Positions 1 through 64,000 of a DNA stretch of 64,000 nucleotides are shown here, piece after piece. Every line of letters begins with the position of its first letter. Position 1 is the first letter of the stretch. Origin of the DNA: Lutibacter sp. Hel_I_33_5 (lineage in GTDB: Bacteria; Bacteroidota; Bacteroidia; Flavobacteriales; Flavobacteriaceae); the NCBI RefSeq assembly GCF_007827455.1, contig NZ_VISM01000001.1, positions 1,651,501-1,715,500 on the forward strand, given 5' to 3'. The translations under genes were made by a program, and so were the position numbers. Under the pieces are notes generated by a model. The model ran no database searches, was not told where the DNA came from, and saw only the letters and a list, made by a program, of their open reading frames with translations.

Positions 1-128
1 TCATCTCGTGATAAAATCACCAACTTTTTAATTGTTGGATGATTTTTTAAAATTAATCGAGTGAACATTTTTCCAAATGAACCAGTACCTCCAGTAATTA
101 AAACTGATTTATTGTTTAAGTTTAGCAT
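1..128 (-). CDS. Partial: N-terminus of UDP-GlcNAc 4,6-dehydratase (PseB/FlaA1-like)
   Basis: Only the first 42 codons lie in the window; the gene continues past base 1. The reading begins MLNLNNKSVLITGGTGSFGK, a Rossmann nucleotide-binding loop (GGTGSFG) of the extended SDR family, followed by a stretch ending VILSRDE. GGTGSFG and SRDE are typical of inverting UDP-N-acetylglucosamine 4,6-dehydratases (PseB) that open pseudaminic acid or related amino-sugar pathways in the cytoplasm. The start ATG (126-128) lies inside the end of rfbC, a 20-base overlap that suggests translational coupling. CapD-like dehydratases of the same fold cannot be excluded from so short a piece. Confidence 0.75.
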   Translation of the reverse strand, partial: MLNLNNKSVLITGGTGSFGKMFTRLILKNHPTIKKLVILSRD

Positions 129-678
129 CTTCTATTTTTATATATTCATCAAAATTTAATAATTTTTTATCTTTATTTGATATAATTATTTCTTCTTCTT
201 TTAATATCCAATTAATATTTAGTTGTTTATCATTGTATCTAATACCACTCTCAAAATCTTTGTTATAATAACAGTCACATTTATAAGAAAAAATTGTATT
301 ATCTTCTAGAACTAAATAGCCATGAGCAAATCCCTTTGGTATAAAAAGTTGCTTTTTATTTTCTTCAGATAAAATACATGAAAATGTTTTTGCAAAGGTT
401 TTAGAGTTTTTTCTTAAATCCACCACTACATCTAAAACTTTACCTTTAATTACTCTTACTAATTTTGCTTGAGCATATTTCCCTGTTTGAAAATGTAATC
501 CTCTAAGAACCCCTTTATTAGAAAATGCTTCATTATCTTGAACAAATTTAACATTTATTCCTAACAACTCTTCAAAATTCAATTTATTAAAACTCTCATA
601 AAAATATCCTCTTGTATCAAAAAATAATTTCGGTTCAATTACAAAACAACTATTTAAATATGTTTCTTTTACTTTCAT
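109..678 (-). CDS. rfbC: dTDP-4-dehydrorhamnose 3,5-epimerase
   Basis: RmlC/RfbC converts dTDP-4-keto-6-deoxyglucose to dTDP-4-keto-L-rhamnose, the third step of dTDP-L-rhamnose synthesis. At 189 residues it has the normal cupin length. Visible signatures are RGYFYESF near the N-terminus, VLRGLHFQ with the catalytic histidine, VVDLRKNSKTF, and PKGFAHGYLVLED. It lies 6 bases after rfbA in a same-strand run rfbB-rfbA-rfbC. No rfbD (final reductase) is visible in the window, so the end product could be rhamnose, with rfbD elsewhere, or another dTDP-6-deoxysugar. Confidence 0.95.
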   Translation of the reverse strand: MKVKETYLNSCFVIEPKLFFDTRGYFYESFNKLNFEELLGINVKFVQDNEAFSNKGVLRGLHFQTGKYAQAKLVRVIKGKVLDVVVDLRKNSKTFAKTFSCILSEENKKQLFIPKGFAHGYLVLEDNTIFSYKCDCYYNKDFESGIRYNDKQLNINWILKEEEIIISNKDKKLLNFDEYIKIEDAKLKQ

Positions 679-684
679 TTTAAT

Positions 685-1539
685 CTACATATTCAATAGT
701 TGATTACCATATCCGCTCTTTAAAAGTTTTTTAGCTATTTTTTGCAATTCCAATTTTGAAATAAACCCTGACCTATAAGCAGCTTCTTCGACTGAACCAA
801 CTTTTAATCCCTGTCTTTCTTCAATAACTTCAACAAACTGACTTGCTTGCATTAAAGATTTAAATGTACCAGTGTCTAACCAAGCAGTTCCTCTATCTAA
901 TATTCTAACAGATAATCTTTCTTGTTCTAAGTATACTTTATTTATATCTGTAATTTCTAATTCACCTCTATTACTTGGTAAGATATTTTTAGCTATATCA
1001 ATTACAGAATTATCATAAAAATAAATTCCAGGCACGGCATAATTCGATTTCGGTATTATTGGTTTTTCTTCTATTGACATTGCTTTTCCTTTTTCATCAA
1101 ATTCAATCACTCCATATCTTTCAGGATCATTAACATGATAGGCGTATACAATTCCGCCTTCTGGATCGTTATTTGCTTTTAACAAATCTGACAAACCAGT
1201 ACCATAAAAAATATTGTCTCCCAAAATTAAGGCAACTTTGTCTTTTCCGATAAAAGCTTCTCCAATAATAAAAGCTTCAGCTAATCCTTTAGGGTTTTCT
1301 TGAACTATATACTCAAATTTACAACCAATTTGATCCCCATTTCCTAATAACCTTTTAAATAATGGTAAATCTTCTGAGGTAGAAATAATTAAAATTTCAT
1401 TAATCCCAGCCGATATTAAAGTAGAAATAGGGTAATAAATCATAGGCTTATTATAAACAGGCATTAATTGTTTACTCACTGCCAATGTTATTGGATATAA
1501 CCTAGTCCCAGTACCTCCAGCTAAAACAATTCCTTTCAT
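685..1539 (-). CDS. rfbA: Glucose-1-phosphate thymidylyltransferase
   Basis: RmlA/RfbA joins dTTP and glucose-1-phosphate to make dTDP-glucose, the entry to dTDP-sugar synthesis. The 284 residues match the usual 285-295. The nucleotidyltransferase signature [11 protein letters not shown] is at residues 8-18, with [15 protein letters not shown] after it, LGDNIFYG (metal and substrate binding) near 106, and [15 protein letters not shown] near 157. Its ATG overlaps the rfbB stop by 4 bases, the pattern of translational coupling. Product of this enzyme feeds rfbB directly. Confidence 0.97.
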
Positions 1540-2549
1540 GGTTTTTTATATTTTTTTAAATACCATTGAATCGTTTTTAAAATTCCAGTTTCAAAATTTT
1601 CTACGGCATTCCATCCTAATTCATTTTCAATTTTAGCAGCATCAATTGCGTATCTAAAATCATGTCCAGGTCGGTCAGAAACAAAGTTAATTTGATTTTT
1701 ATAAGAAACTTTTTGAGGATAAACTTTATCTAATATTTCACAAATAGTATTTGCTATATATAAATTATTTCGTTCATTTTTACCACCAATATTATAAGTA
1801 TTACCAGATTTTCCTTTTCTATAAACCAATTCTATACCTTTACAATGATCTAAAACATACAACCAATCTCTAATATTTTTTCCATCTCCGTAAATTGGAA
1901 TACACTCGCCTTTAATAGCTTTTTTTATTATAGTTGGGATTAATTTTTCATTATGCTGTTTTGGCCCATAATTATTTGAACAATTAGTGGTAACAACATT
2001 CATTCCATAGGTGTGATAATAACTTCTTACTAAAAAATCTGAAGAAGCTTTTGAGGCACTATATGGACTATTAGGTGCATATGATGTTTTTTCTGTGAAT
2101 AAACCTTGTTTACCCAATGAACCATAAACTTCATCTGTAGAAATATGATGAAATCTACAATTTTTATATTCTGTTTTATATTGATTAGGAGCATCCATCC
2201 AATAATTTTTTGCGACGTCTATTAGGTTAAAAGTTCCAAATACATTTGTTTTAATAAATAAATCTGGACTTTTAATTGAATTATCAACATGTGATTCTGC
2301 TGCAAAATGAATTACTCCATTAAAATCATATTTTTTAAATAAGTCTGTAACCAATTCTCTATTACAAATATCTCCTTTAACAAAATTGTATCTTTCATTA
2401 TTTAAAACTTCAATAAGATTAGTAAGATCTCCAGCATAGGTTAGTAGATCTAAATTAACAATTTGAACTCCTTTATTTTCTTCTAGAAAATAAGGAATAA
2501 AATTTGAACCAATAAATCCTGCTCCTCCTGTTATAAGAATAGTTTTCAT
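1536..2549 (-). CDS. rfbB: dTDP-glucose 4,6-dehydratase
   Basis: RmlB/RfbB is an NAD-dependent extended SDR that turns dTDP-glucose into dTDP-4-keto-6-deoxyglucose. The 337 residues start with the Rossmann loop [32 protein letters not shown] and the catalytic YSASKASSD (YxxxK) follow in the expected order, then NNYGPKQ and [12 protein letters not shown]. It is the first sugar gene of the run, 2 bases after the Wzz-like gene, which places dTDP-sugar supply together with chain-length control of a surface polysaccharide. Confidence 0.97.
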
Positions 2550-2551
2550 TC

Positions 2552-3589
2552 CTATTTTTTATATTCATTTAAATACTTATTCAATTTTTTTAGAAGTAAA
2601 AAAACAAACATTAATATAAATGCAACAAAACCGTACTTTAAAATTGCGTTACTAAAAATACCGCCTGATATTTTTCCTACAGATTGAAAATTAGAGACTA
2701 CATTTATTATTTTAGAGTTGTTTGCAAACTCTTCATTATTTTCTGTTAAAAAATCTACAAATCTTTTACTAACATTAAACAATTCTATTTCTCTAATCTT
2801 TCCATCTCTACTTGCAGTTGATAAAGAATTTCCTTGAGAAATAATTTTAGCATCATCTATTAATGCTTTTTGATATGCTTCACTTAAATTATTTACTCTA
2901 GCTAAATTACTTAAGAATATTGAGTCGATTCGTTTATAATTTTTTTCTGAGGCATTTTTTAAAAGTTTTAAAAATTCATTTTCTGAAACATCATTAATTA
3001 TTACATCAGTTAATTTTGTGAAAATTTGACTATTCGTAGATTTAACAATGACTTCAAATAACTTGTAATCAAATTTTGTAAAAGATTTTGTAAAATCTAA
3101 AAAAGTGTATTTTTTAATAGAAAATGTATCTATCTGTTGTACTATTTCATCATAAGCTTCAATTACATCTTTAGAATTAATAATTGGTTTTACAGAAAAT
3201 CCTTTTAAAGAAGCAACTTTATTAAAAGGTAAATTAAATTTATTACTTAAAGTAATAGAATCTTTATGAAGTATCAATTGGTTATAATATTCTATATTGC
3301 TATATAATTGTTTTACACTATTAAAGTTTGGCTGAACTATTAATTTAGATTCAAATTTTTCTACATCGTCTTTACTTATAATAAAACCAACTATAGCTCC
3401 TAAAGTAATTGCTATTACAAATTTTATTATGTGTTCTTTAAAAAATAAAAGTATTTGAATGAAAAAATGAAATATCCCTTTAAAAATGCTTCCAATAAAA
3501 TTGAAAAATTTTGAAAACCCTTTTCCAATAATAATAAATAAAGAACCTAATTCTACTTCTTCTTCGGTTTTGTTTGGTTGTGTTGACAT
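2552..3589 (-). CDS. Wzz-like polysaccharide chain-length/co-polymerase membrane protein
   Basis: This 345-residue protein has the two-helix architecture of polysaccharide co-polymerases: a hydrophobic stretch near residues 50-70 (IIKFVIAITLGAIVGFII), a long polar, probably coiled periplasmic region, and a second membrane helix near 315-333 (YGFVAFILMFVFLLL) followed by a short basic cytoplasmic tail. An extra hydrophobic, phenylalanine-rich segment precedes the first helix. Sequence similarity to classical Wzz is too weak to see by eye, so the call rests on topology and on its position beside rfbB/rfbA/rfbC. No C-terminal tyrosine-kinase domain is present. It likely acts in the inner membrane in O-antigen or capsule length control. 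Confidence 0.6.
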   Translation of the reverse strand: MSTQPNKTEEEVELGSLFIIIGKGFSKFFNFIGSIFKGIFHFFIQILLFFKEHIIKFVIAITLGAIVGFIISKDDVEKFESKLIVQPNFNSVKQLYSNIEYYNQLILHKDSITLSNKFNLPFNKVASLKGFSVKPIINSKDVIEAYDEIVQQIDTFSIKKYTFLDFTKSFTKFDYKLFEVIVKSTNSQIFTKLTDVIINDVSENEFLKLLKNASEKNYKRIDSIFLSNLARVNNLSEAYQKALIDDAKIISQGNSLSTASRDGKIREIELFNVSKRFVDFLTENNEEFANNSKIINVVSNFQSVGKISGGIFSNAILKYGFVAFILMFVFLLLKKLNKYLNEYKK

Positions 3590-3611
3590 AGTTATTTTGG
3601 TTGTATCTTTT

Positions 3612-5291
3612 TTAAAAAATTTGTTCTAATATTTTTTGTGTTATTGCATAAGTTGGTATCACACCAGTCATACCTAGCCCTCCTGAAGCTAATGTTGCAC
3701 CAGTTTCCAACGGATTATCAGAAGCATAATATGCATAACGCACTTTTACATTTTCAGAAATGTTTCCTCTAATTTTTGATGCTGACTGAATCGCTTTTTG
3801 ATAATGTGCTCCCTCCATTTCCAAACCAATTACATTCCAAGTAGAATCATGAAAAAACTTTAGAACGTCTTTATTCTGTAACGAAGTTCCTAAAACAGAA
3901 ACCATTGTACCATCAAAAACACCAACTCCAAAATCTTGTAAATCCTCTTTTTTCAATTCGTTTTTAAATGGATAATTATCTGCTGTTCCTTCAAAAATAT
4001 GTGCAGTAGGAATCATAATATCTCCTTTCCCTCCTTCTAAAATACCTGCTTTACCCATTATAGAAACTGATGCAACATCTAAATGAATTTTCTTTCCGTT
4101 ATTTTCGTAAGGCTTTAATAATTCATCCATTGTTTCATAAGCTTGTTCACCAAAAGCATAATCCATAACAATTATTACTGGGTCTTTTCCTTTTGAATGT
4201 TCTTTCTTAAACGGAGTATTATCCCATTTTATTTTACTTGAATCAATAATTTGTACATTTATATTTGTACCCGACTCATCTCTAATGTAAATCAACCCAT
4301 TTTTAGAAGCATAATTCTTTACTTTTTTCTGTAAAGGTTTACTATCATTATCGCTTAATAATTCATATAAAGCAAAATCTAAGTGTGTTTTAGCTTCGGT
4401 TGGCAAGGCATTTTGTGCATAAATTGAATTTAATACACTATGCATATTTGCGCTAATAATATGAATTGGTCTTTCTAAAAGTTGATGATCTAAAAGTGTT
4501 TTTTTAATGTTATTTGCCCAAATTTCACCATAAATATGATGTCCGATTTCATCAACTAAAACAGAACTAAAAGTTACTAATCTTTTTTTATTGTTTGATG
4601 ATTCATTTATTGCAAGTTTTCCTAACCAATAAATTAACTGAAAAAATCTATCTGGATTTTCATCCGTAGAGAAAGTAGCATGAATATCTACAACCTCTTC
4701 ATACGTTCTCCCTAAAATATTACTAAGATGAACAATCGTAATTTCACGCTCATCGTTAGATAATTTTTTATTATTTAAAACGATAGATTCTAAATTCTTC
4801 CATTCTCTAGTGAAAGACTTTCCGTAGTTTAAAATTACTTTATCTTTAATTTTATGAGATTCAATAAAAAGAAACGTTAGATGTGTTAGAATATCATAAA
4901 TCTCAGATCTACCTCTGGTAATTTCGATATTCATTTGATCTTTATCTATTCGATAACAGTTTCTTCTTCTTTTTGGTGGAATAATAGGCTTAAAATGTGA
5001 ATCAGAATATCCTTCATCCGTAGTAAGATTAATAAACTGACACTCTTCAATTCCTTCTGGTAAACGTTCAATTACATAAACCAAGCCATTTAACTCAACT
5101 CGTTCTTCTGCGATTGAACCATAAATTTCTGGACGTAAAAGCAATAAAGATTTCCTAAGTGTTTCACCAGAAATTCCCATAGGTTTATAAAACCCACGCG
5201 TAAACAAATGGCGCATAGTAATATACAAACGCTCAATTGCATTGGTAGATTCTTGTGCCCTAGTTCTTTCTTTTTGCTTAGTGTTTGCCAT
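3612..5291 (-). CDS. Conserved Bacteroidota protein (DUF6909-like) with nucleoside-phosphorylase-like C-terminus
   Basis: The protein is 559 residues from the ATG at 5291; an upstream in-frame TTG (5297) adds two residues and is less likely. The N-terminal half is alpha-helical and basic (RRRNCYRID). The C-terminal half, from about residue 375, contains VIIVMDYAFGEQAYETMDE, ASVSIMGKAGILEGGKGDIMIP, FGVGVFDGTMVSVLGTSLQ and VIGLEMEGAHY. GLEMEGAHY recalls the EME-type ribose-binding motif of nucleoside phosphorylases and nucleosidases, and GDIMIP recalls their GD-ioIP segment. I recognise it from memory as a family called DUF6909; no function is established. It lies between an S41 protease and the polysaccharide run on the same strand. 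Confidence 0.6.
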   Translation of the reverse strand: MANTKQKERTRAQESTNAIERLYITMRHLFTRGFYKPMGISGETLRKSLLLLRPEIYGSIAEERVELNGLVYVIERLPEGIEECQFINLTTDEGYSDSHFKPIIPPKRRRNCYRIDKDQMNIEITRGRSEIYDILTHLTFLFIESHKIKDKVILNYGKSFTREWKNLESIVLNNKKLSNDEREITIVHLSNILGRTYEEVVDIHATFSTDENPDRFFQLIYWLGKLAINESSNNKKRLVTFSSVLVDEIGHHIYGEIWANNIKKTLLDHQLLERPIHIISANMHSVLNSIYAQNALPTEAKTHLDFALYELLSDNDSKPLQKKVKNYASKNGLIYIRDESGTNINVQIIDSSKIKWDNTPFKKEHSKGKDPVIIVMDYAFGEQAYETMDELLKPYENNGKKIHLDVASVSIMGKAGILEGGKGDIMIPTAHIFEGTADNYPFKNELKKEDLQDFGVGVFDGTMVSVLGTSLQNKDVLKFFHDSTWNVIGLEMEGAHYQKAIQSASKIRGNISENVKVRYAYYASDNPLETGATLASGGLGMTGVIPTYAITQKILEQIF

Positions 5292-5326
5292 ATACAATTA
5301 ATCTGCAAAGATAGTAATTTATATAA

Positions 5327-6955
5327 CTACTTTTTCTCTAAAATTTGGCGGTATTTTTTCGAATTTGATAATAATTCTGATGCTTGTTTTATCGTTTTAT
5401 CATTTTTTAAATGATATTGATACACACCTTTCTTATAAAAAAATCTTTTTAAAACTTCATCTTCAATTCTCTCAACAATAACATCTTTATTTTCAGTCAC
5501 ACTAACAACCTTTTCTTCTTTAATTTTTGAAATGATTTGCTGATACTCTCTTGTTATTTTTTGATTTTTATCCGTGGCTAAAAAAGCTTTCTTAAACAAT
5601 CGTTCTTGTTTAATTGTAAATGCTGTATCAGTCTTTTTTAAATATTCTTGAAAATCTTGAAAATCAGAATTTGACATTTTAAAATTCTCAATATTAATAC
5701 TTGAGTTTTTTGCTACATAATTTGTCGCAAAATTAAAAATCGCCCTCGATCTTAATAAACCTTTTGTATTGTCATTTTGTTGTGTTCGATTTATTTTAAC
5801 GTCAGGCATAACACCACCACCATCAAAAACTTTTCTGCCATTTGTTGTAGTAAAACTATTTACAATACCATCTGAAAACTTAGGGACTTTATTTGTTTTA
5901 CTATCTCTATTAGCATAATCTAATTCTTGAATACATCTTCCACTAGGCGTATAGTATTTAGAAATTGTGATTTTTGCCTGCGTTCCATAAGTTAATGGAA
6001 AATAACGTTGTACCAATCCTTTTCCAAAAGATCGCTCTCCTAAAACAACCGCTCTATCGTAATCTTGCAACGATCCTGAAACAATTTCTGAAGCAGATGC
6101 AGAACGTCCATTTATTAAAACTACAATCGGAATTTCTAAATCTAACGGTTCTTTATTTCCTTTATAGGTCTTCGTCATTTTTTTAATCTTCCCTTTAGTA
6201 GTAACAATTAAACTGCCTTTAGGTAAAAAGAAATTTGAGATGTTAATTGATTCAAATAAAGATCCTCCAGGGTTAGACCGTAAATCAAACACTAACTTTT
6301 TCATGCCTTTATCCTTAAGGGATTTAAAAGCTTTTTTAACTTCTTTAGAAGCTTTTGCGTTAAAACGAGTGAGTACAATATATCCTGTATCCTCATTTAT
6401 CATATCAAAAAATGGAACTGGATTTACAGTTATCTTATCTAACGCTAAATTAAAATCTACAGTTTTTCCAAGTCGATTTACTTTTAAATTAAGTGGTTTT
6501 TTTGGGTTCCCTTTTAATTGCATCGATAATTGATCTCTTTCCAACCCTTTTAATGATTGACCATTTACTTCTGTAATTAAATCACCAACTTTTAACCCAG
6601 CTTTATCTGCAGGATACTCTTTGTAAATTTCTGAAATTGTAATTCCTTGTTTGCTGTAAAAAACCGAAACACCAATTCCACCATATTCACCTTCACGTCT
6701 AATTCTAGCGTCTTCTACATCTTGTGCATTATAGTAATTTGTATATGGATCTAGATTTTGTAATGTGTTTTTTATCGCTTTATTTGTAAATTCTGCTGGA
6801 CTTATTTCGTTATAATAATATTTATTTAACTCTTTAAAAAGGGTATTATAAATTTCTATATGTTTTGCTACTTCAAAAAACTTATCCTGAAAAGAATACG
6901 AAGCAATTGCAATTACAAAAACCAAGGTTACTTTTAAATATTTATTTTTCATCAT
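5327..6955 (-). CDS. S41-family C-terminal processing peptidase
   Basis: A periplasmic or membrane-anchored Ctp/Prc-type serine protease of 542 residues. An N-terminal hydrophobic segment (VTLVFVIAIASYSF) acts as signal or anchor. A PDZ domain spans about residues 90-165 (YGGIGVSVFYSKQGITI, AGLKVGDLITEVNGQ). The S41 core follows: FDLRSNPGGSLFESI near 223, and GRSASASEIVSG with probable catalytic Ser287, paired with Lys312 in SFGKGLVQ; the 25-residue spacing matches E. coli Prc. The gene overlaps the rnpA stop by 4 bases (ATGATGA). Such proteases trim or degrade envelope proteins; the substrate here is unknown. Confidence 0.92.
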   Translation of the reverse strand: MMKNKYLKVTLVFVIAIASYSFQDKFFEVAKHIEIYNTLFKELNKYYYNEISPAEFTNKAIKNTLQNLDPYTNYYNAQDVEDARIRREGEYGGIGVSVFYSKQGITISEIYKEYPADKAGLKVGDLITEVNGQSLKGLERDQLSMQLKGNPKKPLNLKVNRLGKTVDFNLALDKITVNPVPFFDMINEDTGYIVLTRFNAKASKEVKKAFKSLKDKGMKKLVFDLRSNPGGSLFESINISNFFLPKGSLIVTTKGKIKKMTKTYKGNKEPLDLEIPIVVLINGRSASASEIVSGSLQDYDRAVVLGERSFGKGLVQRYFPLTYGTQAKITISKYYTPSGRCIQELDYANRDSKTNKVPKFSDGIVNSFTTTNGRKVFDGGGVMPDVKINRTQQNDNTKGLLRSRAIFNFATNYVAKNSSINIENFKMSNSDFQDFQEYLKKTDTAFTIKQERLFKKAFLATDKNQKITREYQQIISKIKEEKVVSVTENKDVIVERIEDEVLKRFFYKKGVYQYHLKNDKTIKQASELLSNSKKYRQILEKK

Positions 6956-7332
6956 CTGTTCTTTTTTAGTTCCAACACAAACTTGTTTAACAATTTTTCC
7001 ATCTTTGTATATAGTTCTGTGTATGGAAATTCTTCTTTCCCAATATACGAAATCATAAAAATATAGGGAATATCGGCGTTAGTATAGACAATTTCTTTTT
7101 GTAAACGATACACTTCTCGCATCAACCTTTTTAATCGATTTCTATCTACAGCATTTTTAAAGTTCCTTTTTGGAACAGAAAAACCTGCTTGAACTGGAAA
7201 ATCTGAAGTATGTTTTACCTGTAAAAAAACCATTCTAAAAGGAAAAGTTTTTATAGAATTCCCTTCTATATATAACTTTTCTATTAGTTTTCTACTTTTT
7301 AATCGTTCCTGTTTTCCTAAGGTAAACTTCAT
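6952..7332 (-). CDS. rnpA: Ribonuclease P protein component
   Basis: This is the protein subunit that helps the RNase P RNA remove 5' leaders from tRNA precursors. The 126 residues match the family. The start KFTLGKQERLKSRKLIEKLY, the central FSVPKRNFKNAVDRN and the RNP-motif helix RNRLKRLMREVYR are clear. It heads a minus-strand run into the S41 protease, with stop and start overlapping. In many bacteria rnpA follows rpmH; that pairing is absent here, which is usual in Bacteroidota. Confidence 0.95.
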   Translation of the reverse strand: MKFTLGKQERLKSRKLIEKLYIEGNSIKTFPFRMVFLQVKHTSDFPVQAGFSVPKRNFKNAVDRNRLKRLMREVYRLQKEIVYTNADIPYIFMISYIGKEEFPYTELYTKMEKLLNKFVLELKKNR

Positions 7333-7513
7333 CTTTACAAACTTAAATGAAATCCATAACTTTTTAATTGTTTCTTATGATGAACTTCAAAAATTATGTA
7401 CATTTAAAATAATAATATCTTTTTTACTTAAAAAAGTATAAAATTAAACAACAATACATATTTTTGTTAAATATTATACATTTTAAAAATATCAATTTTA
7501 ATAGATAAACTAT

Positions 7514-8692
7514 ATGAAACCGGACTTATTTCAAGCACCAGATTATTATAATTTAGATGATTTACTAACTGAAGAACACAAATTAGTTCGTGAAGCGGCA
7601 AGAGATTGGGTAAAACGAGATGTTTCTCCAATTATTGAAGAATATGCTCAAAAAGCAGAATTTCCAACACAAATAATTAATGGTTTAGCAGAGATTGGAG
7701 CATTCGGGCCTTATATTCCTGAAGAATATGGTGGCGCAGGTTTAGATCAAATTTCTTACGGATTAATTATGCAAGAAATTGAACGTGGAGATTCTGGAGT
7801 TCGTTCTACAGCATCAGTTCAATCATCTTTAGTAATGTATCCGATTTTTAAATATGGAAATGAAGAACAACGTAAAAAATACTTACCAAAATTAGCTTCT
7901 GGAGAGTGGATGGGATGTTTTGGATTAACAGAACCTAACCATGGATCTAATCCAAGTGGAATGGAAACTAAATTTAAAGATATGGGAGATCATTATCTTT
8001 TAAATGGAGCAAAAATGTGGATTTCTAATGCGCCTTTTGCACAAGTTGCAGTTGTTTGGGCGAAAAACGAAGAAGGTAGAATTCATGGATTAATTGTTGA
8101 GCGTGGAATGGAAGGTTTTTCTACACCCGAAACGCATAATAAATGGTCACTTCGCGCTTCTTCAACTGGTGAATTAATTTTTGATAACGTAAAAGTTCCA
8201 AAAGAAAATTTATTACCAAATAAATCTGGACTTGGAGCCCCATTAGGATGTTTAGATTCTGCACGATTTGGAATTGCTTGGGGAGCTATTGGCGCAGCTA
8301 TGGATTGTTATGACACAGCTTTAAGATATTGTAAAGAACGTGAGCAATTTGGCAAACCAATTGGTCAATTTCAATTACAACAAAAAAAGTTAGCTGAAAT
8401 GATTACTGAAATCACCAAAGCACAATTATTAGCTTGGCGTTTAGGGAACCTAAGAAATGAAGGCAAAGCTACATCTGCACAAATTTCTATGGCAAAACGT
8501 AATAATGTAGAAATGGCAATTAAAATTGCTAGAGAAGCAAGACAAATGTTAGGTGGAATGGGTATTTCTGGAGAATATTCAATAATGAGACATTCTATGA
8601 ATTTAGAATCCGTAATTACCTATGAAGGAACACATGATATTCATCTGTTAATCACAGGTTTAGATGTTACAGGTTTAAATGCTTTTAAGTAA
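7514..8692 (+). CDS. gcdH: Glutaryl-CoA dehydrogenase-type acyl-CoA dehydrogenase
   Basis: An FAD enzyme of 392 residues that would oxidise and decarboxylate glutaryl-CoA to crotonyl-CoA in lysine and tryptophan breakdown. It has the acyl-CoA dehydrogenase fold: CFGLTEPNHGSNPSGM at about 135 (flavin contact), KMWISNAP, REQFGKPIGQFQ, RQMLGGMGISGEY, and YEGTHDIH carrying the catalytic glutamate. The segment GVRSTASVQSSLVMYPI, with the arginine that binds the glutarate carboxylate in this subfamily, separates it from ordinary acyl-CoA dehydrogenases. It is preceded by about 180 AT-rich bases and stands alone. Confidence 0.88.
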   Translation: MKPDLFQAPDYYNLDDLLTEEHKLVREAARDWVKRDVSPIIEEYAQKAEFPTQIINGLAEIGAFGPYIPEEYGGAGLDQISYGLIMQEIERGDSGVRSTASVQSSLVMYPIFKYGNEEQRKKYLPKLASGEWMGCFGLTEPNHGSNPSGMETKFKDMGDHYLLNGAKMWISNAPFAQVAVVWAKNEEGRIHGLIVERGMEGFSTPETHNKWSLRASSTGELIFDNVKVPKENLLPNKSGLGAPLGCLDSARFGIAWGAIGAAMDCYDTALRYCKEREQFGKPIGQFQLQQKKLAEMITEITKAQLLAWRLGNLRNEGKATSAQISMAKRNNVEMAIKIAREARQMLGGMGISGEYSIMRHSMNLESVITYEGTHDIHLLITGLDVTGLNAFK

Positions 8693-8789
8693 TTTAAAAC
8701 AGGTATAAATACCTAATTATTTGATTTCTAGTATATTTTCAGGAATTAATAGCTAACTTGCTGGCTAACTAATTTAAATATACTACATA

Positions 8790-9023
8790 ATGAAGAAAAA
8801 ATTATCAATTTTAGCAGCATCAGTTTTTATGATGACATTGTTTTCTCAATGTGAACTTTTTAAACATAGAATTAATCATAAAGGAAAAATTATTGAAGTT
8901 TCTAAAAATGCACTTGAAGCTCACCTAGCTCATGGAGATGTTGTTATAGCAAACATTTACAAAAAAGACGATGGAACTTTATGTGAAGGATTAGATTGCT
9001 TGAATGGTACACCACCACAATAA
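8790..9023 (+). CDS. Small exported protein with AHLAHGD motif, possible lipoprotein
   Basis: A 77-residue protein with a clear signal sequence (MKKKLSILAASVFMMTLFSQ) followed by Cys21-Glu. The residues before the cysteine (F-S-Q) are a poor lipobox because of the glutamine at -1, so either lipidation or ordinary signal peptidase cleavage is possible. The mature part has HKGKIIEVSKNALEAHLAHG, a short motif that recurs in Bacteroidota surface and exported proteins, and a Cys pair in LCEGLDCLN. It is monocistronic, with a strong terminator 26 bases downstream. Function unknown. Confidence 0.7.
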   Translation: MKKKLSILAASVFMMTLFSQCELFKHRINHKGKIIEVSKNALEAHLAHGDVVIANIYKKDDGTLCEGLDCLNGTPPQ

Positions 9024-9048
9024 AAATTTAATTAATTACTTTTATTAT

Positions 9049-9079
9049 AAAAAACCGAGTTTTAAAACTCGGTTTTTTT
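9049..9079 (+). terminator. Rho-independent terminator after the 77-residue exported protein
   Basis: A perfect inverted repeat centred at 9063/9064: AAAAACCGAGTTTT pairs with AAAACTCGGTTTTT and runs into a seven-T tract. It closes the short gene at 8790-9023 and separates it from the metallophosphoesterase start at 9114. Confidence 0.9.
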
Positions 9080-9113
9080 ATGCATCTTTATAGGCAGATC
9101 TTAAAAAGATAAA

Positions 9114-10007
9114 ATGTCTTCAAACAGTAGAATTTCTAAAGCGTTTAAAGAAGCAAAGAAACTGCCTTTAAACAAAGATTCTAAATATATTTTATTTAGT
9201 GATTGTCATAGAGGTGATAATAGTTTTGCAGATGATTTTGCAAGAAACAGAAATGTTTACAAATATGCCTTTAATCATTATTTCGATGAAGGTTTTACCT
9301 ATATAGAGTTGGGTGATGGTGATGAATTGTGGGAAAATTCTGACTTCAAAAACATTTTTAGAGCAAATAAATATATCTATTTGTTGCTTAAAAAATTTCA
9401 TGATGATAACCGATTACATTTTATTTGGGGGAATCATGATATGGATTATAAAGATCCTAAATACATTAAAAAAAACTTACATTATTATTATGATGAAGTT
9501 TCAGAAACTGATAAAGAACTACTAATTAATGCCTCTTTTTCTGAAGCAATCTTACTAGAAAATCAAGAAACAAAAAAATCAATCTTTTTATTACATGGGC
9601 ATCAAGCAGATTGGTTTAATTATACATTTTGGAAATTAAGCAGGTTTCTTGTAAGGGTTTTATGGAAACCACTACAAATACTTGGCATATCCGACCCAAC
9701 AAGTCCAGCACAAAACTTTAAAGGGTTGATAAAAGTTGAAAAAAGAATTGAAGATTGGATTAAAGCAAATAATAATCAAATGGTTGTAATTGGTCATACA
9801 CACAGACCAAGGTTTCCAGACGCAACGGAAATTCCTTTTTTTAATGACGGAAGTTGTGTTCATCCAAGAGCAATTACAGGTTTAGAAATAGAAAACAATC
9901 AAATTGCATTGATAAAATGGCATATGACAACTAAAGAAAACGGAACTTTACAAATTATTAGAACTGTCTTAGAAGGACCAGAAGATTTAAATCATTTTAT
10001 AAATTAA
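9114..10007 (+). CDS. Calcineurin-like metallophosphoesterase
   Basis: A 297-residue phosphoesterase with all five metal-ligand motifs in order: SDCHRGD (D-x-H), GDGDELWE, WGNHD, LLHGHQAD and IGHTHRP. The overall layout resembles LpxH-like and related membrane-associated phosphoesterases, but the substrate cannot be named. There is no signal peptide, so it should be cytoplasmic. Its stop overlaps the next start (TAATG at 10005-10009), so it is probably cotranslated with the GNAT-like gene, and tesB and the SdpI-like gene follow closely in the same direction. Confidence 0.85.
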   Translation: MSSNSRISKAFKEAKKLPLNKDSKYILFSDCHRGDNSFADDFARNRNVYKYAFNHYFDEGFTYIELGDGDELWENSDFKNIFRANKYIYLLLKKFHDDNRLHFIWGNHDMDYKDPKYIKKNLHYYYDEVSETDKELLINASFSEAILLENQETKKSIFLLHGHQADWFNYTFWKLSRFLVRVLWKPLQILGISDPTSPAQNFKGLIKVEKRIEDWIKANNNQMVVIGHTHRPRFPDATEIPFFNDGSCVHPRAITGLEIENNQIALIKWHMTTKENGTLQIIRTVLEGPEDLNHFIN

Positions 10008-11203
10008 TGTTGAATTGTTGTACTAATACAAATAATGCACTGTATTTTAATACAGTAAATGATATTCCAGATTCAATTTGGGAGGCATTAAATTGTACAA
10101 ACAACCTTTATTTTAGCCCAAAATATTTATCATCTATAGAAAAACACAATCCACAAATTAGTTTTTCTTACATCGTTTTGGTTGATGAAACTCAAAACCC
10201 AATTGCATTTGCTTCTATACAAATTATCGATTTTTATCTAGACGGAATTAGAAATGATTTAGAATTACTAGTTAGAAAAGTAAAAAATATTGGTAGAAAA
10301 TTAGGTGTCATTCCTCACAAAAAACCTTTTAAAATTTTAAACTGTGGAAATACTTTTGTGAGCGGTGAACATGGAATCTTCATCAAAGAAGATCAGGATA
10401 AAAAAATCATCATAAAAGAATTAGCAAAAGCTATTCAGCATTTTGTAAACGCTAACAAAACACTTTCTAAAGAAATTAGCGCATATATGCTAAAAGACTT
10501 TATTAAAGAATCTCTATTTATTACTGATGAATTACATGATTATAGCTATTATTCTTTTCATGTAGATCCGAATATGGTGTTGTATTTAGACGAAAAATGG
10601 AACAATTTTGACGATTATTTAGCCGCCATGAAAACCAAGTTTAGAGTAAAAGCTAGAAAAGCCTTTAAACAAAGTGCTGATATCGTTATTAATGATGTTA
10701 CGAAAGAAAATATTGACGATTTTCTCCCAAAAATGACAGAATTATACAAAACGGTTTCTTCTAAAGCTGAATTTAATTTAGGCGATTTTAATCTGGAAAC
10801 GTATAAAACGTTAAAAGATAAATTAGGCGATAAATACATCATTAAAACTTATAGTATTGACGATAAAATAGTCGGATTTTTATCAGGTTTAATTAATCAA
10901 ACATCTTTGGATGCTCATTTTGTTGGTATAGATTATTCACTAAATAAAGAATATGCTATTTATCAAAGAATGCTGTACGATTATATAGAAATGGCAATTA
11001 AGCATAAGATAGCATGCATTAATTTTGGAAGAACTGCCAGTGAAATAAAAAGTTCAGTGGGTGCCATTCCTCAAGATTTAACAATTTATTTAAGACACAA
11101 ACAATCGTTAACCAATCGAATTTTAAAGCTATTTTTACAAAAAATAGAACCTACAGCTTTTCATCAAAAATTTCCATTTAAAAATACATTTAATGAAAAA
11201 TAG
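10007..11203 (+). CDS. GNAT/FemAB-like acyltransferase
   Basis: A 398-residue soluble protein. The C-terminal half looks like an acetyltransferase-fold domain of the FemAB/BioF2 type: AMKTKFRVKARKAFKQS (basic helix), KYIIKTYSIDDKIVGFLSG, DAHFVGIDYSLNKEYAIYQR and CINFGRTASEIKSSVGA. GRTASEIKSSVGA is a landmark of this group in Bacteroidota. The donor and acceptor are unknown. It is translationally coupled to the upstream phosphoesterase and overlaps tesB by 11 bases, so the three are likely one transcript. Confidence 0.65.
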   Translation: MLNCCTNTNNALYFNTVNDIPDSIWEALNCTNNLYFSPKYLSSIEKHNPQISFSYIVLVDETQNPIAFASIQIIDFYLDGIRNDLELLVRKVKNIGRKLGVIPHKKPFKILNCGNTFVSGEHGIFIKEDQDKKIIIKELAKAIQHFVNANKTLSKEISAYMLKDFIKESLFITDELHDYSYYSFHVDPNMVLYLDEKWNNFDDYLAAMKTKFRVKARKAFKQSADIVINDVTKENIDDFLPKMTELYKTVSSKAEFNLGDFNLETYKTLKDKLGDKYIIKTYSIDDKIVGFLSGLINQTSLDAHFVGIDYSLNKEYAIYQRMLYDYIEMAIKHKIACINFGRTASEIKSSVGAIPQDLTIYLRHKQSLTNRILKLFLQKIEPTAFHQKFPFKNTFNEK

Positions 11204-12062
11204 TACTGATTTAATTACCCTTTTAACACTAAAAGAACTTGATAAAAATAATTTTAGTGGAGACAGTTTTACAATCGGTAGCCCTCATGTTTTTGGTGGT
11301 CAAGTTGCTGCACAAGCAATAAATGCGGCATATAGAACAGTTTCAACAACAAGAATTTTACATTCTTTTCACTCCTATTTTTTAGAAGCTGGAGATTTAA
11401 CAATTCCAATTCGTTTTAAAGTTGATGAAATGAGAACAGGCGGAAGTTTTTCTACTAGAAGAGTTACTGCCATTCAAAAAGATAAAGTCATTTTTATTTT
11501 AGCAGCTTCTTTTCATAAAAAAGAGGAAGGGTTTGAGCATCAAAAAGAATTTCCTAAAGACATTAAACAACCCGAAGAATTATTAAGTTGGGAAGATATG
11601 GTAGATCAATTTGGAGATTTTTTACCAAAGCCACTTAAATATTTCCTTAGTATTGATCGTCCTGTAGATTTTAAGCCTGTAAGAGTTCCTAATCCAATGG
11701 ATCCAGAAAATTTACCTGCTAACGAACAGGTTTGGTTTAAGTTAAAAGGAGATAATCATACGGATATTGAAACGAGAATGAAACAACAAATTCTAACCTA
11801 TCTTTCAGATTATAATGTTTTAAACGCAGCATTTAACCCTAATGCGAGTGAATATAGCTTTAGAAATACACAAACTGCAAGTTTAGATCATTCGATGTGG
11901 TTTTTTAGAGATTTTGATTTTGATGATTGGATGCTTTTTTCGGCAGAATCTCCTAATACATTTGGAGCTAGAGGTTTTGTTACAGGAAATATATTTACAA
12001 GAAAAGGTACATTGGTTGCTTCTTTTACACAAGAAGGATTAATGAGACCACAAAAAAATTAA
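11193..12062 (+). CDS. tesB: Acyl-CoA thioesterase II
   Basis: TesB hydrolyses medium and long acyl-CoA esters to free acid and CoA. The 289 residues form the expected double hot-dog fold: FGGQVAAQAINAAYRTV and LHSFHSYFLEAGD in the first half, SLDHSMWFFRDFDFDDWMLF and GARGFVTGNIFTRKGTLVAS, then QEGLMR, in the second. The start overlaps the upstream gene by 11 bases. No accessory domain is present. Confidence 0.93.
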   Translation: MKNSTDLITLLTLKELDKNNFSGDSFTIGSPHVFGGQVAAQAINAAYRTVSTTRILHSFHSYFLEAGDLTIPIRFKVDEMRTGGSFSTRRVTAIQKDKVIFILAASFHKKEEGFEHQKEFPKDIKQPEELLSWEDMVDQFGDFLPKPLKYFLSIDRPVDFKPVRVPNPMDPENLPANEQVWFKLKGDNHTDIETRMKQQILTYLSDYNVLNAAFNPNASEYSFRNTQTASLDHSMWFFRDFDFDDWMLFSAESPNTFGARGFVTGNIFTRKGTLVASFTQEGLMRPQKN

Positions 12063-12065
12063 TCT

Positions 12066-12410
12066 ATGAATCCATATATATACGTATTAAATACTAACGG
12101 TATCTTATTCTTACTGAGTATTATTTTCTACATTTTTCCTCCTAAAAAAATAAACAATTTATACGGCTATAGAACACATCGATCTATGTTAAATGAAGAT
12201 ATTTGGAATTTTGCAAATACATTATTTAATAAAACGTTTATGGTTTATGCAGGTGTTTCTTTTCTTGCTGGAATCCTTTTTGCTTATTTGGCTACCAAAG
12301 AAATTACATGGCAACCCATGGTTTTAGTGTTGCTAACAATATTAGTGTGTATCATAAAAACCGAAAAAGGAATTTCTAATACATTTAATGAAGAAGGGAA
12401 GAGGAAATAG
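12066..12410 (+). CDS. SdpI-family small membrane protein
   Basis: A 114-residue integral membrane protein with three hydrophobic segments (residues 12-24, about 60-78 and about 85-98). The signature between the first two, INNLYGYRTHRSMLNEDIW, followed by FANTLFNKTF, is that of the SdpI family. SdpI of Bacillus subtilis gives immunity to the SdpC toxin, but many homologues have no toxin partner and none is visible here. It follows tesB by 3 bases and converges on the TonB receptor with a 1-base gap. Confidence 0.82.
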   Translation: MNPYIYVLNTNGILFLLSIIFYIFPPKKINNLYGYRTHRSMLNEDIWNFANTLFNKTFMVYAGVSFLAGILFAYLATKEITWQPMVLVLLTILVCIIKTEKGISNTFNEEGKRK

Positions 12411-12411
12411 A

Positions 12412-14865
12412 TTAAAAACTAGCCGTTAAAGCAACTGAAAAATTACGTCCTGGAGCAGAAAGACCAGAAGCAAATTCTCTGTAATGCTCATCAAGTATAT
12501 TGGTAATCATTCCTTGGATAGTCCAATTATTATTTACTGTATATTTTCCATTTACCCCTAAGGTAACCCAACTTGGTGAACCATAATATTTATCAACATC
12601 ACTGGTTGCATTTGCATTAATAACTGGTGTTAAATCATGATTATCAATCCCTTCCGTAAAATTAAAATCTGTTATTTTTTTCCTACTATTAAATCGGAGA
12701 TTTGCACCTGCTTCAAATTTACTAGCAGTAAAATTCAGTTCAAAATTTCCAAATAATGGTGGAATAGAAGACATTGGTTCATTGGTATCATTTGTTTTCC
12801 CTTTTGTATAGGTAATAAACCCAGAAGTATTCCATTGTTCAGAAATTCTACCTAAATAACTAGCGGTAAATCCTGTTATATACGCTGTTTTTTTATTCTG
12901 ATTAGCAACTGCGCTTCCAAGTTCTCCATCAAAATTAACTTGATACCCTAGTTGGTCTCTAATAATATAATTATCGAGTAATGTATAATATACATTTCCA
13001 CCAATTCTAAATCTTTTATTATTAAAATATTTCTGAATCCCAATTTCTGCATTGTAAGCAAACTCAGGTTTTAAAGTAATATTTGGCACTGTTACATTAC
13101 CTGCTTTTTCTCTAACCCTACCAACATCGTCTATGTTTGGTGAACGGAAACCTGATGATAAAACACTATTTAATTGCCAACTTTTATTAGGTTTAAGAAC
13201 ATAACCTAAAGTAGCAGTAACTGCAGAATTATTTAAGCTAATATCTGTTTCTGGCAATGTTATAAAAGTTTGATCTATCCAAGTTGCGTTTAATTGTGTA
13301 TTGGTAAATCTTACCCCAGAATTTAACGTAGATTTATCACTAATATCCTGCCTATAATCAACATAAACTGCAGAACTTATATAGTTACTTCCTCCATCTG
13401 GATATCGAGATTGTACTTTAAATGTATTTGAAAAACCAGTGATTTCATTTCCAGAAATTGATAACGTTTCACCTTTAGAAATAGAATTTACGTCATTATA
13501 TGCGAACTCAAAACCATATCCCATGTTTCGTTTCTTATTAGTAGTTAGTGGAACTGAGAAATCTCCGTTTAAACTAAAAACATTAACTTTTTCAGTTCTA
13601 TTAGACCTGTCTAAACTAGAAAATTTACGTTGAATTCTACTTTCTTTAATATTCTGATATGCAAAAGTAATCGTTCCTTTTTCGATCCATTTTTTTTCTG
13701 GATGAATCTCTAATTGAGGTGCAATTAAGAATCTACTCTGTGGGCCATAATGCCATTCTGCAAACTTTAATGTTCCATTAGAAATTTCTGTTAACCTATC
13801 AAATCTTGGAATATCTGAAGATTCAGAATATTGCATGTTTATTTTTAAATCGGTCTTTTTTGATAAAGGAATAAATAGTTTTTGTAAAATATCTGTTTGT
13901 GTATAGCCCGTATTTATTTGTAAATTAACATCAGAATTTATCGTTGGACTTGCTTGGTAATTATCAGATCTGTTTTCTGAATACGATCCTACTTTTCCCC
14001 AATTTTCAAATCCGTGAGAACGATTTTTACCCATTTTTAAGTCTCCAAAATTACTGTAGGAAATACTCGTAAAAGATCCCCAGTTTTTAAATCTTAATTC
14101 AGCAGAAAAGTTCGAAGTTACTTCTTGATTAACCGTTGAAAATCTAGAGAAAAACCCGCTTTTTACCTCTTTTTTTTCTGACAACTTTGGTGTTTTTGTA
14201 TAATAATGAATTACACCTCCTAATGCATCTGAACCATAGATAACCGATGAAGGTCCAAAAACAACTTCAGTTCGATCTAATTGATTTGGACTTACAGTTA
14301 TTGAGTTTTGTAAATGTCCTTTTCTATAAATTGCGTTATTCATTCTAACTCCATCAACTACCAGTAAAACACGGTTAGATTCCATTCCTCTCAATACAGG
14401 ACTTCCACCACCAAATTGCGACTTCTGAACTTTTATTCCAGGAATTGCTGCTAACAAATCTGCTGAAGTTTGTGGTGATATTTTTTGAATATCTTTTGAT
14501 GATAACACTGCAACTTGCTCTGCAATTCGATTCGCCTTTGCTTTGTTTTTAAAAACTGATAATACTACTTCGTCTAATTGTTCAGATTCTCTAGTTAAAT
14601 AAACTATAACATTACTTGGTATTTCTTCTTTTTTTATCTCAAAAATAGTATAAGAAAGGTGTGAGAAGTATAAAATATCATCGTTTTTAAATACAGAAAT
14701 ATCTGCAAAACCTCTATTATCTGAAATTGTAGTTGCATTTTGTTGTTCATTAAAAATAGTCACATTTTTAATGATTTTTCCTGTTTCTTTGTCTAAAACT
14801 TTGATTTTTTGTGCAAAAACAACAAGATTACTTAGTAAAACAAGTATAAAAATTACTTTCTTCAT
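12412..14865 (-). CDS. TonB-dependent outer-membrane receptor
   Basis: An 817-residue receptor for energised uptake across the outer membrane. A signal peptide (to FAQ) is followed by a carboxypeptidase-D-like beta domain (residues about 20-90), a plug domain (SKDIQKISPQTSADLLAAIP, GGGSPVLRGMESNRVLLVVDG, GPSSVIYGSDALGGVIHYY) and a long beta-barrel ending in the terminal phenylalanine (NFSVALTASF). YRKGHLQNSI after the DGVRMNN motif is common in Bacteroidota receptors of this type. No SusD partner is adjacent, so it is not a Sus-like glycan system; metal, siderophore or cofactor uptake is more likely. The ATG overlaps the recO stop by one base. Confidence 0.93.
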   Translation of the reverse strand: MKKVIFILVLLSNLVVFAQKIKVLDKETGKIIKNVTIFNEQQNATTISDNRGFADISVFKNDDILYFSHLSYTIFEIKKEEIPSNVIVYLTRESEQLDEVVLSVFKNKAKANRIAEQVAVLSSKDIQKISPQTSADLLAAIPGIKVQKSQFGGGSPVLRGMESNRVLLVVDGVRMNNAIYRKGHLQNSITVSPNQLDRTEVVFGPSSVIYGSDALGGVIHYYTKTPKLSEKKEVKSGFFSRFSTVNQEVTSNFSAELRFKNWGSFTSISYSNFGDLKMGKNRSHGFENWGKVGSYSENRSDNYQASPTINSDVNLQINTGYTQTDILQKLFIPLSKKTDLKINMQYSESSDIPRFDRLTEISNGTLKFAEWHYGPQSRFLIAPQLEIHPEKKWIEKGTITFAYQNIKESRIQRKFSSLDRSNRTEKVNVFSLNGDFSVPLTTNKKRNMGYGFEFAYNDVNSISKGETLSISGNEITGFSNTFKVQSRYPDGGSNYISSAVYVDYRQDISDKSTLNSGVRFTNTQLNATWIDQTFITLPETDISLNNSAVTATLGYVLKPNKSWQLNSVLSSGFRSPNIDDVGRVREKAGNVTVPNITLKPEFAYNAEIGIQKYFNNKRFRIGGNVYYTLLDNYIIRDQLGYQVNFDGELGSAVANQNKKTAYITGFTASYLGRISEQWNTSGFITYTKGKTNDTNEPMSSIPPLFGNFELNFTASKFEAGANLRFNSRKKITDFNFTEGIDNHDLTPVINANATSDVDKYYGSPSWVTLGVNGKYTVNNNWTIQGMITNILDEHYREFASGLSAPGRNFSVALTASF

Positions 14866-15587
14866 TAACTAAAAACTACTTTTAAAATATCTAATGATTT
14901 TGGGCTCTTAAATCCGTCCAAATGTAATTCAAAATATCTAATTATCATTTGTAAAATTTGTTGTCTTTCATGTTTAGAAAAAGACACTTTTTCTATTGCA
15001 TCAAAATTTATGCCCAACAACTTTTTTAACAGTGTTAAATTATTTCCTGTAATTATTAATTTTTCATGAGTTGCATCTGTAAATCTTCCTTCCATCAAAT
15101 TAAATCCAAGTTTTTCTTTATCTATTAAATCTGGATAAAATCCTAAAAACTTAGTTAAATTCAATAAAAAAAGTAAATGAAAGTTTGAAATTTTCTCATG
15201 TGTATCTAACCAAATAAATGCAGTTTCTAAAAAAGAGTATAATGGCAAGTTTTCTTCTTCTTCTTGTATTGTTTTTGATAAAACTTCTGATAAAAACAAC
15301 ACAACAGACTGTTTTACAATATCTGTATAAATTGTTTTATACGGATGTACAATATGAACCTCTTTTAATGTGTTTAAATTTGAAGTTGGTTTATGAGTTG
15401 CTATTATTTGAAGTTGTGTTAATTGTTGAAAATACGCTGCTTTTATATTTCCTTTTTTTGCCTTTAAAACACCTCTAATTAAATATGATTTTAACCCTTC
15501 TTTTTCTGTGTAACATTTAACAATTAAACTAGAATCACTATATTTTAATGAACTTAAAACGATAGCTTTTGTAGAAACAATTGCCAT
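14865..15587 (-). CDS. recO: DNA repair protein RecO
   Basis: RecO anneals single strands and helps RecR load RecA at gaps. The 240 residues begin MAIVSTKAIVLSSLKYSDSS, an OB-fold start typical of the family (xxTKAIVLxxxKYxDxS), followed by GLKSYLIRGVLKAKKG. The C-terminal part is helical (LSEVLSKTIQEEE, LFLLNLTKFLGFYPD). The gene touches both neighbours by one base (porZ upstream, TonB receptor downstream). The recO-porZ pairing is a familiar Flavobacteriaceae arrangement. Confidence 0.93.
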   Translation of the reverse strand: MAIVSTKAIVLSSLKYSDSSLIVKCYTEKEGLKSYLIRGVLKAKKGNIKAAYFQQLTQLQIIATHKPTSNLNTLKEVHIVHPYKTIYTDIVKQSVVLFLSEVLSKTIQEEEENLPLYSFLETAFIWLDTHEKISNFHLLFLLNLTKFLGFYPDLIDKEKLGFNLMEGRFTDATHEKLIITGNNLTLLKKLLGINFDAIEKVSFSKHERQQILQMIIRYFELHLDGFKSPKSLDILKVVFS

Positions 15588-17914
15588 TAGTTTACAATTG
15601 CAATTTTAGTTGTTCTAGTTTCTGAAGCATCTTCATTAGTTAATAAAACAATATATACACCAGAAGCTACTTTGCGTCCGGCAAGATTGGTTTTATTCCA
15701 AACTACTTTTCCTCCTTGTAATTCTTGTCCTTCAACAACATTTGTTTCATGAACAAGATTACCAGAAACATCAATAATTTTCACATTGGTGCCTTTAGGT
15801 AAATGAGTTCCGTTTCTACCATCAATTGTAACTGTTTGATGATTTTTTAATGCAGGATTTGGATACGCATACACATCGGTTAATTCTTCTGCATATGGCG
15901 CAACATTACTATTATACGCAACAATACCTTTATCGGTAGCGAAGTATACTTTACCTGTTGAATTATCTACCCTAATTTTTAAAATTTTATTGGATGGTAA
16001 TGGCGAATTATCGGTACTAAAATTTGCTAGCGTAGTTTGTCCGTTTGAATTTGTATATAAAACACCTGCGTTGTCCGTACCAAACCATTTATTATCTGCT
16101 CCATCTACCTGAATACTATTAATAGATTGATCTCCTAGTAATTTTTTTGCAATTCCATCATCTAAAATAATTACAGGTTCGGCATTAATATTATCAGTAT
16201 CAAAAACACCAGAAGCATTACTAAAGACAACTAGACCAGAAGGTGTACCAATCCAAATTCTATTATTTCTATCTACTGCTAAAGATTTTACATTTAAATC
16301 TGGTAGACTTCCTTGATTAGAAGTTGTTGTTAATCCTTTTTTTCTTTCACCATTAGGATTAAAAACCATAACTCCATTTCTCCGAGTGCCCATCCATAAA
16401 GTATTGTTAGAATCAATAATTAAATCACTAAGGCCAGGAGCAAAAATTAAATCCAAAGAGCTTAAATCATATCCTTTCCATTCTCCAGAAGGAGATAATC
16501 TTTGCAATTTATTACTAACCTCTTGGTTCGTAATCCATAAATTACCTTGCTTATCAAAAACAGAATTATTTATTCTAATATTAATTGATGGAAGACTTAC
16601 TGATATACTCTCTATTGTACTATTTAAATGATTATAAAAAATTTTCGTTTTAAAATCTTCAATAACCCATAAACCACCGGTAGAAACTGAGTTTACATTT
16701 CCTGTAACACCAAAAGAACTTATATATACTTTATTTTCATTTTCTGGATCAATTGTCAGATTTGTTAGATCTGTAACAGGAAAATTAGGGTCATAAGGAA
16801 TATTAATCCATTTCTCTCCATCAAAATTACTATATCCTTGTTTTTTAAAAATTGACCCATAAATATTATTAAAACCACCATATACCACCCATAATTTATT
16901 ATTCTCTCCTGCTGTTATTGAAAATACATCATTAGATAATGGACCATCTGGATGAATCTCTTTATAATTTGATGGACTTGCACTATCTGACTTTAAAATT
17001 CCAAACTCCTTTGTTCCCAAATAAATTTCATTATTATCAAAAAAAGCATTGTTTAGCGTAAAATCAAATTCTGAAGTAGCATCTAGTTCTAGTAATTGAT
17101 TTAAAGACGTATCAAATATGAATCCTATTTTACTTAAAGCAACTGTAATACTCGATTCAGAGCTTTTAATTCCAATAATTGTTTCAGAAAAATCTCTAAT
17201 TTGAGAAAGACTTGCATTATCAATCTTATATAAAATTGAATTTACAGTAGTAAAAACTTGATTATTAAAACTTGTAATGTTTTTAAAACTTTGTCCTGAA
17301 AAAAATTGATTCCAATTATTAAAATCAATCAAAGAATTACTGGTGACATCTGCAACAAAAACACCTACTTCTGTAGCTGCATAAATTTGATTATTAACAA
17401 TTGTCGTTTCATTAATGACTATTTCCGTAGAATTATTTCCTATAAAAAAAGTATCGCCAAATTCTAACTTTTCAACATCATATTCGATAATTGCAAAAGG
17501 TGTCGAGAGGTATAATTTATTATTAAATTCTGAAATATGATTGATACTTTTTTCACCAGCTTGGTTAAAATTTACAATATCTGCAGAAATGGTAATTGTA
17601 TTGTCTTCATCTACAACTTCAATTAATCCGTTTTCATAACCAATTACTAATCTTTTAAAAGTTGAATTGTAATGTATTGCTGATGTAACATTGCCAGAAA
17701 GTCCTTTTACAGAAGATAGTTTTTCAATCTTTTCTGTTGATATAGTATATGAAAAAACAGCATTATCTGTTAGAGCATAAATAACATCGTTAGTTTTTAC
17801 AAAATCTTTTACATTGTTGTATGAAAAAAAATCTTCCCAAGAATCACTATAATCAGTTTGTGAAAACAGTATTGATGAAGTGATAAAAAATAAAAAGAAA
17901 ACAATTTTTTTCAT
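15587..17914 (-). CDS. porZ: Type IX secretion system protein PorZ
   Basis: The length of 775 residues matches PorZ (about 776 in Porphyromonas gingivalis). After a signal peptide ending LFSQ, the mature start WEDFFSYNNVKDFVKTNDVI is characteristic. Two beta-propeller domains follow, with repeated NKLWV, GNLWITNQ, NTLWMGTRRNG, NRIWIGTPSGL and NKWFGTDNAG blades, and the end carries a type IX C-terminal domain (AYPNPALKNHQTVTI, GVYIVLLTNED). In P. gingivalis PorZ is at the cell surface and supplies A-LPS to the PorU sortase complex. The neighbour recO supports the call. Confidence 0.9.
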   Translation of the reverse strand: MKKIVFFLFFITSSILFSQTDYSDSWEDFFSYNNVKDFVKTNDVIYALTDNAVFSYTISTEKIEKLSSVKGLSGNVTSAIHYNSTFKRLVIGYENGLIEVVDEDNTITISADIVNFNQAGEKSINHISEFNNKLYLSTPFAIIEYDVEKLEFGDTFFIGNNSTEIVINETTIVNNQIYAATEVGVFVADVTSNSLIDFNNWNQFFSGQSFKNITSFNNQVFTTVNSILYKIDNASLSQIRDFSETIIGIKSSESSITVALSKIGFIFDTSLNQLLELDATSEFDFTLNNAFFDNNEIYLGTKEFGILKSDSASPSNYKEIHPDGPLSNDVFSITAGENNKLWVVYGGFNNIYGSIFKKQGYSNFDGEKWINIPYDPNFPVTDLTNLTIDPENENKVYISSFGVTGNVNSVSTGGLWVIEDFKTKIFYNHLNSTIESISVSLPSINIRINNSVFDKQGNLWITNQEVSNKLQRLSPSGEWKGYDLSSLDLIFAPGLSDLIIDSNNTLWMGTRRNGVMVFNPNGERKKGLTTTSNQGSLPDLNVKSLAVDRNNRIWIGTPSGLVVFSNASGVFDTDNINAEPVIILDDGIAKKLLGDQSINSIQVDGADNKWFGTDNAGVLYTNSNGQTTLANFSTDNSPLPSNKILKIRVDNSTGKVYFATDKGIVAYNSNVAPYAEELTDVYAYPNPALKNHQTVTIDGRNGTHLPKGTNVKIIDVSGNLVHETNVVEGQELQGGKVVWNKTNLAGRKVASGVYIVLLTNEDASETRTTKIAIVN

Positions 17915-17931
17915 TACAAAAATCTAAAGTT

Positions 17932-17939
17932 CAAATATA
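17932..17939 (-). promoter_or_regulatory. Candidate -7 box of porZ
   Basis: Minus-strand TATATTTG matches the Bacteroidota TAnnTTTG element. Transcription would start near 17925, giving a leader of about 11 bases before the porZ ATG at 17914. No good TTG at the -33 position is seen, so support is moderate. Confidence 0.4.
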
Positions 17940-17991
17940 TTTATTTATAACGATAAAACGTCTACATTAGTACAATTAAGAATCTCTTTAG

Positions 17992-18465
17992 ATGGACATA
18001 GAAATAGAAAGAAAATTTTTAGTTAAAGACACTACTTATAAAAAAGAAAGTTATGATTGTAGGTATATAAAGCAAGGTTTTTTAAACTCAAATAAAAACA
18101 GGGTTGTTAGAATTAGAATCATTGATAAAAAAGCTTTTCTAACCATAAAAGGAAAGTCAAACAAGAAGGGTACAACACGTTTTGAATGGGAAAAAGAAAT
18201 TTCTGTTTCTGATGCTGAAAATTTATTTTTGTTATGCGAAAAAGGGATTATTGAGAAGTATAGATATTATATAAAATCTAATAAACATGTTTTTGAAGTT
18301 GATGAATTTCTTGGTGACAATATAGGATTAGTAGTTGCTGAAATTGAACTCGAGAATGAAAATGATGATTTTAAAACGCCTAAATGGTTAGGAAAAGAAG
18401 TTACTGGGATATCTAAATATTACAATTCAAACTTAAGTAAAAAACCTTATAAATCTTGGGCATAA
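17992..18465 (+). CDS. CYTH-domain triphosphate tunnel protein
   Basis: A 157-residue cytoplasmic protein with the defining ExExK motif at its start (MDIEIERKFLV) and alternating charged beta strands of the tunnel: NRVVRIRIIDKKAFLTIKG, TRFEWEKEIS, EKYRYYIKSN, FEVDEFLGDN and VAEIELENEND. The fold binds triphosphates through tunnel-lining Arg, Lys and Glu residues. Single-domain bacterial members are often inorganic triphosphatases; adenylate cyclase activity also exists in the family. It stands alone, divergent from porZ. Confidence 0.88.
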   Translation: MDIEIERKFLVKDTTYKKESYDCRYIKQGFLNSNKNRVVRIRIIDKKAFLTIKGKSNKKGTTRFEWEKEISVSDAENLFLLCEKGIIEKYRYYIKSNKHVFEVDEFLGDNIGLVVAEIELENENDDFKTPKWLGKEVTGISKYYNSNLSKKPYKSWA

Positions 18466-18490
18466 AAAAACCTCGAACAAAAGCTCGAGG
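18464..18490 (-). terminator. Terminator of the candidate small RNA
   Basis: The hairpin CCTCGA-loop-TCGAGG has its T tract only on the minus strand; the plus side continues AAATTT. It therefore terminates minus-strand transcription, not the CYTH gene whose stop codon it abuts. Confidence 0.75.
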
Positions 18491-18553
18491 AAATTTAATA
18501 AACCTACCCCCTAAATAAGATTTATAAATATCTAACACATTTCTGCAATTAGA
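18464..18553 (-). ncRNA. Candidate independent small RNA, about 90 nt
   Basis: On the minus strand a good two-part promoter (18559-18588) is followed by about 90 non-coding bases and then by a hairpin of six pairs (CCTCGA/TCGAGG, 18471-18490) with a seven-T tract (18464-18470). The body includes GCAGAAATGTGTTAG and the G-rich stretch TTAGGGGGTAGG (near 18502-18515). The only ORF is a two-codon ATG-TGT-TAG. Downstream on this strand there is no same-strand gene until porZ, behind the opposing CYTH gene, so this is not a leader. It could instead be only the distant end of the hemolysin III transcript, but the internal promoter argues for a separate RNA. Family not identified. Confidence 0.55.
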
Positions 18554-18558
18554 CTCCG

Positions 18559-18588
18559 CAAATATAATACTTTTATTAACTATTTCAA
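18559..18588 (-). promoter_or_regulatory. Bacteroidota-type promoter of the small RNA
   Basis: Minus-strand TTG (18586-18588) and TATATTTG (18559-18566) are separated by 19 bases, fitting the TTG-N19-TAnnTTTG consensus of the Bacteroidota primary sigma factor. The start point would be about 18552-18554. It is the best two-box promoter noticed in the window. Confidence 0.65.
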
Positions 18589-18703
18589 AAAATAATTACT
18601 CTTTTTATTTAATTATCATTTTAATGTTAATTAATACCTATAAATTAAAAAAAACAGTGTTAAAAATGATGTTTTATTAATCTTAACATCCATTAATTTC
18701 ATT

Positions 18704-19345
18704 TTATATATAAAAATAGATTGAAATAAAGTGAGCGAGACTTCCTAATAAAACAAACACATGGAAAATGGCATGATTATAAGATAATTTCTTTATTGAA
18801 TATAAAATTGCCCCTATTGTATAGAAGATACCTCCTAAAAACAACCAAAATACGCCATCTTCAAAAAAGTTAGCTAATAAAGGTTTTATGGCAAAAATAA
18901 CTTGCCAACCCATTAATAAGTACATAGCGGTGGAAAGTTTATCATATCGTCCAGTAAAAAAAAGCTTTAGTATAATTCCTATAAATGCAAATATCCATGT
19001 AGCAATAAATAGTATCCAGCCTAACCTACCTTCTAAAATAATTAAAGTAAAAGGAGTATATGTCCCAGCAATTAAAACATAAATAGCTGCATGATCAAAA
19101 ATATTAAGTTTTCTCCTTTTTTTATCTTCTTTAGAAGCATGATAAAAAGTTGATGCAGCATATAAAATTATAATGCTTAATCCGTAAACAATAAAACTAA
19201 AAGGCTTCCAAAAACCATCAAATTGAAAAGACTTATATACTAAAAAAGGGAAAGCAAGAATTCCTAACCCTAAGCCAAAAGCGTGTGTAAGTACATTAAA
19301 ATACTCTTCTTTTTTACTATAACGGTGAATAGTGTTCTTTGTCAT
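18704..19345 (-). CDS. Hemolysin III family membrane protein
   Basis: A 213-residue protein with seven hydrophobic helices, of the YqfA/TrhA branch of the PAQR superfamily. Family landmarks are EYFNVLTHAFGLGLG at the start, ASTFYHAS (conserved H after the second helix), LNIFDHAAIYVLIAGTYTP, and YNHAIFHVFVLLGSLAHFI near the end; the spaced His and Asp residues form the likely metal site. The name comes from a Bacillus cereus protein; in most bacteria the role concerns membrane homeostasis, not toxicity. It overlaps plsC by 29 bases. Confidence 0.9.
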   Translation of the reverse strand: MTKNTIHRYSKKEEYFNVLTHAFGLGLGILAFPFLVYKSFQFDGFWKPFSFIVYGLSIIILYAASTFYHASKEDKKRRKLNIFDHAAIYVLIAGTYTPFTLIILEGRLGWILFIATWIFAFIGIILKLFFTGRYDKLSTAMYLLMGWQVIFAIKPLLANFFEDGVFWLFLGGIFYTIGAILYSIKKLSYNHAIFHVFVLLGSLAHFISIYFYI

Positions 19346-20108
19346 TATCTGGTCTATTTGTATCCTTCATGTATTTTTCATCTTTCACCAATTCATTATA
19401 AACAATGTCAAAAGCCTCTTCTCTAAGTGTTGGAATATCTTCTGATGTTAACCCTTTAGTTTCAATAAACTTCGTTTGTTTTATTCTAAAAGTTCCCAGT
19501 CCTCCTTTTTTAAAATCCCAAGAAAATAGCCGTTTACAATCGTAATAAATTTGTGGTACTATTGGTATTTGATGTTCTATTGATAAACTAAAAGCACCAT
19601 TTTTAAAATCTCCTAAAACTACATTTTCTGTGGGTACTAACCCTTCTGGAAAAATAGCTATACTGGTTCCGTTTTTTAATCTTTTTTTAGCTCTTTCATA
19701 TACATTTTTTCTGCTTTTTTCAGAACTTCTATCAACCATAATAACCACCTTTCTGTAAAAAAATCCAAAAATCGGAATCTTAACCAGCTCTTTTTTTCCA
19801 ACAAAAACAATAGGGTTTTTACTTAAAACAATCATAACCCAAGGATCAATCAAAGAAGCATGATTTGCAATAAACATATAACTTTGATCTCTCTTAATTT
19901 CTTGTTCACAATCAATTTTTAATCGAAAACCCATTCCATAAATCAATAAAAAAGACCAAGCTCGCACCATTTTCCAAAAAGTAGGGTAATACTTTTCATC
20001 AGATGTTAAAATCAATAAAAACGGCAACATTAAAATTATTGTAGTAAACATTAAGATGTAGAACCAAGCTCTCCAAATGTATAATAAAGGTATTTTTAAG
20101 AATCTCAC
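19317..20108 (-). CDS. 1-acyl-glycerol-3-phosphate acyltransferase (PlsC-like)
   Basis: A 263-residue lysophospholipid acyltransferase. The catalytic HX4D motif is ANHASLIDPWVM, the substrate motif is AIFPEGLVPT, and an N-terminal hydrophobic segment (YILMFTTIILMLPFLLILT) anchors it to the inner membrane. It would acylate lysophosphatidic acid in phospholipid synthesis, although acyl acceptors vary in this superfamily. Its 3' end overlaps the hemolysin III gene by 29 bases, implying one transcript for two membrane-lipid-associated proteins. Confidence 0.88.
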   Translation of the reverse strand: MRFLKIPLLYIWRAWFYILMFTTIILMLPFLLILTSDEKYYPTFWKMVRAWSFLLIYGMGFRLKIDCEQEIKRDQSYMFIANHASLIDPWVMIVLSKNPIVFVGKKELVKIPIFGFFYRKVVIMVDRSSEKSRKNVYERAKKRLKNGTSIAIFPEGLVPTENVVLGDFKNGAFSLSIEHQIPIVPQIYYDCKRLFSWDFKKGGLGTFRIKQTKFIETKGLTSEDIPTLREEAFDIVYNELVKDEKYMKDTNRPDNDKEHYSPL

Positions 20109-20161
20109 TAATGCGAATGTAGTAAATTAATATCTTACTGTGATTTTCTTTTCTAAAACAG

Positions 20162-20169
20162 TATTTTTG
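20162..20169 (+). promoter_or_regulatory. Candidate -7 box of trpS
   Basis: TATTTTTG matches TAnnTTTG and lies 29 bases before the trpS ATG; transcription would start near 20176. A TTG at the -33 position is not obvious. Confidence 0.4.
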
Positions 20170-20198
20170 CTTCCTTAGAGACACAATTAAAAAAGAAA

Positions 20199-21167
20199 AT
20201 GTCAAGAATTTTAACTGGAGTACAAAGTACTGGAACACCTCATTTAGGTAATTTATTAGGCGCAATTTTACCCGCTATAAAACTATCTAATAATCCTGAT
20301 AATCAATCTTTTTTGTTTATTGCAGACATGCATTCTTTAACTCAAATTAAAGATGGAAAAGAACTACGAGAAAACACCTACAGTACAGCTGCAACTTGGT
20401 TAGCTTGTGGGCTTGACATTAACAAAACTGTGTTTTATAGACAAAGTGATATTCCAGAAGTCACTGAATTAAGTTGGTATCTAAGTTGTTTTTTTCCATA
20501 TCAACGTTTAACCTTAGCACATAGTTTTAAAGATAAAGCTGATCGTTTACAAGATGTAAACGCTGGTTTGTTTTCGTATCCAATGTTAATGGCTGCAGAT
20601 ATTTTATTATACGATGCTGATATTGTTCCAGTAGGAAAAGATCAGTTACAACATCTAGAAATGTCTCGAGATGTTGCTAATAGAATGAATAATCTTGTAG
20701 GTTATGTGTTAATTCCGCCAGATGCAAAAGTTCAAGAACATACTAAATTAGTTCCTGGAATTGATGGTGAAAAGATGAGTAAATCAAGAGATAATATTAT
20801 CAATATTTTCTTATCTGATAAAAAACTACGTAAACAAATAATGAGTATTCAAACCGATAGTACTCCATTAGAAGAGCCTAAAAACCCTGATACTGATAAT
20901 GTTTTTGCGTTGTATAAATTATTAGCAAGCGATTCACAAATTGAAGAAATGCGTGCTAATTATTTAGGCGGAAATTACGGTTATGGTCATGCTAAACAGG
21001 CACTGTATGAATTAATTATAGAACAGTTTGCTGAAGTAAGAACAAAATACAATCATTTTATGGAAAATAGAAATGAGATAGATGAAGCATTAGCCATTGG
21101 TGCTGAAAAAGCCAAAAAAGTAGCGAATGAAGTTTTAGCAAGAGTAAGAAATAAAGTAGGTTATTGA
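20199..21167 (+). CDS. trpS: Tryptophan--tRNA ligase
   Basis: A class I aminoacyl-tRNA synthetase of 322 residues, normal for bacteria. The HIGH-type motif appears as TPHLGNLLGAI near residue 10, GVQSTGT precedes it, and the KMSKS loop is GEKMSKSRDNI. YDADIVPVGKDQLQHLEMSRD is the usual tryptophan and ATP binding region. The 3' end overlaps the convergent SGNH-like gene by 7 bases. Confidence 0.97.
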   Translation: MSRILTGVQSTGTPHLGNLLGAILPAIKLSNNPDNQSFLFIADMHSLTQIKDGKELRENTYSTAATWLACGLDINKTVFYRQSDIPEVTELSWYLSCFFPYQRLTLAHSFKDKADRLQDVNAGLFSYPMLMAADILLYDADIVPVGKDQLQHLEMSRDVANRMNNLVGYVLIPPDAKVQEHTKLVPGIDGEKMSKSRDNIINIFLSDKKLRKQIMSIQTDSTPLEEPKNPDTDNVFALYKLLASDSQIEEMRANYLGGNYGYGHAKQALYELIIEQFAEVRTKYNHFMENRNEIDEALAIGAEKAKKVANEVLARVRNKVGY

Positions 21168-22198
21168 TTATCATTCATTATTATCTCTTTTATTTTTTTT
21201 GATATTAATTTTGTCGCTATTGGTGACCAATGTGTATCATCAAAAAAATACAAATCTTTTTTTTCTTCCATTATTTCATTAAGTATTTTTTTGGAATTTA
21301 TAAAAATATATTCTTTTTTATATTTTGATAAATATTCAAAGAATATAGGTTCGGGATATTTCTCTTTACTTTTAAAATATTTGTAATAAATATCATACTT
21401 ATCCGGGCTTGGTAAAACAATTAATTTAACCCCTTTTTGTTTTAATTTTTTTGACAATAAGTTTAATTCTTTATTAAGATTTTCAATTTTATCTTTATTG
21501 GTATCTATTGCATTTTTATAATCTTCCTCTGAAAACAATAATTCTTTATTACCTATAGTAAATAACTGTTTACTAGTCTTTACACGATAAACTTTAGAGA
21601 AAAAAGCATTATCATCAAAATGATATAAAAAGTTTAATGGGAATTTCACAATACTCGGAGAAAAAAATTTGGGCAGGTCTAATGTTTTTTTTATAATTTC
21701 TATGTCTCCGTTTTTATTGCCTCCAATAAGGTCATCAAAAAACAATGTTTTATTAATTTGGATATCATTACTTCTACTCAAAATATATCTTTCAGCTGAT
21801 TGTATTAAAACATATTTAATTTGTAGTTTTTCAAAAAAATCTCCTTTTATAAAACTATATAAAGTTTTTAATGAATTACAAGACTTATTGTAATGTAAGA
21901 CACTAATATTTTTTTCTGACAAGTAATTTTGATATCCGTATCCTTTTTGTTGGGAAAAAGAATCACCTATGGTAAACAAATCGAATTTCCTTTTACCATT
22001 TATATTTGAAAACTCTGTATATAAAATTTCTTTAGAAAAATCATTCTGGAATTTTTCTCTATAATTTTTAGTTTTATCTATTAAGTACCCTATTCTTAAA
22101 AGATCTCCTTTTTCTTCTGAACCAAAAAATAAAAACCCTAAATACGATAAAACAAAAGGGAGAATGAAACATGCTATTTTTAATTTGAATTTTTTCAT
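21161..22198 (-). CDS. AlgX/AlgJ-like SGNH acetyltransferase partner of MBOAT
   Basis: A 345-residue protein with one N-terminal hydrophobic segment (IACFILPFVLSYLGFLFF), probably a membrane anchor with a periplasmic catalytic part. FTIGDSFS supplies the SGNH nucleophile serine, and FFDDTHWSPIAT near the end supplies the Asp-x-x-His pair typical of AlgX, AlgJ and DltD-like proteins. These take an acetyl group delivered across the membrane by an MBOAT protein and place it on a polysaccharide. The MBOAT gene lies 5 bases upstream on the same strand, which strongly supports a pair. Confidence 0.78.
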   Translation of the reverse strand: MKKFKLKIACFILPFVLSYLGFLFFGSEEKGDLLRIGYLIDKTKNYREKFQNDFSKEILYTEFSNINGKRKFDLFTIGDSFSQQKGYGYQNYLSEKNISVLHYNKSCNSLKTLYSFIKGDFFEKLQIKYVLIQSAERYILSRSNDIQINKTLFFDDLIGGNKNGDIEIIKKTLDLPKFFSPSIVKFPLNFLYHFDDNAFFSKVYRVKTSKQLFTIGNKELLFSEEDYKNAIDTNKDKIENLNKELNLLSKKLKQKGVKLIVLPSPDKYDIYYKYFKSKEKYPEPIFFEYLSKYKKEYIFINSKKILNEIMEEKKDLYFFDDTHWSPIATKLISKKIKEIIMNDNQ

Positions 22199-22203
22199 AA
22201 CTC

Positions 22204-23652
22204 TTAAAACTGAAAATAAATAAATTGCATATTATCTTGACTAAAAATGAATATTAAAATAATTAAGGAGAAATAGAATGAATACCTTATAAAAGAATTC
22301 CATTTTAATCCAATTTTTTCAATTCCATATTTATTTCTTCTACCAAACCATTCAAACATCATAAATAAACAAATCAAAATCAAAGTCTTTAGTGCCTCAA
22401 TACCTCCAAAATTATCAGGCATTTCAAAAAAAGAAATAGAAAATATCTCATTAATGTAATTTACAGCATCCTTAATACTTTTTGATCTAAAAAAAATCCA
22501 GGCAAATACCGTTAAAATAAAAGTTGATAACATTTGAAATACTTCTTTAACAGATGGAAACATATTATCTTGAGCGACTATATTTAAATGATTTCTATTT
22601 TTTTTTGTAATTAAAAAGGGTAAAAAATAGCAAGCATTTAAAAAACCCCAGGTAATGAATGTCCAATTTGCACCATGCCAAAATCCACTAATAATAAAAA
22701 TTGTAAATATGTTTCTAACTTTTTTTAAAGTACTACCTCTATTTCCTCCTAAAGGAATATATAAATAGTCTCTAAACCATGTACTTAAAGATATATGCCA
22801 TCTTCTCCAAAATTCTGCAACATCTCTAGAAAAATAAGGAAAAGAAAAATTTTGCTGAAGATTAAACCCAAATAAGCGTGAGGTACCAATAGCTATATCA
22901 GAATAACCTGAAAAATCTGCATAAATTTGAAACGCAAAAAAGATTGCTCCTATAAATAATGTGCTTCCATTTAAATTTAAATAATTGTCAAAAACTAAAT
23001 TAACAACTATAGCAGAATTATCTGCAATAACTACTTTCTTAAATAAACCCCAAAGTATTTGTCTTAAACCATCTACTGCATTCTTATATATAAATTTTCT
23101 CTTTTTATAAAATTGAGGTAATAAATTTTGTGCACGTTCAATTGGTCCTGCCACTAATTGAGGAAAAAAACAGACAAATGAAAAGAATGAAAGAATATTT
23201 CTTGTAGGTCTAATCTTACGTCTATAAACATCAATAGAATAGCTTAATGTTTGAAATGTATAAAAACTAATTCCTACTGGTAATATAATATTCAATCTAC
23301 TTATTTCGATTGATTTTCCCATTAAAGTAAATACTTCTGTAAAGCTTTCTGCAAAAAAATTAAAATATTTAAAAAAACCTAACAAGCTTAGATTAACAAA
23401 AATACTAGTCAATAATAACAATTTTCTTGTTTTAATATTATGAATTTTATTAAGATAAAAACCTACAAGAAAATCTACTGAAGAACTAAAAATTATTAAA
23501 GACAAAAATCTCCAATCCCAACATCCATAAAAGAAATAACTGGCAACAAGAAGAAATCTATTTTGATGTTTTATGCTTTTACTAGCTAAGTGCCAGTAAA
23601 TCAAAAAAGTTATCGGTAAAAAAATTACAAATTCTATTGAATTAAATAGCAT
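22204..23652 (-). CDS. MBOAT-family O-acyltransferase (AlgI-like)
   Basis: A polytopic inner-membrane protein of 482 residues. AlgI-type landmarks are YASYFFYGCWDWRFL-like text near the start, LPVGISFYTFQTLSYSIDVYR, FPQLVAGPIERA, DFSGYSDIAIG, FWRRWHISLSTWFRDYLYIPLGGNRG and SGFWHGANWTFITWG with the catalytic histidine. Such proteins move acetyl groups from acetyl-CoA to a periplasmic partner. It precedes the AlgX-like gene and has no alginate synthesis genes nearby, so the target polymer is open. Confidence 0.93.
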   Translation of the reverse strand: MLFNSIEFVIFLPITFLIYWHLASKSIKHQNRFLLVASYFFYGCWDWRFLSLIIFSSSVDFLVGFYLNKIHNIKTRKLLLLTSIFVNLSLLGFFKYFNFFAESFTEVFTLMGKSIEISRLNIILPVGISFYTFQTLSYSIDVYRRKIRPTRNILSFFSFVCFFPQLVAGPIERAQNLLPQFYKKRKFIYKNAVDGLRQILWGLFKKVVIADNSAIVVNLVFDNYLNLNGSTLFIGAIFFAFQIYADFSGYSDIAIGTSRLFGFNLQQNFSFPYFSRDVAEFWRRWHISLSTWFRDYLYIPLGGNRGSTLKKVRNIFTIFIISGFWHGANWTFITWGFLNACYFLPFLITKKNRNHLNIVAQDNMFPSVKEVFQMLSTFILTVFAWIFFRSKSIKDAVNYINEIFSISFFEMPDNFGGIEALKTLILICLFMMFEWFGRRNKYGIEKIGLKWNSFIRYSFYFSLIILIFIFSQDNMQFIYFQF

Positions 23653-23696
23653 TCATTTGATTTCAAAAAATTAAACAATATTGAAAAATTAGCATT

Positions 23697-23732
23697 AAAA
23701 AAAATCGTCTATAAAATTTAGACGATTTTTTA
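23697..23732 (-). terminator. Terminator after the DUF1761 gene
   Basis: AAAAAATCGTCTA pairs with TAGACGATTTTTT around a short AT loop. T tracts exist on both strands; the minus-strand gene at 23752-24249 is the one it closes. Confidence 0.8.
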
Positions 23733-23751
23733 ATTTAGTTAAAGATTTATT

Positions 23752-24249
23752 TTAAGCAAATTGACATAAAATTCCACCCATAATAGCAATAGTTACAATC
23801 CAGTAACCTGCATTGATAGCAACATATTTAAAACTTTTTCTTTCAAAAAGTGCGTTAGTACCCATAACTGGTAATACCACAAATAGTCCAATCATAGCAC
23901 CATGTAGTGCTCCATGACCAAAAGTTCTAAATCGATCACCATATTGAGCCATGAAATCTTGAAAGTATGTTAATTCTGCTCCAGTAAGTGCTGTCTCTCC
24001 AGCTTTCATCAACGTAGAAGAAACTCCAAATTGGTGAATTACTAATGTTTGCAACATAAATGCAAGTAAGAAACTAAGCACATAACTTAACCCGAAGATT
24101 AATGCCATATTAGCACCTTGCATGGATTCGTCTGTAAAACCTACTTCTTTCATCCAAGCATTTTTGAATAATATTGGGCCATACCATAAAAAGCCCATTA
24201 CTAAAGGTACAAGTGCAACTACTGCGCACATTAAAAGATTAAATTCCAT
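23752..24249 (-). CDS. DUF1761-like membrane protein
   Basis: A 165-residue protein with four hydrophobic segments (residues about 3-22, 50-75, 110-130, 142-162). The N-terminal VMGFLWYGPILFKNAWMKEVG is the recognisable signature of the DUF1761 family. Nothing is known of its biochemical role. Monocistronic: terminators lie on both sides (23697-23732 and 24285-24318). Confidence 0.75.
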   Translation of the reverse strand: MEFNLLMCAVVALVPLVMGFLWYGPILFKNAWMKEVGFTDESMQGANMALIFGLSYVLSFLLAFMLQTLVIHQFGVSSTLMKAGETALTGAELTYFQDFMAQYGDRFRTFGHGALHGAMIGLFVVLPVMGTNALFERKSFKYVAINAGYWIVTIAIMGGILCQFA

Positions 24250-24284
24250 AATATTATAAAGTTTTTGGTTCTTTCAAATATACT

Positions 24285-24318
24285 AAAAAAGCATCAAATT
24301 GAAATTTGATGCTTTTTT
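24285..24318 (-). terminator. Terminator after the DUF4837 gene
   Basis: AAAAAAGCATCAAATT pairs with AATTTGATGCTTTTTT with a short loop; it lies 26 bases past the stop codon of the minus-strand gene at 24344-25327. Confidence 0.85.
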
Positions 24319-24343
24319 TATTTAAATTAACTTTATATTTTTA

Positions 24344-25327
24344 TTACTTGATAATCATAGATTTAGCAATCGCTTCAAGTTCAAAAATAAACTCTCTCTT
24401 TTTTACAGATGGAGCGTACGTAAATCCTTCGAAAACTAAAACACGATTATTTTTTTTATCAAGTATTGTATAATTTAAAAAAGGACCTGCCATAAAATCA
24501 TTTTTAACTTCCCACTTCCCTCGAGTTTCATAAGCTTTATTTTTAGCAAATTCTATATCATAAGTAAAAGGTGTGTAAGCTGCTTCTGTAATCATGTGCA
24601 TCCCTTCTTTTGAACCAGGAATGTATTTTTTTCCAATCGAGTCCCTAACTGCAGTTATATTTTCTGAAATAGTTTCTATGTTTTCTAACGGATATGAATA
24701 CACTAAAATGTTATTACTTCCAGCTCCACGTGCAATTCCACCCAATAAATGCTGACGTAACCATAAAAATTCTCCAGTATCATCAACCGTTTTAAAACTT
24801 TCTGGAATTGTTAAAGAAAGATTTAATTTCTGAAGGGTTTTGTATTTAGAATCATCAACTTTTTTCTCTGAAAAATAGTTTTGTAAAAAACGAATATCAG
24901 AACTCCTGAAGGTTTCCAGAATTTCTTCTTCATATTTTTTTACTTGCGCTAATAATTCATCTTTATTTTCTGCAGTTACATAAACAACTGTTTGCGGTTT
25001 AGCATACACATTTGTTTTTACGGTAAAAGAATTTTTATCACTCTCTTCTATCACCAAAATATTACGGCCACTTCTCATCATAGAGTTAAACCCTTTTGGT
25101 TGAACTTGAGAAACAGAAATTTGAGTTTCTGGTTGTGGTAAACCAACCATAGGCTCTCCTAGATAATTTCGTAATTCTTTACCAACATCACCCAACCAAT
25201 TACTGCTTTTAGTAACAATTAAAACTTTATTGACTTTACCAACCGATCTTGGTAAAATTAACTCTCCATTTCCTTGACAAGAAATTAAGAAAACTGATAA
25301 TAAAACAAGTGTAAGTAAATTTTTCAT
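24344..25327 (-). CDS. DUF4837-like lipoprotein
   Basis: A 327-residue exported lipoprotein: signal peptide with lipobox FLISC (cysteine at about residue 17). The mature part carries GKVNKVLIVTKSSNWLGDVG, RNYLGEPMVGLPQPE and FSISQVQPKGF-like text, which I recognise as the Bacteroidota family DUF4837. Function unknown; the protein probably sits in the periplasm on the inner or outer membrane. It lies 4 bases after the lytic transglycosylase gene, which suggests a cell-wall link, but only from context. Confidence 0.75.
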   Translation of the reverse strand: MKNLLTLVLLSVFLISCQGNGELILPRSVGKVNKVLIVTKSSNWLGDVGKELRNYLGEPMVGLPQPETQISVSQVQPKGFNSMMRSGRNILVIEESDKNSFTVKTNVYAKPQTVVYVTAENKDELLAQVKKYEEEILETFRSSDIRFLQNYFSEKKVDDSKYKTLQKLNLSLTIPESFKTVDDTGEFLWLRQHLLGGIARGAGSNNILVYSYPLENIETISENITAVRDSIGKKYIPGSKEGMHMITEAAYTPFTYDIEFAKNKAYETRGKWEVKNDFMAGPFLNYTILDKKNNRVLVFEGFTYAPSVKKREFIFELEAIAKSMIIK

Positions 25328-25331
25328 GCTG

Positions 25332-26849
25332 TTAGCTTTTAAAGATTTTTAGTATAGTTCCAGGTTTTAAATCTTTTACTCTCCAAATATTATTCCATTT
25401 TTTAATTTGATCTACTGTAATTTTAGGAAATTTCTTAGAAATACTCCATAATGAATCTCCTTTTTTTACTGTATATAAAACATGTTCTCCTTTTTTAGTA
25501 CTTATTTTCTTTGATGAAGAGACAGTCCTATTATTATTATTTCGCATCTTTTTAGGATAAACACTTAAACGTTGTCCAATTTTTAAACGATTACTTCGTA
25601 AACCATTCCAACGTTTTAAATCGCTAACACGAACTCCAAATCTATTAGCAATTTTACCTAAATAATCCCCGCTTCGCACTCTATATCGAATACGTTTATC
25701 CATTTCGAAATACTTAGGTAAAGGTTTTTCACCTTTTGCTTCATCTTGATCTGCCAAAGCGTAAATTTCTTTTTCTTTATCTAAGAAGTCAATAATCCTT
25801 TTTCTAGGCAATCTTACTGCATAGTTTTTATCTTTAACAAAAGGTATAATATCTAATTTATAAGAAGGATTTAAGGTTGATAACAAGTCTATTTCAATAT
25901 CAGTTTTTTCTGAAATCTGATCAAAATTAATCGTCCTTTTTACACGAACGGTATCGGTTTCAAAATTAAAATATTCAGGAATTTCTGGGTAAATCTGATG
26001 CTCATCAGCATATTCAAAAATATACATGGTAGCATAAAAAGCTGGAACATAACCCGCTGTTTCTTTTGGTAAAAAAGAGCGAATATTCCAATAATTTTTG
26101 AATCCTCCAGATCGTTTTATAGCTTTCGATACATTTCCTGGTCCGGAATTATAGGCCGCTAACGCTAAATCCCAATCGCCAAAAATTTTATATAACTGAC
26201 TTAAATATTTACAAGCTGCAATTGTAGCCTTTACTGGATCTTGACGTTCATCTACGTAAGAACTCACTTTTAAATCAAACTGAATTCCTGTTCCGTACAT
26301 AAATTGCCATAAACCCGTTGCACCAACTCTAGATCTTGCTCTAGGTTTTAATGCCGATTCTACAATGGCTAAATACTTCATTTCTAATGGAACATCATAT
26401 TGATCTAAATACTGTTCAAACATTGGGAAATAATATTTTGCTTTTGCCATTAAAGCAGGATAATATCTTTTTCGATATAGCAAATAACTATTAATTACCT
26501 TTTCTAATGCTGGATTGTATGATAAATTAAAAGGTGTTCTAGTATTTAAATCTGACAACCTTATTTTTAATGTTTCTGGAGTTAAAATGGAGGTTCTATT
26601 CCCAACAATATCTTTGTCATCAATTAGATACTCAAGTGTATCAATTAATGCTGAATTAAATTTTTCTTCCACCAATAAGCTATCAATTAACTTTAAATCC
26701 TTGTCAGAAAATAATTCTTCAATAGGTGTTACTTTAATTGAATCTTTGGCAATAAAAACTGTATCGATTATTGATTCTACAATAGAATCTTTAGGCTCTT
26801 GTGCAAAAAAAGAAAGTGTAAAAAATAAAAGAGGGAGAATTTTTTTCAT
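25332..26849 (-). CDS. LysM lytic transglycosylase (MltD-like)
   Basis: A 505-residue periplasmic murein-cleaving enzyme. Signal peptide to SFFAQ; SLT domain at about 145-290 with YLAIVESALKPRARSRVGA (catalytic Glu in IVESAL), GLWQFMYGTG and ALAAYNSGPGNV; then two LysM peptidoglycan-binding domains at about 390-435 (RVRSGDYLGKIANRFGV) and 458-503 (YTVKKGDSLWSISKKFP). It makes 1,6-anhydromuramic ends during wall turnover. It sits between xth (1-base gap) and the DUF4837 lipoprotein (4-base gap). Confidence 0.93.
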   Translation of the reverse strand: MKKILPLLFFTLSFFAQEPKDSIVESIIDTVFIAKDSIKVTPIEELFSDKDLKLIDSLLVEEKFNSALIDTLEYLIDDKDIVGNRTSILTPETLKIRLSDLNTRTPFNLSYNPALEKVINSYLLYRKRYYPALMAKAKYYFPMFEQYLDQYDVPLEMKYLAIVESALKPRARSRVGATGLWQFMYGTGIQFDLKVSSYVDERQDPVKATIAACKYLSQLYKIFGDWDLALAAYNSGPGNVSKAIKRSGGFKNYWNIRSFLPKETAGYVPAFYATMYIFEYADEHQIYPEIPEYFNFETDTVRVKRTINFDQISEKTDIEIDLLSTLNPSYKLDIIPFVKDKNYAVRLPRKRIIDFLDKEKEIYALADQDEAKGEKPLPKYFEMDKRIRYRVRSGDYLGKIANRFGVRVSDLKRWNGLRSNRLKIGQRLSVYPKKMRNNNNRTVSSSKKISTKKGEHVLYTVKKGDSLWSISKKFPKITVDQIKKWNNIWRVKDLKPGTILKIFKS

Positions 26850-26850
26850 C

Positions 26851-27612
26851 TTAGATGTCTAATTCAACAACTATTGGACAATGGTCTGAGTGTTTCGCTT
26901 CAGGTAAAATATAAGCTCTTGATATCTTCTCTTTTAAAGGTTCCGAAACCATAGCATAATCTAAACGCCAACCTTTGTTATTAGCTCTAGAATTAGCTCT
27001 ATAACTCCACCAAGAATATTCTTGTCTATCTGGATTCTTAAAACGGAAACTATCAATAAATCCACTATTAATAAAATTACTTAACCAATCACGCTCTTCT
27101 GGTAAAAACCCAGAAACTCCTTTCATTTTGGGATTATGGATATCTATTGCTTCGTGACAAATATTATAATCTCCACAAATAACTAAATTTGGAATTGTTT
27201 TTCTTAATTCAGTTGCGTAGGCTAAAATTTCATCCATATAATTGAATTTAAAGTCTAATCTAGCTTGATTTGTTCCAGAAGGTAAATACATACTCATTAC
27301 AGAAACTTCATCAAAATCTACACGAAGATTTCTACCTTCAAAATCCATAGTTCCAATTCCGGTTCCATATTCAATATGTTTTGGTTCTTCTTTACAAAAA
27401 ACAGCTACAGATGAATATCCTTTTTTCTGTGCAGAAAACCAATAATGAAAGGGATATCCAGCGTTTTCAAACTCAGTAACATCCAATTGTTCTTTATGTG
27501 CTTTAGTTTCTTGAATACAAATTACATCTGGATTTGCAGCTTTTAACCAATCTATAAAACCTTTTTTTAAGGCTGCTCTAATTCCGTTTACGTTGTATGA
27601 TATTATTTTCAT
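26851..27612 (-). CDS. xth: Exodeoxyribonuclease III
   Basis: An endonuclease/exonuclease/phosphatase-fold enzyme of 253 residues for abasic-site repair. Motifs: MKIISYNVNGIRAALKKGF (Asn ligand), PDVICIQETKAH (metal Glu), MSMYLPSG, CGDYNICHEAID, and AKHSDHCPIVVELD with the catalytic Asp-His pair. The longer reading from a TTG at 27636 adds eight polar residues without homology; the ATG at 27612, preceded by a GAAGGAAAA stretch, fits the family start. The LysM transglycosylase gene follows after one base. Confidence 0.93.
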   Translation of the reverse strand: MKIISYNVNGIRAALKKGFIDWLKAANPDVICIQETKAHKEQLDVTEFENAGYPFHYWFSAQKKGYSSVAVFCKEEPKHIEYGTGIGTMDFEGRNLRVDFDEVSVMSMYLPSGTNQARLDFKFNYMDEILAYATELRKTIPNLVICGDYNICHEAIDIHNPKMKGVSGFLPEERDWLSNFINSGFIDSFRFKNPDRQEYSWWSYRANSRANNKGWRLDYAMVSEPLKEKISRAYILPEAKHSDHCPIVVELDI

Positions 27613-27705
27613 TTTTCCTTCTTTACTTTTTCCCAAAGGGAAGAAAACTTATTCTCAATACTAATATTATTTTAACTAATTAAAGTCCTTTACTTTGGAA
27701 AGGAT

Positions 27706-28362
27706 TTAGGATAGGATCATCTCTGGTATTTCACCATTTACAATTAAAGTTCCTTCTGTAGCATTTCTTATGTCTTCTACAGAAACACCTGGAGCTCTTT
27801 CTAATAAATGAAAAGTATTATTTTTTACTTCTAAAACTGCTAAATTAGTTACAACTTTTGTTACACAGCCAACACCTGTTAAAGGTAAAGAACATTGTTT
27901 CAGAATCTTTGATGCTCCACGTTTATTAGTATGCATCATGGCAACAATAATATTATCTGCCGATGCTACTAAATCCATCGCGCCTCCCATTCCTTTTACC
28001 ATCTTACCTGGAATTTTCCAATTGGCAATATCACCATTTTCGGCAACTTCCATAGCACCTAAAATTGTTAGATGAACATGTTTCCCTCGAATCATAGAAA
28101 AACTAGTTGATGAATCAAAAAAACTTGCACCTGGCATGGTCGTTATGGTTTGTTTTCCTGCATTAATAATATCCGCATCTTCTTCTCCCTCAAAAGGAAA
28201 AGGTCCCATTCCTAAAACTCCATTTTCACTTTGAAATTCTACTTCAATATCATCTCTAACATAATTCGCAACCAACGTTGGAATTCCAATTCCTAGGTTA
28301 ACATAATAACCATCTTGAACTTCTTTTGCGATTCTTTTAGCGATTCCTATTTTGTCTAACAT
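27706..28362 (-). CDS. scoB: 3-oxoacid CoA-transferase subunit B
   Basis: The beta chain (218 residues) of a succinyl-CoA:3-oxoacid (acetoacetate) CoA-transferase. GYYVNLGIGIPTLVANY and the catalytic-glutamate motif EFQSENGVLGMGPFP are clear, followed by GGAMDLVASADNIIVAM and CVTKVVTNLAV. The ATG at 28362 is chosen over a TTG at 28374. Its partner subunit A is at 28779-29480, but an unrelated four-helix-bundle gene separates the two, which is unusual for this pair. Confidence 0.93.
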   Translation of the reverse strand: MLDKIGIAKRIAKEVQDGYYVNLGIGIPTLVANYVRDDIEVEFQSENGVLGMGPFPFEGEEDADIINAGKQTITTMPGASFFDSSTSFSMIRGKHVHLTILGAMEVAENGDIANWKIPGKMVKGMGGAMDLVASADNIIVAMMHTNKRGASKILKQCSLPLTGVGCVTKVVTNLAVLEVKNNTFHLLERAPGVSVEDIRNATEGTLIVNGEIPEMILS

Positions 28363-28394
28363 AAAATGTATCAATTAAACAATTTATAAATGTA

Positions 28395-28745
28395 TCAATT
28401 CTGTTTACGAGATTTAATACTTGTACTTAATATCTTATATATAATTAATCCTAATTCATTAACTTTAGTATTCAAACCTGAATGATTTGGATAATATTTT
28501 GATTTCTCACATAGAGTCAACCAATATTTTGTTTCTTCTAATTCTTTTGCTGCAATTTTTATTTTATGAATAAAATCTGCTTTACTTTCTGCATTTTGAG
28601 CTTCATGAACATTAGCACCAATACTTGTTCCTGATTTTAACAATTGACGAGAAATTACATATTTTTTCTCAACTTGTAAAAGCTCACAATATTCAATTAT
28701 TGATAATGCAACTTCTATAGATTTTTCAACTACAGGGTTTTTCAT
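28395..28745 (-). CDS. Four-helix-bundle protein (S23-like)
   Basis: A 116-residue all-helical protein. ISRQLLKSGTSIGANVHEAQ followed by KADFIHKIKIAAKELEETKYWL is the hallmark of the family first met as ORFs in 23S rRNA intervening sequences (S23, AvtB-like). Function unknown; the proteins form pentameric bundles in known structures. It lies between scoB (32-base gap) and scoA (33-base gap) on the same strand, apparently inserted in the CoA-transferase operon. Such genes appear as passengers in many Bacteroidota loci. Confidence 0.88.
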   Translation of the reverse strand: MKNPVVEKSIEVALSIIEYCELLQVEKKYVISRQLLKSGTSIGANVHEAQNAESKADFIHKIKIAAKELEETKYWLTLCEKSKYYPNHSGLNTKVNELGLIIYKILSTSIKSRKQN

Positions 28746-28778
28746 TGTTACATTATTTTAATTTTTAAATTGATTAAA

Positions 28779-29480
28779 TTATTCTCGTTTACGAACAGTT
28801 CTTTGTTCAATTCTTTTCTCATATTTTTCTCCTTGAAAAATACGTTGTACAAAAATTCCTGGAATATGAATATTATTAGGATCTAACGTTCCTACTGGAA
28901 CTAATTCTTCTACCTCAGCAACGGTAATAGTTGCAGCTCCACACATATTCGGATTAAAATTGCGTGATGTACCTTTAAAAATTAAATTGCCTGCAGCATC
29001 CCCTTTCCATGCTTTTACAAATGCAAAATCTGCTTTAAAAGCGGGTTCTAAAACATGCATTTTTCCATCAAAATCTCTTGTTTCTTTTCCTTCAGCAACT
29101 TCTGTTCCGTATCCTGCAGGGGTATAAAAAGCTGGAAAACCTGCTTGCGCCGCTCTACATTTTTCTGCTAAAGTTCCTTGTGGCGTGAGCTCTACTTCTA
29201 ATTCTCCTGATAACATTTGACGTTCAAACTCATCATTTTCACCAACATAAGAAGAAATCATTTTTTTGATTTGTTTGTTCTGTAATAACAACCCCAATCC
29301 AAAATCATCTACTCCAGCATTATTAGAAATACAAGTAACATCTCTAACATTTAACCGTACTAATTCAGCTATTGCATTTTCAGGAATTCCACATAATCCA
29401 AATCCGCCAAGCATAAAAGTCATTCCGTCTTTTACTCCAGAAACTGCTTCTTCTACATTATTTACTTCTTTGTTTATCAT
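28779..29480 (-). CDS. scoA: 3-oxoacid CoA-transferase subunit A
   Basis: The alpha chain (233 residues) of the CoA-transferase. The family signature [13 protein letters not shown] appears at about residue 26, then [47 protein letters not shown] and [20 protein letters not shown]. With scoB it would move CoA from succinyl-CoA to acetoacetate for ketone-body or polyester carbon use. It follows PBP1A by 18 bases on the same strand. Confidence 0.93.
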
Positions 29481-29498
29481 CTTTTCTATCTTTAAATA

Positions 29499-31796
29499 CT
29501 AGAAATCCGTATCGTCATCTTTCTTTTTATCTTCTTCTTTTTCTTCATCATTTTTCTTCGCATATGACTTATCACAATTGATATTAATTGATAAGTTATC
29601 TGGTTTTTCAAAATCTTCTACACTAATATTTAGTGATGTATCTGCATAACATTTTCTCATGAAAATTGCCCAAGTTGGTAAAGACATTGTTGCTCCTTGA
29701 CCTTTATAAATTTCTGCAAAATGGGCTGCCCGATCTTCTCCTCCAGTCCAAACACCTGTTACTAAATTAGGCACCATTCCCATAAACCAACCATCTGATT
29801 GATTTTGCGTTGTCCCTGTTTTACCTGCCATTTGATTGGTGAATTTATACGGATATCCAGTAATATAACTAGGTCTTTTATAAAAAGTTTTCAGTCGAGC
29901 TCCAGAACCAAATTGTGTAACCCCTTTTAATAAATCTACAATAACATAAGCAGATTCTTCACTAATAACTTCTTTTGTAGTAGGTGTAAACTCTTCTAAA
30001 ACAGTTCCGTTTTTATCTTCAATTCTAGTAATCATCATAGGATTTACCCGTAATCCTTTGTTAGCAAATGTAGAATATGCACTTACCATTTCTTTTAGTG
30101 ATAAATCTAATGCACCTAATGCTATGGAAGGGTTTGCTTGAATTTCTGAAGTTATCCCTGCAGATTCTGCTAATCTCGCTACATTTTCTGGTGTAACTTT
30201 ATCAATTAAATTTGCTGTTATTACATTGATAGAACCAGCAACAGCTTGTTTAAGTGTTTTTTCTCCTCCATACTTTTCTCCATCATTTTTTGGACTCCAA
30301 TCTTCTGGAATTCCGTATTTTCCTTTAGGAATTGTATATTTTACATTCGGAATTTTATCGCAAGGCGACATTTTTAACTGATTAATTGCTGTTGCATATA
30401 CAAACGGCTTAAAGGTAGAACCTACTTGACGTTTCTGTTGTGAAACTGCATCATATTTAAAATGTTTATTGTTTATACCGCCAACCCATGCTTTTATATG
30501 ACCCGATTGTGGCTCTATTGATAATAATCCTGAACGTAAAAAGAATTTATAGTACTTAATAGAATCATTCGGTGTCATTATCGTATCAATATCTCCTTTC
30601 CATGAAAAGACTTTCATCGCTGTTTTTGTACTAAAGGATTTACTGATTTCCTTTTCTGATTTACCAGCCTTTTTCATTCGCTTATATCGATCTGAATTCT
30701 TTTTCGCTCTTCTATGAATTCCGTCTATTTGCTCCTTATCAATATCATAAAACGGTGCTGTTTTATTTTTTTTATGCTCTTTAAAAAAGTAGTCTTGTAA
30801 ATTAGACATATGCTCGGTAACTGCCTCTTCTGCATATTGCTGCATTCTAGAATCAATCGTAACATACACCTTTAGACCATCTTTATAAATATTATACGGT
30901 TTGCCATTTGGTTTGATATTATTTTTTGCCCATCTTTTTAATTTTTGCTTCAAGTTTTCTCTAAAATAAGTAGCTAAACCGTCTGAATGACTTTCTGGTG
31001 TAAAACTAATTTTTAAAGGTAATTTCTGAAGTGAATCTTTTTCTTGTTCTGATAAAAAACCATTTTTATGCATCTGTAAGAAAACTACATTTCTACGTTG
31101 TAAAGATTTCTTTTTAGAGCGTTCTCTATGTGGATTAAATTGCCTTGGATTTTTTAGCATCGCAACTAAAATTGCTGATTCTTGCAAGTCTAATTCTTTG
31201 GGTTCTTTTCCAAAATAAATTCGCGCAGCAGATCTAATTCCAGTTGCATTAAACAAGAAACCTTGCGTATTTAAATACATTGCAATAATTTCTTGCTTGG
31301 TATATTGACGCTCTAATTTTACCGAAACTGCCCATTCTTTCATTTTTTGACCAATTCGGACAAAAATATTTCTAGACGCTCTACCTGTAAATAAATTTTT
31401 AGCTAATTGTTGTGTAATTGTACTTGCTCCACCACCTGTTCCTAATTTTGCAACAGCTCTTGCTAATCCTTTAAAATCAATTCCAGAGTGGGTATAAAAA
31501 CGTTCATCTTCTGTAGCTACTAATGCTGTAATTAAATTTTGCGGTAATTCTTTATATAAAATCGGTGTTCTATTCGCTTTTACATAATATTTTCCTAATG
31601 TTTTTCCATCTGCAGAAATTACCTCTGTTGCTAAATCACTTTTAGGATTTTCTAATTCTTCAAAGGTCGGTAATGCACCAAATGCACCCCAAGAAGCCAG
31701 TAAGAATAATAAAACAACAATACCAAAACCACCAAGCGTTATGCTCCAAAACCATTTGATATATTTCTTTTTATTATTTTCTTGTTCTTTTGCCAT
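29499..31796 (-). CDS. mrcA: Penicillin-binding protein 1A (bifunctional)
   Basis: A 765-residue class A PBP that both polymerises and cross-links peptidoglycan. One N-terminal membrane helix (LGGFGIVVLLFLLASWGAFG); glycosyltransferase-51 domain with ATEDERFYTHSGIDFKGLAR, STITQQLAKNLF and QEIIAMYLNT; transpeptidase domain with the active serine in GSTFKPFVYA, SIN as the SxN motif, and KTGTTQNQSDGW. The C-terminus is a strongly charged Asp/Glu/Lys tail of about 20 residues. It lies 5 bases after gldH. The order ricT-gldH-PBP1A is typical of Flavobacteriaceae. Confidence 0.95.
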   Translation of the reverse strand: MAKEQENNKKKYIKWFWSITLGGFGIVVLLFLLASWGAFGALPTFEELENPKSDLATEVISADGKTLGKYYVKANRTPILYKELPQNLITALVATEDERFYTHSGIDFKGLARAVAKLGTGGGASTITQQLAKNLFTGRASRNIFVRIGQKMKEWAVSVKLERQYTKQEIIAMYLNTQGFLFNATGIRSAARIYFGKEPKELDLQESAILVAMLKNPRQFNPHRERSKKKSLQRRNVVFLQMHKNGFLSEQEKDSLQKLPLKISFTPESHSDGLATYFRENLKQKLKRWAKNNIKPNGKPYNIYKDGLKVYVTIDSRMQQYAEEAVTEHMSNLQDYFFKEHKKNKTAPFYDIDKEQIDGIHRRAKKNSDRYKRMKKAGKSEKEISKSFSTKTAMKVFSWKGDIDTIMTPNDSIKYYKFFLRSGLLSIEPQSGHIKAWVGGINNKHFKYDAVSQQKRQVGSTFKPFVYATAINQLKMSPCDKIPNVKYTIPKGKYGIPEDWSPKNDGEKYGGEKTLKQAVAGSINVITANLIDKVTPENVARLAESAGITSEIQANPSIALGALDLSLKEMVSAYSTFANKGLRVNPMMITRIEDKNGTVLEEFTPTTKEVISEESAYVIVDLLKGVTQFGSGARLKTFYKRPSYITGYPYKFTNQMAGKTGTTQNQSDGWFMGMVPNLVTGVWTGGEDRAAHFAEIYKGQGATMSLPTWAIFMRKCYADTSLNISVEDFEKPDNLSININCDKSYAKKNDEEKEEDKKKDDDTDF

Positions 31797-31801
31797 TTAA
31801 T

Positions 31802-32299
31802 TTAATTTTTTTCAATTCTAAATCCAACATCTGAAATTCCCAGTAAATTCTCTAACGAATTAACAGCACCATTTTTTCGCATTGCTTGAGAAATTTCTAC
31901 GCTATATTCTCCTGAATTTTGAAACACTTTTTGTTCTTTATAAAATAATTTATTTTCTTTTATCTCAGTAAAACCATTCCCTAAAAATTGACCGCTTGCA
32001 TCTGCCATTTCATACTCTAACGTATCAATAATTTTAGTGTTATCTGGTAAATTTAACGTTGTAATTAAATACAAATTACTAAACTCATAATCATTATTAT
32101 TTCTAAGATTGATAAATAAATTATGCTTAGAAATCGTATCAGAAATGGTAAATTGAAACTCTGCTGGTTTATTATTTTTCCAAACAGCATTTTCAAGTGA
32201 AATATACCGATCAAAAACTGCTTTAGAATCACAAGAAACAAAACCAACTACCAACAATAGTGTTATTCCTAAACTACTTGCTTTGTTGATTATTTCCAT
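31802..32299 (-). CDS. gldH: Gliding motility lipoprotein GldH
   Basis: A 165-residue lipoprotein needed for gliding in Flavobacterium johnsoniae. The ATG at 32299 gives a proper signal peptide with lipobox GFVSC (Cys at about residue 22). A longer in-frame reading to 32497 would only add a basic segment that shadows the ricT tail in another frame, and is rejected. Recognisable mature text: AVFDRYISLENAVWKNNKPAEF, FTISDTISKHNLFINLRNN and YEFSNLYLITTLNLPD. The start overlaps the end of ricT by 26 bases; PBP1A follows after 5. Confidence 0.88.
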   Translation of the reverse strand: MEIINKASSLGITLLLVVGFVSCDSKAVFDRYISLENAVWKNNKPAEFQFTISDTISKHNLFINLRNNNDYEFSNLYLITTLNLPDNTKIIDTLEYEMADASGQFLGNGFTEIKENKLFYKEQKVFQNSGEYSVEISQAMRKNGAVNSLENLLGISDVGFRIEKN

Positions 32300-33590
32300 T
32301 TTTGTTTCTGTTATTACGCCTTTTATTTCTGTTATTTTTATTGGGGTTATTTTGAGTTGCCTTTGGTTGATTCGGTTTTTGCTTAGTATTTGTTCGTTCT
32401 CCTTGTTGTTGATTCCCTGCCTTAACTGGAACTTTCTTCTTTCTTTTATTCCTGTTTCGGTTTCTGTTCTTGTTCTTTCTAGATTTAGGAGCATCAAAAC
32501 GGGTTAAACTATCTTGACCGACAACATTTTCGAAATCAACTTTTACAACTTCTTCAATATCAGACTCATATTCTTCTAACGAAGAAGCTTTTTCATTATT
32601 TTTATTGAGCTCAATAATTTCTTGAACTTGCTCTAAGGATAACTTATACCATTTAAAACTATCGTCTTTGTACGTGTACCAAAGCAGTTCTTTAAAAATA
32701 TCCATTTTCACAAAAACTGCATCACCTTTTTCGGTTTTTAGGACTTTGTCTTGTTTCGGAAATCCTTTTAAAGCATCTAAATATGTATCTAATTCAAAAT
32801 TTAAACAACATTTAAGTTTACCACATTGTCCTGCTAATTTTAACGGATTTAATGATAATTGTTGATAGCGTGCAGCAGTGGTTGTTACCTTTCTAAAATC
32901 TGTTAACCAAGTAGAACAACATAATTCTCTACCACAAGAACCAACACCGCCTAAACGTGCTGCTTCTTGACGCGCACCAACTTGTTTCATTTCTACTCTA
33001 ATAGAAAACGCACCTGCTAAATCTCTAATTAATTGCCTAAAATCTACGCGACCTTCGGCAGTATAATAAAACGTTGCTTTATTTCCATCACCTTGATATT
33101 CAACATCAGAAAGCTTCATTTGTAGCCCCAATCTCCCTAGAATCTCTCTTCCTTTTCTTTGAGTTTCTACTTCTTTACCTCTTGCGGTTTGCCAAACATC
33201 TATATCTCTTTGAGATGCTTTTCTATAAATTTTCTTGATTTCTTCGCTATCAAAAGAAATGTTTTTCTTTTTCATTTGGACTTTCACCAATTCTCCAGCT
33301 AAAGAAATGGTTCCAATATCGTGTCCTGGCGAACCTTCTACCGCAACAACATCACCCATAGAAACGGATAACTTCTCTGTATTTTTAAAGAAATGTTTAC
33401 GTCCGTTTTTAAAACGGATCTCGTAAATATTAAAAGGCGCTTGCCCTGTTGGCAACGTCATATTAGAAAGCCAATCAAAAACTGCTAGTTTTTCACTACC
33501 GCTTCCACACGTACCCGAACCACAATTACCATTACTTTTACAACCTTTTGGTACGCCATTTTCTGTTGTACCACAACTTCCACATGCCAT
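32274..33590 (-). CDS. ricT: PSP1-domain protein RicT
   Basis: A 438-residue cytoplasmic protein. The N-terminus is rich in Cys and Gly (MACGSCGTTENG, GNCGSGTCGSGS). The PSP1 domain includes DVVAVEGSPGHDIGTISLAG, GRVDFRQLIRDLAGAFSIRVEM, GARQEAARLGGVGSCGRELCC and GQCGKLKCCLNFE. The CGRELCC and CGKLKCC clusters bind iron-sulfur in the RicA/RicF/RicT complex of Bacillus, which modulates RNase Y; RicA and RicF are not seen here. The last 80 residues are a low-complexity Lys/Arg/Asn/Gln tail, plausibly RNA-binding. It is first in the run to gldH. Confidence 0.85.
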   Translation of the reverse strand: MACGSCGTTENGVPKGCKSNGNCGSGTCGSGSEKLAVFDWLSNMTLPTGQAPFNIYEIRFKNGRKHFFKNTEKLSVSMGDVVAVEGSPGHDIGTISLAGELVKVQMKKKNISFDSEEIKKIYRKASQRDIDVWQTARGKEVETQRKGREILGRLGLQMKLSDVEYQGDGNKATFYYTAEGRVDFRQLIRDLAGAFSIRVEMKQVGARQEAARLGGVGSCGRELCCSTWLTDFRKVTTTAARYQQLSLNPLKLAGQCGKLKCCLNFELDTYLDALKGFPKQDKVLKTEKGDAVFVKMDIFKELLWYTYKDDSFKWYKLSLEQVQEIIELNKNNEKASSLEEYESDIEEVVKVDFENVVGQDSLTRFDAPKSRKNKNRNRNRNKRKKKVPVKAGNQQQGERTNTKQKPNQPKATQNNPNKNNRNKRRNNRNKNGNNQQSK

Positions 33591-33888
33591 GTAAGTATAT
33601 ATATTTTAGAAAAGCCTAAAGCTTTGCCTGTTCATAATTTGATTATCAGATTGATACAAAATAGCAATCGATTTATCTGTAATCAGTAAATATACGGAAT
33701 CTAGCGGAAAGTTAAAACCTAATTTTTTAGTAATAAATTACTGTTTTTTGCTGTTCAATTTAGTTTGTTTCTAAACCAAAAATTCTCGAATTTAGCTAAC
33801 TCAGAATATAAATCATTGAAACGATGCATATTCGTAAAGTTGCCATTCATTGACAGAACACACTAAAAACAGGAAAAAAAAGTGAATT
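33591..33888. other. Intergenic region between ricT and the accessory island
   Basis: Nearly 300 AT-rich bases with no supported ORF. It must hold the promoter of the divergent ricT gene, though no two-box match is convincing. The last third contains the short attC-like palindrome listed separately at 33795-33844, after which the accessory island begins. Confidence 0.6.
33795..33844 (+). repeat. Short attC-like palindrome, weak candidate
   Basis: GCTAAC (33795-33800), a 3-base spacer, then GAATAT (33804-33809) pairing with ATATTC (33828-33833), a 5-base spacer, and GTTGCC (33839-33844). The AAC/GTT outer triplets and the 3/5 spacer asymmetry match the better site at 37613-37718, but the outer boxes pair imperfectly and the whole is only 50 bases. 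It would mark the left edge of the cassette cluster. Confidence 0.35.
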
Positions 33889-34083
33889 ATGGATAAAAAA
33901 AAGGAAAATAGAGGAAGTTTGATTTCAAGTATTGGAGGGTTATTTACAATAATTGGAATGACATTATTAGCAATGAAAAGTTCAGTAATACTTTATCTAT
34001 CTTGCACAATAATAGGTGTGATTTTAGCTGCTTATGGAGTTTTCGTAATGTTAAAAGCTGGACAATTAAAAAAAGAAAAATAA
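33889..34083 (+). CDS. Small two-helix membrane protein
   Basis: A 64-residue protein with a charged N-terminus (MDKKKENRG), two hydrophobic helices (SLISSIGGLFTIIGMTLLAM and VILYLSCTIIGVILAAYGVFV) and a lysine-rich C-terminus. No family is recognised. It lies 24 bases before the 135-residue gene and probably shares its transcript. Both lie in the accessory island between core genes ricT and trhO. Confidence 0.6.
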   Translation: MDKKKENRGSLISSIGGLFTIIGMTLLAMKSSVILYLSCTIIGVILAAYGVFVMLKAGQLKKEK

Positions 34084-34107
34084 TCTTTATTAATTCTTTT
34101 ATAAAAT

Positions 34108-34515
34108 ATGTTTGAAAAAGATTATTTAATGCGACTTATCCAAACTCTAATGGATGCTATCAATAGAATTGTGAACAACCTAGATAAAGATGATATTGAA
34201 GGCGCAAAGATACAATTAAGTGATTCTTTTAGATTATTAGGAAATCAAAAGGAATACTTTCACAACACTGAGTGTGAAGAATTAATTGAGTTTTTTAAAT
34301 TAAAAGAAGGAAATTATCTAAAAAGAGTTGAATTTTTAGCTGAATTAATTTATTTAGACGCTACAATTGAAGAGGATAAAACCAGTAAATTTGAAAAATT
34401 TGAAAAATCAAAAAACCTTTTTCAGCATTATATTGAATATTCAAATGAATACTCTTTTGACATAAATAATAAATTAATCTTAATCAAAAGTAAACTTGAG
34501 AAATTAAAAGAATAA
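34108..34515 (+). CDS. Hypothetical helical protein, DUF6483-like start
   Basis: A 135-residue, soluble, highly helical and charged protein. The start FEKDYLMRLIQTLMDAINRIV resembles a small family I remember as DUF6483, but this is by eye only. The remainder (EGAKIQLSDSFRLLGNQKEYF, NYLKRVEFLAELIYLDA) suggests helical hairpins or TPR-like packing. It is likely cotranscribed with the 64-residue membrane protein. The IS110 element begins within a few bases of its stop codon. Confidence 0.6.
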   Translation: MFEKDYLMRLIQTLMDAINRIVNNLDKDDIEGAKIQLSDSFRLLGNQKEYFHNTECEELIEFFKLKEGNYLKRVEFLAELIYLDATIEEDKTSKFEKFEKSKNLFQHYIEYSNEYSFDINNKLILIKSKLEKLKE

Positions 34516-34602
34516 AACAGTGGAATTTACTCAAAAATAGAACTTTGAAAAAAACAACGAAATGGCAACAAAGTACTGTGGTAAAAAACAAGTAAAAACT
34601 CA

Positions 34603-35574
34603 TTAAATATTCACTAAAGTACTTCTATAAGTATCATCATATATTAATCCTGATTTAGCAATGGCAAATGCTTGTTTTAATAGTTTATTACACACCGCTA
34701 TTAATGCTAATTTTTTACTCTTTCCTTTGGCAACTATTCGTTCATAAATTTCTCTACAAGCCTTGTTGTATTTACAAGCATTAAAACTGCACATAAATAA
34801 TAAATTTCGAAGCTTCTGGTTGCCTATTTTACTTATTCTGGCTCGTCCATTTATACTACTTCCACTTTGTCTAATTACAGGAGTTAATCCAGCATAACTA
34901 CACAATTCACTTCCGCTTTTAAAACGATCAAATCCATCTGTTAAAACAACTAGCATTAGCGCTGTTTTATTTCCAATTCCAGGTATTGTTTTTAAGCGTG
35001 TTAAAACATCTTGATGTAGCTTTCTTACTAAAATTAATAATGCTGCTTCTACCTTTTCTATTTGTTTTGTTACCTGTCTCAAACTACTTTTTAATGAGCT
35101 CGTAACTACTTTACTTGGATTGCCCAAAACTTCTTCTCCATGTATTTTGTTTTTTAACATAGTACTCTGTTTTGTATACACAGAAAGAAGTCTTGTCATT
35201 TGTAAGCATTCTAACTGATGTTTTGAATTACCTTGCCATAACTTTAATTCAACTTGTTTTGCATACTCACAAATCAATCTTGAATCGCTTTTATCTGTCT
35301 TTATTTTTGATAACTTCATCTGGATAAAGCGTTTCACCGACAGAGGGTTTTCTACTGAAACTTTTATACTGTTTTCCTGTAAAAAATAAGCCAACCTGTA
35401 ATGGTAATAACCTGTAGCTTCCATTACACAATGACTATTGTAATCTAGATGTTTTACAAATTTTTTAAATCCAGTTACATTGTTTTTAAACTGATAGTAA
35501 TTACCAGAAGAATCTGTAACATCAAATACTAAATGACTAATGTCTATTCCAAAATATTTAATATCTTTATTCAT
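34603..35574 (-). CDS. IS110-family transposase/recombinase
   Basis: An intact 323-residue recombinase. The N-terminal RuvC-like DEDD domain shows YFGIDISHLVFDV (Asp), CVMEATGYYHYRLA (Glu) and KTDKSDSRLICEYA (two Asp). The C-terminal Tnp domain has LKTIPGIGNKTALMLV, SGSELCSYAGLTPVIRQSGS and SINGRARISKIGNQKLRNLL, with the catalytic serine probably in the SGSS segment. IS110 enzymes recombine DNA guided by a bridge RNA from the element's own non-coding end. No frameshift or stop is visible, so it may be active. Only one copy lies in the window. Confidence 0.93.
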   Translation of the reverse strand: MNKDIKYFGIDISHLVFDVTDSSGNYYQFKNNVTGFKKFVKHLDYNSHCVMEATGYYHYRLAYFLQENSIKVSVENPLSVKRFIQMKLSKIKTDKSDSRLICEYAKQVELKLWQGNSKHQLECLQMTRLLSVYTKQSTMLKNKIHGEEVLGNPSKVVTSSLKSSLRQVTKQIEKVEAALLILVRKLHQDVLTRLKTIPGIGNKTALMLVVLTDGFDRFKSGSELCSYAGLTPVIRQSGSSINGRARISKIGNQKLRNLLFMCSFNACKYNKACREIYERIVAKGKSKKLALIAVCNKLLKQAFAIAKSGLIYDDTYRSTLVNI

Positions 35575-35585
35575 AAGAAAATGTT

Positions 35586-35765
35586 TTAACGAAAGGACAA
35601 CCTACGCAAGTTTCAACGACTTAAAATCGAGGTCTGAAGCCTCATAAAACTGTACGAAATCTGTGTAGAAAAGAGAGGGGATTTTCAATGTTGACGAGAT
35701 CAATAGTCTCTCCGTATATAATAACCTTAATCCTCTCTTCTGTGCTTTCTAATTTATATTGCTTA
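35586..35765 (-). ncRNA. Candidate IS110 bridge RNA
   Basis: The non-coding leader directly upstream of the transposase folds well on the minus strand. A long stem joins 35729-35741 (AGAAGAGAGGATT in RNA sense) to 35667-35683 (its near complement, with 2-base bulges), enclosing about 45 bases that could carry a guide loop. A second hairpin at 35629-35643 (GAGG/CCTC) and a smaller one (AAGT/ACTT) lie nearer the transposase. Position, length and multi-hairpin layout agree with bridge RNAs of IS110-group elements, for example IS621 (about 177 nt). Guide loops were not matched to target and donor. Confidence 0.5.
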
Positions 35766-35786
35766 ATTTAACCTTTTTATTAAAAT

Positions 35787-35921
35787 GCTAACTTAAGACG
35801 TATAAACTTTATTGCTAGTTTTAGCTCACTTGGGAAATTCCTTCGGAATTTTTCCGTTCGTGTTTTATTTAGTAAATTCATTGCCTGAAACACGCAACAA
35901 AGCTTATACAATAACGTTAGC
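35787..35921 (+). repeat. attC-like recombination site 1 (135 bp)
   Basis: Outer boxes GCTAAC (35787-35792) and GTTAGC (35916-35921) are perfectly complementary. Inner boxes GTATAAAC (35800-35807) and GCTTATAC (35902-35909) pair with one mismatch. The centre has its own hairpin (GGAAATTCC-TTC-GGAATTTTTCC, about 35833-35854). This R-L-variable-L-R layout with AAC and GTT at the outer ends is that of integron attC sites; GTTAGC deviates slightly from the GTTRRRY consensus. The right part shares CACGCAACAAA-L-spacer-GTTAGC with the site at 37613-37718. The S12 gene starts 18 bases after it. Confidence 0.6.
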
Positions 35922-35939
35922 TTGAATATCACAAATAAC

Positions 35940-37601
35940 ATGAAATTAAAGTGTACATTTTTTTTACTAATCTTTTTTAGCTTAGTTACAGCACAAGCTC
36001 AATTGAGTGAAATTCAATCTCAAAAAATTAACAGTTTATTTAATTCATGGACAGAACCTAATCAACCAGGAGGTACTCTTGGAATTATGCAAAATGGAAA
36101 AATTATTTACTCAAAAGCATTTGGCTTAGCTAGTTTAGAATATCAAGTGCCAAATACTACAGAAACTATCTTCAATATAGCATCAGTTTCTAAACAGATA
36201 ACTGCTATGGGAATTGTATTACTTCACCAGAAAGGTTTACTGTCAATAGATGATGATATACGCAAACATTTGCCAGATATGCCAGATTTTGGACATACTA
36301 TTACTATACGTCATATGCTACATCACACAAGTGGAATGCGTAGCTTACACTCTATGCTTAGTTTAGCTGGCTGGCGACGAGGAGACTATAGGACTAATGA
36401 TGATCTGTATCGTTTTATGCTAAAACAGAAAGAATTAAACTTTATTCCTGGTGATGAATATTTGTATTGTAATACTGGATACATACTAATGACCAATATT
36501 ATTGAAAATGTAACTAAAGAAAAGTTTCCACAATGGATGAAAGCTAATATTTTTGAGCCTTTAGGAATGACAAATACTTACGTAGAGGATAGATATGACA
36601 GAATTGTTCCAAATAATGCCACTTCTTATTATGATTCAAAAGATGGTTTTTTTAGAGCAGTAGAGTTTTGGGGATATGTAGGCTCTGGTAACGTACACTC
36701 AACTACAAGAGACCTATTAAACTGGTCGCAAAATTTTAGTAAACCATCTTCAAATTGGGGTTCTGCTTTTGAAATGCTGAAGACAACTGATAAACTTAAT
36801 GATGGTAGTGAAAATAATTATGCCTTTGGTGTATTTATTGATGAATTTAATGGATACAAAACAATTCAACATGGAGGTAGCATTGGAGGTTTTAGATCTT
36901 CTCTAAGTAGTTATCCTGAAGAAAAGTTAGATATTGCAATATTGGCTAATTTTTCTTCATCCAAAATCGGAAAAATAGAGCGTGATATTGTGAGAATTTT
37001 ATTAAAAGATAAACCAAAGACAATTGCAAAAATTACAAAGCCAAATATTCCAAATAATGAAACCATATATGCTTTAGAACAGATAATAGGGAGATACGAA
37101 GTCAAATTAGGAACTATAGCTAAAATAAGTATAGAAAATGACTCTTTACACGTATTACAAGAATGGAACAAATCTGAATACAATATTTACAATACTAATG
37201 GTAATGTTTATAAAATATCAGAAAAATCTAAAGTTGAGTTTGAATTTTCAGAATTAAAAAACAATAAAGCTCAAGTACTTACAGTATATAATAATGGGAA
37301 TAAATCTGAAGCAAAAAGATATTTAGACAAAGATTTATCTGATATTAATTTAAACGACTATATAGGAAGATTTTACAGCCAAGAACTTGAAAGCACAATT
37401 GATATTCTTCCTAAAAAAGAGCAAATAATTGCTCATCATGCTAGACTTGGAAATTATCCATTACAACTTCTCGCAAAAGACACATTAAAAAACTCAAACT
37501 TTGGGACAATAAAAATTATACGTGATATTGAAAATATGATAATTGGAATTAGAATTTCCAATGGAAGAGCCAAAAATGTTTGGTTTGAAAAACAGAAGTA
37601 A
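35940..37601 (+). CDS. S12 serine hydrolase, beta-lactamase-related
   Basis: A 553-residue exported protein of the AmpC/D-alanyl-D-alanine carboxypeptidase class C fold. Signal peptide to AQAQ; the catalytic SxxK is SVSKQITAMG at about residue 74, the YxN motif is YCNTGYI at about 166, and HGGSIGGF serves as the KTG equivalent. A C-terminal extension of about 180 residues (ALEQIIGRYEVKLG and YIGRFYSQELESTIDI, DUF3471-like blocks) follows. Likely a periplasmic esterase or peptidase; antibiotic hydrolysis is not implied. The ATG at 35940 is chosen over a TTG at 35922 that abuts GTTAGC. It is the cargo between two attC-like sites. Confidence 0.88.
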   Translation: MKLKCTFFLLIFFSLVTAQAQLSEIQSQKINSLFNSWTEPNQPGGTLGIMQNGKIIYSKAFGLASLEYQVPNTTETIFNIASVSKQITAMGIVLLHQKGLLSIDDDIRKHLPDMPDFGHTITIRHMLHHTSGMRSLHSMLSLAGWRRGDYRTNDDLYRFMLKQKELNFIPGDEYLYCNTGYILMTNIIENVTKEKFPQWMKANIFEPLGMTNTYVEDRYDRIVPNNATSYYDSKDGFFRAVEFWGYVGSGNVHSTTRDLLNWSQNFSKPSSNWGSAFEMLKTTDKLNDGSENNYAFGVFIDEFNGYKTIQHGGSIGGFRSSLSSYPEEKLDIAILANFSSSKIGKIERDIVRILLKDKPKTIAKITKPNIPNNETIYALEQIIGRYEVKLGTIAKISIENDSLHVLQEWNKSEYNIYNTNGNVYKISEKSKVEFEFSELKNNKAQVLTVYNNGNKSEAKRYLDKDLSDINLNDYIGRFYSQELESTIDILPKKEQIIAHHARLGNYPLQLLAKDTLKNSNFGTIKIIRDIENMIIGIRISNGRAKNVWFEKQK

Positions 37602-37612
37602 TATATACTCAA

Positions 37613-37718
37613 GCCAACAAAGTGTATAGCTAAAGGTAAGTGATTTTTTATAAAGCTAGTGTTTAACTCTAAATTTTGTACATTTAAACACGCAACAAAC
37701 TATACACAAAACGTTAGC
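37613..37718 (+). repeat. attC-like recombination site 2 (106 bp)
   Basis: Outer boxes GCCAAC (37613-37618) and GTTAGC (37713-37718) pair with one mismatch. After 3- and 5-base spacers, inner boxes GTGTATAG (37622-37629) and CTATACAC (37700-37707) are perfectly complementary. A perfect inner stem GTGTTTAA (37659-37666)/TTAAACAC (37684-37691) forms the variable terminal structure. It begins 12 bases after the S12 stop codon, the normal place for a cassette attC. Length is close to the 120-base Vibrio repeats. Confidence 0.65.
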
Positions 37719-37761
37719 GAAACCAATAAAAAAGAGTCAAAATTGAAATATTTTTTAAATT

Positions 37762-38793
37762 CTATTTCTTAAACTTCAAAACTTCACTTCTACCTTTTTT
37801 AAAAATTTTATTACTATTTCCTTTACCTTTTCTTAACTCTTTTTGTTCTTCAAAAGATAATTGAATTATTTCTTGGCAATCAGTAGAACAGGTATTTTCT
37901 GTTTTTTCTGCACAATCATCACATTGAATAAACAGTAAATGGCAGGCTTCGTTTGCGCAATTTGTATGATTGTCACATGGTTTTCCACATTGATGACAAT
38001 TAGCAACAACATCATCAGTAATTTTTTCTGCTCTTCGATGATCGAAGACAAAATTTTTACCAATAAATTTATTTTCTATACCCTCAGAATTTACTTGTCG
38101 TGTATATTCTATAATTCCGCCTTCTAACTGAAAAACATTCTTAAATCCTTTGTGTTTATAATAGGCTGAGGCTTTTTCACATCGAATTCCACCAGTACAA
38201 TACATCAATAAATTTTTGTCATCTTTATACTCTTTTAAATCTTCTTCAATCAAATCTAAAGAATCTCTAAACGTATCAACATCTGGTGTTACGGCGCCAT
38301 CAAAATGCCCGATTTCGCTTTCGTAATGATTTCGCATATCCACACAAACCGTATCTGGATTTGTTAGCATTTCGTTGAATTCCTTCGCATTTAAATGAAC
38401 CCCTTTATTAGTTACATCAAAAGTTTCATCATTTAAACCATCGGCAACAATTTTGTTTCTAACCTTCACTTTTAATTTTAAAAACGATTTATTGTCTTGC
38501 TCAACAGCGATATTCAAACGAATATCTTTTAAAAAAGAAATCGCATCTAATTGATCTTTTAAAGCATATAAATTTTCTGACGGAACGGATAATTGCGCAT
38601 TAATTCCCTCGTAAGAAACATAGATTCTTCCAAGAACGTCTAACTCGTTCCATTCTAAAAATAATTTATCTCTAAGTAATTGTGGATTTTCTATCTTATA
38701 ATATTGATAGAAAGAAATTGTAAGTCGTTCTTTACCAGCTTTGTCTATTAATTCAGCGCGTTCTTTGGCGCTTAACTTGTTGTACAGTTGCAT
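37762..38793 (-). CDS. trhO: tRNA uridine(34) hydroxylase (rhodanese-related)
   Basis: TrhO/YceA performs oxygen-dependent 5-hydroxylation of U34 in some tRNAs. The 343 residues show the N-terminal ferredoxin-like domain (FYQYYKIENPQLLRDKLF, GRIYVSYEGINAQLSVP), the rhodanese domain with VCVDMRNHYESEIGHFDGA and the active loop YCTGGIRCEKASAY, and LEGGIIEYTRQV. The C-terminus has a Cys/His-rich cluster (CHQCGKPCDNHTNCAN, CDDCAEKTENTCSTDC) that probably binds zinc, then a basic tail. It closes the accessory island on the right. Confidence 0.9.
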   Translation of the reverse strand: MQLYNKLSAKERAELIDKAGKERLTISFYQYYKIENPQLLRDKLFLEWNELDVLGRIYVSYEGINAQLSVPSENLYALKDQLDAISFLKDIRLNIAVEQDNKSFLKLKVKVRNKIVADGLNDETFDVTNKGVHLNAKEFNEMLTNPDTVCVDMRNHYESEIGHFDGAVTPDVDTFRDSLDLIEEDLKEYKDDKNLLMYCTGGIRCEKASAYYKHKGFKNVFQLEGGIIEYTRQVNSEGIENKFIGKNFVFDHRRAEKITDDVVANCHQCGKPCDNHTNCANEACHLLFIQCDDCAEKTENTCSTDCQEIIQLSFEEQKELRKGKGNSNKIFKKGRSEVLKFKK

Positions 38794-38997
38794 GCTATAC
38801 TATTTAAGTTATACGTTATTTTATGATTTTTATAAAAATCGATACAAATGTACTGATTTTTTGATGTTTAGTGTTTAAAATCACACTTTTTGCATCAATT
38901 TGATATTTTTTAAACTTTAACAAAAAAAAGTACTAAAAGAGATACAAGCAATTCAATTTTTTTTAAACCTTTGCAACGTATTTTTTTGAGAAAAAAG

Positions 38998-39495
38998 ATG
39001 TTAAGAAATGTTACTTTACAAGATGCGGAAGCAATAAAAGAAATCTACAATTATTATGTAGAAACTTCTGTTGCTAATTTAGAAGAGCATATTGTTGATT
39101 TAACTTATATTGAAAACCAAATTGAAACTATTACCAAAGATTTTCCTTGGTTGGTTTTTGAAGATGAAAATGAAATTGTTGGTTTTGCATATGCAAGTTC
39201 TTGGAAAAACAGAAGTGGTTATAACAAAACCGCACAAGTTACGGTGTATTTAAAAAATGATGTAACTAAAAAAGGGATTGGAAGTCAGTTATATAAACAA
39301 TTAATTGATCGTTTAGAAAAAACTGATTTGCATGTTTTAATTGGCGGAATTTCTTTACCAAATGAAGCTAGTGTTAGATTACACGAAAAATTTGGTTTTG
39401 AAAAAGTAGCACATTTTAAACAAACAGGGTTTAAATTTAATAAATGGGTTGATGTTGGTTATTGGCAACTAATTATTAATCAGAATAAAAAGTAA
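38998..39495 (+). CDS. GNAT N-acetyltransferase (PAT-like)
   Basis: A 165-residue cytoplasmic acetyltransferase of the phosphinothricin acetyltransferase-like group. Motifs: MLRNVTLQDAEAIKEIYNYY, PWLVFEDENEIVGFAYAS, VTVYLKNDVTKKGIGSQLY (acetyl-CoA binding) and GGISLPNEASVRLHEKFGFE, ending GYWQL. The ATG at 38998 fits the family; the TTG at 38971 would add nine residues. The natural substrate is unknown. It is first of a tight run with asd, a PaaE-like reductase and a LysE-like gene. Confidence 0.85.
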   Translation: MLRNVTLQDAEAIKEIYNYYVETSVANLEEHIVDLTYIENQIETITKDFPWLVFEDENEIVGFAYASSWKNRSGYNKTAQVTVYLKNDVTKKGIGSQLYKQLIDRLEKTDLHVLIGGISLPNEASVRLHEKFGFEKVAHFKQTGFKFNKWVDVGYWQLIINQNKK

Positions 39496-39500
39496 TAAAA

Positions 39501-40490
39501 ATGAAAGTAGCTGTAGTGGGCGCAACTGGAATGGTTGGCACAGTAATGTTAAGAGTATTAGAAGAACGTAATTTTCCTATAACAGAGTTAATTCCTGTTG
39601 CATCGGCAAGATCTGCTGGGAAAAAATTAAACTATAAAGGAAACGATTATACCGTTGTTACCTTAGAAGATGCTGTTACCATGAATGCAGATGTAGCATT
39701 ATTTTCTGCCGGAGGTGATACTTCTTTAGAATGGGCTCCAAAATTTGCAGATGCTGGTACAACAGTAATCGATAATTCTTCTGCTTGGAGAATGGATCCG
39801 ACAAAAAAATTAGTAGTTCCAGAAATTAATGGTGATGTTTTAACTAGTGATGATAAAATTATTGCGAATCCAAACTGTTCTACGATTCAATTAGTAATGG
39901 CTTTATCTCCATTACACTTAAAATATAAAATGAAACGTGTGGTTATTTCTACCTATCAATCTGTTTCTGGAACAGGTGTTAAAGCGGTTCAGCAATTAGA
40001 TAATGAAGAAGCAGGAATTGAAGGCGAAATGGCATATCCACATCCTATAGGTAGAAATGCATTACCTCATTGTGATGTTTTTATGGAAAACGGTTACACC
40101 AAAGAGGAAATGAAATTGGTGAAAGAACCTAAGAAAATTTTACGCGATCAATCTTTTTCTGTAACAGCAACTGCAGTACGAATTCCTACTGCTGGTGGGC
40201 ATTCTGAAGCTGTAAATGTTCAGTTTGAAAATGATTTTGATGTAGCAGAAGTTCGTCAATTATTAAGTGATACACCTGGAGTTGTTGTGCAAGATGATTT
40301 GGCAAATAATGTATATCCGATGCCAATTACTGCAAACGATAAAGATGAGGTTTTTGTTGGTAGAATTAGAAGAGACGAATCTCAAGAAAATACCTTAAAT
40401 TTGTGGGTTGTTTCTGATAACCTTAGAAAAGGTGCAGCAACAAATACCGTTCAAATAGCCGAATATTTAGTAGCAAATAATTTGGTGTAA
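39501..40490 (+). CDS. asd: Aspartate-semialdehyde dehydrogenase
   Basis: Asd makes aspartate semialdehyde from aspartyl phosphate with NADPH, feeding lysine, diaminopimelate, methionine and threonine synthesis. The 329 residues begin with the Rossmann loop GATGMVGTVML; the active cysteine is in NPNCSTIQLV, followed by SVSGTGVKAVQQL, RIPTAGGHSEAV with the catalytic histidine, and VGRIRRDES. It lies 5 bases after the GNAT gene and 10 before the PaaE-like gene. Confidence 0.96.
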   Translation: MKVAVVGATGMVGTVMLRVLEERNFPITELIPVASARSAGKKLNYKGNDYTVVTLEDAVTMNADVALFSAGGDTSLEWAPKFADAGTTVIDNSSAWRMDPTKKLVVPEINGDVLTSDDKIIANPNCSTIQLVMALSPLHLKYKMKRVVISTYQSVSGTGVKAVQQLDNEEAGIEGEMAYPHPIGRNALPHCDVFMENGYTKEEMKLVKEPKKILRDQSFSVTATAVRIPTAGGHSEAVNVQFENDFDVAEVRQLLSDTPGVVVQDDLANNVYPMPITANDKDEVFVGRIRRDESQENTLNLWVVSDNLRKGAATNTVQIAEYLVANNLV

Positions 40491-40500
40491 AACATTTTTA

Positions 40501-41547
40501 ATGGCAGCATTTTACAAAGTAAACATACAAGAAGTTATACAAGAAACCGCAAATGCGGTTTCTGTTTTATTTGATATCCCTGAAAACTTAAAATCTAATT
40601 TTTCTTTTACAGCAGGGCAATATATCACGCTTAAAAAAGAAATTAATGGCGAAGAAATTAGAAGAGCCTATTCTATTTGTTCTTCACCAAAAAGTGGTGA
40701 TATTAAAGTTGCTATAAAAGCAGTTGAAAACGGAACATTTTCTGTCTTTGCTACTTCTGAGTTAAAAAAAGGTGATGAAATTGAAATTTCTGAACCTGAA
40801 GGGTTGTTTACACTTCAACCAGAAGCTCATAAAAATTATATTGGATTTGCTGCTGGTAGTGGAATTACACCCGTTTTATCGATGATAAAAACAGTTTTAG
40901 AAACTGAAAGCTCAGCAAATTTCACTTTAGTATATGGTAATAAAACTGATGATAGTGTCATTTTTAAAACTGAACTAGAAAAATTAGTTATCGATTATCC
41001 AAATAACTTTAAACTCCACACCATCTTTAGTAGAGAAAATGTAAAAAATGCTCTACGAGGTAGAATTGATGGAAATGTTTGTAATTACTTTGTAAAAAAT
41101 ATGTACAAAGAAACTTCTTTTGATGCTGCTTTTTTATGTGGTCCAGAAGAAATGATTCAAGAAGTTACATCGGCTTTAAAATTAAACAATTTTTCTAAAG
41201 AAAATATTCATTTCGAGCTTTTTACCGCTTCAGTTGATGAAGAAAAAGCGAGTCAAGTTAAAGAAGGTTCTACAGAAGTTACGGTGCTTTTAGATGATGA
41301 AGAAACTACGTTTACCATGGCGCAAACTGATGATATTTTAGCAGCTTCTTTGCGTAATGATATCGATGCTCCTTATTCTTGTCAAGGTGGTGTTTGTAGC
41401 TCATGTTTATGTAAAGTAACTGAAGGAAATGCGGTAATGGTGAAAAACTCTATCTTAACCGATGGTGAAGTTGCTGACGGATTTATTCTTGCCTGTCAAG
41501 CACATCCAACAACTCCAAAAATTTCTATTGATTTTGATGACGTATAA
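40501..41547 (+). CDS. Ferredoxin-type oxidoreductase (PaaE-like)
   Basis: A 348-residue electron-transfer protein with three parts: FAD domain (RRAYSICSSPKSGDIKVAIK), NAD(P) domain (GFAAGSGITPVLSMIKTVL, FLCGPEEMIQ) and a C-terminal plant-type 2Fe-2S ferredoxin domain (CQGGVCSSCLCKV and a final CQAHP). This order matches PaaE, the reductase of phenylacetyl-CoA epoxidase, but no other paa gene is here. In Flavobacteriaceae such proteins are often solitary and could reduce other oxygenases. Confidence 0.82.
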   Translation: MAAFYKVNIQEVIQETANAVSVLFDIPENLKSNFSFTAGQYITLKKEINGEEIRRAYSICSSPKSGDIKVAIKAVENGTFSVFATSELKKGDEIEISEPEGLFTLQPEAHKNYIGFAAGSGITPVLSMIKTVLETESSANFTLVYGNKTDDSVIFKTELEKLVIDYPNNFKLHTIFSRENVKNALRGRIDGNVCNYFVKNMYKETSFDAAFLCGPEEMIQEVTSALKLNNFSKENIHFELFTASVDEEKASQVKEGSTEVTVLLDDEETTFTMAQTDDILAASLRNDIDAPYSCQGGVCSSCLCKVTEGNAVMVKNSILTDGEVADGFILACQAHPTTPKISIDFDDV

Positions 41548-41565
41548 AATCCGTATATTTCACTA

Positions 41566-42246
41566 ATGGATTTTTACGATTTAAAAAATGCTTTTTTTAT
41601 TGGATTTTTCATGTCTTTCATGATTGGTCCAGTTTTTTTTATGCTTTTAAAAACGAGTATTTTAAAAGGAATTAGAGCCGCTATTGCTTTTGATATTGGT
41701 GTTATTTTAGGTGACATTACCTTTATACTCATCGCATATTTTGGCAGTAGAAGTTTACTAGAAAAAATTAAAGACGATCCACGACTATTTTTTATTGGAG
41801 GTTTGGTGTTAATCATTTACGGATTGATTACCTATCTAGATAAAAACAATAAAAAAGAAATGGAAGAACCTCAAGTTGAAATTCCAGAAAGCAATAATTA
41901 CTTTCAATTGATGATAAAAGGGTTCTTTTTAAACTTTATTAATGTTGGTGTTTTAGCTTTTTGGTTGGGAACCGTTTTAGTTATTGGTCCATCACTTGAT
42001 ATGAATTCTACGCATATTTTTTGGTATTTTGCAGTAGTAATTCTTGGATATGCAATTTCCGATATTGGTAAAATACTGCTTGCAAAGCAATTAAAAAACA
42101 AACTAACTCCATTAGTCATTTATAAAATTAAACGCGGAATGGGCATTTTATTAATTGTTTTTGGAGCCGTTTTAATGTTAAAAGGCTTTATCCCTAAAGA
42201 TAAAATTGACACCTTAATGGAAAAGGTAGAAATAAAAAAAAGTTAG
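41566..42246 (+). CDS. LysE-family transporter
   Basis: A 226-residue inner-membrane exporter-type protein with six hydrophobic segments. The N-terminal FIGFFMSFMIGPVFFMLLKTS and the following GIRAAIAFDIGVILGDITFIL are LysE/RhtB landmarks, and FFLNFINVGVLAFWLG matches the mid-protein repeat. Substrates in the family are amino acids or small metabolites; none can be assigned. It ends the GNAT-asd-PaaE-like run and overlaps the convergent HupE-like gene by 4 bases. Confidence 0.82.
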   Translation: MDFYDLKNAFFIGFFMSFMIGPVFFMLLKTSILKGIRAAIAFDIGVILGDITFILIAYFGSRSLLEKIKDDPRLFFIGGLVLIIYGLITYLDKNNKKEMEEPQVEIPESNNYFQLMIKGFFLNFINVGVLAFWLGTVLVIGPSLDMNSTHIFWYFAVVILGYAISDIGKILLAKQLKNKLTPLVIYKIKRGMGILLIVFGAVLMLKGFIPKDKIDTLMEKVEIKKS

Positions 42247-42737
42247 TATATAATTTGCTTTATTATCATTGGGAAAGAAATACAAATTACAATTATTGAA
42301 AATCCTAAAATCCAATTTACTTTTGATATTTTAATAAATTTTTGAAGAAGCGTATTTACAAGTAATAATAATAAAATTATTATTGATATAGAAGAGATAA
42401 CACCAAATGCAACTTCAATTAATGGGATAAATTCACTTTCATTTCTGCCAATTAACAAGTTGAAATTCTCCGAGGATCCCAATCCATTAAAAAAGCCAAA
42501 TAGCACTGCAAATGCAAATGCCATATATTCTTTACTCTTTAAATGTTCTTTAAAACTAAACCCGTTTATAATGGCTAAAGAAAAAATAAGTAATGGAATA
42601 ACAAACTTAATAATATCAAGTTTAACATTTATACCGCTAAAGACAATTAATGCCATTGCGATTAAATAACTTCCAGTTATTAATACAACTAGTAAACATA
42701 CTTTTCTCCATTTTTTGAAACTAAAAACAATTGACAA
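42243..42737 (-). CDS. Degenerate HupE/UreJ-like membrane protein, probable pseudogene
   Basis: The open frame runs from 42860 to 42243 and aligns by eye with Bacteroidota HupE/UreJ proteins: SFLKIGAKHVLKFSIYNYIL for the family LGFNHVLD-xxYDHIL start, and AVLFGFFNGLGSSENFNLLIG for the HGLGF motif. The Asp-His of YDH, the His of the GHT motif and the His of HGLGF are gone. No ATG, GTG or TTG occurs in frame before TTG at 42735-42737, which would cut off the first helix and give 164 residues. It appears to be decaying or to have lost metal transport. Confidence 0.55.
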   Translation of the reverse strand: MSIVFSFKKWRKVCLLVVLITGSYLIAMALIVFSGINVKLDIIKFVIPLLIFSLAIINGFSFKEHLKSKEYMAFAFAVLFGFFNGLGSSENFNLLIGRNESEFIPLIEVAFGVISSISIIILLLLLVNTLLQKFIKISKVNWILGFSIIVICISFPMIIKQIIY

Positions 42738-42832
42738 AAGAACTAAGAATAGTATGTAATTATAAATAGAAAATTTTAGTACATGTTTTGCTCCTATTTT
42801 TAAAAAAGAAACAAATGAATTAAAACTTAATA

Positions 42833-44689
42833 CTATTTTTTTTTTGATAAACCGATTGCATTATTTCCTAAATTAATATCCGCCAGTAAACCACTTGAAT
42901 CAATTTCAACAGATTTTACTTCTTTTGACGTTGTAAATGTATACGTAGGATGCGCCCACGTCCAATCTTCTAAAATAGTAGCTGATGTTGGTTTTTTTCC
43001 TCGCATCATGCGTAAAGGAATATTAAAACTTTCTTTGCTATCATCAATATAAGTTACCTCAACATCCATTGGCATAGGCATTTTACCTATTCTTTCTAAT
43101 GTGATAGATTTTCCATCAATAGATTTTACTCCATAATCAATGGTATGTATTGTTTGTGTCCATTCGTTTAAATACCAATCTAAATGAATACCTGAAACTT
43201 TTTCCATTGAACGCTTAATATCATTTGGTGTTGGATGTTTAAAAGAAAAGTCGTTAAAATACTTTTTAAGTCCTTTAGCAACATTTTCTGCACCAATTAC
43301 ATATTCTAACTGGGATAAGAAAATATTCCCTTTAGAATAACTTGCAACACCATAACCTGTATTTGTAGTATATCGATCTGCATGGGTAGAAAGTGATTCT
43401 TCTATCTTATTTTTCACCACATAATTATATCCTCTATAAGATCCCGTATGAGGATTTTTTTGTCCTTGATTTAAAATTTCATTTTCTGCTTTATTAGAAA
43501 TATAGGTTGTAAAACCTTCATCCATCCAAGGATGTAAACTTTCGTTGGTTGCTAATAAAAACTGAAACCATGTATGCGCCATTTCGTGCGCAGTAACACC
43601 AAATAAACTACCAAACTTTCTTTTACCTGTTATTAATGTAGACATTGCATATTCCATTCCGCCATCACCCCCTTGAATCACTGAATATTGTTTATATGGA
43701 TATTGACCAACATGTTTAGAGAAATAGGTCATTAACTCAGCAGTTTTAGGCTGTAATTTTTTCCAATTTTCTAAGTATTTTGACTCTAAATTCTTCTTAT
43801 ATAAAAAGTGTAAATCAATTCCATTACTCATTTTTAAAATATCATGAATATATTCTGGATCAGCTGCCCAGGTAAAATCGTGCACATTTGGTGCTTTAAA
43901 ATGCCATGATAATTTATTTGTTTTAGATACCTCAACTGGCTTGCTTTTATCTTGATATCCATGACCAATATCTTGCGGATTTTGTAAATATCCAGACCCT
44001 CCAATGGTATATTTTTTATCGATATGAATGGTGACATCAAAATCTCCCCAAACACCATGAAACTCACGTGCAATATATGGCGGTGTGTGCCACCCTTGAA
44101 AATCATATTCTGCCATTTTTGGATACCATTGCGACATTGATAAAGCAACTCCTTCTGCACTATTTCTACCAGATCTTCTAATTTGATTTGGCACTTGAGC
44201 GTCAAAAATCATATCAAACGTTACACTTTCTCCAGGTTTTATCCCTTTATTTAAAGTTACTTCTAAAATAGTTCCAATAGTTTCATGCTTAACAGACGAT
44301 CCATTTTGTTTTAACGAATTCACTTTAATATACCCTATTTCACTAGGTGATAATTTAGAAATCTTATCGCCAATTTTTTTACTTGGATCTTTAATATTTC
44401 TATTGCGGATATCCATTTGAGAATTCGGCTGAAAGGCATTAAAATATAAGTGATAAAAAACCTTATCTAATTCATCTGGTGAATTATTTGTGTACACTAA
44501 TTTCTGAGTTCCTTTATATTGATATGTATTTACATTCATATCAATATCCATCGTATAATCTACATGTTGCTGCCAATAATTATTGGTACTTAAAGCTACA
44601 TTAGTTTTTTCTGAATAGGTTGCAGTTTTTGTGTTTGCACATGCAATTAACACAGCCGTAGCAATTGCCAAAACAACTAGTTTTTTCAT
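42833..44689 (-). CDS. M1-family zinc metallopeptidase, lipoprotein
   Basis: A 618-residue aminopeptidase-like protein. Signal peptide with lipobox VLIAC (Cys18) predicts a lipoprotein. The zinc site is GVTAHEMAHTWFQF (HExxH) with the third ligand in PWMDEGFTTYIS, 18 residues on; GGMEYA is the M1 exopeptidase motif. ASYSKGNIFLSQLEYVIG follows as in the family. It probably trims peptides in the periplasm. The stop codon lies beside the degenerate HupE-like frame. Confidence 0.93.
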   Translation of the reverse strand: MKKLVVLAIATAVLIACANTKTATYSEKTNVALSTNNYWQQHVDYTMDIDMNVNTYQYKGTQKLVYTNNSPDELDKVFYHLYFNAFQPNSQMDIRNRNIKDPSKKIGDKISKLSPSEIGYIKVNSLKQNGSSVKHETIGTILEVTLNKGIKPGESVTFDMIFDAQVPNQIRRSGRNSAEGVALSMSQWYPKMAEYDFQGWHTPPYIAREFHGVWGDFDVTIHIDKKYTIGGSGYLQNPQDIGHGYQDKSKPVEVSKTNKLSWHFKAPNVHDFTWAADPEYIHDILKMSNGIDLHFLYKKNLESKYLENWKKLQPKTAELMTYFSKHVGQYPYKQYSVIQGGDGGMEYAMSTLITGKRKFGSLFGVTAHEMAHTWFQFLLATNESLHPWMDEGFTTYISNKAENEILNQGQKNPHTGSYRGYNYVVKNKIEESLSTHADRYTTNTGYGVASYSKGNIFLSQLEYVIGAENVAKGLKKYFNDFSFKHPTPNDIKRSMEKVSGIHLDWYLNEWTQTIHTIDYGVKSIDGKSITLERIGKMPMPMDVEVTYIDDSKESFNIPLRMMRGKKPTSATILEDWTWAHPTYTFTTSKEVKSVEIDSSGLLADINLGNNAIGLSKKK

Positions 44690-44713
44690 CTTATATTTTG
44701 TTAACTATATTCT

Positions 44714-44747
44714 CAAAAAAAGAGCATTAATCTAATAATGCTCTTTT
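44714..44747 (-). terminator. Terminator after the S8 peptidase gene
   Basis: AAAAGAGCATTA pairs with TAATGCTCTTTT, and the minus strand continues with a T tract. It lies 19 bases past the stop of the S8 peptidase gene and before the M1 gene. Confidence 0.8.
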
Positions 44748-44765
44748 AACTATTCTTTTATATTC

Positions 44766-46403
44766 TTATCTACCATTAACCATTCTGTCAGCCATACGTA
44801 ATGCATTATAAGCATTTACTACTCTACCTGAAACCGACAACTCTGAAAAAGGAACTAATTCTCCTTTAGGATTTGCTTGGCTTCTAGAACCTGGTTTTAC
44901 AACTTCTAAGTCAACTTTAGTACCTGAATTCATTAAAATATGTTTTACCTGACTTGCAGATAACTTAGGATAATACGATCTAATTAATGCTGCCACACCT
45001 GCAGTAGATGGAGCTGCCATAGAAGTACCACTAAATTTCTTGTAATCTCCTTCTGGAGTAGTAGAATGTATTTGAACACCTGGCGCAAAAACATCTACAT
45101 TAATTTTACCATAGTTAGAAAAACCTGCAGGCATATTCTCATTATAATTAGCACTCATGGCACCAATACAAATAAAATTATCTGAAATTTCAGTTTTTAA
45201 ATCTTCTGAATCATTTGGAAACGTTTTTTCTACATCAATATTTGCACCGTCATTACCTGCTGCATTTACAATCAATACATCATTTTTTTCAGCGTATTTT
45301 ATTGCGTCAAAAACCCATTCTTTATTTGGAGAAAATCCTTTACCAAAACTTGTATTAATTACTTTTGCTCCATTATCTACAGCATAACGAATTCCTAAAG
45401 CTACATCTTTATCGTATTCATCTCCATCAGAAACAGATCGTACTGCCATAATTTTTACATTATTAGCAACACCGTTCATTCCTTTTCCATTATTTCTTGT
45501 TGCTCCTATAATTCCAGAAACATGAGAACCATGTGCTTCATCTTTTGTAGAATGTCCAGAATTTCCATCGCCATTTCCAGGTTTATCATTTATATCATAC
45601 GCATTATCTCCAACAGGAATTCTATAATCTGTTTTTAAGTTTTCACCACTTAACGTTGCATCGGCTTTTTTAACTAATCCTTCTAAAACTTTTTTAATTC
45701 CAGGGATTGTATATCCGTTTCTTTTAGCAAAGTCTGCTGTACCCTTAGCTGCTTTTAACTTTTCATCATCGGACTTAATTGCCTCTATTTCTTTATCTGT
45801 ATAATCTTCTTTACCGAGATGACCTGATAAAATTTTATGTGCAGAAGTCACGTTATCTAGCATTCCTCCGTAGCGTTTTTTATTACCTTCCGCTTCTTTC
45901 ACCTTTTTATCTTGAAACTTTTTAACCTCAGCTACAGTTTCTGCGTCAGCAATAGAAGGGTTCATTAAAATACGTTCGTATTCTAAATGTTCTTTATATG
46001 AATTTCCTAAAAAATTCCACCCATTAATATCATCTACATACCCATTATTATCATCGTCTTTATTATTTCCTGCAATCTCTTTTTTGTTAACCCAAGCAAC
46101 ATCTTTTAAATCTTCATGTTTTAAGTCTGTACCAGAATCAACAACACCAACAACAACCTCAATACCTGTTTTTCCTTTTAAAAATTCGTAAGCTTTGTTA
46201 ATGCTCATTCCAGGAATAGAATCTTTTTCTAAATCTAAATGTTGCCAATTATCTTTTTCTGCATCTGTTAATGCTCCTTTTTTAGCTGTTGCATTTACAA
46301 CTATATTTGATCCGTTTGGAACGGCTATTTTATTTATTGAACTACAACTTGACAAAACTGTTGCCGCAACAACGCTGTACATTAATGGTTTTAATACTCT
46401 CAT
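44766..46403 (-). CDS. Subtilisin-like S8 serine peptidase, lipoprotein
   Basis: A 545-residue exported protease. Lipobox VLSSC (Cys20) after a short signal peptide. Catalytic triad motifs: VVGVVDSGTDLKHEDL (Asp), HGSHVSGIIGATRNNGKGM (His) and FSGTSMAAPSTAGVAALI (Ser); VNAAGNDG is the oxyanion region. An insert of about 160 residues, rich in Lys and Glu, separates the Asp and His motifs, typical of a Bacteroidota subgroup. No type IX sorting domain is present, in keeping with lipidation. The MBL gene lies 13 bases upstream, so the two may share a transcript. Confidence 0.93.
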   Translation of the reverse strand: MRVLKPLMYSVVAATVLSSCSSINKIAVPNGSNIVVNATAKKGALTDAEKDNWQHLDLEKDSIPGMSINKAYEFLKGKTGIEVVVGVVDSGTDLKHEDLKDVAWVNKKEIAGNNKDDDNNGYVDDINGWNFLGNSYKEHLEYERILMNPSIADAETVAEVKKFQDKKVKEAEGNKKRYGGMLDNVTSAHKILSGHLGKEDYTDKEIEAIKSDDEKLKAAKGTADFAKRNGYTIPGIKKVLEGLVKKADATLSGENLKTDYRIPVGDNAYDINDKPGNGDGNSGHSTKDEAHGSHVSGIIGATRNNGKGMNGVANNVKIMAVRSVSDGDEYDKDVALGIRYAVDNGAKVINTSFGKGFSPNKEWVFDAIKYAEKNDVLIVNAAGNDGANIDVEKTFPNDSEDLKTEISDNFICIGAMSANYNENMPAGFSNYGKINVDVFAPGVQIHSTTPEGDYKKFSGTSMAAPSTAGVAALIRSYYPKLSASQVKHILMNSGTKVDLEVVKPGSRSQANPKGELVPFSELSVSGRVVNAYNALRMADRMVNGR

Positions 46404-46416
46404 AATCTCACTTATC

Positions 46417-47262
46417 TTAATTAAATATATCTTTAAATTTATAACTTTCTTTTAATCGTACTCCTTTTTCGGTTTGTTTTACGGTACATAATTCATTGTG
46501 TGCATCATGCTCTAAAAACAAGTAATAATCATTTTTAGCAGCTTCGTTTAAAAAAGCTGATTTTTCTTTAATCGTTAACAATGGTCTTGTATCATACCCC
46601 ATTACATAAGGTAACGGAATATGGCCAACAGTTGGTAATAAATCTGCCATGAAAACAATTGTTTTCCCTTGATATTGAATCTTAGGCAACATTTGCTTTT
46701 CTGTATGACCATCCATAAACAACACATTAAAACCAACTTGGTCTTTTGCGTTTCTGTGGACAAAATTTAATTGCCCACTTTCTTTTATTGGATTGATGTT
46801 CTCTTTTAAAAATGATGCTTTCTCTCTTGGATTTGGTTCTGTTGCCCATTTCCAATGATTTTCATTAGACCAAAACTTTGCGTTTTTAAATGCTGGTTGA
46901 TAACCCGTTTTAGCAGCATTCCATTCAATTGAACCACCGCAATGATCAAAATGTAAATGTGTTAAAAAAACATCGGTAATATCATCTCTATGAAAACCAT
47001 GTTTTGCTAACGAAGCGTCTAAAGAAAAATCGCCAAACAAAAAATAGTACCCAAAAAACTTTTCAGATTGCTTATTTCCCATCCCTGTATCTACTAATAT
47101 CAGTCTTTCACCATCTTCTATAAGCATGCAACGCATACTCATTTCTATCATATTATTACTATCAGAAGGGTTAGTTTTTTGCCACAAAGATTTTGGAACA
47201 ACGCCAAACATTGCACCACCATCTAACTTAAAGTTTCCTGTTTCTATTGGATAAATTTTCAT
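46417..47262 (-). CDS. MBL-fold metallo-hydrolase
   Basis: A 281-residue cytoplasmic metallo-beta-lactamase-fold enzyme. Zinc ligands: FLTHLHFDHCGGS (HxHxDH), LFMDGHTEKQMLP (His), FMADLLPTVGHIPLP (Asp) and FLEHDA (His). LVDTGMG precedes the first cluster. The group is close to quorum-quenching lactonase-like hydrolases, but a substrate cannot be assigned. The first codon was moved from TTG (47265) to the next codon, ATG (47262). Confidence 0.85.
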   Translation of the reverse strand: MKIYPIETGNFKLDGGAMFGVVPKSLWQKTNPSDSNNMIEMSMRCMLIEDGERLILVDTGMGNKQSEKFFGYYFLFGDFSLDASLAKHGFHRDDITDVFLTHLHFDHCGGSIEWNAAKTGYQPAFKNAKFWSNENHWKWATEPNPREKASFLKENINPIKESGQLNFVHRNAKDQVGFNVLFMDGHTEKQMLPKIQYQGKTIVFMADLLPTVGHIPLPYVMGYDTRPLLTIKEKSAFLNEAAKNDYYLFLEHDAHNELCTVKQTEKGVRLKESYKFKDIFN

Positions 47263-47344
47263 CAAATATTTAAAAAAGAAAGCCTTTACCTAGGCAAAGT
47301 TTACAAATATGCAGAAAATTAACGAATTTTTTGTTAAATAAAAC

Positions 47345-47376
47345 AAAAAACGCATCAATAAGTTGATGCGTTTTTT
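47345..47376 (-). terminator. Terminator after tRNA-Cys
   Basis: AAAAAACGCATCAA pairs with TTGATGCGTTTTTT around a 4-base loop, starting 3 bases after the tRNA 3' end. Confidence 0.88.
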
Positions 47377-47378
47377 TG

Positions 47379-47449
47379 AGGTGTCGAGCGGATTCGAACC
47401 GCTGTAGATGGTGTTGCAGACCACTGCCTAGCCACTCGGCCACGACACC
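47379..47449 (-). tRNA. tRNA-Cys (GCA)
   Basis: A full cloverleaf on the minus strand: acceptor GGTGTCG/CGACACC, D arm TGGCCGAGTGG, anticodon loop CTGCAAC with anticodon GCA, T arm CGGTTCGAATCCG, and discriminator U, as expected for cysteine. The CCA end is not encoded. It stands between folB and the MBL gene and has its own terminator. Confidence 0.97.
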
Positions 47450-47498
47450 CTTTTGGGACGACAAATTTAAGTAATTTATCGTTTTGGGCAAGCCTTTT

Positions 47499-47861
47499 TT
47501 ACTTTTTACGCTTTTTTGATAGAATTACTGCAACCTCAGCAACATTTCCACCAATTGGCGGATTTAATTTTGCCACTGATACTTCTGCTTTTTCTAGCAT
47601 CGAAATTTCATCAAAAAAACGTGTCATTATGCGTTGAGCTACTTCTTCTAATAATTTAGAACGTATTGCCATTTCTTGTTTTACAATATAGTTTAACAAT
47701 ACATAGTCTACCGTATCAGAAAGTTCATCTGATTTAGAAGATTTTTTTAAATCAGCCTTAACCTCAACATCAACTCTATACCAAGAACCAATTTTCGCTT
47801 CTTCATCTAAACATCCATGATAGGCGTACAATTTTATATTGCTCACTTTAATTCTTCCCAT
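47499..47861 (-). CDS. folB: Dihydroneopterin aldolase
   Basis: FolB splits dihydroneopterin to 6-hydroxymethyl-dihydropterin in folate synthesis. The 120 residues match the family: KVSNIKLYAYHGCLDEEAKIG (conserved YHG and Glu), SDELSDTVDYVLL, LLEEVAQRI and VSVAKLNPPIGGNVAEVAV with the catalytic lysine. It lies 17 bases after the zinc-ribbon gene on the same strand. Confidence 0.95.
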   Translation of the reverse strand: MGRIKVSNIKLYAYHGCLDEEAKIGSWYRVDVEVKADLKKSSKSDELSDTVDYVLLNYIVKQEMAIRSKLLEEVAQRIMTRFFDEISMLEKAEVSVAKLNPPIGGNVAEVAVILSKKRKK

Positions 47862-47878
47862 AAAACAAAGATACTATC

Positions 47879-48094
47879 TTATCCTGTAAAGAAATCAAAA
47901 ATATTACTTAATGCGCCAGTTTCTGCTTTATAAAATTCGGTATAACTACAACGTTCACAAGTTACACTTGAGTATTTCTGATTTTGAATGTCAAAAATTT
48001 TAGATAAAGTTCCGCCAGTAGCTCTCAACTGTCCAACTTTATAATGTTTACTTGAACATTTTGGACAGGTATAATTTAATGGTTTGTTATTCAT
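47879..48094 (-). CDS. Small zinc-ribbon protein
   Basis: A 71-residue protein with two CxxC knuckles, YTCPKCSSKHYKVGQLRATG and TCERCSYTEFYKA, spaced as in a zinc ribbon; the GG-containing linker and the C-terminal FDFFTG are shared by related small bacterial proteins. It might bind nucleic acid or act in metal handling; no role is known. It is followed by folB. Confidence 0.8.
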   Translation of the reverse strand: MNNKPLNYTCPKCSSKHYKVGQLRATGGTLSKIFDIQNQKYSSVTCERCSYTEFYKAETGALSNIFDFFTG

Positions 48095-48173
48095 AAAATA
48101 TAGGGTTTACTTATTAGAAGCTTAATTTGCTATAATGTTACAAAACCAGCTATTTTACAACATAAATTTTATG

Positions 48174-48181
48174 TAATTTTG
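48174..48181 (+). promoter_or_regulatory. Candidate -7 box of glnS
   Basis: TAATTTTG fits TAnnTTTG and lies 24 bases before the glnS ATG, with the start point near 48188. The -33 region shows only a T-rich run, no clear TTG. Confidence 0.4.
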
Positions 48182-48205
48182 CAGCTTCAATCATAGAAAA
48201 GAAAC

Positions 48206-49891
48206 ATGTCAGAAGAATCAAAATCTTTAAATTTTTTAGAACAAATTATTGAAGAAGATTTGGCAAATGGAATGCCGAAAGAAAATTTACGTTTTCGTTT
48301 TCCACCAGAACCTAATGGATATTTACATATTGGTCATACTAAGGCAATCGGAATTAGTTTTGGTTTGGGTGAAAAATATGATGCGCCTGTAAATCTTCGT
48401 TTTGATGATACAAACCCTGCCAAAGAAGAGCAAGAATATGTTGATGCAATTAAAGCAGATATTAAATGGTTAGGATATACTTGGGCAAACGAATTGTATT
48501 CTTCAGACTATTTTCAACAATTATATGATTGGGCTATTTTATTGATAAAAGACGGAAAAGCATATGTAGATTCTCAATCTTCTGAAGCTATGCGTGAACA
48601 AAAAGGAACACCTACACAAGTTGGAACAAACAGCCCTTTTAGAGATAGAACTATTGAAGAAAACTTGGAATTATTCCAAGGAATGAAAGATGATAAGTTT
48701 AAAGAAGGTGATCATACATTACGAGCAAAAATTGACATGGCTGATGATAATATGTTAATGAGAGATCCATTAATGTATAGAATTATGTACAAAGATCATC
48801 ATAGAACTGGTTCAGATTGGTGTATTTATCCAATGTATGATTGGACACATGGTGAAAGCGATTATATTGAACAAATATCTCACTCTTTATGTTCATTAGA
48901 ATTTAAACCTCACAGAAAACTATACAACTGGTTTCGTGAGCATGTGTATGAATATAGCAAATCAGAATTTCCAAACCCACCGAAACAACGTGAGTTTTCT
49001 AGATTAAACTTAAGTTATACCATTATGAGCAAACGTAAGTTGCTAAAATTGGTAGAAGAAAATATTGTATCTGGTTGGGACGATCCTAGAATGCCAACTA
49101 TTTCTGGTTTAAGAAGACGTGGGTATACACCAGCTTCCATCAGAAATTTTATTGAAACTGTTGGAGTTTCTAAGCGCGAGAATGTAATTGATGTAGCTCT
49201 TTTAGAATTCAAAATTCGAGAAGATTTAAACAACACTGCAAAAAGAGTGATGGGCGTTTTAGATCCTGTAAAAGTGATTATCGATAATTATCCTGAAGAT
49301 AAAGAAGAAATTTTAGATGCTAATTATAATGATTATGAAGAAGGGTTTGGAAGTAGAGAAGTTCCTTTTTCTAGAGAGATTTATATAGAACGAGAAGATT
49401 TTAGAGAAGAAGCAAATAAAAAATTCTTCCGATTAAAATTAGGGAAAGAAGTACGTTTAAAAAATGCCTATTTTATTACAGCAACTAGTTGCGAAAAAGA
49501 TGAAAACGGAAATATTACTGTAATTCATTGTACCTATGATCCGTTAACAAAATCTGGAATGGATACCGAAGAAAGCAAACGAAAAGTAAAAGGTACGTTG
49601 CATTGGGTTTCTGTAAAACATGCTATAAAAGCAGAAGTTAGAGCGTATGATAGACTGTTTTTAGATGAAGCGCCAGATAGCCATAAAGACAAAGATTATA
49701 TGGAGTTTGTAAATCCAAATTCTTTAGAAAAAATTACTGCTTTTTTAGAACCTAGTTTACAAACTGCAAAAATTGGAGAGCGTTTTCAGTTTCAACGTTT
49801 AGGGTATTTTAATGTTGATGATGATTCTACTTCAGAAAACTTAGTATTCAATAAAACAGTTGGATTAAGAGATAATTGGTCTAAAAAATAA
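48206..49891 (+). CDS. glnS: Glutamine--tRNA ligase
   Basis: A class I synthetase of 561 residues. PPEPNGYLHIGHTKAIG is the HIGH motif near residue 32, RFDDTNPAKEEQEYVDAI follows, and the KMSKS equivalent is YTIMSKRKLLKLV near 273. WDDPRMPTISGLRRRGYTP and HCTYDPLTKSG (C-terminal anticodon-binding region) distinguish GlnRS from GluRS. Presence of glnS means direct glutaminylation of tRNA-Gln, usual in Bacteroidota. Confidence 0.97.
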   Translation: MSEESKSLNFLEQIIEEDLANGMPKENLRFRFPPEPNGYLHIGHTKAIGISFGLGEKYDAPVNLRFDDTNPAKEEQEYVDAIKADIKWLGYTWANELYSSDYFQQLYDWAILLIKDGKAYVDSQSSEAMREQKGTPTQVGTNSPFRDRTIEENLELFQGMKDDKFKEGDHTLRAKIDMADDNMLMRDPLMYRIMYKDHHRTGSDWCIYPMYDWTHGESDYIEQISHSLCSLEFKPHRKLYNWFREHVYEYSKSEFPNPPKQREFSRLNLSYTIMSKRKLLKLVEENIVSGWDDPRMPTISGLRRRGYTPASIRNFIETVGVSKRENVIDVALLEFKIREDLNNTAKRVMGVLDPVKVIIDNYPEDKEEILDANYNDYEEGFGSREVPFSREIYIEREDFREEANKKFFRLKLGKEVRLKNAYFITATSCEKDENGNITVIHCTYDPLTKSGMDTEESKRKVKGTLHWVSVKHAIKAEVRAYDRLFLDEAPDSHKDKDYMEFVNPNSLEKITAFLEPSLQTAKIGERFQFQRLGYFNVDDDSTSENLVFNKTVGLRDNWSKK

Positions 49892-49897
49892 ACGAAA

Positions 49898-49925
49898 TGT
49901 CAGTTCGAGACGCACTAAAGAACTC
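49898..49925. repeat. Possible remnant of a dispersed TGTCAGTTCGAG repeat
   Basis: TGTCAGTTCGAG and a nearby AGAACTCTT resemble the two arms of a short palindromic repeat scattered in flavobacterial intergenic DNA. The copy is short and imperfect, and the match is from memory. Confidence 0.3.
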
Positions 49926-49941
49926 TTAAAATAGTTAACTT

Positions 49942-50250
49942 ATGAAAAAATTACTTTTAGTATTCGTACTGATTTTAACTTCTTGTGCAGAACAGAAAGC
50001 AAAAAAACAACTTGCAGAAGTTTCTTGTGGTCAATGTAAGTTTGGATTAGAAAGTCAAAGTGGTTGCGATTTAGCCATAAAAATTGACGACAAAGCTTAT
50101 TTTGTTGATGGTGTACATATTGATGATTATGGTGATGCACACGATCTTAACACAGGTTTTTGTAATGTTATCAGAAAAGCAGAAGTTGTTGGCGAGATTA
50201 AAAATAATCGCTTTTTCGCTTCCTCATTAAAATTAGTTGATAGCGAATAA
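49942..50250 (+). CDS. Small lipoprotein, DUF6370-like
   Basis: A 102-residue lipoprotein with lipobox LILTSC (Cys15). The mature part has VSCGQCKFGLESQSGCDLAI, KAYFVDGVHIDD, GDAHDLNTGFCNVIRKAEV and VGEIKNNRF. Four conserved Cys and an Asp-Ala-His motif suggest a metal or redox site. I recognise the pattern as family DUF6370; function unknown. It is 50 bases after glnS and convergent with the aldo/keto reductase (1-base gap). Confidence 0.72.
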   Translation: MKKLLLVFVLILTSCAEQKAKKQLAEVSCGQCKFGLESQSGCDLAIKIDDKAYFVDGVHIDDYGDAHDLNTGFCNVIRKAEVVGEIKNNRFFASSLKLVDSE

Positions 50251-50251
50251 T

Positions 50252-51292
50252 CTATGGTGCTGGATTAGGAATTTCTTGATGTACTTTTTCAATTTCAGAT
50301 AAAGTTTCATCAGATAAATTAATATTAATACTTCCAATATTTTCTTTTAATTGACTCATTTTTGTTGCACCAATAATATTAGAAGTTACAAACGGTAATT
50401 GATTGATAAAAGCCAAAGACAATTCTGTTAATGAGATATTATTTCTTTTAGCAATCTCTAAATATTTTGACACAGCGGTTGTAGAACTTTCTGATGTATA
50501 TCTAGCCACAAAACGAGGAAATAAGGTTCCTCTAGCTCCTTCCGGTAAATTTCCGTTTAAATATTTTCCAGTTAGAATACCTTGTGCTAAGGGTGAATAC
50601 GCCAATAAACCTATATTTTCTCTTAAAGAAACTTCACTCATTCCAACTTCATACCCTCTATGAATTAAAGAATAGGAATTCTGAATAGTAACGGGTCTTG
50701 GTAACTTATTAGCTTCTGAAGTTTGCAAATATTTCATGGTTCCCCAAGGAGTTTCATTAGATAAACCAATGTGTTTTATTTTTCCTTGTTTGATAAAATC
50801 TTGCAGAGTTTCTAAAATTTCTAAGTGATTTTCAGCTTCTTTGGTTGCTGTCTTAAAAGGGTAATCTCTAACCCCAAAACAATTAACACCTCTTGATGGC
50901 CAATGTAATTGATATAAATCTATATAATCGGTTTGTAAACGCTGTAAACTATTTTCTAGAGCTTCAATAATGGCTCTTTTACTAAACCCATCTTTTCTAA
51001 TATGAGCTGTATAATCTCCACCACCAGCAATTTTAGACGTTAGAACAACCTTTTCTCTATTCCCAGTTTTTTTAAACCAAGATCCAATAATTCTTTCTGT
51101 ATCACCATAACTTTCTGGAGTTGCAGGAACAGGATATAATTCTGCAGCATCAAAAAAATTGACCCCTTTTTCTAAAGCATAATCCATTTGCTCATGTGCT
51201 TCTGCTTCTGTGTTTTGCATTCCCCAAGTCATGGTTCCTAAACAGATTTTAGAAACTTTTACATCGGTATTTGGTAAGGTTGTGTATTTCAT
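50252..51292 (-). CDS. Aldo/keto reductase (Tas-like)
   Basis: A 346-residue NADPH-dependent TIM-barrel oxidoreductase. MKYTTLPNTDVKVSKICLGT opens the protein, FFDAAELYPVPATPESYGDTE holds the catalytic Asp and Tyr, VVLTSKIAGG the Lys, and DLYQLHWPSRGVNCFG the His; IGLSNETPWG and YSPLAQGILTGKY follow. Length and sequence resemble E. coli Tas. The ATG at 51292 is chosen because the 24 extra residues from 51364 lack homology. Substrate unknown. Confidence 0.9.
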   Translation of the reverse strand: MKYTTLPNTDVKVSKICLGTMTWGMQNTEAEAHEQMDYALEKGVNFFDAAELYPVPATPESYGDTERIIGSWFKKTGNREKVVLTSKIAGGGDYTAHIRKDGFSKRAIIEALENSLQRLQTDYIDLYQLHWPSRGVNCFGVRDYPFKTATKEAENHLEILETLQDFIKQGKIKHIGLSNETPWGTMKYLQTSEANKLPRPVTIQNSYSLIHRGYEVGMSEVSLRENIGLLAYSPLAQGILTGKYLNGNLPEGARGTLFPRFVARYTSESSTTAVSKYLEIAKRNNISLTELSLAFINQLPFVTSNIIGATKMSQLKENIGSININLSDETLSEIEKVHQEIPNPAP

Positions 51293-51397
51293 TTTTTGAT
51301 GTGTATGCGTTAATTTGTTTAATGGTGTAATTGTAAAATCTAATGAACTCGAAAAAAAAGTCAATAAACGAAATTAAAGCTTATTCAGCTTAAAAAC

Positions 51398-51432
51398 AAT
51401 AAGCGTATAATTTTTAAAATTATACGCTTATA
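51398..51432 (-). terminator. Terminator after pgk
   Basis: ATAAGCGTATAATTT pairs with AAATTATACGCTTAT around a short AT loop; a modest T run (GTTTTTAAG) follows on the minus strand. It lies 53 bases past the pgk stop. Confidence 0.65.
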
Positions 51433-51484
51433 AGATTCTATTATAGTTGCTTGAAAACGAATAAACCGTTAAGCAAATAAACTT

Positions 51485-52672
51485 TTATTTTAAAATAGCT
51501 TCAATTCCTGGTAAAGATTTTCCTTCTAACATTTCTAACATAGCACCTCCACCAGTAGAAACATAACTTACTTTATCAGCAAAACCGAATTGTTTAACAG
51601 CAGCAACAGAGTCTCCACCACCAACTAAAGAAAACGTTCCGTTTTTAGTAGCTTTATCAATAGAGTGCCCAAGAGCAATTGTTCCGCCAGCAAAAGATTC
51701 CATTTCAAAAACACCTAAAGGTCCATTCCATAAAATAGTTTTACATTGATTTACAATTCCATCAAAAATTTCTCTTGATTTTGGACCCGCATCAACACCT
51801 TCCCATCCATCAGGAATTTTATCAATATCAAGAATTTGTTGATTGGCATCATTAGAGAAATCATCAGCAGCAACAACATCTACAGGAATATGAACTTGTA
51901 CGTTTTTAGCTTTTGCTTGTTTTAAAAGATCTAAAGCCAATTCCATTTTATCATCTTCACAAATAGAGTTTCCAATCTTTCCTCCTTGCGCTTTAATAAA
52001 GGTAAAACTCATTCCACCACCAATAATTAAGTGGTCTACTTTGTCTAAAATATTTTCGATAACAGTAATTTTCGATGATACTTTTGCACCTCCTAAAATT
52101 GCCAAAACAGGTTTTTCCGAATTGTTTAAAACCTTATCTATACTTTCAATCTCTCTTGTTAATAAGTTTCCAAAACATTTATTATCTTCAAAAAATTGAG
52201 CAATAATAGTTGTAGAAGCATGCGCTCTATGCGCAGTTCCAAAAGCATCATTTACATAGATATCTCCATGTTTTGCTAACTTCTCAGCAAAATCTTTATC
52301 ACCTTTTTTCTCTTCATCATAAAAACGAAGGTTCTCTAATAATAAAATTTCTCCAGCTTCTAAATTAGTAACAGCTTCATCAGCTTTTTCACCAACACAA
52401 TCATCAACAAACTTTACATTTACACCTAAAATTTCTGTTGCTTTTGCTACAATATGACGTAAAGAAAATTGATCTTGAACTCCTTTTGGTCTTCCTAAAT
52501 GCGACATTAAAACACAGCTTCCTCCTTGTTCTAAAATATCTATAATTGTTGATTTTGCTGCCTGAATTCTAGTGGCATCTGTTACTTTAAACTCGTCGTT
52601 TAAAGGCACGTTAAAATCTACACGAATTATCGCTTTTTTGTTTTCGAAATTAAAATCTTTTAATATTTTCAT
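51485..52672 (-). CDS. pgk: Phosphoglycerate kinase
   Basis: Pgk makes ATP from 1,3-bisphosphoglycerate in glycolysis. With the ATG at 52672 the protein is 395 residues, the usual size; the TTG at 52693 would add seven. Motifs: [72 protein letters not shown] and [13 protein letters not shown], with WNGPLGVFE before the last. Confidence 0.97.
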
Positions 52673-52690
52673 TGATGATGATGTTTTCAA

Positions 52691-52698
52691 CAAAAGTA
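52691..52698 (-). promoter_or_regulatory. Candidate -7 box of pgk
   Basis: Minus-strand TACTTTTG fits TAnnTTTG and would start transcription about 12 bases before the pgk ATG at 52672. It overlaps the alternative TTG start (52691-52693), a further reason to prefer the ATG. No strong -33 TTG. Confidence 0.45.
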
Positions 52699-52899
52699 AC
52701 TAATTCATTACGTTTATTGAAATTGAAAAGTCAAAAACTAATATAACGTTTGCGTAATTTAATCACTTATATTTTTTCAGTAGAAAACTAAATTTATCGC
52801 TAAAAATGCTAAATTTAATTTTCTTCAAGAAACGCTTCGCTAGTTCATGATTTTTATTTCATTTCTTTTATTGGAAATTTTAAATGAAAAAAAATCATG

Positions 52900-52907
52900 T
52901 ACTTTTG
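52900..52907 (+). promoter_or_regulatory. Candidate -7 box of holB
   Basis: TACTTTTG fits TAnnTTTG and ends 3 bases before the ATG at 52911. If it is used, the message would be leaderless or nearly so. The nearest TTG (52871-52873) is 26 bases upstream, farther than the usual spacing. Confidence 0.4.
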
Positions 52908-52910
52908 CAC

Positions 52911-54053
52911 ATGCTTTTCAACCAAATTATCGGTCAAGAACATATTAAAAAACATTTGCAGACGTCTGCAGAAAATGGCAGAATTCCGCATGCGCAATTA
53001 TTTGTAGGAAAAGAAGGAAGTGGTACGTTGCCAATGGCAATTGCCTACGCACAATTTTTATTGTGTAATTTTTCTGATGATTCAGAAACCTGTAATATAA
53101 AATGTAACAAATTACAGCATCCAGATTTACACTTTGCTTTTCCGGTAACCACTAACGATTCTATAAAAAAACACCCAGTAAGTAATTTGTTTTTAGAAGA
53201 TTGGAGGCAGTTTATTAACGAACAGCCGTATGGAAGTTTATTTAACTGGTTACAACATATTGGTGTTGAAAACAAACAGGGTTTAATAGGTGTTGATGAA
53301 GCCTTAGAAATTGTAAAAAAGTTACAACTTAAAAGTTATGAAGGTGGTTTTAAAGTGATGATTATTTGGATGGCTGAAAAAATGAATATTGCAGCTGCCA
53401 ATAAATTATTAAAACTGATTGAAGAGCCGCCAAACAAAACTATTTTCTTGTTAGTTACAGAAAATGAAGAGCAAATTATTAATACAATTAAATCGCGTTG
53501 TCAAGCATTACATTTTCCTAGTTTAAGCGAACAAGACATTGCAAATTCTTTGCAGGTAAATTACCAAGTTTCTGAAAACGAATCGGCTAATATTGCCCAA
53601 CAAGCTGAAGGAAATTATAACAAAGCCCTTCATTTATTAAATAATGATTCTGGAGACGTTATCTTTGAACAATGGTTTGTTACTTGGATTAGAACTGCTT
53701 TTAAAGCCAAAGGAAATGCTGCTGTTGTTCAGCAATTAGTAGCTTGGTCGGATACAATTGCAAAGTCTGGACGAGAAACTCAAAAACGATTTTTGAATTA
53801 CTGTTTACAGTTTTTTAGACAAGCCTTATTGCTTAATTATAAATCGGAAAATTTAGTTTTTATGGAAACAAAAACAGGTTTCGATTTGTCTAAATTTGCT
53901 CCTTTTGTACATGCTGGTAATATTCTAGAAATAGAAAAAGAATTGAATGATGCCATATATCATATCGAAAGAAACGGAAATGCAAAAATAATTTTATTAG
54001 ATTTATCAATGAAATTGACTCGTTTTTTGCATAAAAAAGAGGCTAAGGTCTAA
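52911..54053 (+). CDS. holB: DNA polymerase III subunit delta'
   Basis: A clamp-loader subunit of 380 residues (from ATG 52911; the alternative ATG at 52884 adds nine). FNQIIGQEHIKKHLQTSA opens the AAA+ domain; the Walker A region GKEGSGTLPMA lacks the lysine, as in non-hydrolysing delta'. A Cys-rich zinc module (LLCNFSDDSETCNIKCNKLQHPD) has three visible cysteines instead of four. AAANKLLKLIEEPPNKTIFLLVT and INTIKSRCQALHF (SRC arginine-finger motif) confirm the family. Confidence 0.92.
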   Translation: MLFNQIIGQEHIKKHLQTSAENGRIPHAQLFVGKEGSGTLPMAIAYAQFLLCNFSDDSETCNIKCNKLQHPDLHFAFPVTTNDSIKKHPVSNLFLEDWRQFINEQPYGSLFNWLQHIGVENKQGLIGVDEALEIVKKLQLKSYEGGFKVMIIWMAEKMNIAAANKLLKLIEEPPNKTIFLLVTENEEQIINTIKSRCQALHFPSLSEQDIANSLQVNYQVSENESANIAQQAEGNYNKALHLLNNDSGDVIFEQWFVTWIRTAFKAKGNAAVVQQLVAWSDTIAKSGRETQKRFLNYCLQFFRQALLLNYKSENLVFMETKTGFDLSKFAPFVHAGNILEIEKELNDAIYHIERNGNAKIILLDLSMKLTRFLHKKEAKV

Positions 54054-54056
54054 TAC

Positions 54057-54144
54057 TGTCATTACGAGGAAGAATGACGAAGTAATCTGTTTAATTTAAT
54101 TCTTGTTTTTTAAGAGAGATTGCTTCACTTTGTTCGCAATGACA
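54057..54144. repeat. Dispersed palindromic repeat between convergent genes
   Basis: Two imperfect arms, TGTCATTACGAGGAAG (to AATCT at about 54088) and AGATTGCTTCACTTTGTTCG-CAATGACA, form an 88-base hairpin. The TGTCATTGCGA...AATCT type is a well-known dispersed intergenic element of Bacteroidota and other bacteria. It sits between holB and the MOSC gene, which converge, and may help end transcription of both. Confidence 0.75.
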
Positions 54145-54149
54145 ATTAA

Positions 54150-54707
54150 TTAAATCCCCTTTGCAATTCTTTTAGCAACATATAAATCTGCAATAGTAGG
54201 GTTTTCTGGACAGGCTTTTATTTGCTCAAAAACATCTCCTGCTTTTACAAAACCTGTCTGTAAAACTTTAAAATAAACGCCACACATTGTTGTATTCCAG
54301 AATTGTTTTACAATTTTTATATCGTTAAAACGAATACCTAATTTATAACACGGATTTCTTTGAACTGTTGCTTCTAAAATAGCATCACCAACTTTAAAAG
54401 TATCTCCAGAATGAATTTTAGTCTCATCTAAATCATCAATGGTTAAGTTCTCACCAAAAATTCCTAGTTGCCAATCTAAATCTGGATAATATGGCTTGAA
54501 AAAATCGTAATGCTTTAAAGAATATCCATAGATTGCTTGTAAAATTCCACCATGGTTTTCTCTATTGCAAATAGCATCACCTCTAACATCTTCTGTATCT
54601 AAAAAAATAGGTTCTTCAACAGGAAATTTAAAAATACCAGTAGAAACTGTTTTTCCTTTCCATTCAACGTCTCTTTTTTCTCCGATGTTTGTTGCTATAA
54701 TTTTCAT
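54150..54707 (-). CDS. MOSC-domain protein
   Basis: A 185-residue protein of the molybdenum cofactor sulfurase C-terminal (MOSC) superfamily, YiiM-like. GDAICNRENHGGILQAIYGY, FGENLTIDDLDETKIHSGDTF and ATVQRNPCYKLGIRF with the conserved cysteine are diagnostic. Family members carry sulfur or deliver the molybdenum cofactor, often to detoxify N-hydroxylated compounds. Monocistronic and divergent from the LuxR-type regulator. Confidence 0.9.
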   Translation of the reverse strand: MKIIATNIGEKRDVEWKGKTVSTGIFKFPVEEPIFLDTEDVRGDAICNRENHGGILQAIYGYSLKHYDFFKPYYPDLDWQLGIFGENLTIDDLDETKIHSGDTFKVGDAILEATVQRNPCYKLGIRFNDIKIVKQFWNTTMCGVYFKVLQTGFVKAGDVFEQIKACPENPTIADLYVAKRIAKGI

Positions 54708-54800
54708 GATATAAAGATAATTTTATATTTTGCATTGCCCTATTATTCAATCAATTTTTCTTTTTTTATCATTAAGTTATTTGATAAAAAACATTTTTTT

Positions 54801-55862
54801 ATGATTTTACTTTTATCCTCCAAATTAATGAATATCAAATATGCACTCTCTGTAAGCTTAACTTATCAAAGCACAGAACCAGTAAGCAATTTTGAAAGTA
54901 GTACACATGTGCCTAGCTTATTTATAGGGATTTTTTTTGGATCTATGTTAGTAATGGCCATTTACAATCTCTTGTTGTACTTTTCACTAAAAGATAAAAT
55001 GTATCTTTTTTACGTAGGTATAGTACTATTTAATATACTTACAATATTAGCTATACATGGTATTAGTGGTGAATTTTTTTGGTCAAACAACCCTGAATTA
55101 GATAGAACTATATACATCACTTTTGCAGGAATAAGCATGTTTTTCTCAAGTAGATTTGCAGCACTTTATCTTGATTTAAAAAACCGTCATAAATCTTTAA
55201 ATAAGTTTATGTGGGGTTTAGCGATTTTGAGTGTTTTATTATCAATTAGTAGTTTACTTTTAAGTGATAAATTTGTAATTCCTTTTGGTAGATGGTTGGT
55301 GTTACTTTCTTTTCCATCATATATAATAGTAGCTGCTTATGCTCATAAAAAAGGGTTTAAAGCCGCAAAGTATTATTTAATTGCATGGATTCCTTATGCA
55401 ATAGGTTTAATAATTAGAACAATGCATGGTGCAGATTGGTTGCCAACAAATCAATTTGTTTTATCCTCTATAGAAATTGGTGGAGCTCTTGAAATAGTTT
55501 TGCTTTCTTTAGCATTAGCCTACAGAATTAAAGAAATACAAGAAGAAAATTCTCAAATGAGAAATCAACTACAAAACTATATTTCTCAAGTTTTAAGTTT
55601 AGAAGAAAAAATAGATTCTTCTGCTAAAAGTGATGAAAATTTACCAGAGCAAAAAATAGCAAAAATTGCCCAAAAGCATAGCTTAACTGAAAGAGAAACA
55701 GATATTTTACTGCAAATAGTTCTTGGATTAAAAAACCAACAAATTGCAGATAAATTATTTATTTCCATAAACACAGTAAAATATCATACAAGAAATATCT
55801 ATGAAAAGTTAGATGTACAAAAGCGTACAGAAATTACTTCTAGAATATTATTTGACAATTAG
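54801..55862 (+). CDS. Membrane LuxR-type regulator, 7TM-DISM with shortened sensor end
   Basis: From ATG 54801 the protein has 353 residues (a TTG at 54735 adds 22). Seven hydrophobic helices (about 40-245) match the 7TM-DISM module: GIFFGSMLVMAIYNLLLYFS, LFYVGIVLFNI, FAALYLDLKNRHKSLNKFM. A coiled coil (KEIQEENSQMRNQLQNYISQ) leads to a C-terminal LuxR helix-turn-helix (SLTERETDILLQIVLGLKNQ, IADKLFISINTVKYHTRNIY). The periplasmic DISMED2 sensor domain that normally precedes the helices is reduced to about 35 residues, so it is truncated or senses differently. It lies just upstream of the operon at 56040-60016. Confidence 0.8.
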   Translation: MILLLSSKLMNIKYALSVSLTYQSTEPVSNFESSTHVPSLFIGIFFGSMLVMAIYNLLLYFSLKDKMYLFYVGIVLFNILTILAIHGISGEFFWSNNPELDRTIYITFAGISMFFSSRFAALYLDLKNRHKSLNKFMWGLAILSVLLSISSLLLSDKFVIPFGRWLVLLSFPSYIIVAAYAHKKGFKAAKYYLIAWIPYAIGLIIRTMHGADWLPTNQFVLSSIEIGGALEIVLLSLALAYRIKEIQEENSQMRNQLQNYISQVLSLEEKIDSSAKSDENLPEQKIAKIAQKHSLTERETDILLQIVLGLKNQQIADKLFISINTVKYHTRNIYEKLDVQKRTEITSRILFDN

Positions 55863-55948
55863 ATAATTTTAGATTGAGTTAATAATCTAACAAGACATCT
55901 TTACTTTTTCCTTATTAAACTCCACATATAAAGGCTTCTTAATTAAAA

Positions 55949-55989
55949 AACTATCCAAAAGGGTGGGTTAAACTATCTAAAAAGGTGGG
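55949..55989 (+). promoter_or_regulatory. Tandem 19-bp direct repeat, candidate operator
   Basis: AACTATCCAAAAGGGTGGG (55949-55967) and AACTATCTAAAAAGGTGGG (55971-55989) differ at two positions and repeat with a 22-base period, about two helix turns. They lie 51 bases before the start of the next operon and 87 bases after the LuxR-type gene, as expected for a binding site of that regulator. No clear -33/-7 pair could be placed downstream. Confidence 0.55.
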
Positions 55990-56039
55990 CAAAAAACTTC
56001 TTGTTGTTTCTAATATTGTATCAAAATTAATTCAGATAT

Positions 56040-56300
56040 ATGGAAACAACTGTTCACAAGAAATCACTCATTTATTCTTTACAAGAGAACAAAGAAAAAG
56101 TTAAAAAACAGACAAGATTACTTGTCGTTTTTACAGTGGCAATCACTGCTTTTTTATTGGCATTTGCTTTTACAAATATTACACAATGGTATGCTTTAGC
56201 AATTATATTTTTTAGTGGCTATGTACTATATCTATGCTACAAAATAATTAGTCTATGGCAAAGACATAAAAAAATTAAAGAGAAATTAAAAACATTATAG
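56040..56300 (+). CDS. Small two-helix membrane protein
   Basis: An 86-residue protein: basic N-terminus (HKKSLIYSLQENKEKVKKQT), two adjacent hydrophobic helices (LLVVFTVAITAFLLAFAFT and WYALAIIFFSGYVLYLCYKI) and a lysine-rich tail. No family recognised. It lies 19 bases before the large sorted surface protein and after the tandem repeat, so it is likely first in that operon. It may help anchor or regulate export of its neighbours, but this is context only. Confidence 0.6.
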   Translation: METTVHKKSLIYSLQENKEKVKKQTRLLVVFTVAITAFLLAFAFTNITQWYALAIIFFSGYVLYLCYKIISLWQRHKKIKEKLKTL

Positions 56301-56319
56301 AAATTCAATCTTATATAAC

Positions 56320-59300
56320 ATGAAAACAATTACACAAAAATTATTCTATAAACTGCTATTAATAACAATGTTAATTGTGTATACTATAGATACTAATGCA
56401 CAATGTAGCACAGCACATACTCCAGAAATAACAGGTGGAGGGCATGTTGATGATATATTTACAAGTTACCAAGGTAATGCAGATGCAAGTCCTCAAATTC
56501 ATTATGCACTTACCATAGCACAAAGCTTTACAGCAAATTGTGATGGGATTTTAAGTAAAATTGGAATTTACAAATTTGTTCTAAAAGGTAGTTTAACTCG
56601 GTTTGCAATTTATAATGGAGAAACCGCTTCTGGTACACCTGTACAATTAACAAATGTAAATGTAGAAACCGCTTTTGTTCAAGATGGTGCTTTAACATAT
56701 ATAGATCTATCATCATTAAATAAAGTTCTTGTAAATGGTCAACAATACACATTTCTTATAGAATCTGTTGATACTGGTGGATCTGGAAATGCAAACATTC
56801 AGCAAATTGCACCAGGGATTGCTGATTCAAGTTATCCATATGTAGGAGGAAAGATTATTGCACCAAGTGGATGGGATACTAGAGATTTAGCTTTTAAAGT
56901 AATTACCAATCCTTTTGTTCTTCCAACCGTAACTACAACAGTTGCAAGTTCAATAACTCAAGTATCTGCAGATTTTGCAGGTAATATAACTTCTAACGGA
57001 GGATCAGCAGTTACAGAAAGGGGTGTAGTCTATTCAATAACAGATACAACTCCAGAAATTGGAGAAACAGGAGTAACTAAAGATAATAATGGCACAGGTA
57101 CTGGTGTTTTTACAGAAAATATTACAGGTTTAACTAAAGGGAATACATATTACCATCGAGCTTACGCAATAAATTCAGTAGGTACATCATATGGAGAAAT
57201 TAAAAATTTTAGAACATTTAATAATACTCCCACAGTAGCTACAATTTCTGCTACTAGTGTAACTACAACTTCTGCTTCTTTAGGTGGTAATGTTGAGAAT
57301 GAAGGAGACAGCTCAGTTACAGAACGCGGTATTGTCTATTCTAGTACAGATACCAACCCAAAAATTGGAGATAATAATGTTACCAAAGACGATAATGGAA
57401 CAAGTATAGGAACATTTTCTGAAAGTATTACAGGGTTAACCGCAAATACTACGTATTTCTATAGAGCCTATGCAATTAATACGCAAGGTACTTCTTATGG
57501 AGAAGTAAAAAATTTTAAACTAAACAATGCTTTAAATTTTGATGGAACTAATGATAGAATTACCATTGCAGACAATGCAGCTTTTGATTTTTCTTCTGGT
57601 TTTACAGCAGAAGCATGGATAAATCCAGATGTATTAGGTACACAAACTTATCTAAGTCAATATGATAGCGGTCAAGAAGCATTTGCCTTTATACTTTTAT
57701 CATCAGGTAAAATAGAATTTACAGTGACTACTGATGGTAATTCAGATCAATTTTTTGAATCTTCAACAGCCATCGTAGCTGGAATTTGGTCGCATGTAGC
57801 ACTTACTTTTGATGGAACTACAGTAAAAGCATATATAAACGGAGTTGCATCTGGAACTAATTCTGTATCAGGAACTATGTTTGCTAGCACTGCGCCAATA
57901 GAAATTGGAGCAAGGAATAATGCACATTTTTTTAATGGTACTATAGATGAGGTTAGAATTTGGACACGCACATTAACCATTACAGAAATTTTAGCACAAA
58001 AAGATGGTGTTTTACCTTCAACAGTTAATGGTTTAGCTGCTTATTATAAAATGAATCAAGGTATTGCAGAAGGAGATAATACTGGAATTACCACTATATC
58101 AGATAGTGGTCCAAATAATTTAGATGGTACTTTAACTGGTTTCACAAAAACTGGTGCAACATCTAATTTTGTTTCTGGTGTTTCTAGTACTTTTGAAAAC
58201 GGGGTAATGGCGCCAAACACTTTTAAGACCACAGGAAATTGGTCAATTGCAAGTAATTGGAATTTAGGAGTTGTACCAACACAAATAGATAAAGTTACTA
58301 TTGGTTCTGGAAAAACGGTAACTATAGATGTAGATAATTTAAAAATTAATGATTTTACGTTAGAAAATACAGCAGTATTAAACATTCCTAAAGACAAAGA
58401 AATTACCATTCAAAATTCTTTTGTAAGTAACGGAACTTTAGAATTAAGCTCAGATAGAAACGATAGTGGTGTTTTATTATTAGAAGGCACAGCCACGGGC
58501 AACGTCACTTATAAACGTGGTGGTTTATTAGCAAATAAATGGAGTATTGTTACACCTCCTGTTAGTGGCCAAACAGTAAAAACCTTTGCAGAAAATGCGG
58601 CCAATAATATTAGGGTAAATACAATACCAGATCCAGATAGATATGCTATTGGTTTTTATGATGATTCTCAAGCAATAGGGAACAAATGGCAATATTATGA
58701 TGCCAATGTTTCTGCAAGTACAGAATTTATAGCTGGTAATAGTTATTCAATATCTAGAGCAACAGATGGAGAAGTTTCTTTTACAGGAACTCTCACTGCA
58801 AGTAATGTATTTAAAACTTTAATTGCTGATCAATGGAATGCTATTGGTAATCCTTTTACTACTTATTATCCTGCCAATAAGAATTCAAGTAGTAGTTTTT
58901 TAAATGATAATATAAATGCTTTAGATGATAATTTTAAAAGTTTATATCTATGGGATAATGATCAAAATAAATATGTAGCTGTTTCTGAAGTTGATGCTGC
59001 AAATAGATCATTACCACCAGGACAAGGTTTCTTTATAAGAATGAAAGCGGGTCAAACAGAAATAAATTTTAAAGAAGCAAAAAGAAGTGCAAAACCAGCA
59101 AGTGGAACTACAGATTTTGCAAGAGTTTCTAACAATACGCCAAGTATAGAATTAAAAATTTCTGATGATACAAATACAGTTAAAACAGCTATTAAATATT
59201 TTGATGTCGCAACAGTAGGTTTAGATCCAGGCTATGATATTGGAAACTTTAACGGAGCAAGTTTAGATATATTTACTCATTTACTAGTAAAAAGTACGGG

Positions 59301-59817
59301 TACAGATTTTACAATTCAATCTTTACCAACCAAGAATTACGAAAACATGATTATTCCCGTAGGTGTTATTGCTAAAAAAGGAAAAGAGGTTACAATTACA
59401 GCAGAAATATTAAATCTTCCTAATAATATAGAATTGTACTTAGAAGATAGAGAGCAAAAAATATTCACCAAATTAAGTAAAGAAAATTCTAATTATAAAA
59501 TTGTTTTAGAAAACAATATAAACAGTATTGGTCGATTTTATTTACATACAACAAGTGAAGTTTTAGGAACTGATAAAACTACAACGTTAGTGGGTGTTAA
59601 ACTATATCAAACCAATAATATACTTACTATTAAAGGTCTCTTAGATGAAATCATAGGTTTAAAAATATATTCTGTTTTAGGAAAAGAGGTTTTACAAACA
59701 TCCTTTAGAGGAAACAATAATAATAAAGTTTCATTACCAAAGTTAACAAGCGGTGTTTACATAATTAAGTTAGAAACAGCACAAGGAAAGTTGGATGCAA
59801 AAATCATTATAGAATAA
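56320..59817 (+). CDS. Large LamG-containing surface protein with type IX sorting domain
   Basis: A 1165-residue secreted protein. Signal peptide to TNAQ; a beta-rich N-terminal domain (to about 205); two tandem fibronectin-like repeats of about 95 residues sharing VTERG(V/I)VYS, TKDNNGT and TYFYRAYAIN (about 207-400); a LamG/concanavalin-like domain (about 404-600: ALNFDGTNDRITIADNAAFD, VALTFDGTTVKAYINGVAS, GTIDEVRIWTRTLT); then a long beta region (about 630-1085); and a C-terminal type IX sorting domain (GLKIYSVLGKEVLQT, SGVYIIKLETAQGKLD). Likely an adhesin or carbohydrate binder on the cell surface, exported by the PorZ-containing system. Confidence 0.88.
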   Translation: MKTITQKLFYKLLLITMLIVYTIDTNAQCSTAHTPEITGGGHVDDIFTSYQGNADASPQIHYALTIAQSFTANCDGILSKIGIYKFVLKGSLTRFAIYNGETASGTPVQLTNVNVETAFVQDGALTYIDLSSLNKVLVNGQQYTFLIESVDTGGSGNANIQQIAPGIADSSYPYVGGKIIAPSGWDTRDLAFKVITNPFVLPTVTTTVASSITQVSADFAGNITSNGGSAVTERGVVYSITDTTPEIGETGVTKDNNGTGTGVFTENITGLTKGNTYYHRAYAINSVGTSYGEIKNFRTFNNTPTVATISATSVTTTSASLGGNVENEGDSSVTERGIVYSSTDTNPKIGDNNVTKDDNGTSIGTFSESITGLTANTTYFYRAYAINTQGTSYGEVKNFKLNNALNFDGTNDRITIADNAAFDFSSGFTAEAWINPDVLGTQTYLSQYDSGQEAFAFILLSSGKIEFTVTTDGNSDQFFESSTAIVAGIWSHVALTFDGTTVKAYINGVASGTNSVSGTMFASTAPIEIGARNNAHFFNGTIDEVRIWTRTLTITEILAQKDGVLPSTVNGLAAYYKMNQGIAEGDNTGITTISDSGPNNLDGTLTGFTKTGATSNFVSGVSSTFENGVMAPNTFKTTGNWSIASNWNLGVVPTQIDKVTIGSGKTVTIDVDNLKINDFTLENTAVLNIPKDKEITIQNSFVSNGTLELSSDRNDSGVLLLEGTATGNVTYKRGGLLANKWSIVTPPVSGQTVKTFAENAANNIRVNTIPDPDRYAIGFYDDSQAIGNKWQYYDANVSASTEFIAGNSYSISRATDGEVSFTGTLTASNVFKTLIADQWNAIGNPFTTYYPANKNSSSSFLNDNINALDDNFKSLYLWDNDQNKYVAVSEVDAANRSLPPGQGFFIRMKAGQTEINFKEAKRSAKPASGTTDFARVSNNTPSIELKISDDTNTVKTAIKYFDVATVGLDPGYDIGNFNGASLDIFTHLLVKSTGTDFTIQSLPTKNYENMIIPVGVIAKKGKEVTITAEILNLPNNIELYLEDREQKIFTKLSKENSNYKIVLENNINSIGRFYLHTTSEVLGTDKTTTLVGVKLYQTNNILTIKGLLDEIIGLKIYSVLGKEVLQTSFRGNNNNKVSLPKLTSGVYIIKLETAQGKLDAKIIIE

Positions 59818-59845
59818 CCTCTAATTTTAAAAAAAGTAAATCATC

Positions 59846-60016
59846 ATGAAAAAACAAGATATACAACTACAAGAAGAAATTACTAGAAAAGAGGCTTTAA
59901 AAAAATTAGGGAATTACGGTAAATATGCTGCCTTAACTGCCTTAGGAACTTATCTAATTCTTAATCCACAAAAAGCACAGGCAGCTTCACCTGAAGCTCC
60001 TGGGAGTGGGTTTTAA
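59846..60016 (+). CDS. 56-residue exported peptide with Tat-like leader
   Basis: A short gene 28 bases after the sorted surface protein and 12 before a strong terminator. The protein starts MKKQDIQLQEEITRKEALKK; the segment ITRKEALKKLGNYGKYAALT, then a hydrophobic stretch ending QKAQA, looks like an export leader of twin-arginine type with Arg-Lys in place of Arg-Arg. Cleavage after AQA would leave only about ten residues ending in PEAPGSGF. Purine-rich AAAAAAGTAAA precedes the ATG. I recall similar short proteins beside type IX cargo genes in flavobacteria. Function unknown. Confidence 0.65.
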   Translation: MKKQDIQLQEEITRKEALKKLGNYGKYAALTALGTYLILNPQKAQAASPEAPGSGF

Positions 60017-60028
60017 CAAGGGAGAGAG

Positions 60029-60061
60029 AAAAACCGAAGTAATTATTTACTTCGGTTTTTT
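60029..60061 (+). terminator. Terminator after the small-peptide gene
   Basis: AAAAACCGAAGTAA pairs with TTACTTCGGTTTTT around a 4-base loop with a T tract on both sides. It ends the plus-strand operon and overlaps the last codon of the convergent GH3 gene, so it can serve both. Confidence 0.88.
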
Positions 60062-61556
60062 ATGCTTTTAAAAAGTTTTGTAAAACATCTGCAATTTTTC
60101 TGTTATCAGATAATTGCGGTATTTTATTTTGACCTCCAAACTTACCAATTGATTTCATGTATTCATGAAATCCACCTTTTTTAACTTTCCTGATAATTAA
60201 AGGTTGTAATATTTTTCCGGTAATCAAGTCGAAATAATAAACATTCTGCGCTTGCATCGATGCATCAATCTTAGATGCTAAATCTTCTAAATTATCAGGT
60301 TCATTTTCAAATTCTATAAACCATTCGTGATATGGTAAACCATCTTTCGGATTTACTTGAGGCGCTACTGTAAACTCACTAATATTTATTGATGTTCCTT
60401 TTATAGCGTCGTTCAATGCCTTTTCTACTTCTTTTCCAATAACATGCTCGCCAAAGGCAGAAATAAAATGTTTAATTCGCCCTGTAACTTTTATTCGATA
60501 CGGTTTTGTTGAGGTAAATTCTACAGTATCACCAATATTATATCCCCACAAACCTGCGGAAGTATTTAAAATGATAACATAATTTACACCTAATTGAACG
60601 TCTTTTAAAGAAATCCTCGTTGGGTTTTCATCAAAGAATTCTGATGCCGGAATAAACTCATAAAATATACCTGAGTTTAGTTGTAACAACATTCCTTTTT
60701 CTTTCTGAGAATCTTGATAAGCAATAAACCCTTCTGATGCTGGATACAATTCTACGTAATCTATTTTCTTACCAATTAAGGTTTCAAACTTATTTTTATA
60801 GGGTTCAAAATTAACACCTCCATAAACGAAAAAGTTAAAGTTTGGGAAAATTTCAGAAATTGATTTTCCTGTTTTATCAATTAACTTTTCAAAATACATT
60901 TGTACCCAAGACGGAATTCCGCTTATTACCGTCATATCTTCATTAATGGTTTCTTCAACCACTTTATCAACTTTGGTGTCCCAATCTTCAATGCAGTTTG
61001 TTTCCCAACTTGGTAATCTATTTTTTAATAAATAATTAGGAACATAATGTGCTGCAATTCCACTTAAACGACCTAGTTTTACTCCATTTTTATCTTCTAA
61101 AACGGGACTTCCTTGTAAAAAAATCATTTTTCCGTTTACAAAACTAGCATCATTTTTTTCAGCCGTATAAAATAACAAAGCATTTCTTGCTGCTTTAATA
61201 TGCGTTGGCATCGATTCTTTGGTAATCGGAATGTATTTTGCTCCTGAAGTAGTCCCTGAAGTTTTGGCAAAATATAACGGTTTTCCTTTCCAAAGGACAT
61301 CTTTTTCGCCAGCTACAATTCTATCAACATACGATTTTAACCCTTCGTAATCATTAACTTTTACGTGGTTTTTAAAATCGTTATAGGTTTTAATATTCTT
61401 AAAATCATGATCAATTCCAAAAGCGGTATTTTTTGCTTTTTTAAGCAAATATTTAAAAACCTTTTCTTGTGTTTTATGTGGGTTATTTGCCCATTTATAC
61501 ACCTGTTTTCTAACTTGTTTAGCAAATGGAATGGCCAATTTAGATTTAACACTCAT
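60060..61556 (-). CDS. GH3-family acyl-adenylating protein
   Basis: A 498-residue protein homologous to plant GH3 amido synthetases, common in Bacteroidota. The AMP-binding loop is YFAKTSGTTSGAKYIPITKE; VYGGVNFEPYKNKFE, LYPASEGFIAYQD, GLWGYNIGDTVEF and ITGRIKHFISAFGEHV-like text (VTGRIKHFISAFGEHV) follow. It would activate a carboxylic acid as an adenylate and join it to an amine; the bacterial substrates are unknown. It directly adjoins the M23 peptidase with no gap. Confidence 0.9.
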   Translation of the reverse strand: MSVKSKLAIPFAKQVRKQVYKWANNPHKTQEKVFKYLLKKAKNTAFGIDHDFKNIKTYNDFKNHVKVNDYEGLKSYVDRIVAGEKDVLWKGKPLYFAKTSGTTSGAKYIPITKESMPTHIKAARNALLFYTAEKNDASFVNGKMIFLQGSPVLEDKNGVKLGRLSGIAAHYVPNYLLKNRLPSWETNCIEDWDTKVDKVVEETINEDMTVISGIPSWVQMYFEKLIDKTGKSISEIFPNFNFFVYGGVNFEPYKNKFETLIGKKIDYVELYPASEGFIAYQDSQKEKGMLLQLNSGIFYEFIPASEFFDENPTRISLKDVQLGVNYVIILNTSAGLWGYNIGDTVEFTSTKPYRIKVTGRIKHFISAFGEHVIGKEVEKALNDAIKGTSINISEFTVAPQVNPKDGLPYHEWFIEFENEPDNLEDLASKIDASMQAQNVYYFDLITGKILQPLIIRKVKKGGFHEYMKSIGKFGGQNKIPQLSDNRKIADVLQNFLKA

Positions 61557-62414
61557 TTACTGAAAATCTATATAATTAGTTGGATTAACTGCATAACCGT
61601 TATTCCATAATTCGAAATGAAGATGCGGACCAGTAGTTAATTCTCCTGTTGAACCTACACTAGATATTACTTCCCCTGATTTCACAAAATCTCCTTGTTG
61701 TTTTAACAAATTACCATTGTGTTTATAAACAGAAATAAAGTTGTTAGCGTGTTGTAGAGAAATTACATATCCTGTTTCTGCTGTCCATTCTGAGATAATT
61801 ACCGTACCATCTGCAATAGCTTTAACAGCTGTACCCGTTTTGGCAACAATATCGATGGCAAAGTGTTTATTTTGTGCATCAAACTTCTGTGTAAAACTTC
61901 CATTTACTGGTGCAAAAAACACAATATTAGCTTTTTGATTTGTTTCTTTAGCTAAAGGAAATCTATCTTTACTATCAATCTTTTCTCTGAATAAAGAATC
62001 CGTTTTTGAAGCATTTAATTTGCTTTCGTCAAGTAAAAATGATGATGTTACTTTTTTAATAGAATCAACTGCTGCTGGTTTTAAATCTCCTTTTAAAACT
62101 GGTTTTAAAGCATTTATATAATTATCTAAAATAGCAACTCTTAGTTTTAAAGAATCTGCCTCAAAAGTTAATTTAGCCGCTTTTCTTTTTAATGAAGAAG
62201 ATGAATAACCAGGTATATATTCTCTTAATGGTGTGAATGCAATTAATAATGTAGTAAAAACAATGACTAAAATTGAAAATACACCACTTAAAACAAATAG
62301 GTTTAATACTGATAATTTTAAAGAAAATCGCTCTTCAAAAGATTCTTCATTTAGTACTACAAGCCTAAATTTATTAGTTAATTTTTGTTTTAATTTACTT
62401 TTTTTACTTGCCAC
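61557..62414 (-). CDS. M23-family metallopeptidase
   Basis: A 285-residue membrane-anchored murein endopeptidase-like protein. A basic N-terminus (MASKKSKLKQKLTNKFRL) leads to one membrane helix (about 35-60). The LytM domain shows NKHFAIDIVAKTGTAV (HxxxD zinc ligands), ADGTVIISEW, SVYKHNGNLLKQQGDFV and TGPHLHFELW (HxH). Such proteins cut peptide cross-links or regulate amidases in the periplasm. The stop codon immediately precedes the GH3 start codon. Confidence 0.92.
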   Translation of the reverse strand: MASKKSKLKQKLTNKFRLVVLNEESFEERFSLKLSVLNLFVLSGVFSILVIVFTTLLIAFTPLREYIPGYSSSSLKRKAAKLTFEADSLKLRVAILDNYINALKPVLKGDLKPAAVDSIKKVTSSFLLDESKLNASKTDSLFREKIDSKDRFPLAKETNQKANIVFFAPVNGSFTQKFDAQNKHFAIDIVAKTGTAVKAIADGTVIISEWTAETGYVISLQHANNFISVYKHNGNLLKQQGDFVKSGEVISSVGSTGELTTGPHLHFELWNNGYAVNPTNYIDFQ

Positions 62415-62479
62415 TTTTATCTGGTTAATTTAACAAATATACAACGAAAAAAAAACGTGAACTATTTCTTTAACTAGGT

Positions 62480-63349
62480 TTATAATTCTAATAAATATCC
62501 AATAGAAAAATTAAAGTTGGTGGTAATTCCAAGATTAGATTCTCCTTCTAACGGAGAAGGAACATTTACTGTAAAACCGAATTCAAAGTCAAAATCGGAT
62601 ACATTTAATTGTAGCGGAACTTGTAGTTGTGTATTTAACAACCCAAAATCATTATTAGTTATATAAGAAATAGAGCCATTATTTATTTGTGCTAATTGAA
62701 TGGTTTGGTCTGCGACGATAATATTTAATTGTGGTCGAAATTTTAAATGATAGTTTTTAGATTTATGCAAATCTATTTGCGCATAACTAGATGATACTAT
62801 TTGAAAAGATTCATCATCACCAAATAAGTAGGTTGTTGTTAATTCTGTACCTAATGTTTTACTTTTATTATCTACTTCTAAACCTAAAGAAAATGCATTT
62901 TTAAATGGATTATCATCTGTGTTATCAGTAAAAAAATATTTTGCATATGAACTTGTCCATCGATATTTTTTATCTTTTCCAAAATTTTTCCCATAACCAA
63001 CAGTGGCTGCTACATAATCCCACTTTGGTGAAAACTGACTAAAATAAATGCTGGATAACCCTGCAAAAAAACCGTTAGAGTTTATATATGAAATTTGTGG
63101 ATTGGTATTAAATTGGTCAGTGCCAATATCTCTACCAGAAAAATAAGTATTGTTATTATAATCTACTGTAAAATATAAGAATTGAATATTGGTTGCAGAT
63201 TTTATAAAGTCTTCAATACTTTCTTCACCTAAAAGAAGATCTATAATCTCATCTTCTTCATTTGTAAGTTCTTCTTTTATTTCTAGTTCTTGTCCGTAAA
63301 GATTTGTAAATCCGACTAATAAAAAGAAAAAGATGTATATTTTTTTCAT
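62480..63349 (-). CDS. Predicted outer-membrane beta-barrel protein
   Basis: A 289-residue exported protein. The signal peptide ends at NLYGQ; an acidic linker (ELTNEEDEIIDLLLGEESIE) precedes alternating amphipathic strands rich in Tyr, Phe and Asn (IQFLYFTVDYNNNTYFSG, FFAGLSSIYFSQFSPKWDYV, WTSSYAKYFFTDN), and the last strand NFNFSIGYLLEL is barrel-like. No specific family is recognised. Close to, and after, the basic LTxxQ-like gene on the same strand but separated from it by a terminator. Confidence 0.65.
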   Translation of the reverse strand: MKKIYIFFFLLVGFTNLYGQELEIKEELTNEEDEIIDLLLGEESIEDFIKSATNIQFLYFTVDYNNNTYFSGRDIGTDQFNTNPQISYINSNGFFAGLSSIYFSQFSPKWDYVAATVGYGKNFGKDKKYRWTSSYAKYFFTDNTDDNPFKNAFSLGLEVDNKSKTLGTELTTTYLFGDDESFQIVSSSYAQIDLHKSKNYHLKFRPQLNIIVADQTIQLAQINNGSISYITNNDFGLLNTQLQVPLQLNVSDFDFEFGFTVNVPSPLEGESNLGITTNFNFSIGYLLEL

Positions 63350-63364
63350 GTAGAACGTAAAAAT

Positions 63365-63400
63365 ACAAAAAGTGGTTGAGAAATCTCAACCACTTTTTGT
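63365..63400 (-). terminator. Terminator after the basic LTxxQ-like gene
   Basis: A perfect 16-base inverted repeat: ACAAAAAGTGGTTGAG pairs with CTCAACCACTTTTTGT around AAAT. It closes the minus-strand gene at 63425-63874. Confidence 0.88.
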
Positions 63401-63424
63401 ATCAATCTAAAAAAGAAGGAATCA

Positions 63425-63874
63425 TCATCCTCCGTTTCTTTTTCCTTTTTTTCCTGCTTTTCTTAATTTTCCTCTAACGTTTTTTTTATTTCGTCCTTTC
63501 TTGCCTTTAAAACGTTTTTTTAATTTTTGCTTTTGATTTTTTGTTAGCGTTCCCCGAAACTTAGATTTTGCTTGTTTAACACTAGCATCATTTAATGCAA
63601 TTAATTTTCTTTGTGATGAATTAAGAGATTGTTTTAACGCATGTTGCCTTTGAACTTTTGTTAAGGCTTTATTTTTTAAAATAGTTAATTGCTCTGATGT
63701 TAATGTAGCTTTAAATGCTGCTCTATTCTTTTTTAATAATTGCTTTTGTGCTTTTAACAATTGCTTTTGCTGTTTAGAAAGCTGTAAGTTTTCTATAGCA
63801 TCTTGAGCGATTATAGTTGTAGTCCCTAGAAAAAAAGAGAAAAATACACACACTAAAATTTTAAAAAGTTTCAT
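63425..63874 (-). CDS. Secreted Lys/Gln-rich protein with LTxxQ-like repeats
   Basis: A 149-residue exported helical protein. The signal peptide ends IIAQ. LTSEQLTILKNKALTKVQRQ, LNSSQRKLIA and LTKNQKQKLKKRF resemble the LTxxQ motifs of Spy/CpxP-like periplasmic proteins; similar proteins in Bacteroidota are annotated as sensors paired with ECF sigma factors. The last 40 residues are an extreme Lys/Arg/Gly tail (GKKGRNKKNVRGKLRKAGKK), unusual for a periplasmic chaperone and perhaps binding polyanions. Confidence 0.65.
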   Translation of the reverse strand: MKLFKILVCVFFSFFLGTTTIIAQDAIENLQLSKQQKQLLKAQKQLLKKNRAAFKATLTSEQLTILKNKALTKVQRQHALKQSLNSSQRKLIALNDASVKQAKSKFRGTLTKNQKQKLKKRFKGKKGRNKKNVRGKLRKAGKKGKRNGG

Positions 63875-63927
63875 TTTATTATATTAAATACTATTCTTTA
63901 GACCCAAAGTTTCTAATAAAGTTTAGA

Positions 63928-64000
63928 TTACTCAGAAAAAATTTCGTCTGTTAATAATTCATCATTTACAAACTCTTCTAAAAGCTGATCTACATTTGCA
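63928..64000 (-). CDS. Partial: C-terminal end of an unidentified protein
   Basis: The last 23 codons of a minus-strand gene entering from beyond base 64000; readable end ANVDQLLEEFVNDELLTDEI followed by FSE and TAA (63928-63930). The fragment is acidic and probably helical. It is 53 bases upstream of the LTxxQ-like gene and may share its transcript. The family cannot be named. Confidence 0.55.
   Translation of the reverse strand, partial: ANVDQLLEEFVNDELLTDEIFSE

Follow-up and report, generated by a model that had tools for sequence, protein, structure and literature searches.

The window, that is, the whole stretch of 64,000 nucleotides analysed here, lies in the closed genome of Lutibacter sp. 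Hel_I_33_5 (G000; one contig, 3.10 Mb). Its ricT and trhO genes, named in the original prediction, are separated by 4171 bp. In order to compare, 30 trhO loci, the window's own included, were fetched out of 88 matches. Fourteen of them also carry ricT, and the other 16, again with our own, have none within ~1.5 kb. Of the 14 relatives with both genes, 12 have a gap of 189–395 bp and the other two gaps of 930 and 969 bp, which agrees with the suggestion that DNA was inserted between core genes. No exact empty site was found between ricT and trhO among the relatives compared, which are without the docking element described below. The features of the interval are as follows.

32274–33590, minus strand: ricT (Pfam: PSP1)
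33765–33795, plus strand: TTG-N20-GAATTTAG, resembling a promoter, in this degenerate copy of the docking element
33791–33839, plus strand: docking hairpin, left part, R'' TTTAGCTAAC ... GCATATTCGTAAAG; crossover G33839/T33840
33840–35916, plus strand: cassette A with the IS110 element inside; start TTGCCATTCATTG, end G35916
33889–34083, plus strand: ORF of 64 aa without a match in Pfam (E 0.001)
34108–34515, plus strand: ORF of 135 aa without a match in Pfam (E 0.001)
34560–34571, plus strand: attC of cassette A, R'' side (AAATGGCAACAA)
34572–35798, minus strand: IS110-family element in attC (PF02371, PF01548)
34603–35574, minus strand: IS110 transposase
35799–35921, plus strand: attC of cassette A, remainder, CGTATAAACTTTATTGC ... 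GCTTATAC AATAAC G|TTAGC
35917–37713, plus strand: cassette B; start TTAGCTTGA, end G37713
35940–37601, plus strand: serine hydrolase, beta-lactamase/S12-type (PF00144)
37607–37724, plus strand: attC of cassette B, ending in GTTAGCGAAACC, the right half of the docking hairpin
37762–38793, minus strand: trhO (Pfam: UPF0176/rhodanese)

Two cassettes at a repeated hairpin

The window carries two gene cassettes of an integron-like system, and these cassettes are real. The two long palindromes and the integron cassette layout proposed for this interval are both supported. The palindromes share the lead-in CACGCAACAAA and match an attC model (R1) built from 55 sites: the first, 35785–35923, which is not among the 55, scores 101 bits (E 1.7e-17), and the second, 37611–37720, which is among them, 58.5 bits (E 4.4e-9). 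Over the whole genome, R1 yields 32 matches at 31 places, with E near 0.003 for the weakest. The core pattern CGCAACAAA-N5-18-AACGTTAGC occurs three times in the genome and its reversed control not at all. An Rfam search of 33500–38000 returned nothing up to E 1. In cassette B, R'' TCAAGCCAAC (37609–37618) is complementary to the cassette start GTTAGCTTGA at 9 of 10 positions.

Cassette A is interrupted. The box GCTAAC (35787–35792), first taken for the left end of its site, is the end of an IS110-family element and not R''; the true R'', AAATGGCAAC, lies beyond the IS at 34560–34569, with one mismatch in 10 to the complement of the cassette start. The right-end ATGCTAACTTAAG is found again at the right end of other IS copies. 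Ten matches to the element exist in the genome. The left junction could be read in nine and is AACAA|AGTACTG each time. The right end could likewise be read in nine, one of them a diverged copy; after it comes CGTATA or CGTGTATA in eight and a deleted site in the ninth. The element would be an attC-targeting IS110 that split the attC of cassette A after the cassettes had arrived. IS1111 elements that target attC are cited in PMC11187229; here likewise an IS110/IS1111-type element sits in an attC, but the insertion lies between R'' and L'' (AACAA|CGTATA).

The weaker site proposed at 33795–33844 belongs to a hairpin element that has seven copies in the genome, of which it forms the left part (27.1 bits to the attC model, E 0.007; folded alone it is not better than shuffles, z -0.07 and -0.18). 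The seven copies of ...AACGATGCATATTCGTAAAG|TT differ by at most one mismatch in the searched 22 bases. In the other 96 genomes of the genus the search gave a single three-mismatch match (G021), which is at noise level, and the reversed control gave two. A promoter-like motif, TTG-N19-21-[TG]AAYTT[ACT]G, is present in 6 of 7 copies, as judged with a pattern drawn up once the copies had been seen, and may resemble a Bacteroidota -33/-7 promoter.

We read these hairpins as docking sites. Six of the seven copies pass, exactly at G|TT, into different cassette-like starts (judged by eye), and five have the completing half of the hairpin, GTTAGCGAA, farther downstream; one has a variant of it, GTTATCGAAAC, and one has neither. 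In the window, L123, L124 and L125, an R'' within one mismatch of the complement of the docking start precedes the far end; at L004 the docking cassette has no R'' within this limit. The copies might instead be remnants that spread by other means and are not active landing sites, a reading we find doubtful though it deserves a serious hearing: all seven continue into other sequence and none is empty, one is followed by TTAAGAACAAC and one has no recognisable far end. Against it stand the exact and varied junctions at G|TT and the recurrence of the far half in five copies.

An insert-less recombinase and its arrays

The statement that the cluster lacks an integrase is correct for the window but not for the genome. 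A tyrosine recombinase of 394 aa with its own array is encoded 213 kb away (G000:C1:1471310-1472494, equal to L071 3310-4494). Its catalytic R-K-H-R-H-Y (R231, K256, H320, R323, H346, Y355) is kept in 29 of 29 aligned members. The IntI-specific insert had been suggested as the mark of the enzyme, and the recombinase was found without it: the K-to-H stretch is 60–62 residues in 16 genus members versus 103–104 in 26 insert-bearing rows (one IntI-like row has 84), the ~42-residue insert of IntI is missing, and the IntI model aligns as two separate pieces that leave the insert region uncovered. In three members the TIGR02249 score is 192–215 bits and does not reach the cut-off of 265; the best NCBIfam model is NF040815 (XerA), whose cut-off of 220 compares with scores of 216.1, 220.4 and 208.3 bits. 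The best folds for the structure model are 4a8e and 5hxy, a ranking that serves as a guide only, since the model has pLDDT 77.7 and pTM 0.50.

The extra ~90 N-terminal residues are predicted to form a domain of five strands and two helices (pLDDT 84.3), the composition given for the HARP fold in PMC4666394. HARP (Pfam PF07443) is the best single lead for this predicted domain, with weak scores: aIF1 and XPB outscore it in VIA, a second set gives HARP in 1 of 14, and a profile of the domain against PDB sequences reaches a best E of 0.057, with 4o66 (HARP) third at 0.84. Membership of the domain in XPB or HARP is not claimed. In a tree of 95 rows (a 102-row tree minus 7 long or distant rows), the 26 IntI-type rows form one side of a branch with support 100. 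Neither a single clade of IntI and the N-extended group (p-AU 0.512) nor a single N-extended clade (p-AU 0.591) is rejected.

Behind the recombinase gene of G000 come GTTGTACCC, an attI-like site, and a cassette array whose first R'', GGGTACAAC, is complementary to the attI-like start; its gene families include TetR, SDR, amidohydrolase, alpha/beta hydrolase and Fic. The sequence ATATAACNAGTT on the 3' side of the gene is conserved in many genomes of the genus and becomes variable right after. With a pattern that allows alternatives and was made after the loci had been seen, the attI motif is present in 29 of 32 loci (L041, L048, L049 and L060 left aside); TAnnTTTG occurs in 14 of these 32 attI regions, in two of them away from the motif. 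Among 13 named loci with sites, eight have, no more than 150 bp from the end of the gene, a GTT partner that pairs with the first R'' at 6–8 of 9 positions, against means of 2.4–4.3 for the R'' of other loci at the same places; the match of L134 (6) is not above the best of other loci. An attI adjoining the integrase gene, as in IntI integrons, is thus found save in the remaining 5 of 13, where no partner lies near the gene.

The same layout recurs elsewhere. By the names of close homologues the genus is Polaribacter. Ten more of its genomes were sampled in long stretches, and in nine (G051, G053, G040, G009, G046, G092, G079, G034 and G047) sites come after a recombinase match; on the short contig of G008 there are sites only. 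The recombinase gene of G040 is split across two frames. The site finder also placed sites before the recombinase in G040, G009, G092 and G047; these may be false and were left in. Named Flavobacteriaceae and Cyclobacteriaceae loci show the same order. Model matches lie near 14 of 80 named homologues fetched, and 41 of 43 such matches are downstream in the same orientation; both matches of L153 are upstream and divergent, like classical integrons. In 160 cassettes the longest ORF runs along the array in 136, opposite in 3, and none of 60 aa exists in 21. Near-full-length cassettes are rarely shared: among 165 there are one cross-genome pair (84%) and four pairs within one genome. A similarity search against phage DNA gave one weak match.

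A strict site pattern hits 26 of 97 genus genomes, and its control none. Of 199 family genomes, 171 have sites by the model (E up to 1e-4) and 124 have recombinase matches (E up to 1e-70), some of which begin beyond residue 70 and could represent different Xer proteins. Sites and recombinase occur together in 111 to 119 genomes, and sites with no recombinase match at E 1e-70 in 52 to 60; 28 genomes have no sites, and 5 of the 20 listed among these have a recombinase match. Judged by these two marks, the putative gene-capture system is widespread in the family. In a phylum sample of 395 genomes (41 from the family, own genus included), sites were detected in 84, with eight candidates scored per genome.

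Other classes in the phylum sample often carry canonical IntI, which is nearly absent from the organism's own class: 105 of 395 genomes pass the cut-off, and among the 107 with any IntI match, the own class contributes only G132, and the own order, family and genus none. It is improbable, then, that the sites are ordinary attC sites served by a canonical IntI, one of the past or from elsewhere, with the XerA-like recombinase a mere neighbour. Such a reading would account for the model matches in 45 genomes of other classes, 22 of them with IntI over the cut-off (by eye), and for the site of the Polaribacter phage P12002L that IntI1 recombined according to PMC9892861. That paper reports recombination of the predicted attC2 as bottom strand and not as top strand, with the attC1 junction not verified. 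R1 gives five matches in this phage up to E 1, three below 1e-5, among which attC2 was not placed by coordinates. However, of 39 genomes of the own class with sites in the phylum sample only G132 has canonical IntI, 0 of 97 genus genomes pass the IntI cut-off, and attI partners stand directly behind the recombinase gene.

Pairing and folding of the sites

Adjacent site pairs were collected by a site finder from 12 fetched stretches and the window (167; 166 without the window). The finder's rules were made on the same arrays and false sites were admitted, so the contrast given here should be lowered by them. Over 166 pairs, R'' is complementary to the previous R' at 6.65 of 9 variable positions and to its own R' at 3.45, when 2000 shuffles give a mean of 3.37 and a maximum of 3.75; the seven central positions are exact in 55% versus 0%. 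In 26 pairs from named loci the values are 6.81 and 3.42. That each R'' complements the previous R' is predicted by exchange at G|TT, the signature of integrons, and we know of no other process that predicts such end-swapping. Dispersed REP/MITE-like repeats that lie at gene ends by chance, to which the isolation of several of the 31 site places in G000 might point, are very hard to credit, since repeats moving as units would pair with themselves and here R'' is complementary to the beginning of the cassette it belongs to, rather than to the opposite half of its palindrome.

Folding was examined in 136 sites picked for complementary arms, in which the arms pair well when R'' is set against the cassette's own start. 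With R'' joined in this way, the bottom strand gives the more stable fold in 136 of 136, at -25.3 kcal/mol versus -20.7 for the top strand (-9.4 and -8.1 for 60 mono-shuffled sites). For the site at 37611–37720 no advantage over shuffles is seen on either of the two strands (z 0.71 and -0.10). Of 21 pairs in the alignment of 55 sites, 14 have changed on both sides. G-U predominates in three, namely columns 9/144 in 55 of 55 sites, 29/130 in 53 and 23/135 in 44, and a fourth (24/134) is G-U in 23 of 55; these conserved bottom-strand pairs read A-C on the top strand.

The consensus of IntI integrons is GTTRRRY for R' and RYYYAAC for R''. PMC9892861 also gives GTTRRRY for R'. As had been noted from the window, the R' end departs from it: only 9 of 136 sites fit GTTRRRY and 14 fit RYYYAAC, with GTTR and YAAC kept in 135. 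The spacer on the R'' side is 3 nt in 136 of 136 (the finder allowed 2–5 and favoured 3), and that on the R' side is 6 nt in 131. Paired R and L boxes with a G|TT crossover are found here as in IntI integrons.

Mechanism and relation to known systems

From the above, we consider it probable, at roughly 85%, that this is an integron-like system in which a chromosomal tyrosine recombinase moves cassettes, with A and B as its members in the window. The anatomy of the sites, the end-swapping, the position of attI, the strand asymmetry of folding and the association of recombinase with arrays can be read directly from DNA. The recombinase would act at G|TT on attC sites folded from the bottom strand, and cassettes would travel as circles between the attI-like site, attC sites and the dispersed docking hairpins. 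Cassettes A and B may have entered the hairpin between ricT and trhO in this way, before the IS110 insertion, and cassettes might be expressed from docking or attI promoters, as the promoter Pc drives them in IntI integrons. The original prediction thus holds in part, both as observed and as interpreted: the palindromes stand, and the left box, the weak site and the absence of an integrase are corrected.

Like IntI integrons (class 1 and sedentary chromosomal), the arrays have an attI by the integrase gene and tandem, mostly one-gene cassettes, and they share the G|TT crossover and the better folding of the bottom strand. In contrast with them, the recombinase has no insert and an added N-terminal domain, its gene points toward the array, R' rarely fits the consensus and bottom-strand G-T wobbles are conserved. 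We therefore class the system, on sequence grounds, as an integron-like variant and not an IntI integron, because layout and crossover are of integron type and the enzyme fails the IntI definition. The insert is called essential or necessary in PMC8138268 and PMC9668308, the former of which also mentions an integron-like subgroup where it is not fully conserved. XerA gives the closest models and folds, but the recombinase here has the extra domain and is accompanied by arrays of attC-type sites. Like CALINs, attC clusters without integrase (PMC9024848), the window cluster has no adjoining integrase; unlike them it has a repeated docking element and a matching recombinase elsewhere in the genome. 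Cassettes likewise enter the chromosome off attI at attG secondary sites (Loot et al. 2024, as cited in PMC12901181), whereas the target here recurs in the genome, has complementary arms and carries a promoter-like motif.

PMC9024848 names one complete integron in Bacteroidetes proper; in PMC4322650, 'attC' is a strain name with a spelling error. A search of the open-licence PMC literature brought up no description of a system of this kind. A bolder and tentative proposal is that this is a second kind of integron. Its Xer-lineage enzyme would never have had the IntI insert, a HARP-like N-terminal domain that binds branched DNA would read the folded single-stranded sites, and G-T wobbles would set the choice of strand; in this genome it would be distributed, with scattered promoter-bearing hairpins as extra sites of landing and expression.

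Attention is drawn to attC-type sites and an insert-less recombinase in a family of common marine bacteria. If confirmed, a large gene-capture system would be overlooked by IntI-based search tools, and what an enzyme requires in order to recombine folded single-stranded sites would become testable by comparison.

Near-identical cassettes and an IS element in attC sites

Four cassette pairs in a single array (locus L069 of genome G040) are 99.7-100% identical within each pair, which suggests recent duplication. The approximate starts are:

4734 and 10565
13620 and 15893
17467 and 11420
16567 and 12722

The same IS110-family element has inserted repeatedly into attC sites, with an identical insertion point, and it parallels the IS elements known for targeting attC in classical integrons:

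L071 (recombinase and attC array locus of the Lutibacter genome), 9112-12597
Lutibacter contig, 2.49 and 2.95 Mb

Compact matches in a Polaribacter phage

The attC model weakly matched two compact segments (55-57 nt) of Polaribacter phage P12002L, both near methyltransferase genes; the docking hairpins are of similar size:

30004-30060, E 0.047
30905-30959, E 0.068

Possible recombinase variants and locus layout

In homologue locus L153, two attC-like sites lie upstream of the recombinase match and divergent from it, which is the layout of the classical integron, while the other 13 named loci with attC model hits are arranged differently:

83-1692, attC-like sites
2946-3983, recombinase match

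In genome G045, the end of the integrase model was matched nine times with equal scores at scattered positions, each time within a 128-aa open frame.

The homologues in L162 and L166 are about 680 aa long with an N-terminal region of about 390 residues, the latter followed downstream by four attC-like sites, and they possibly represent a further variant of the recombinase.
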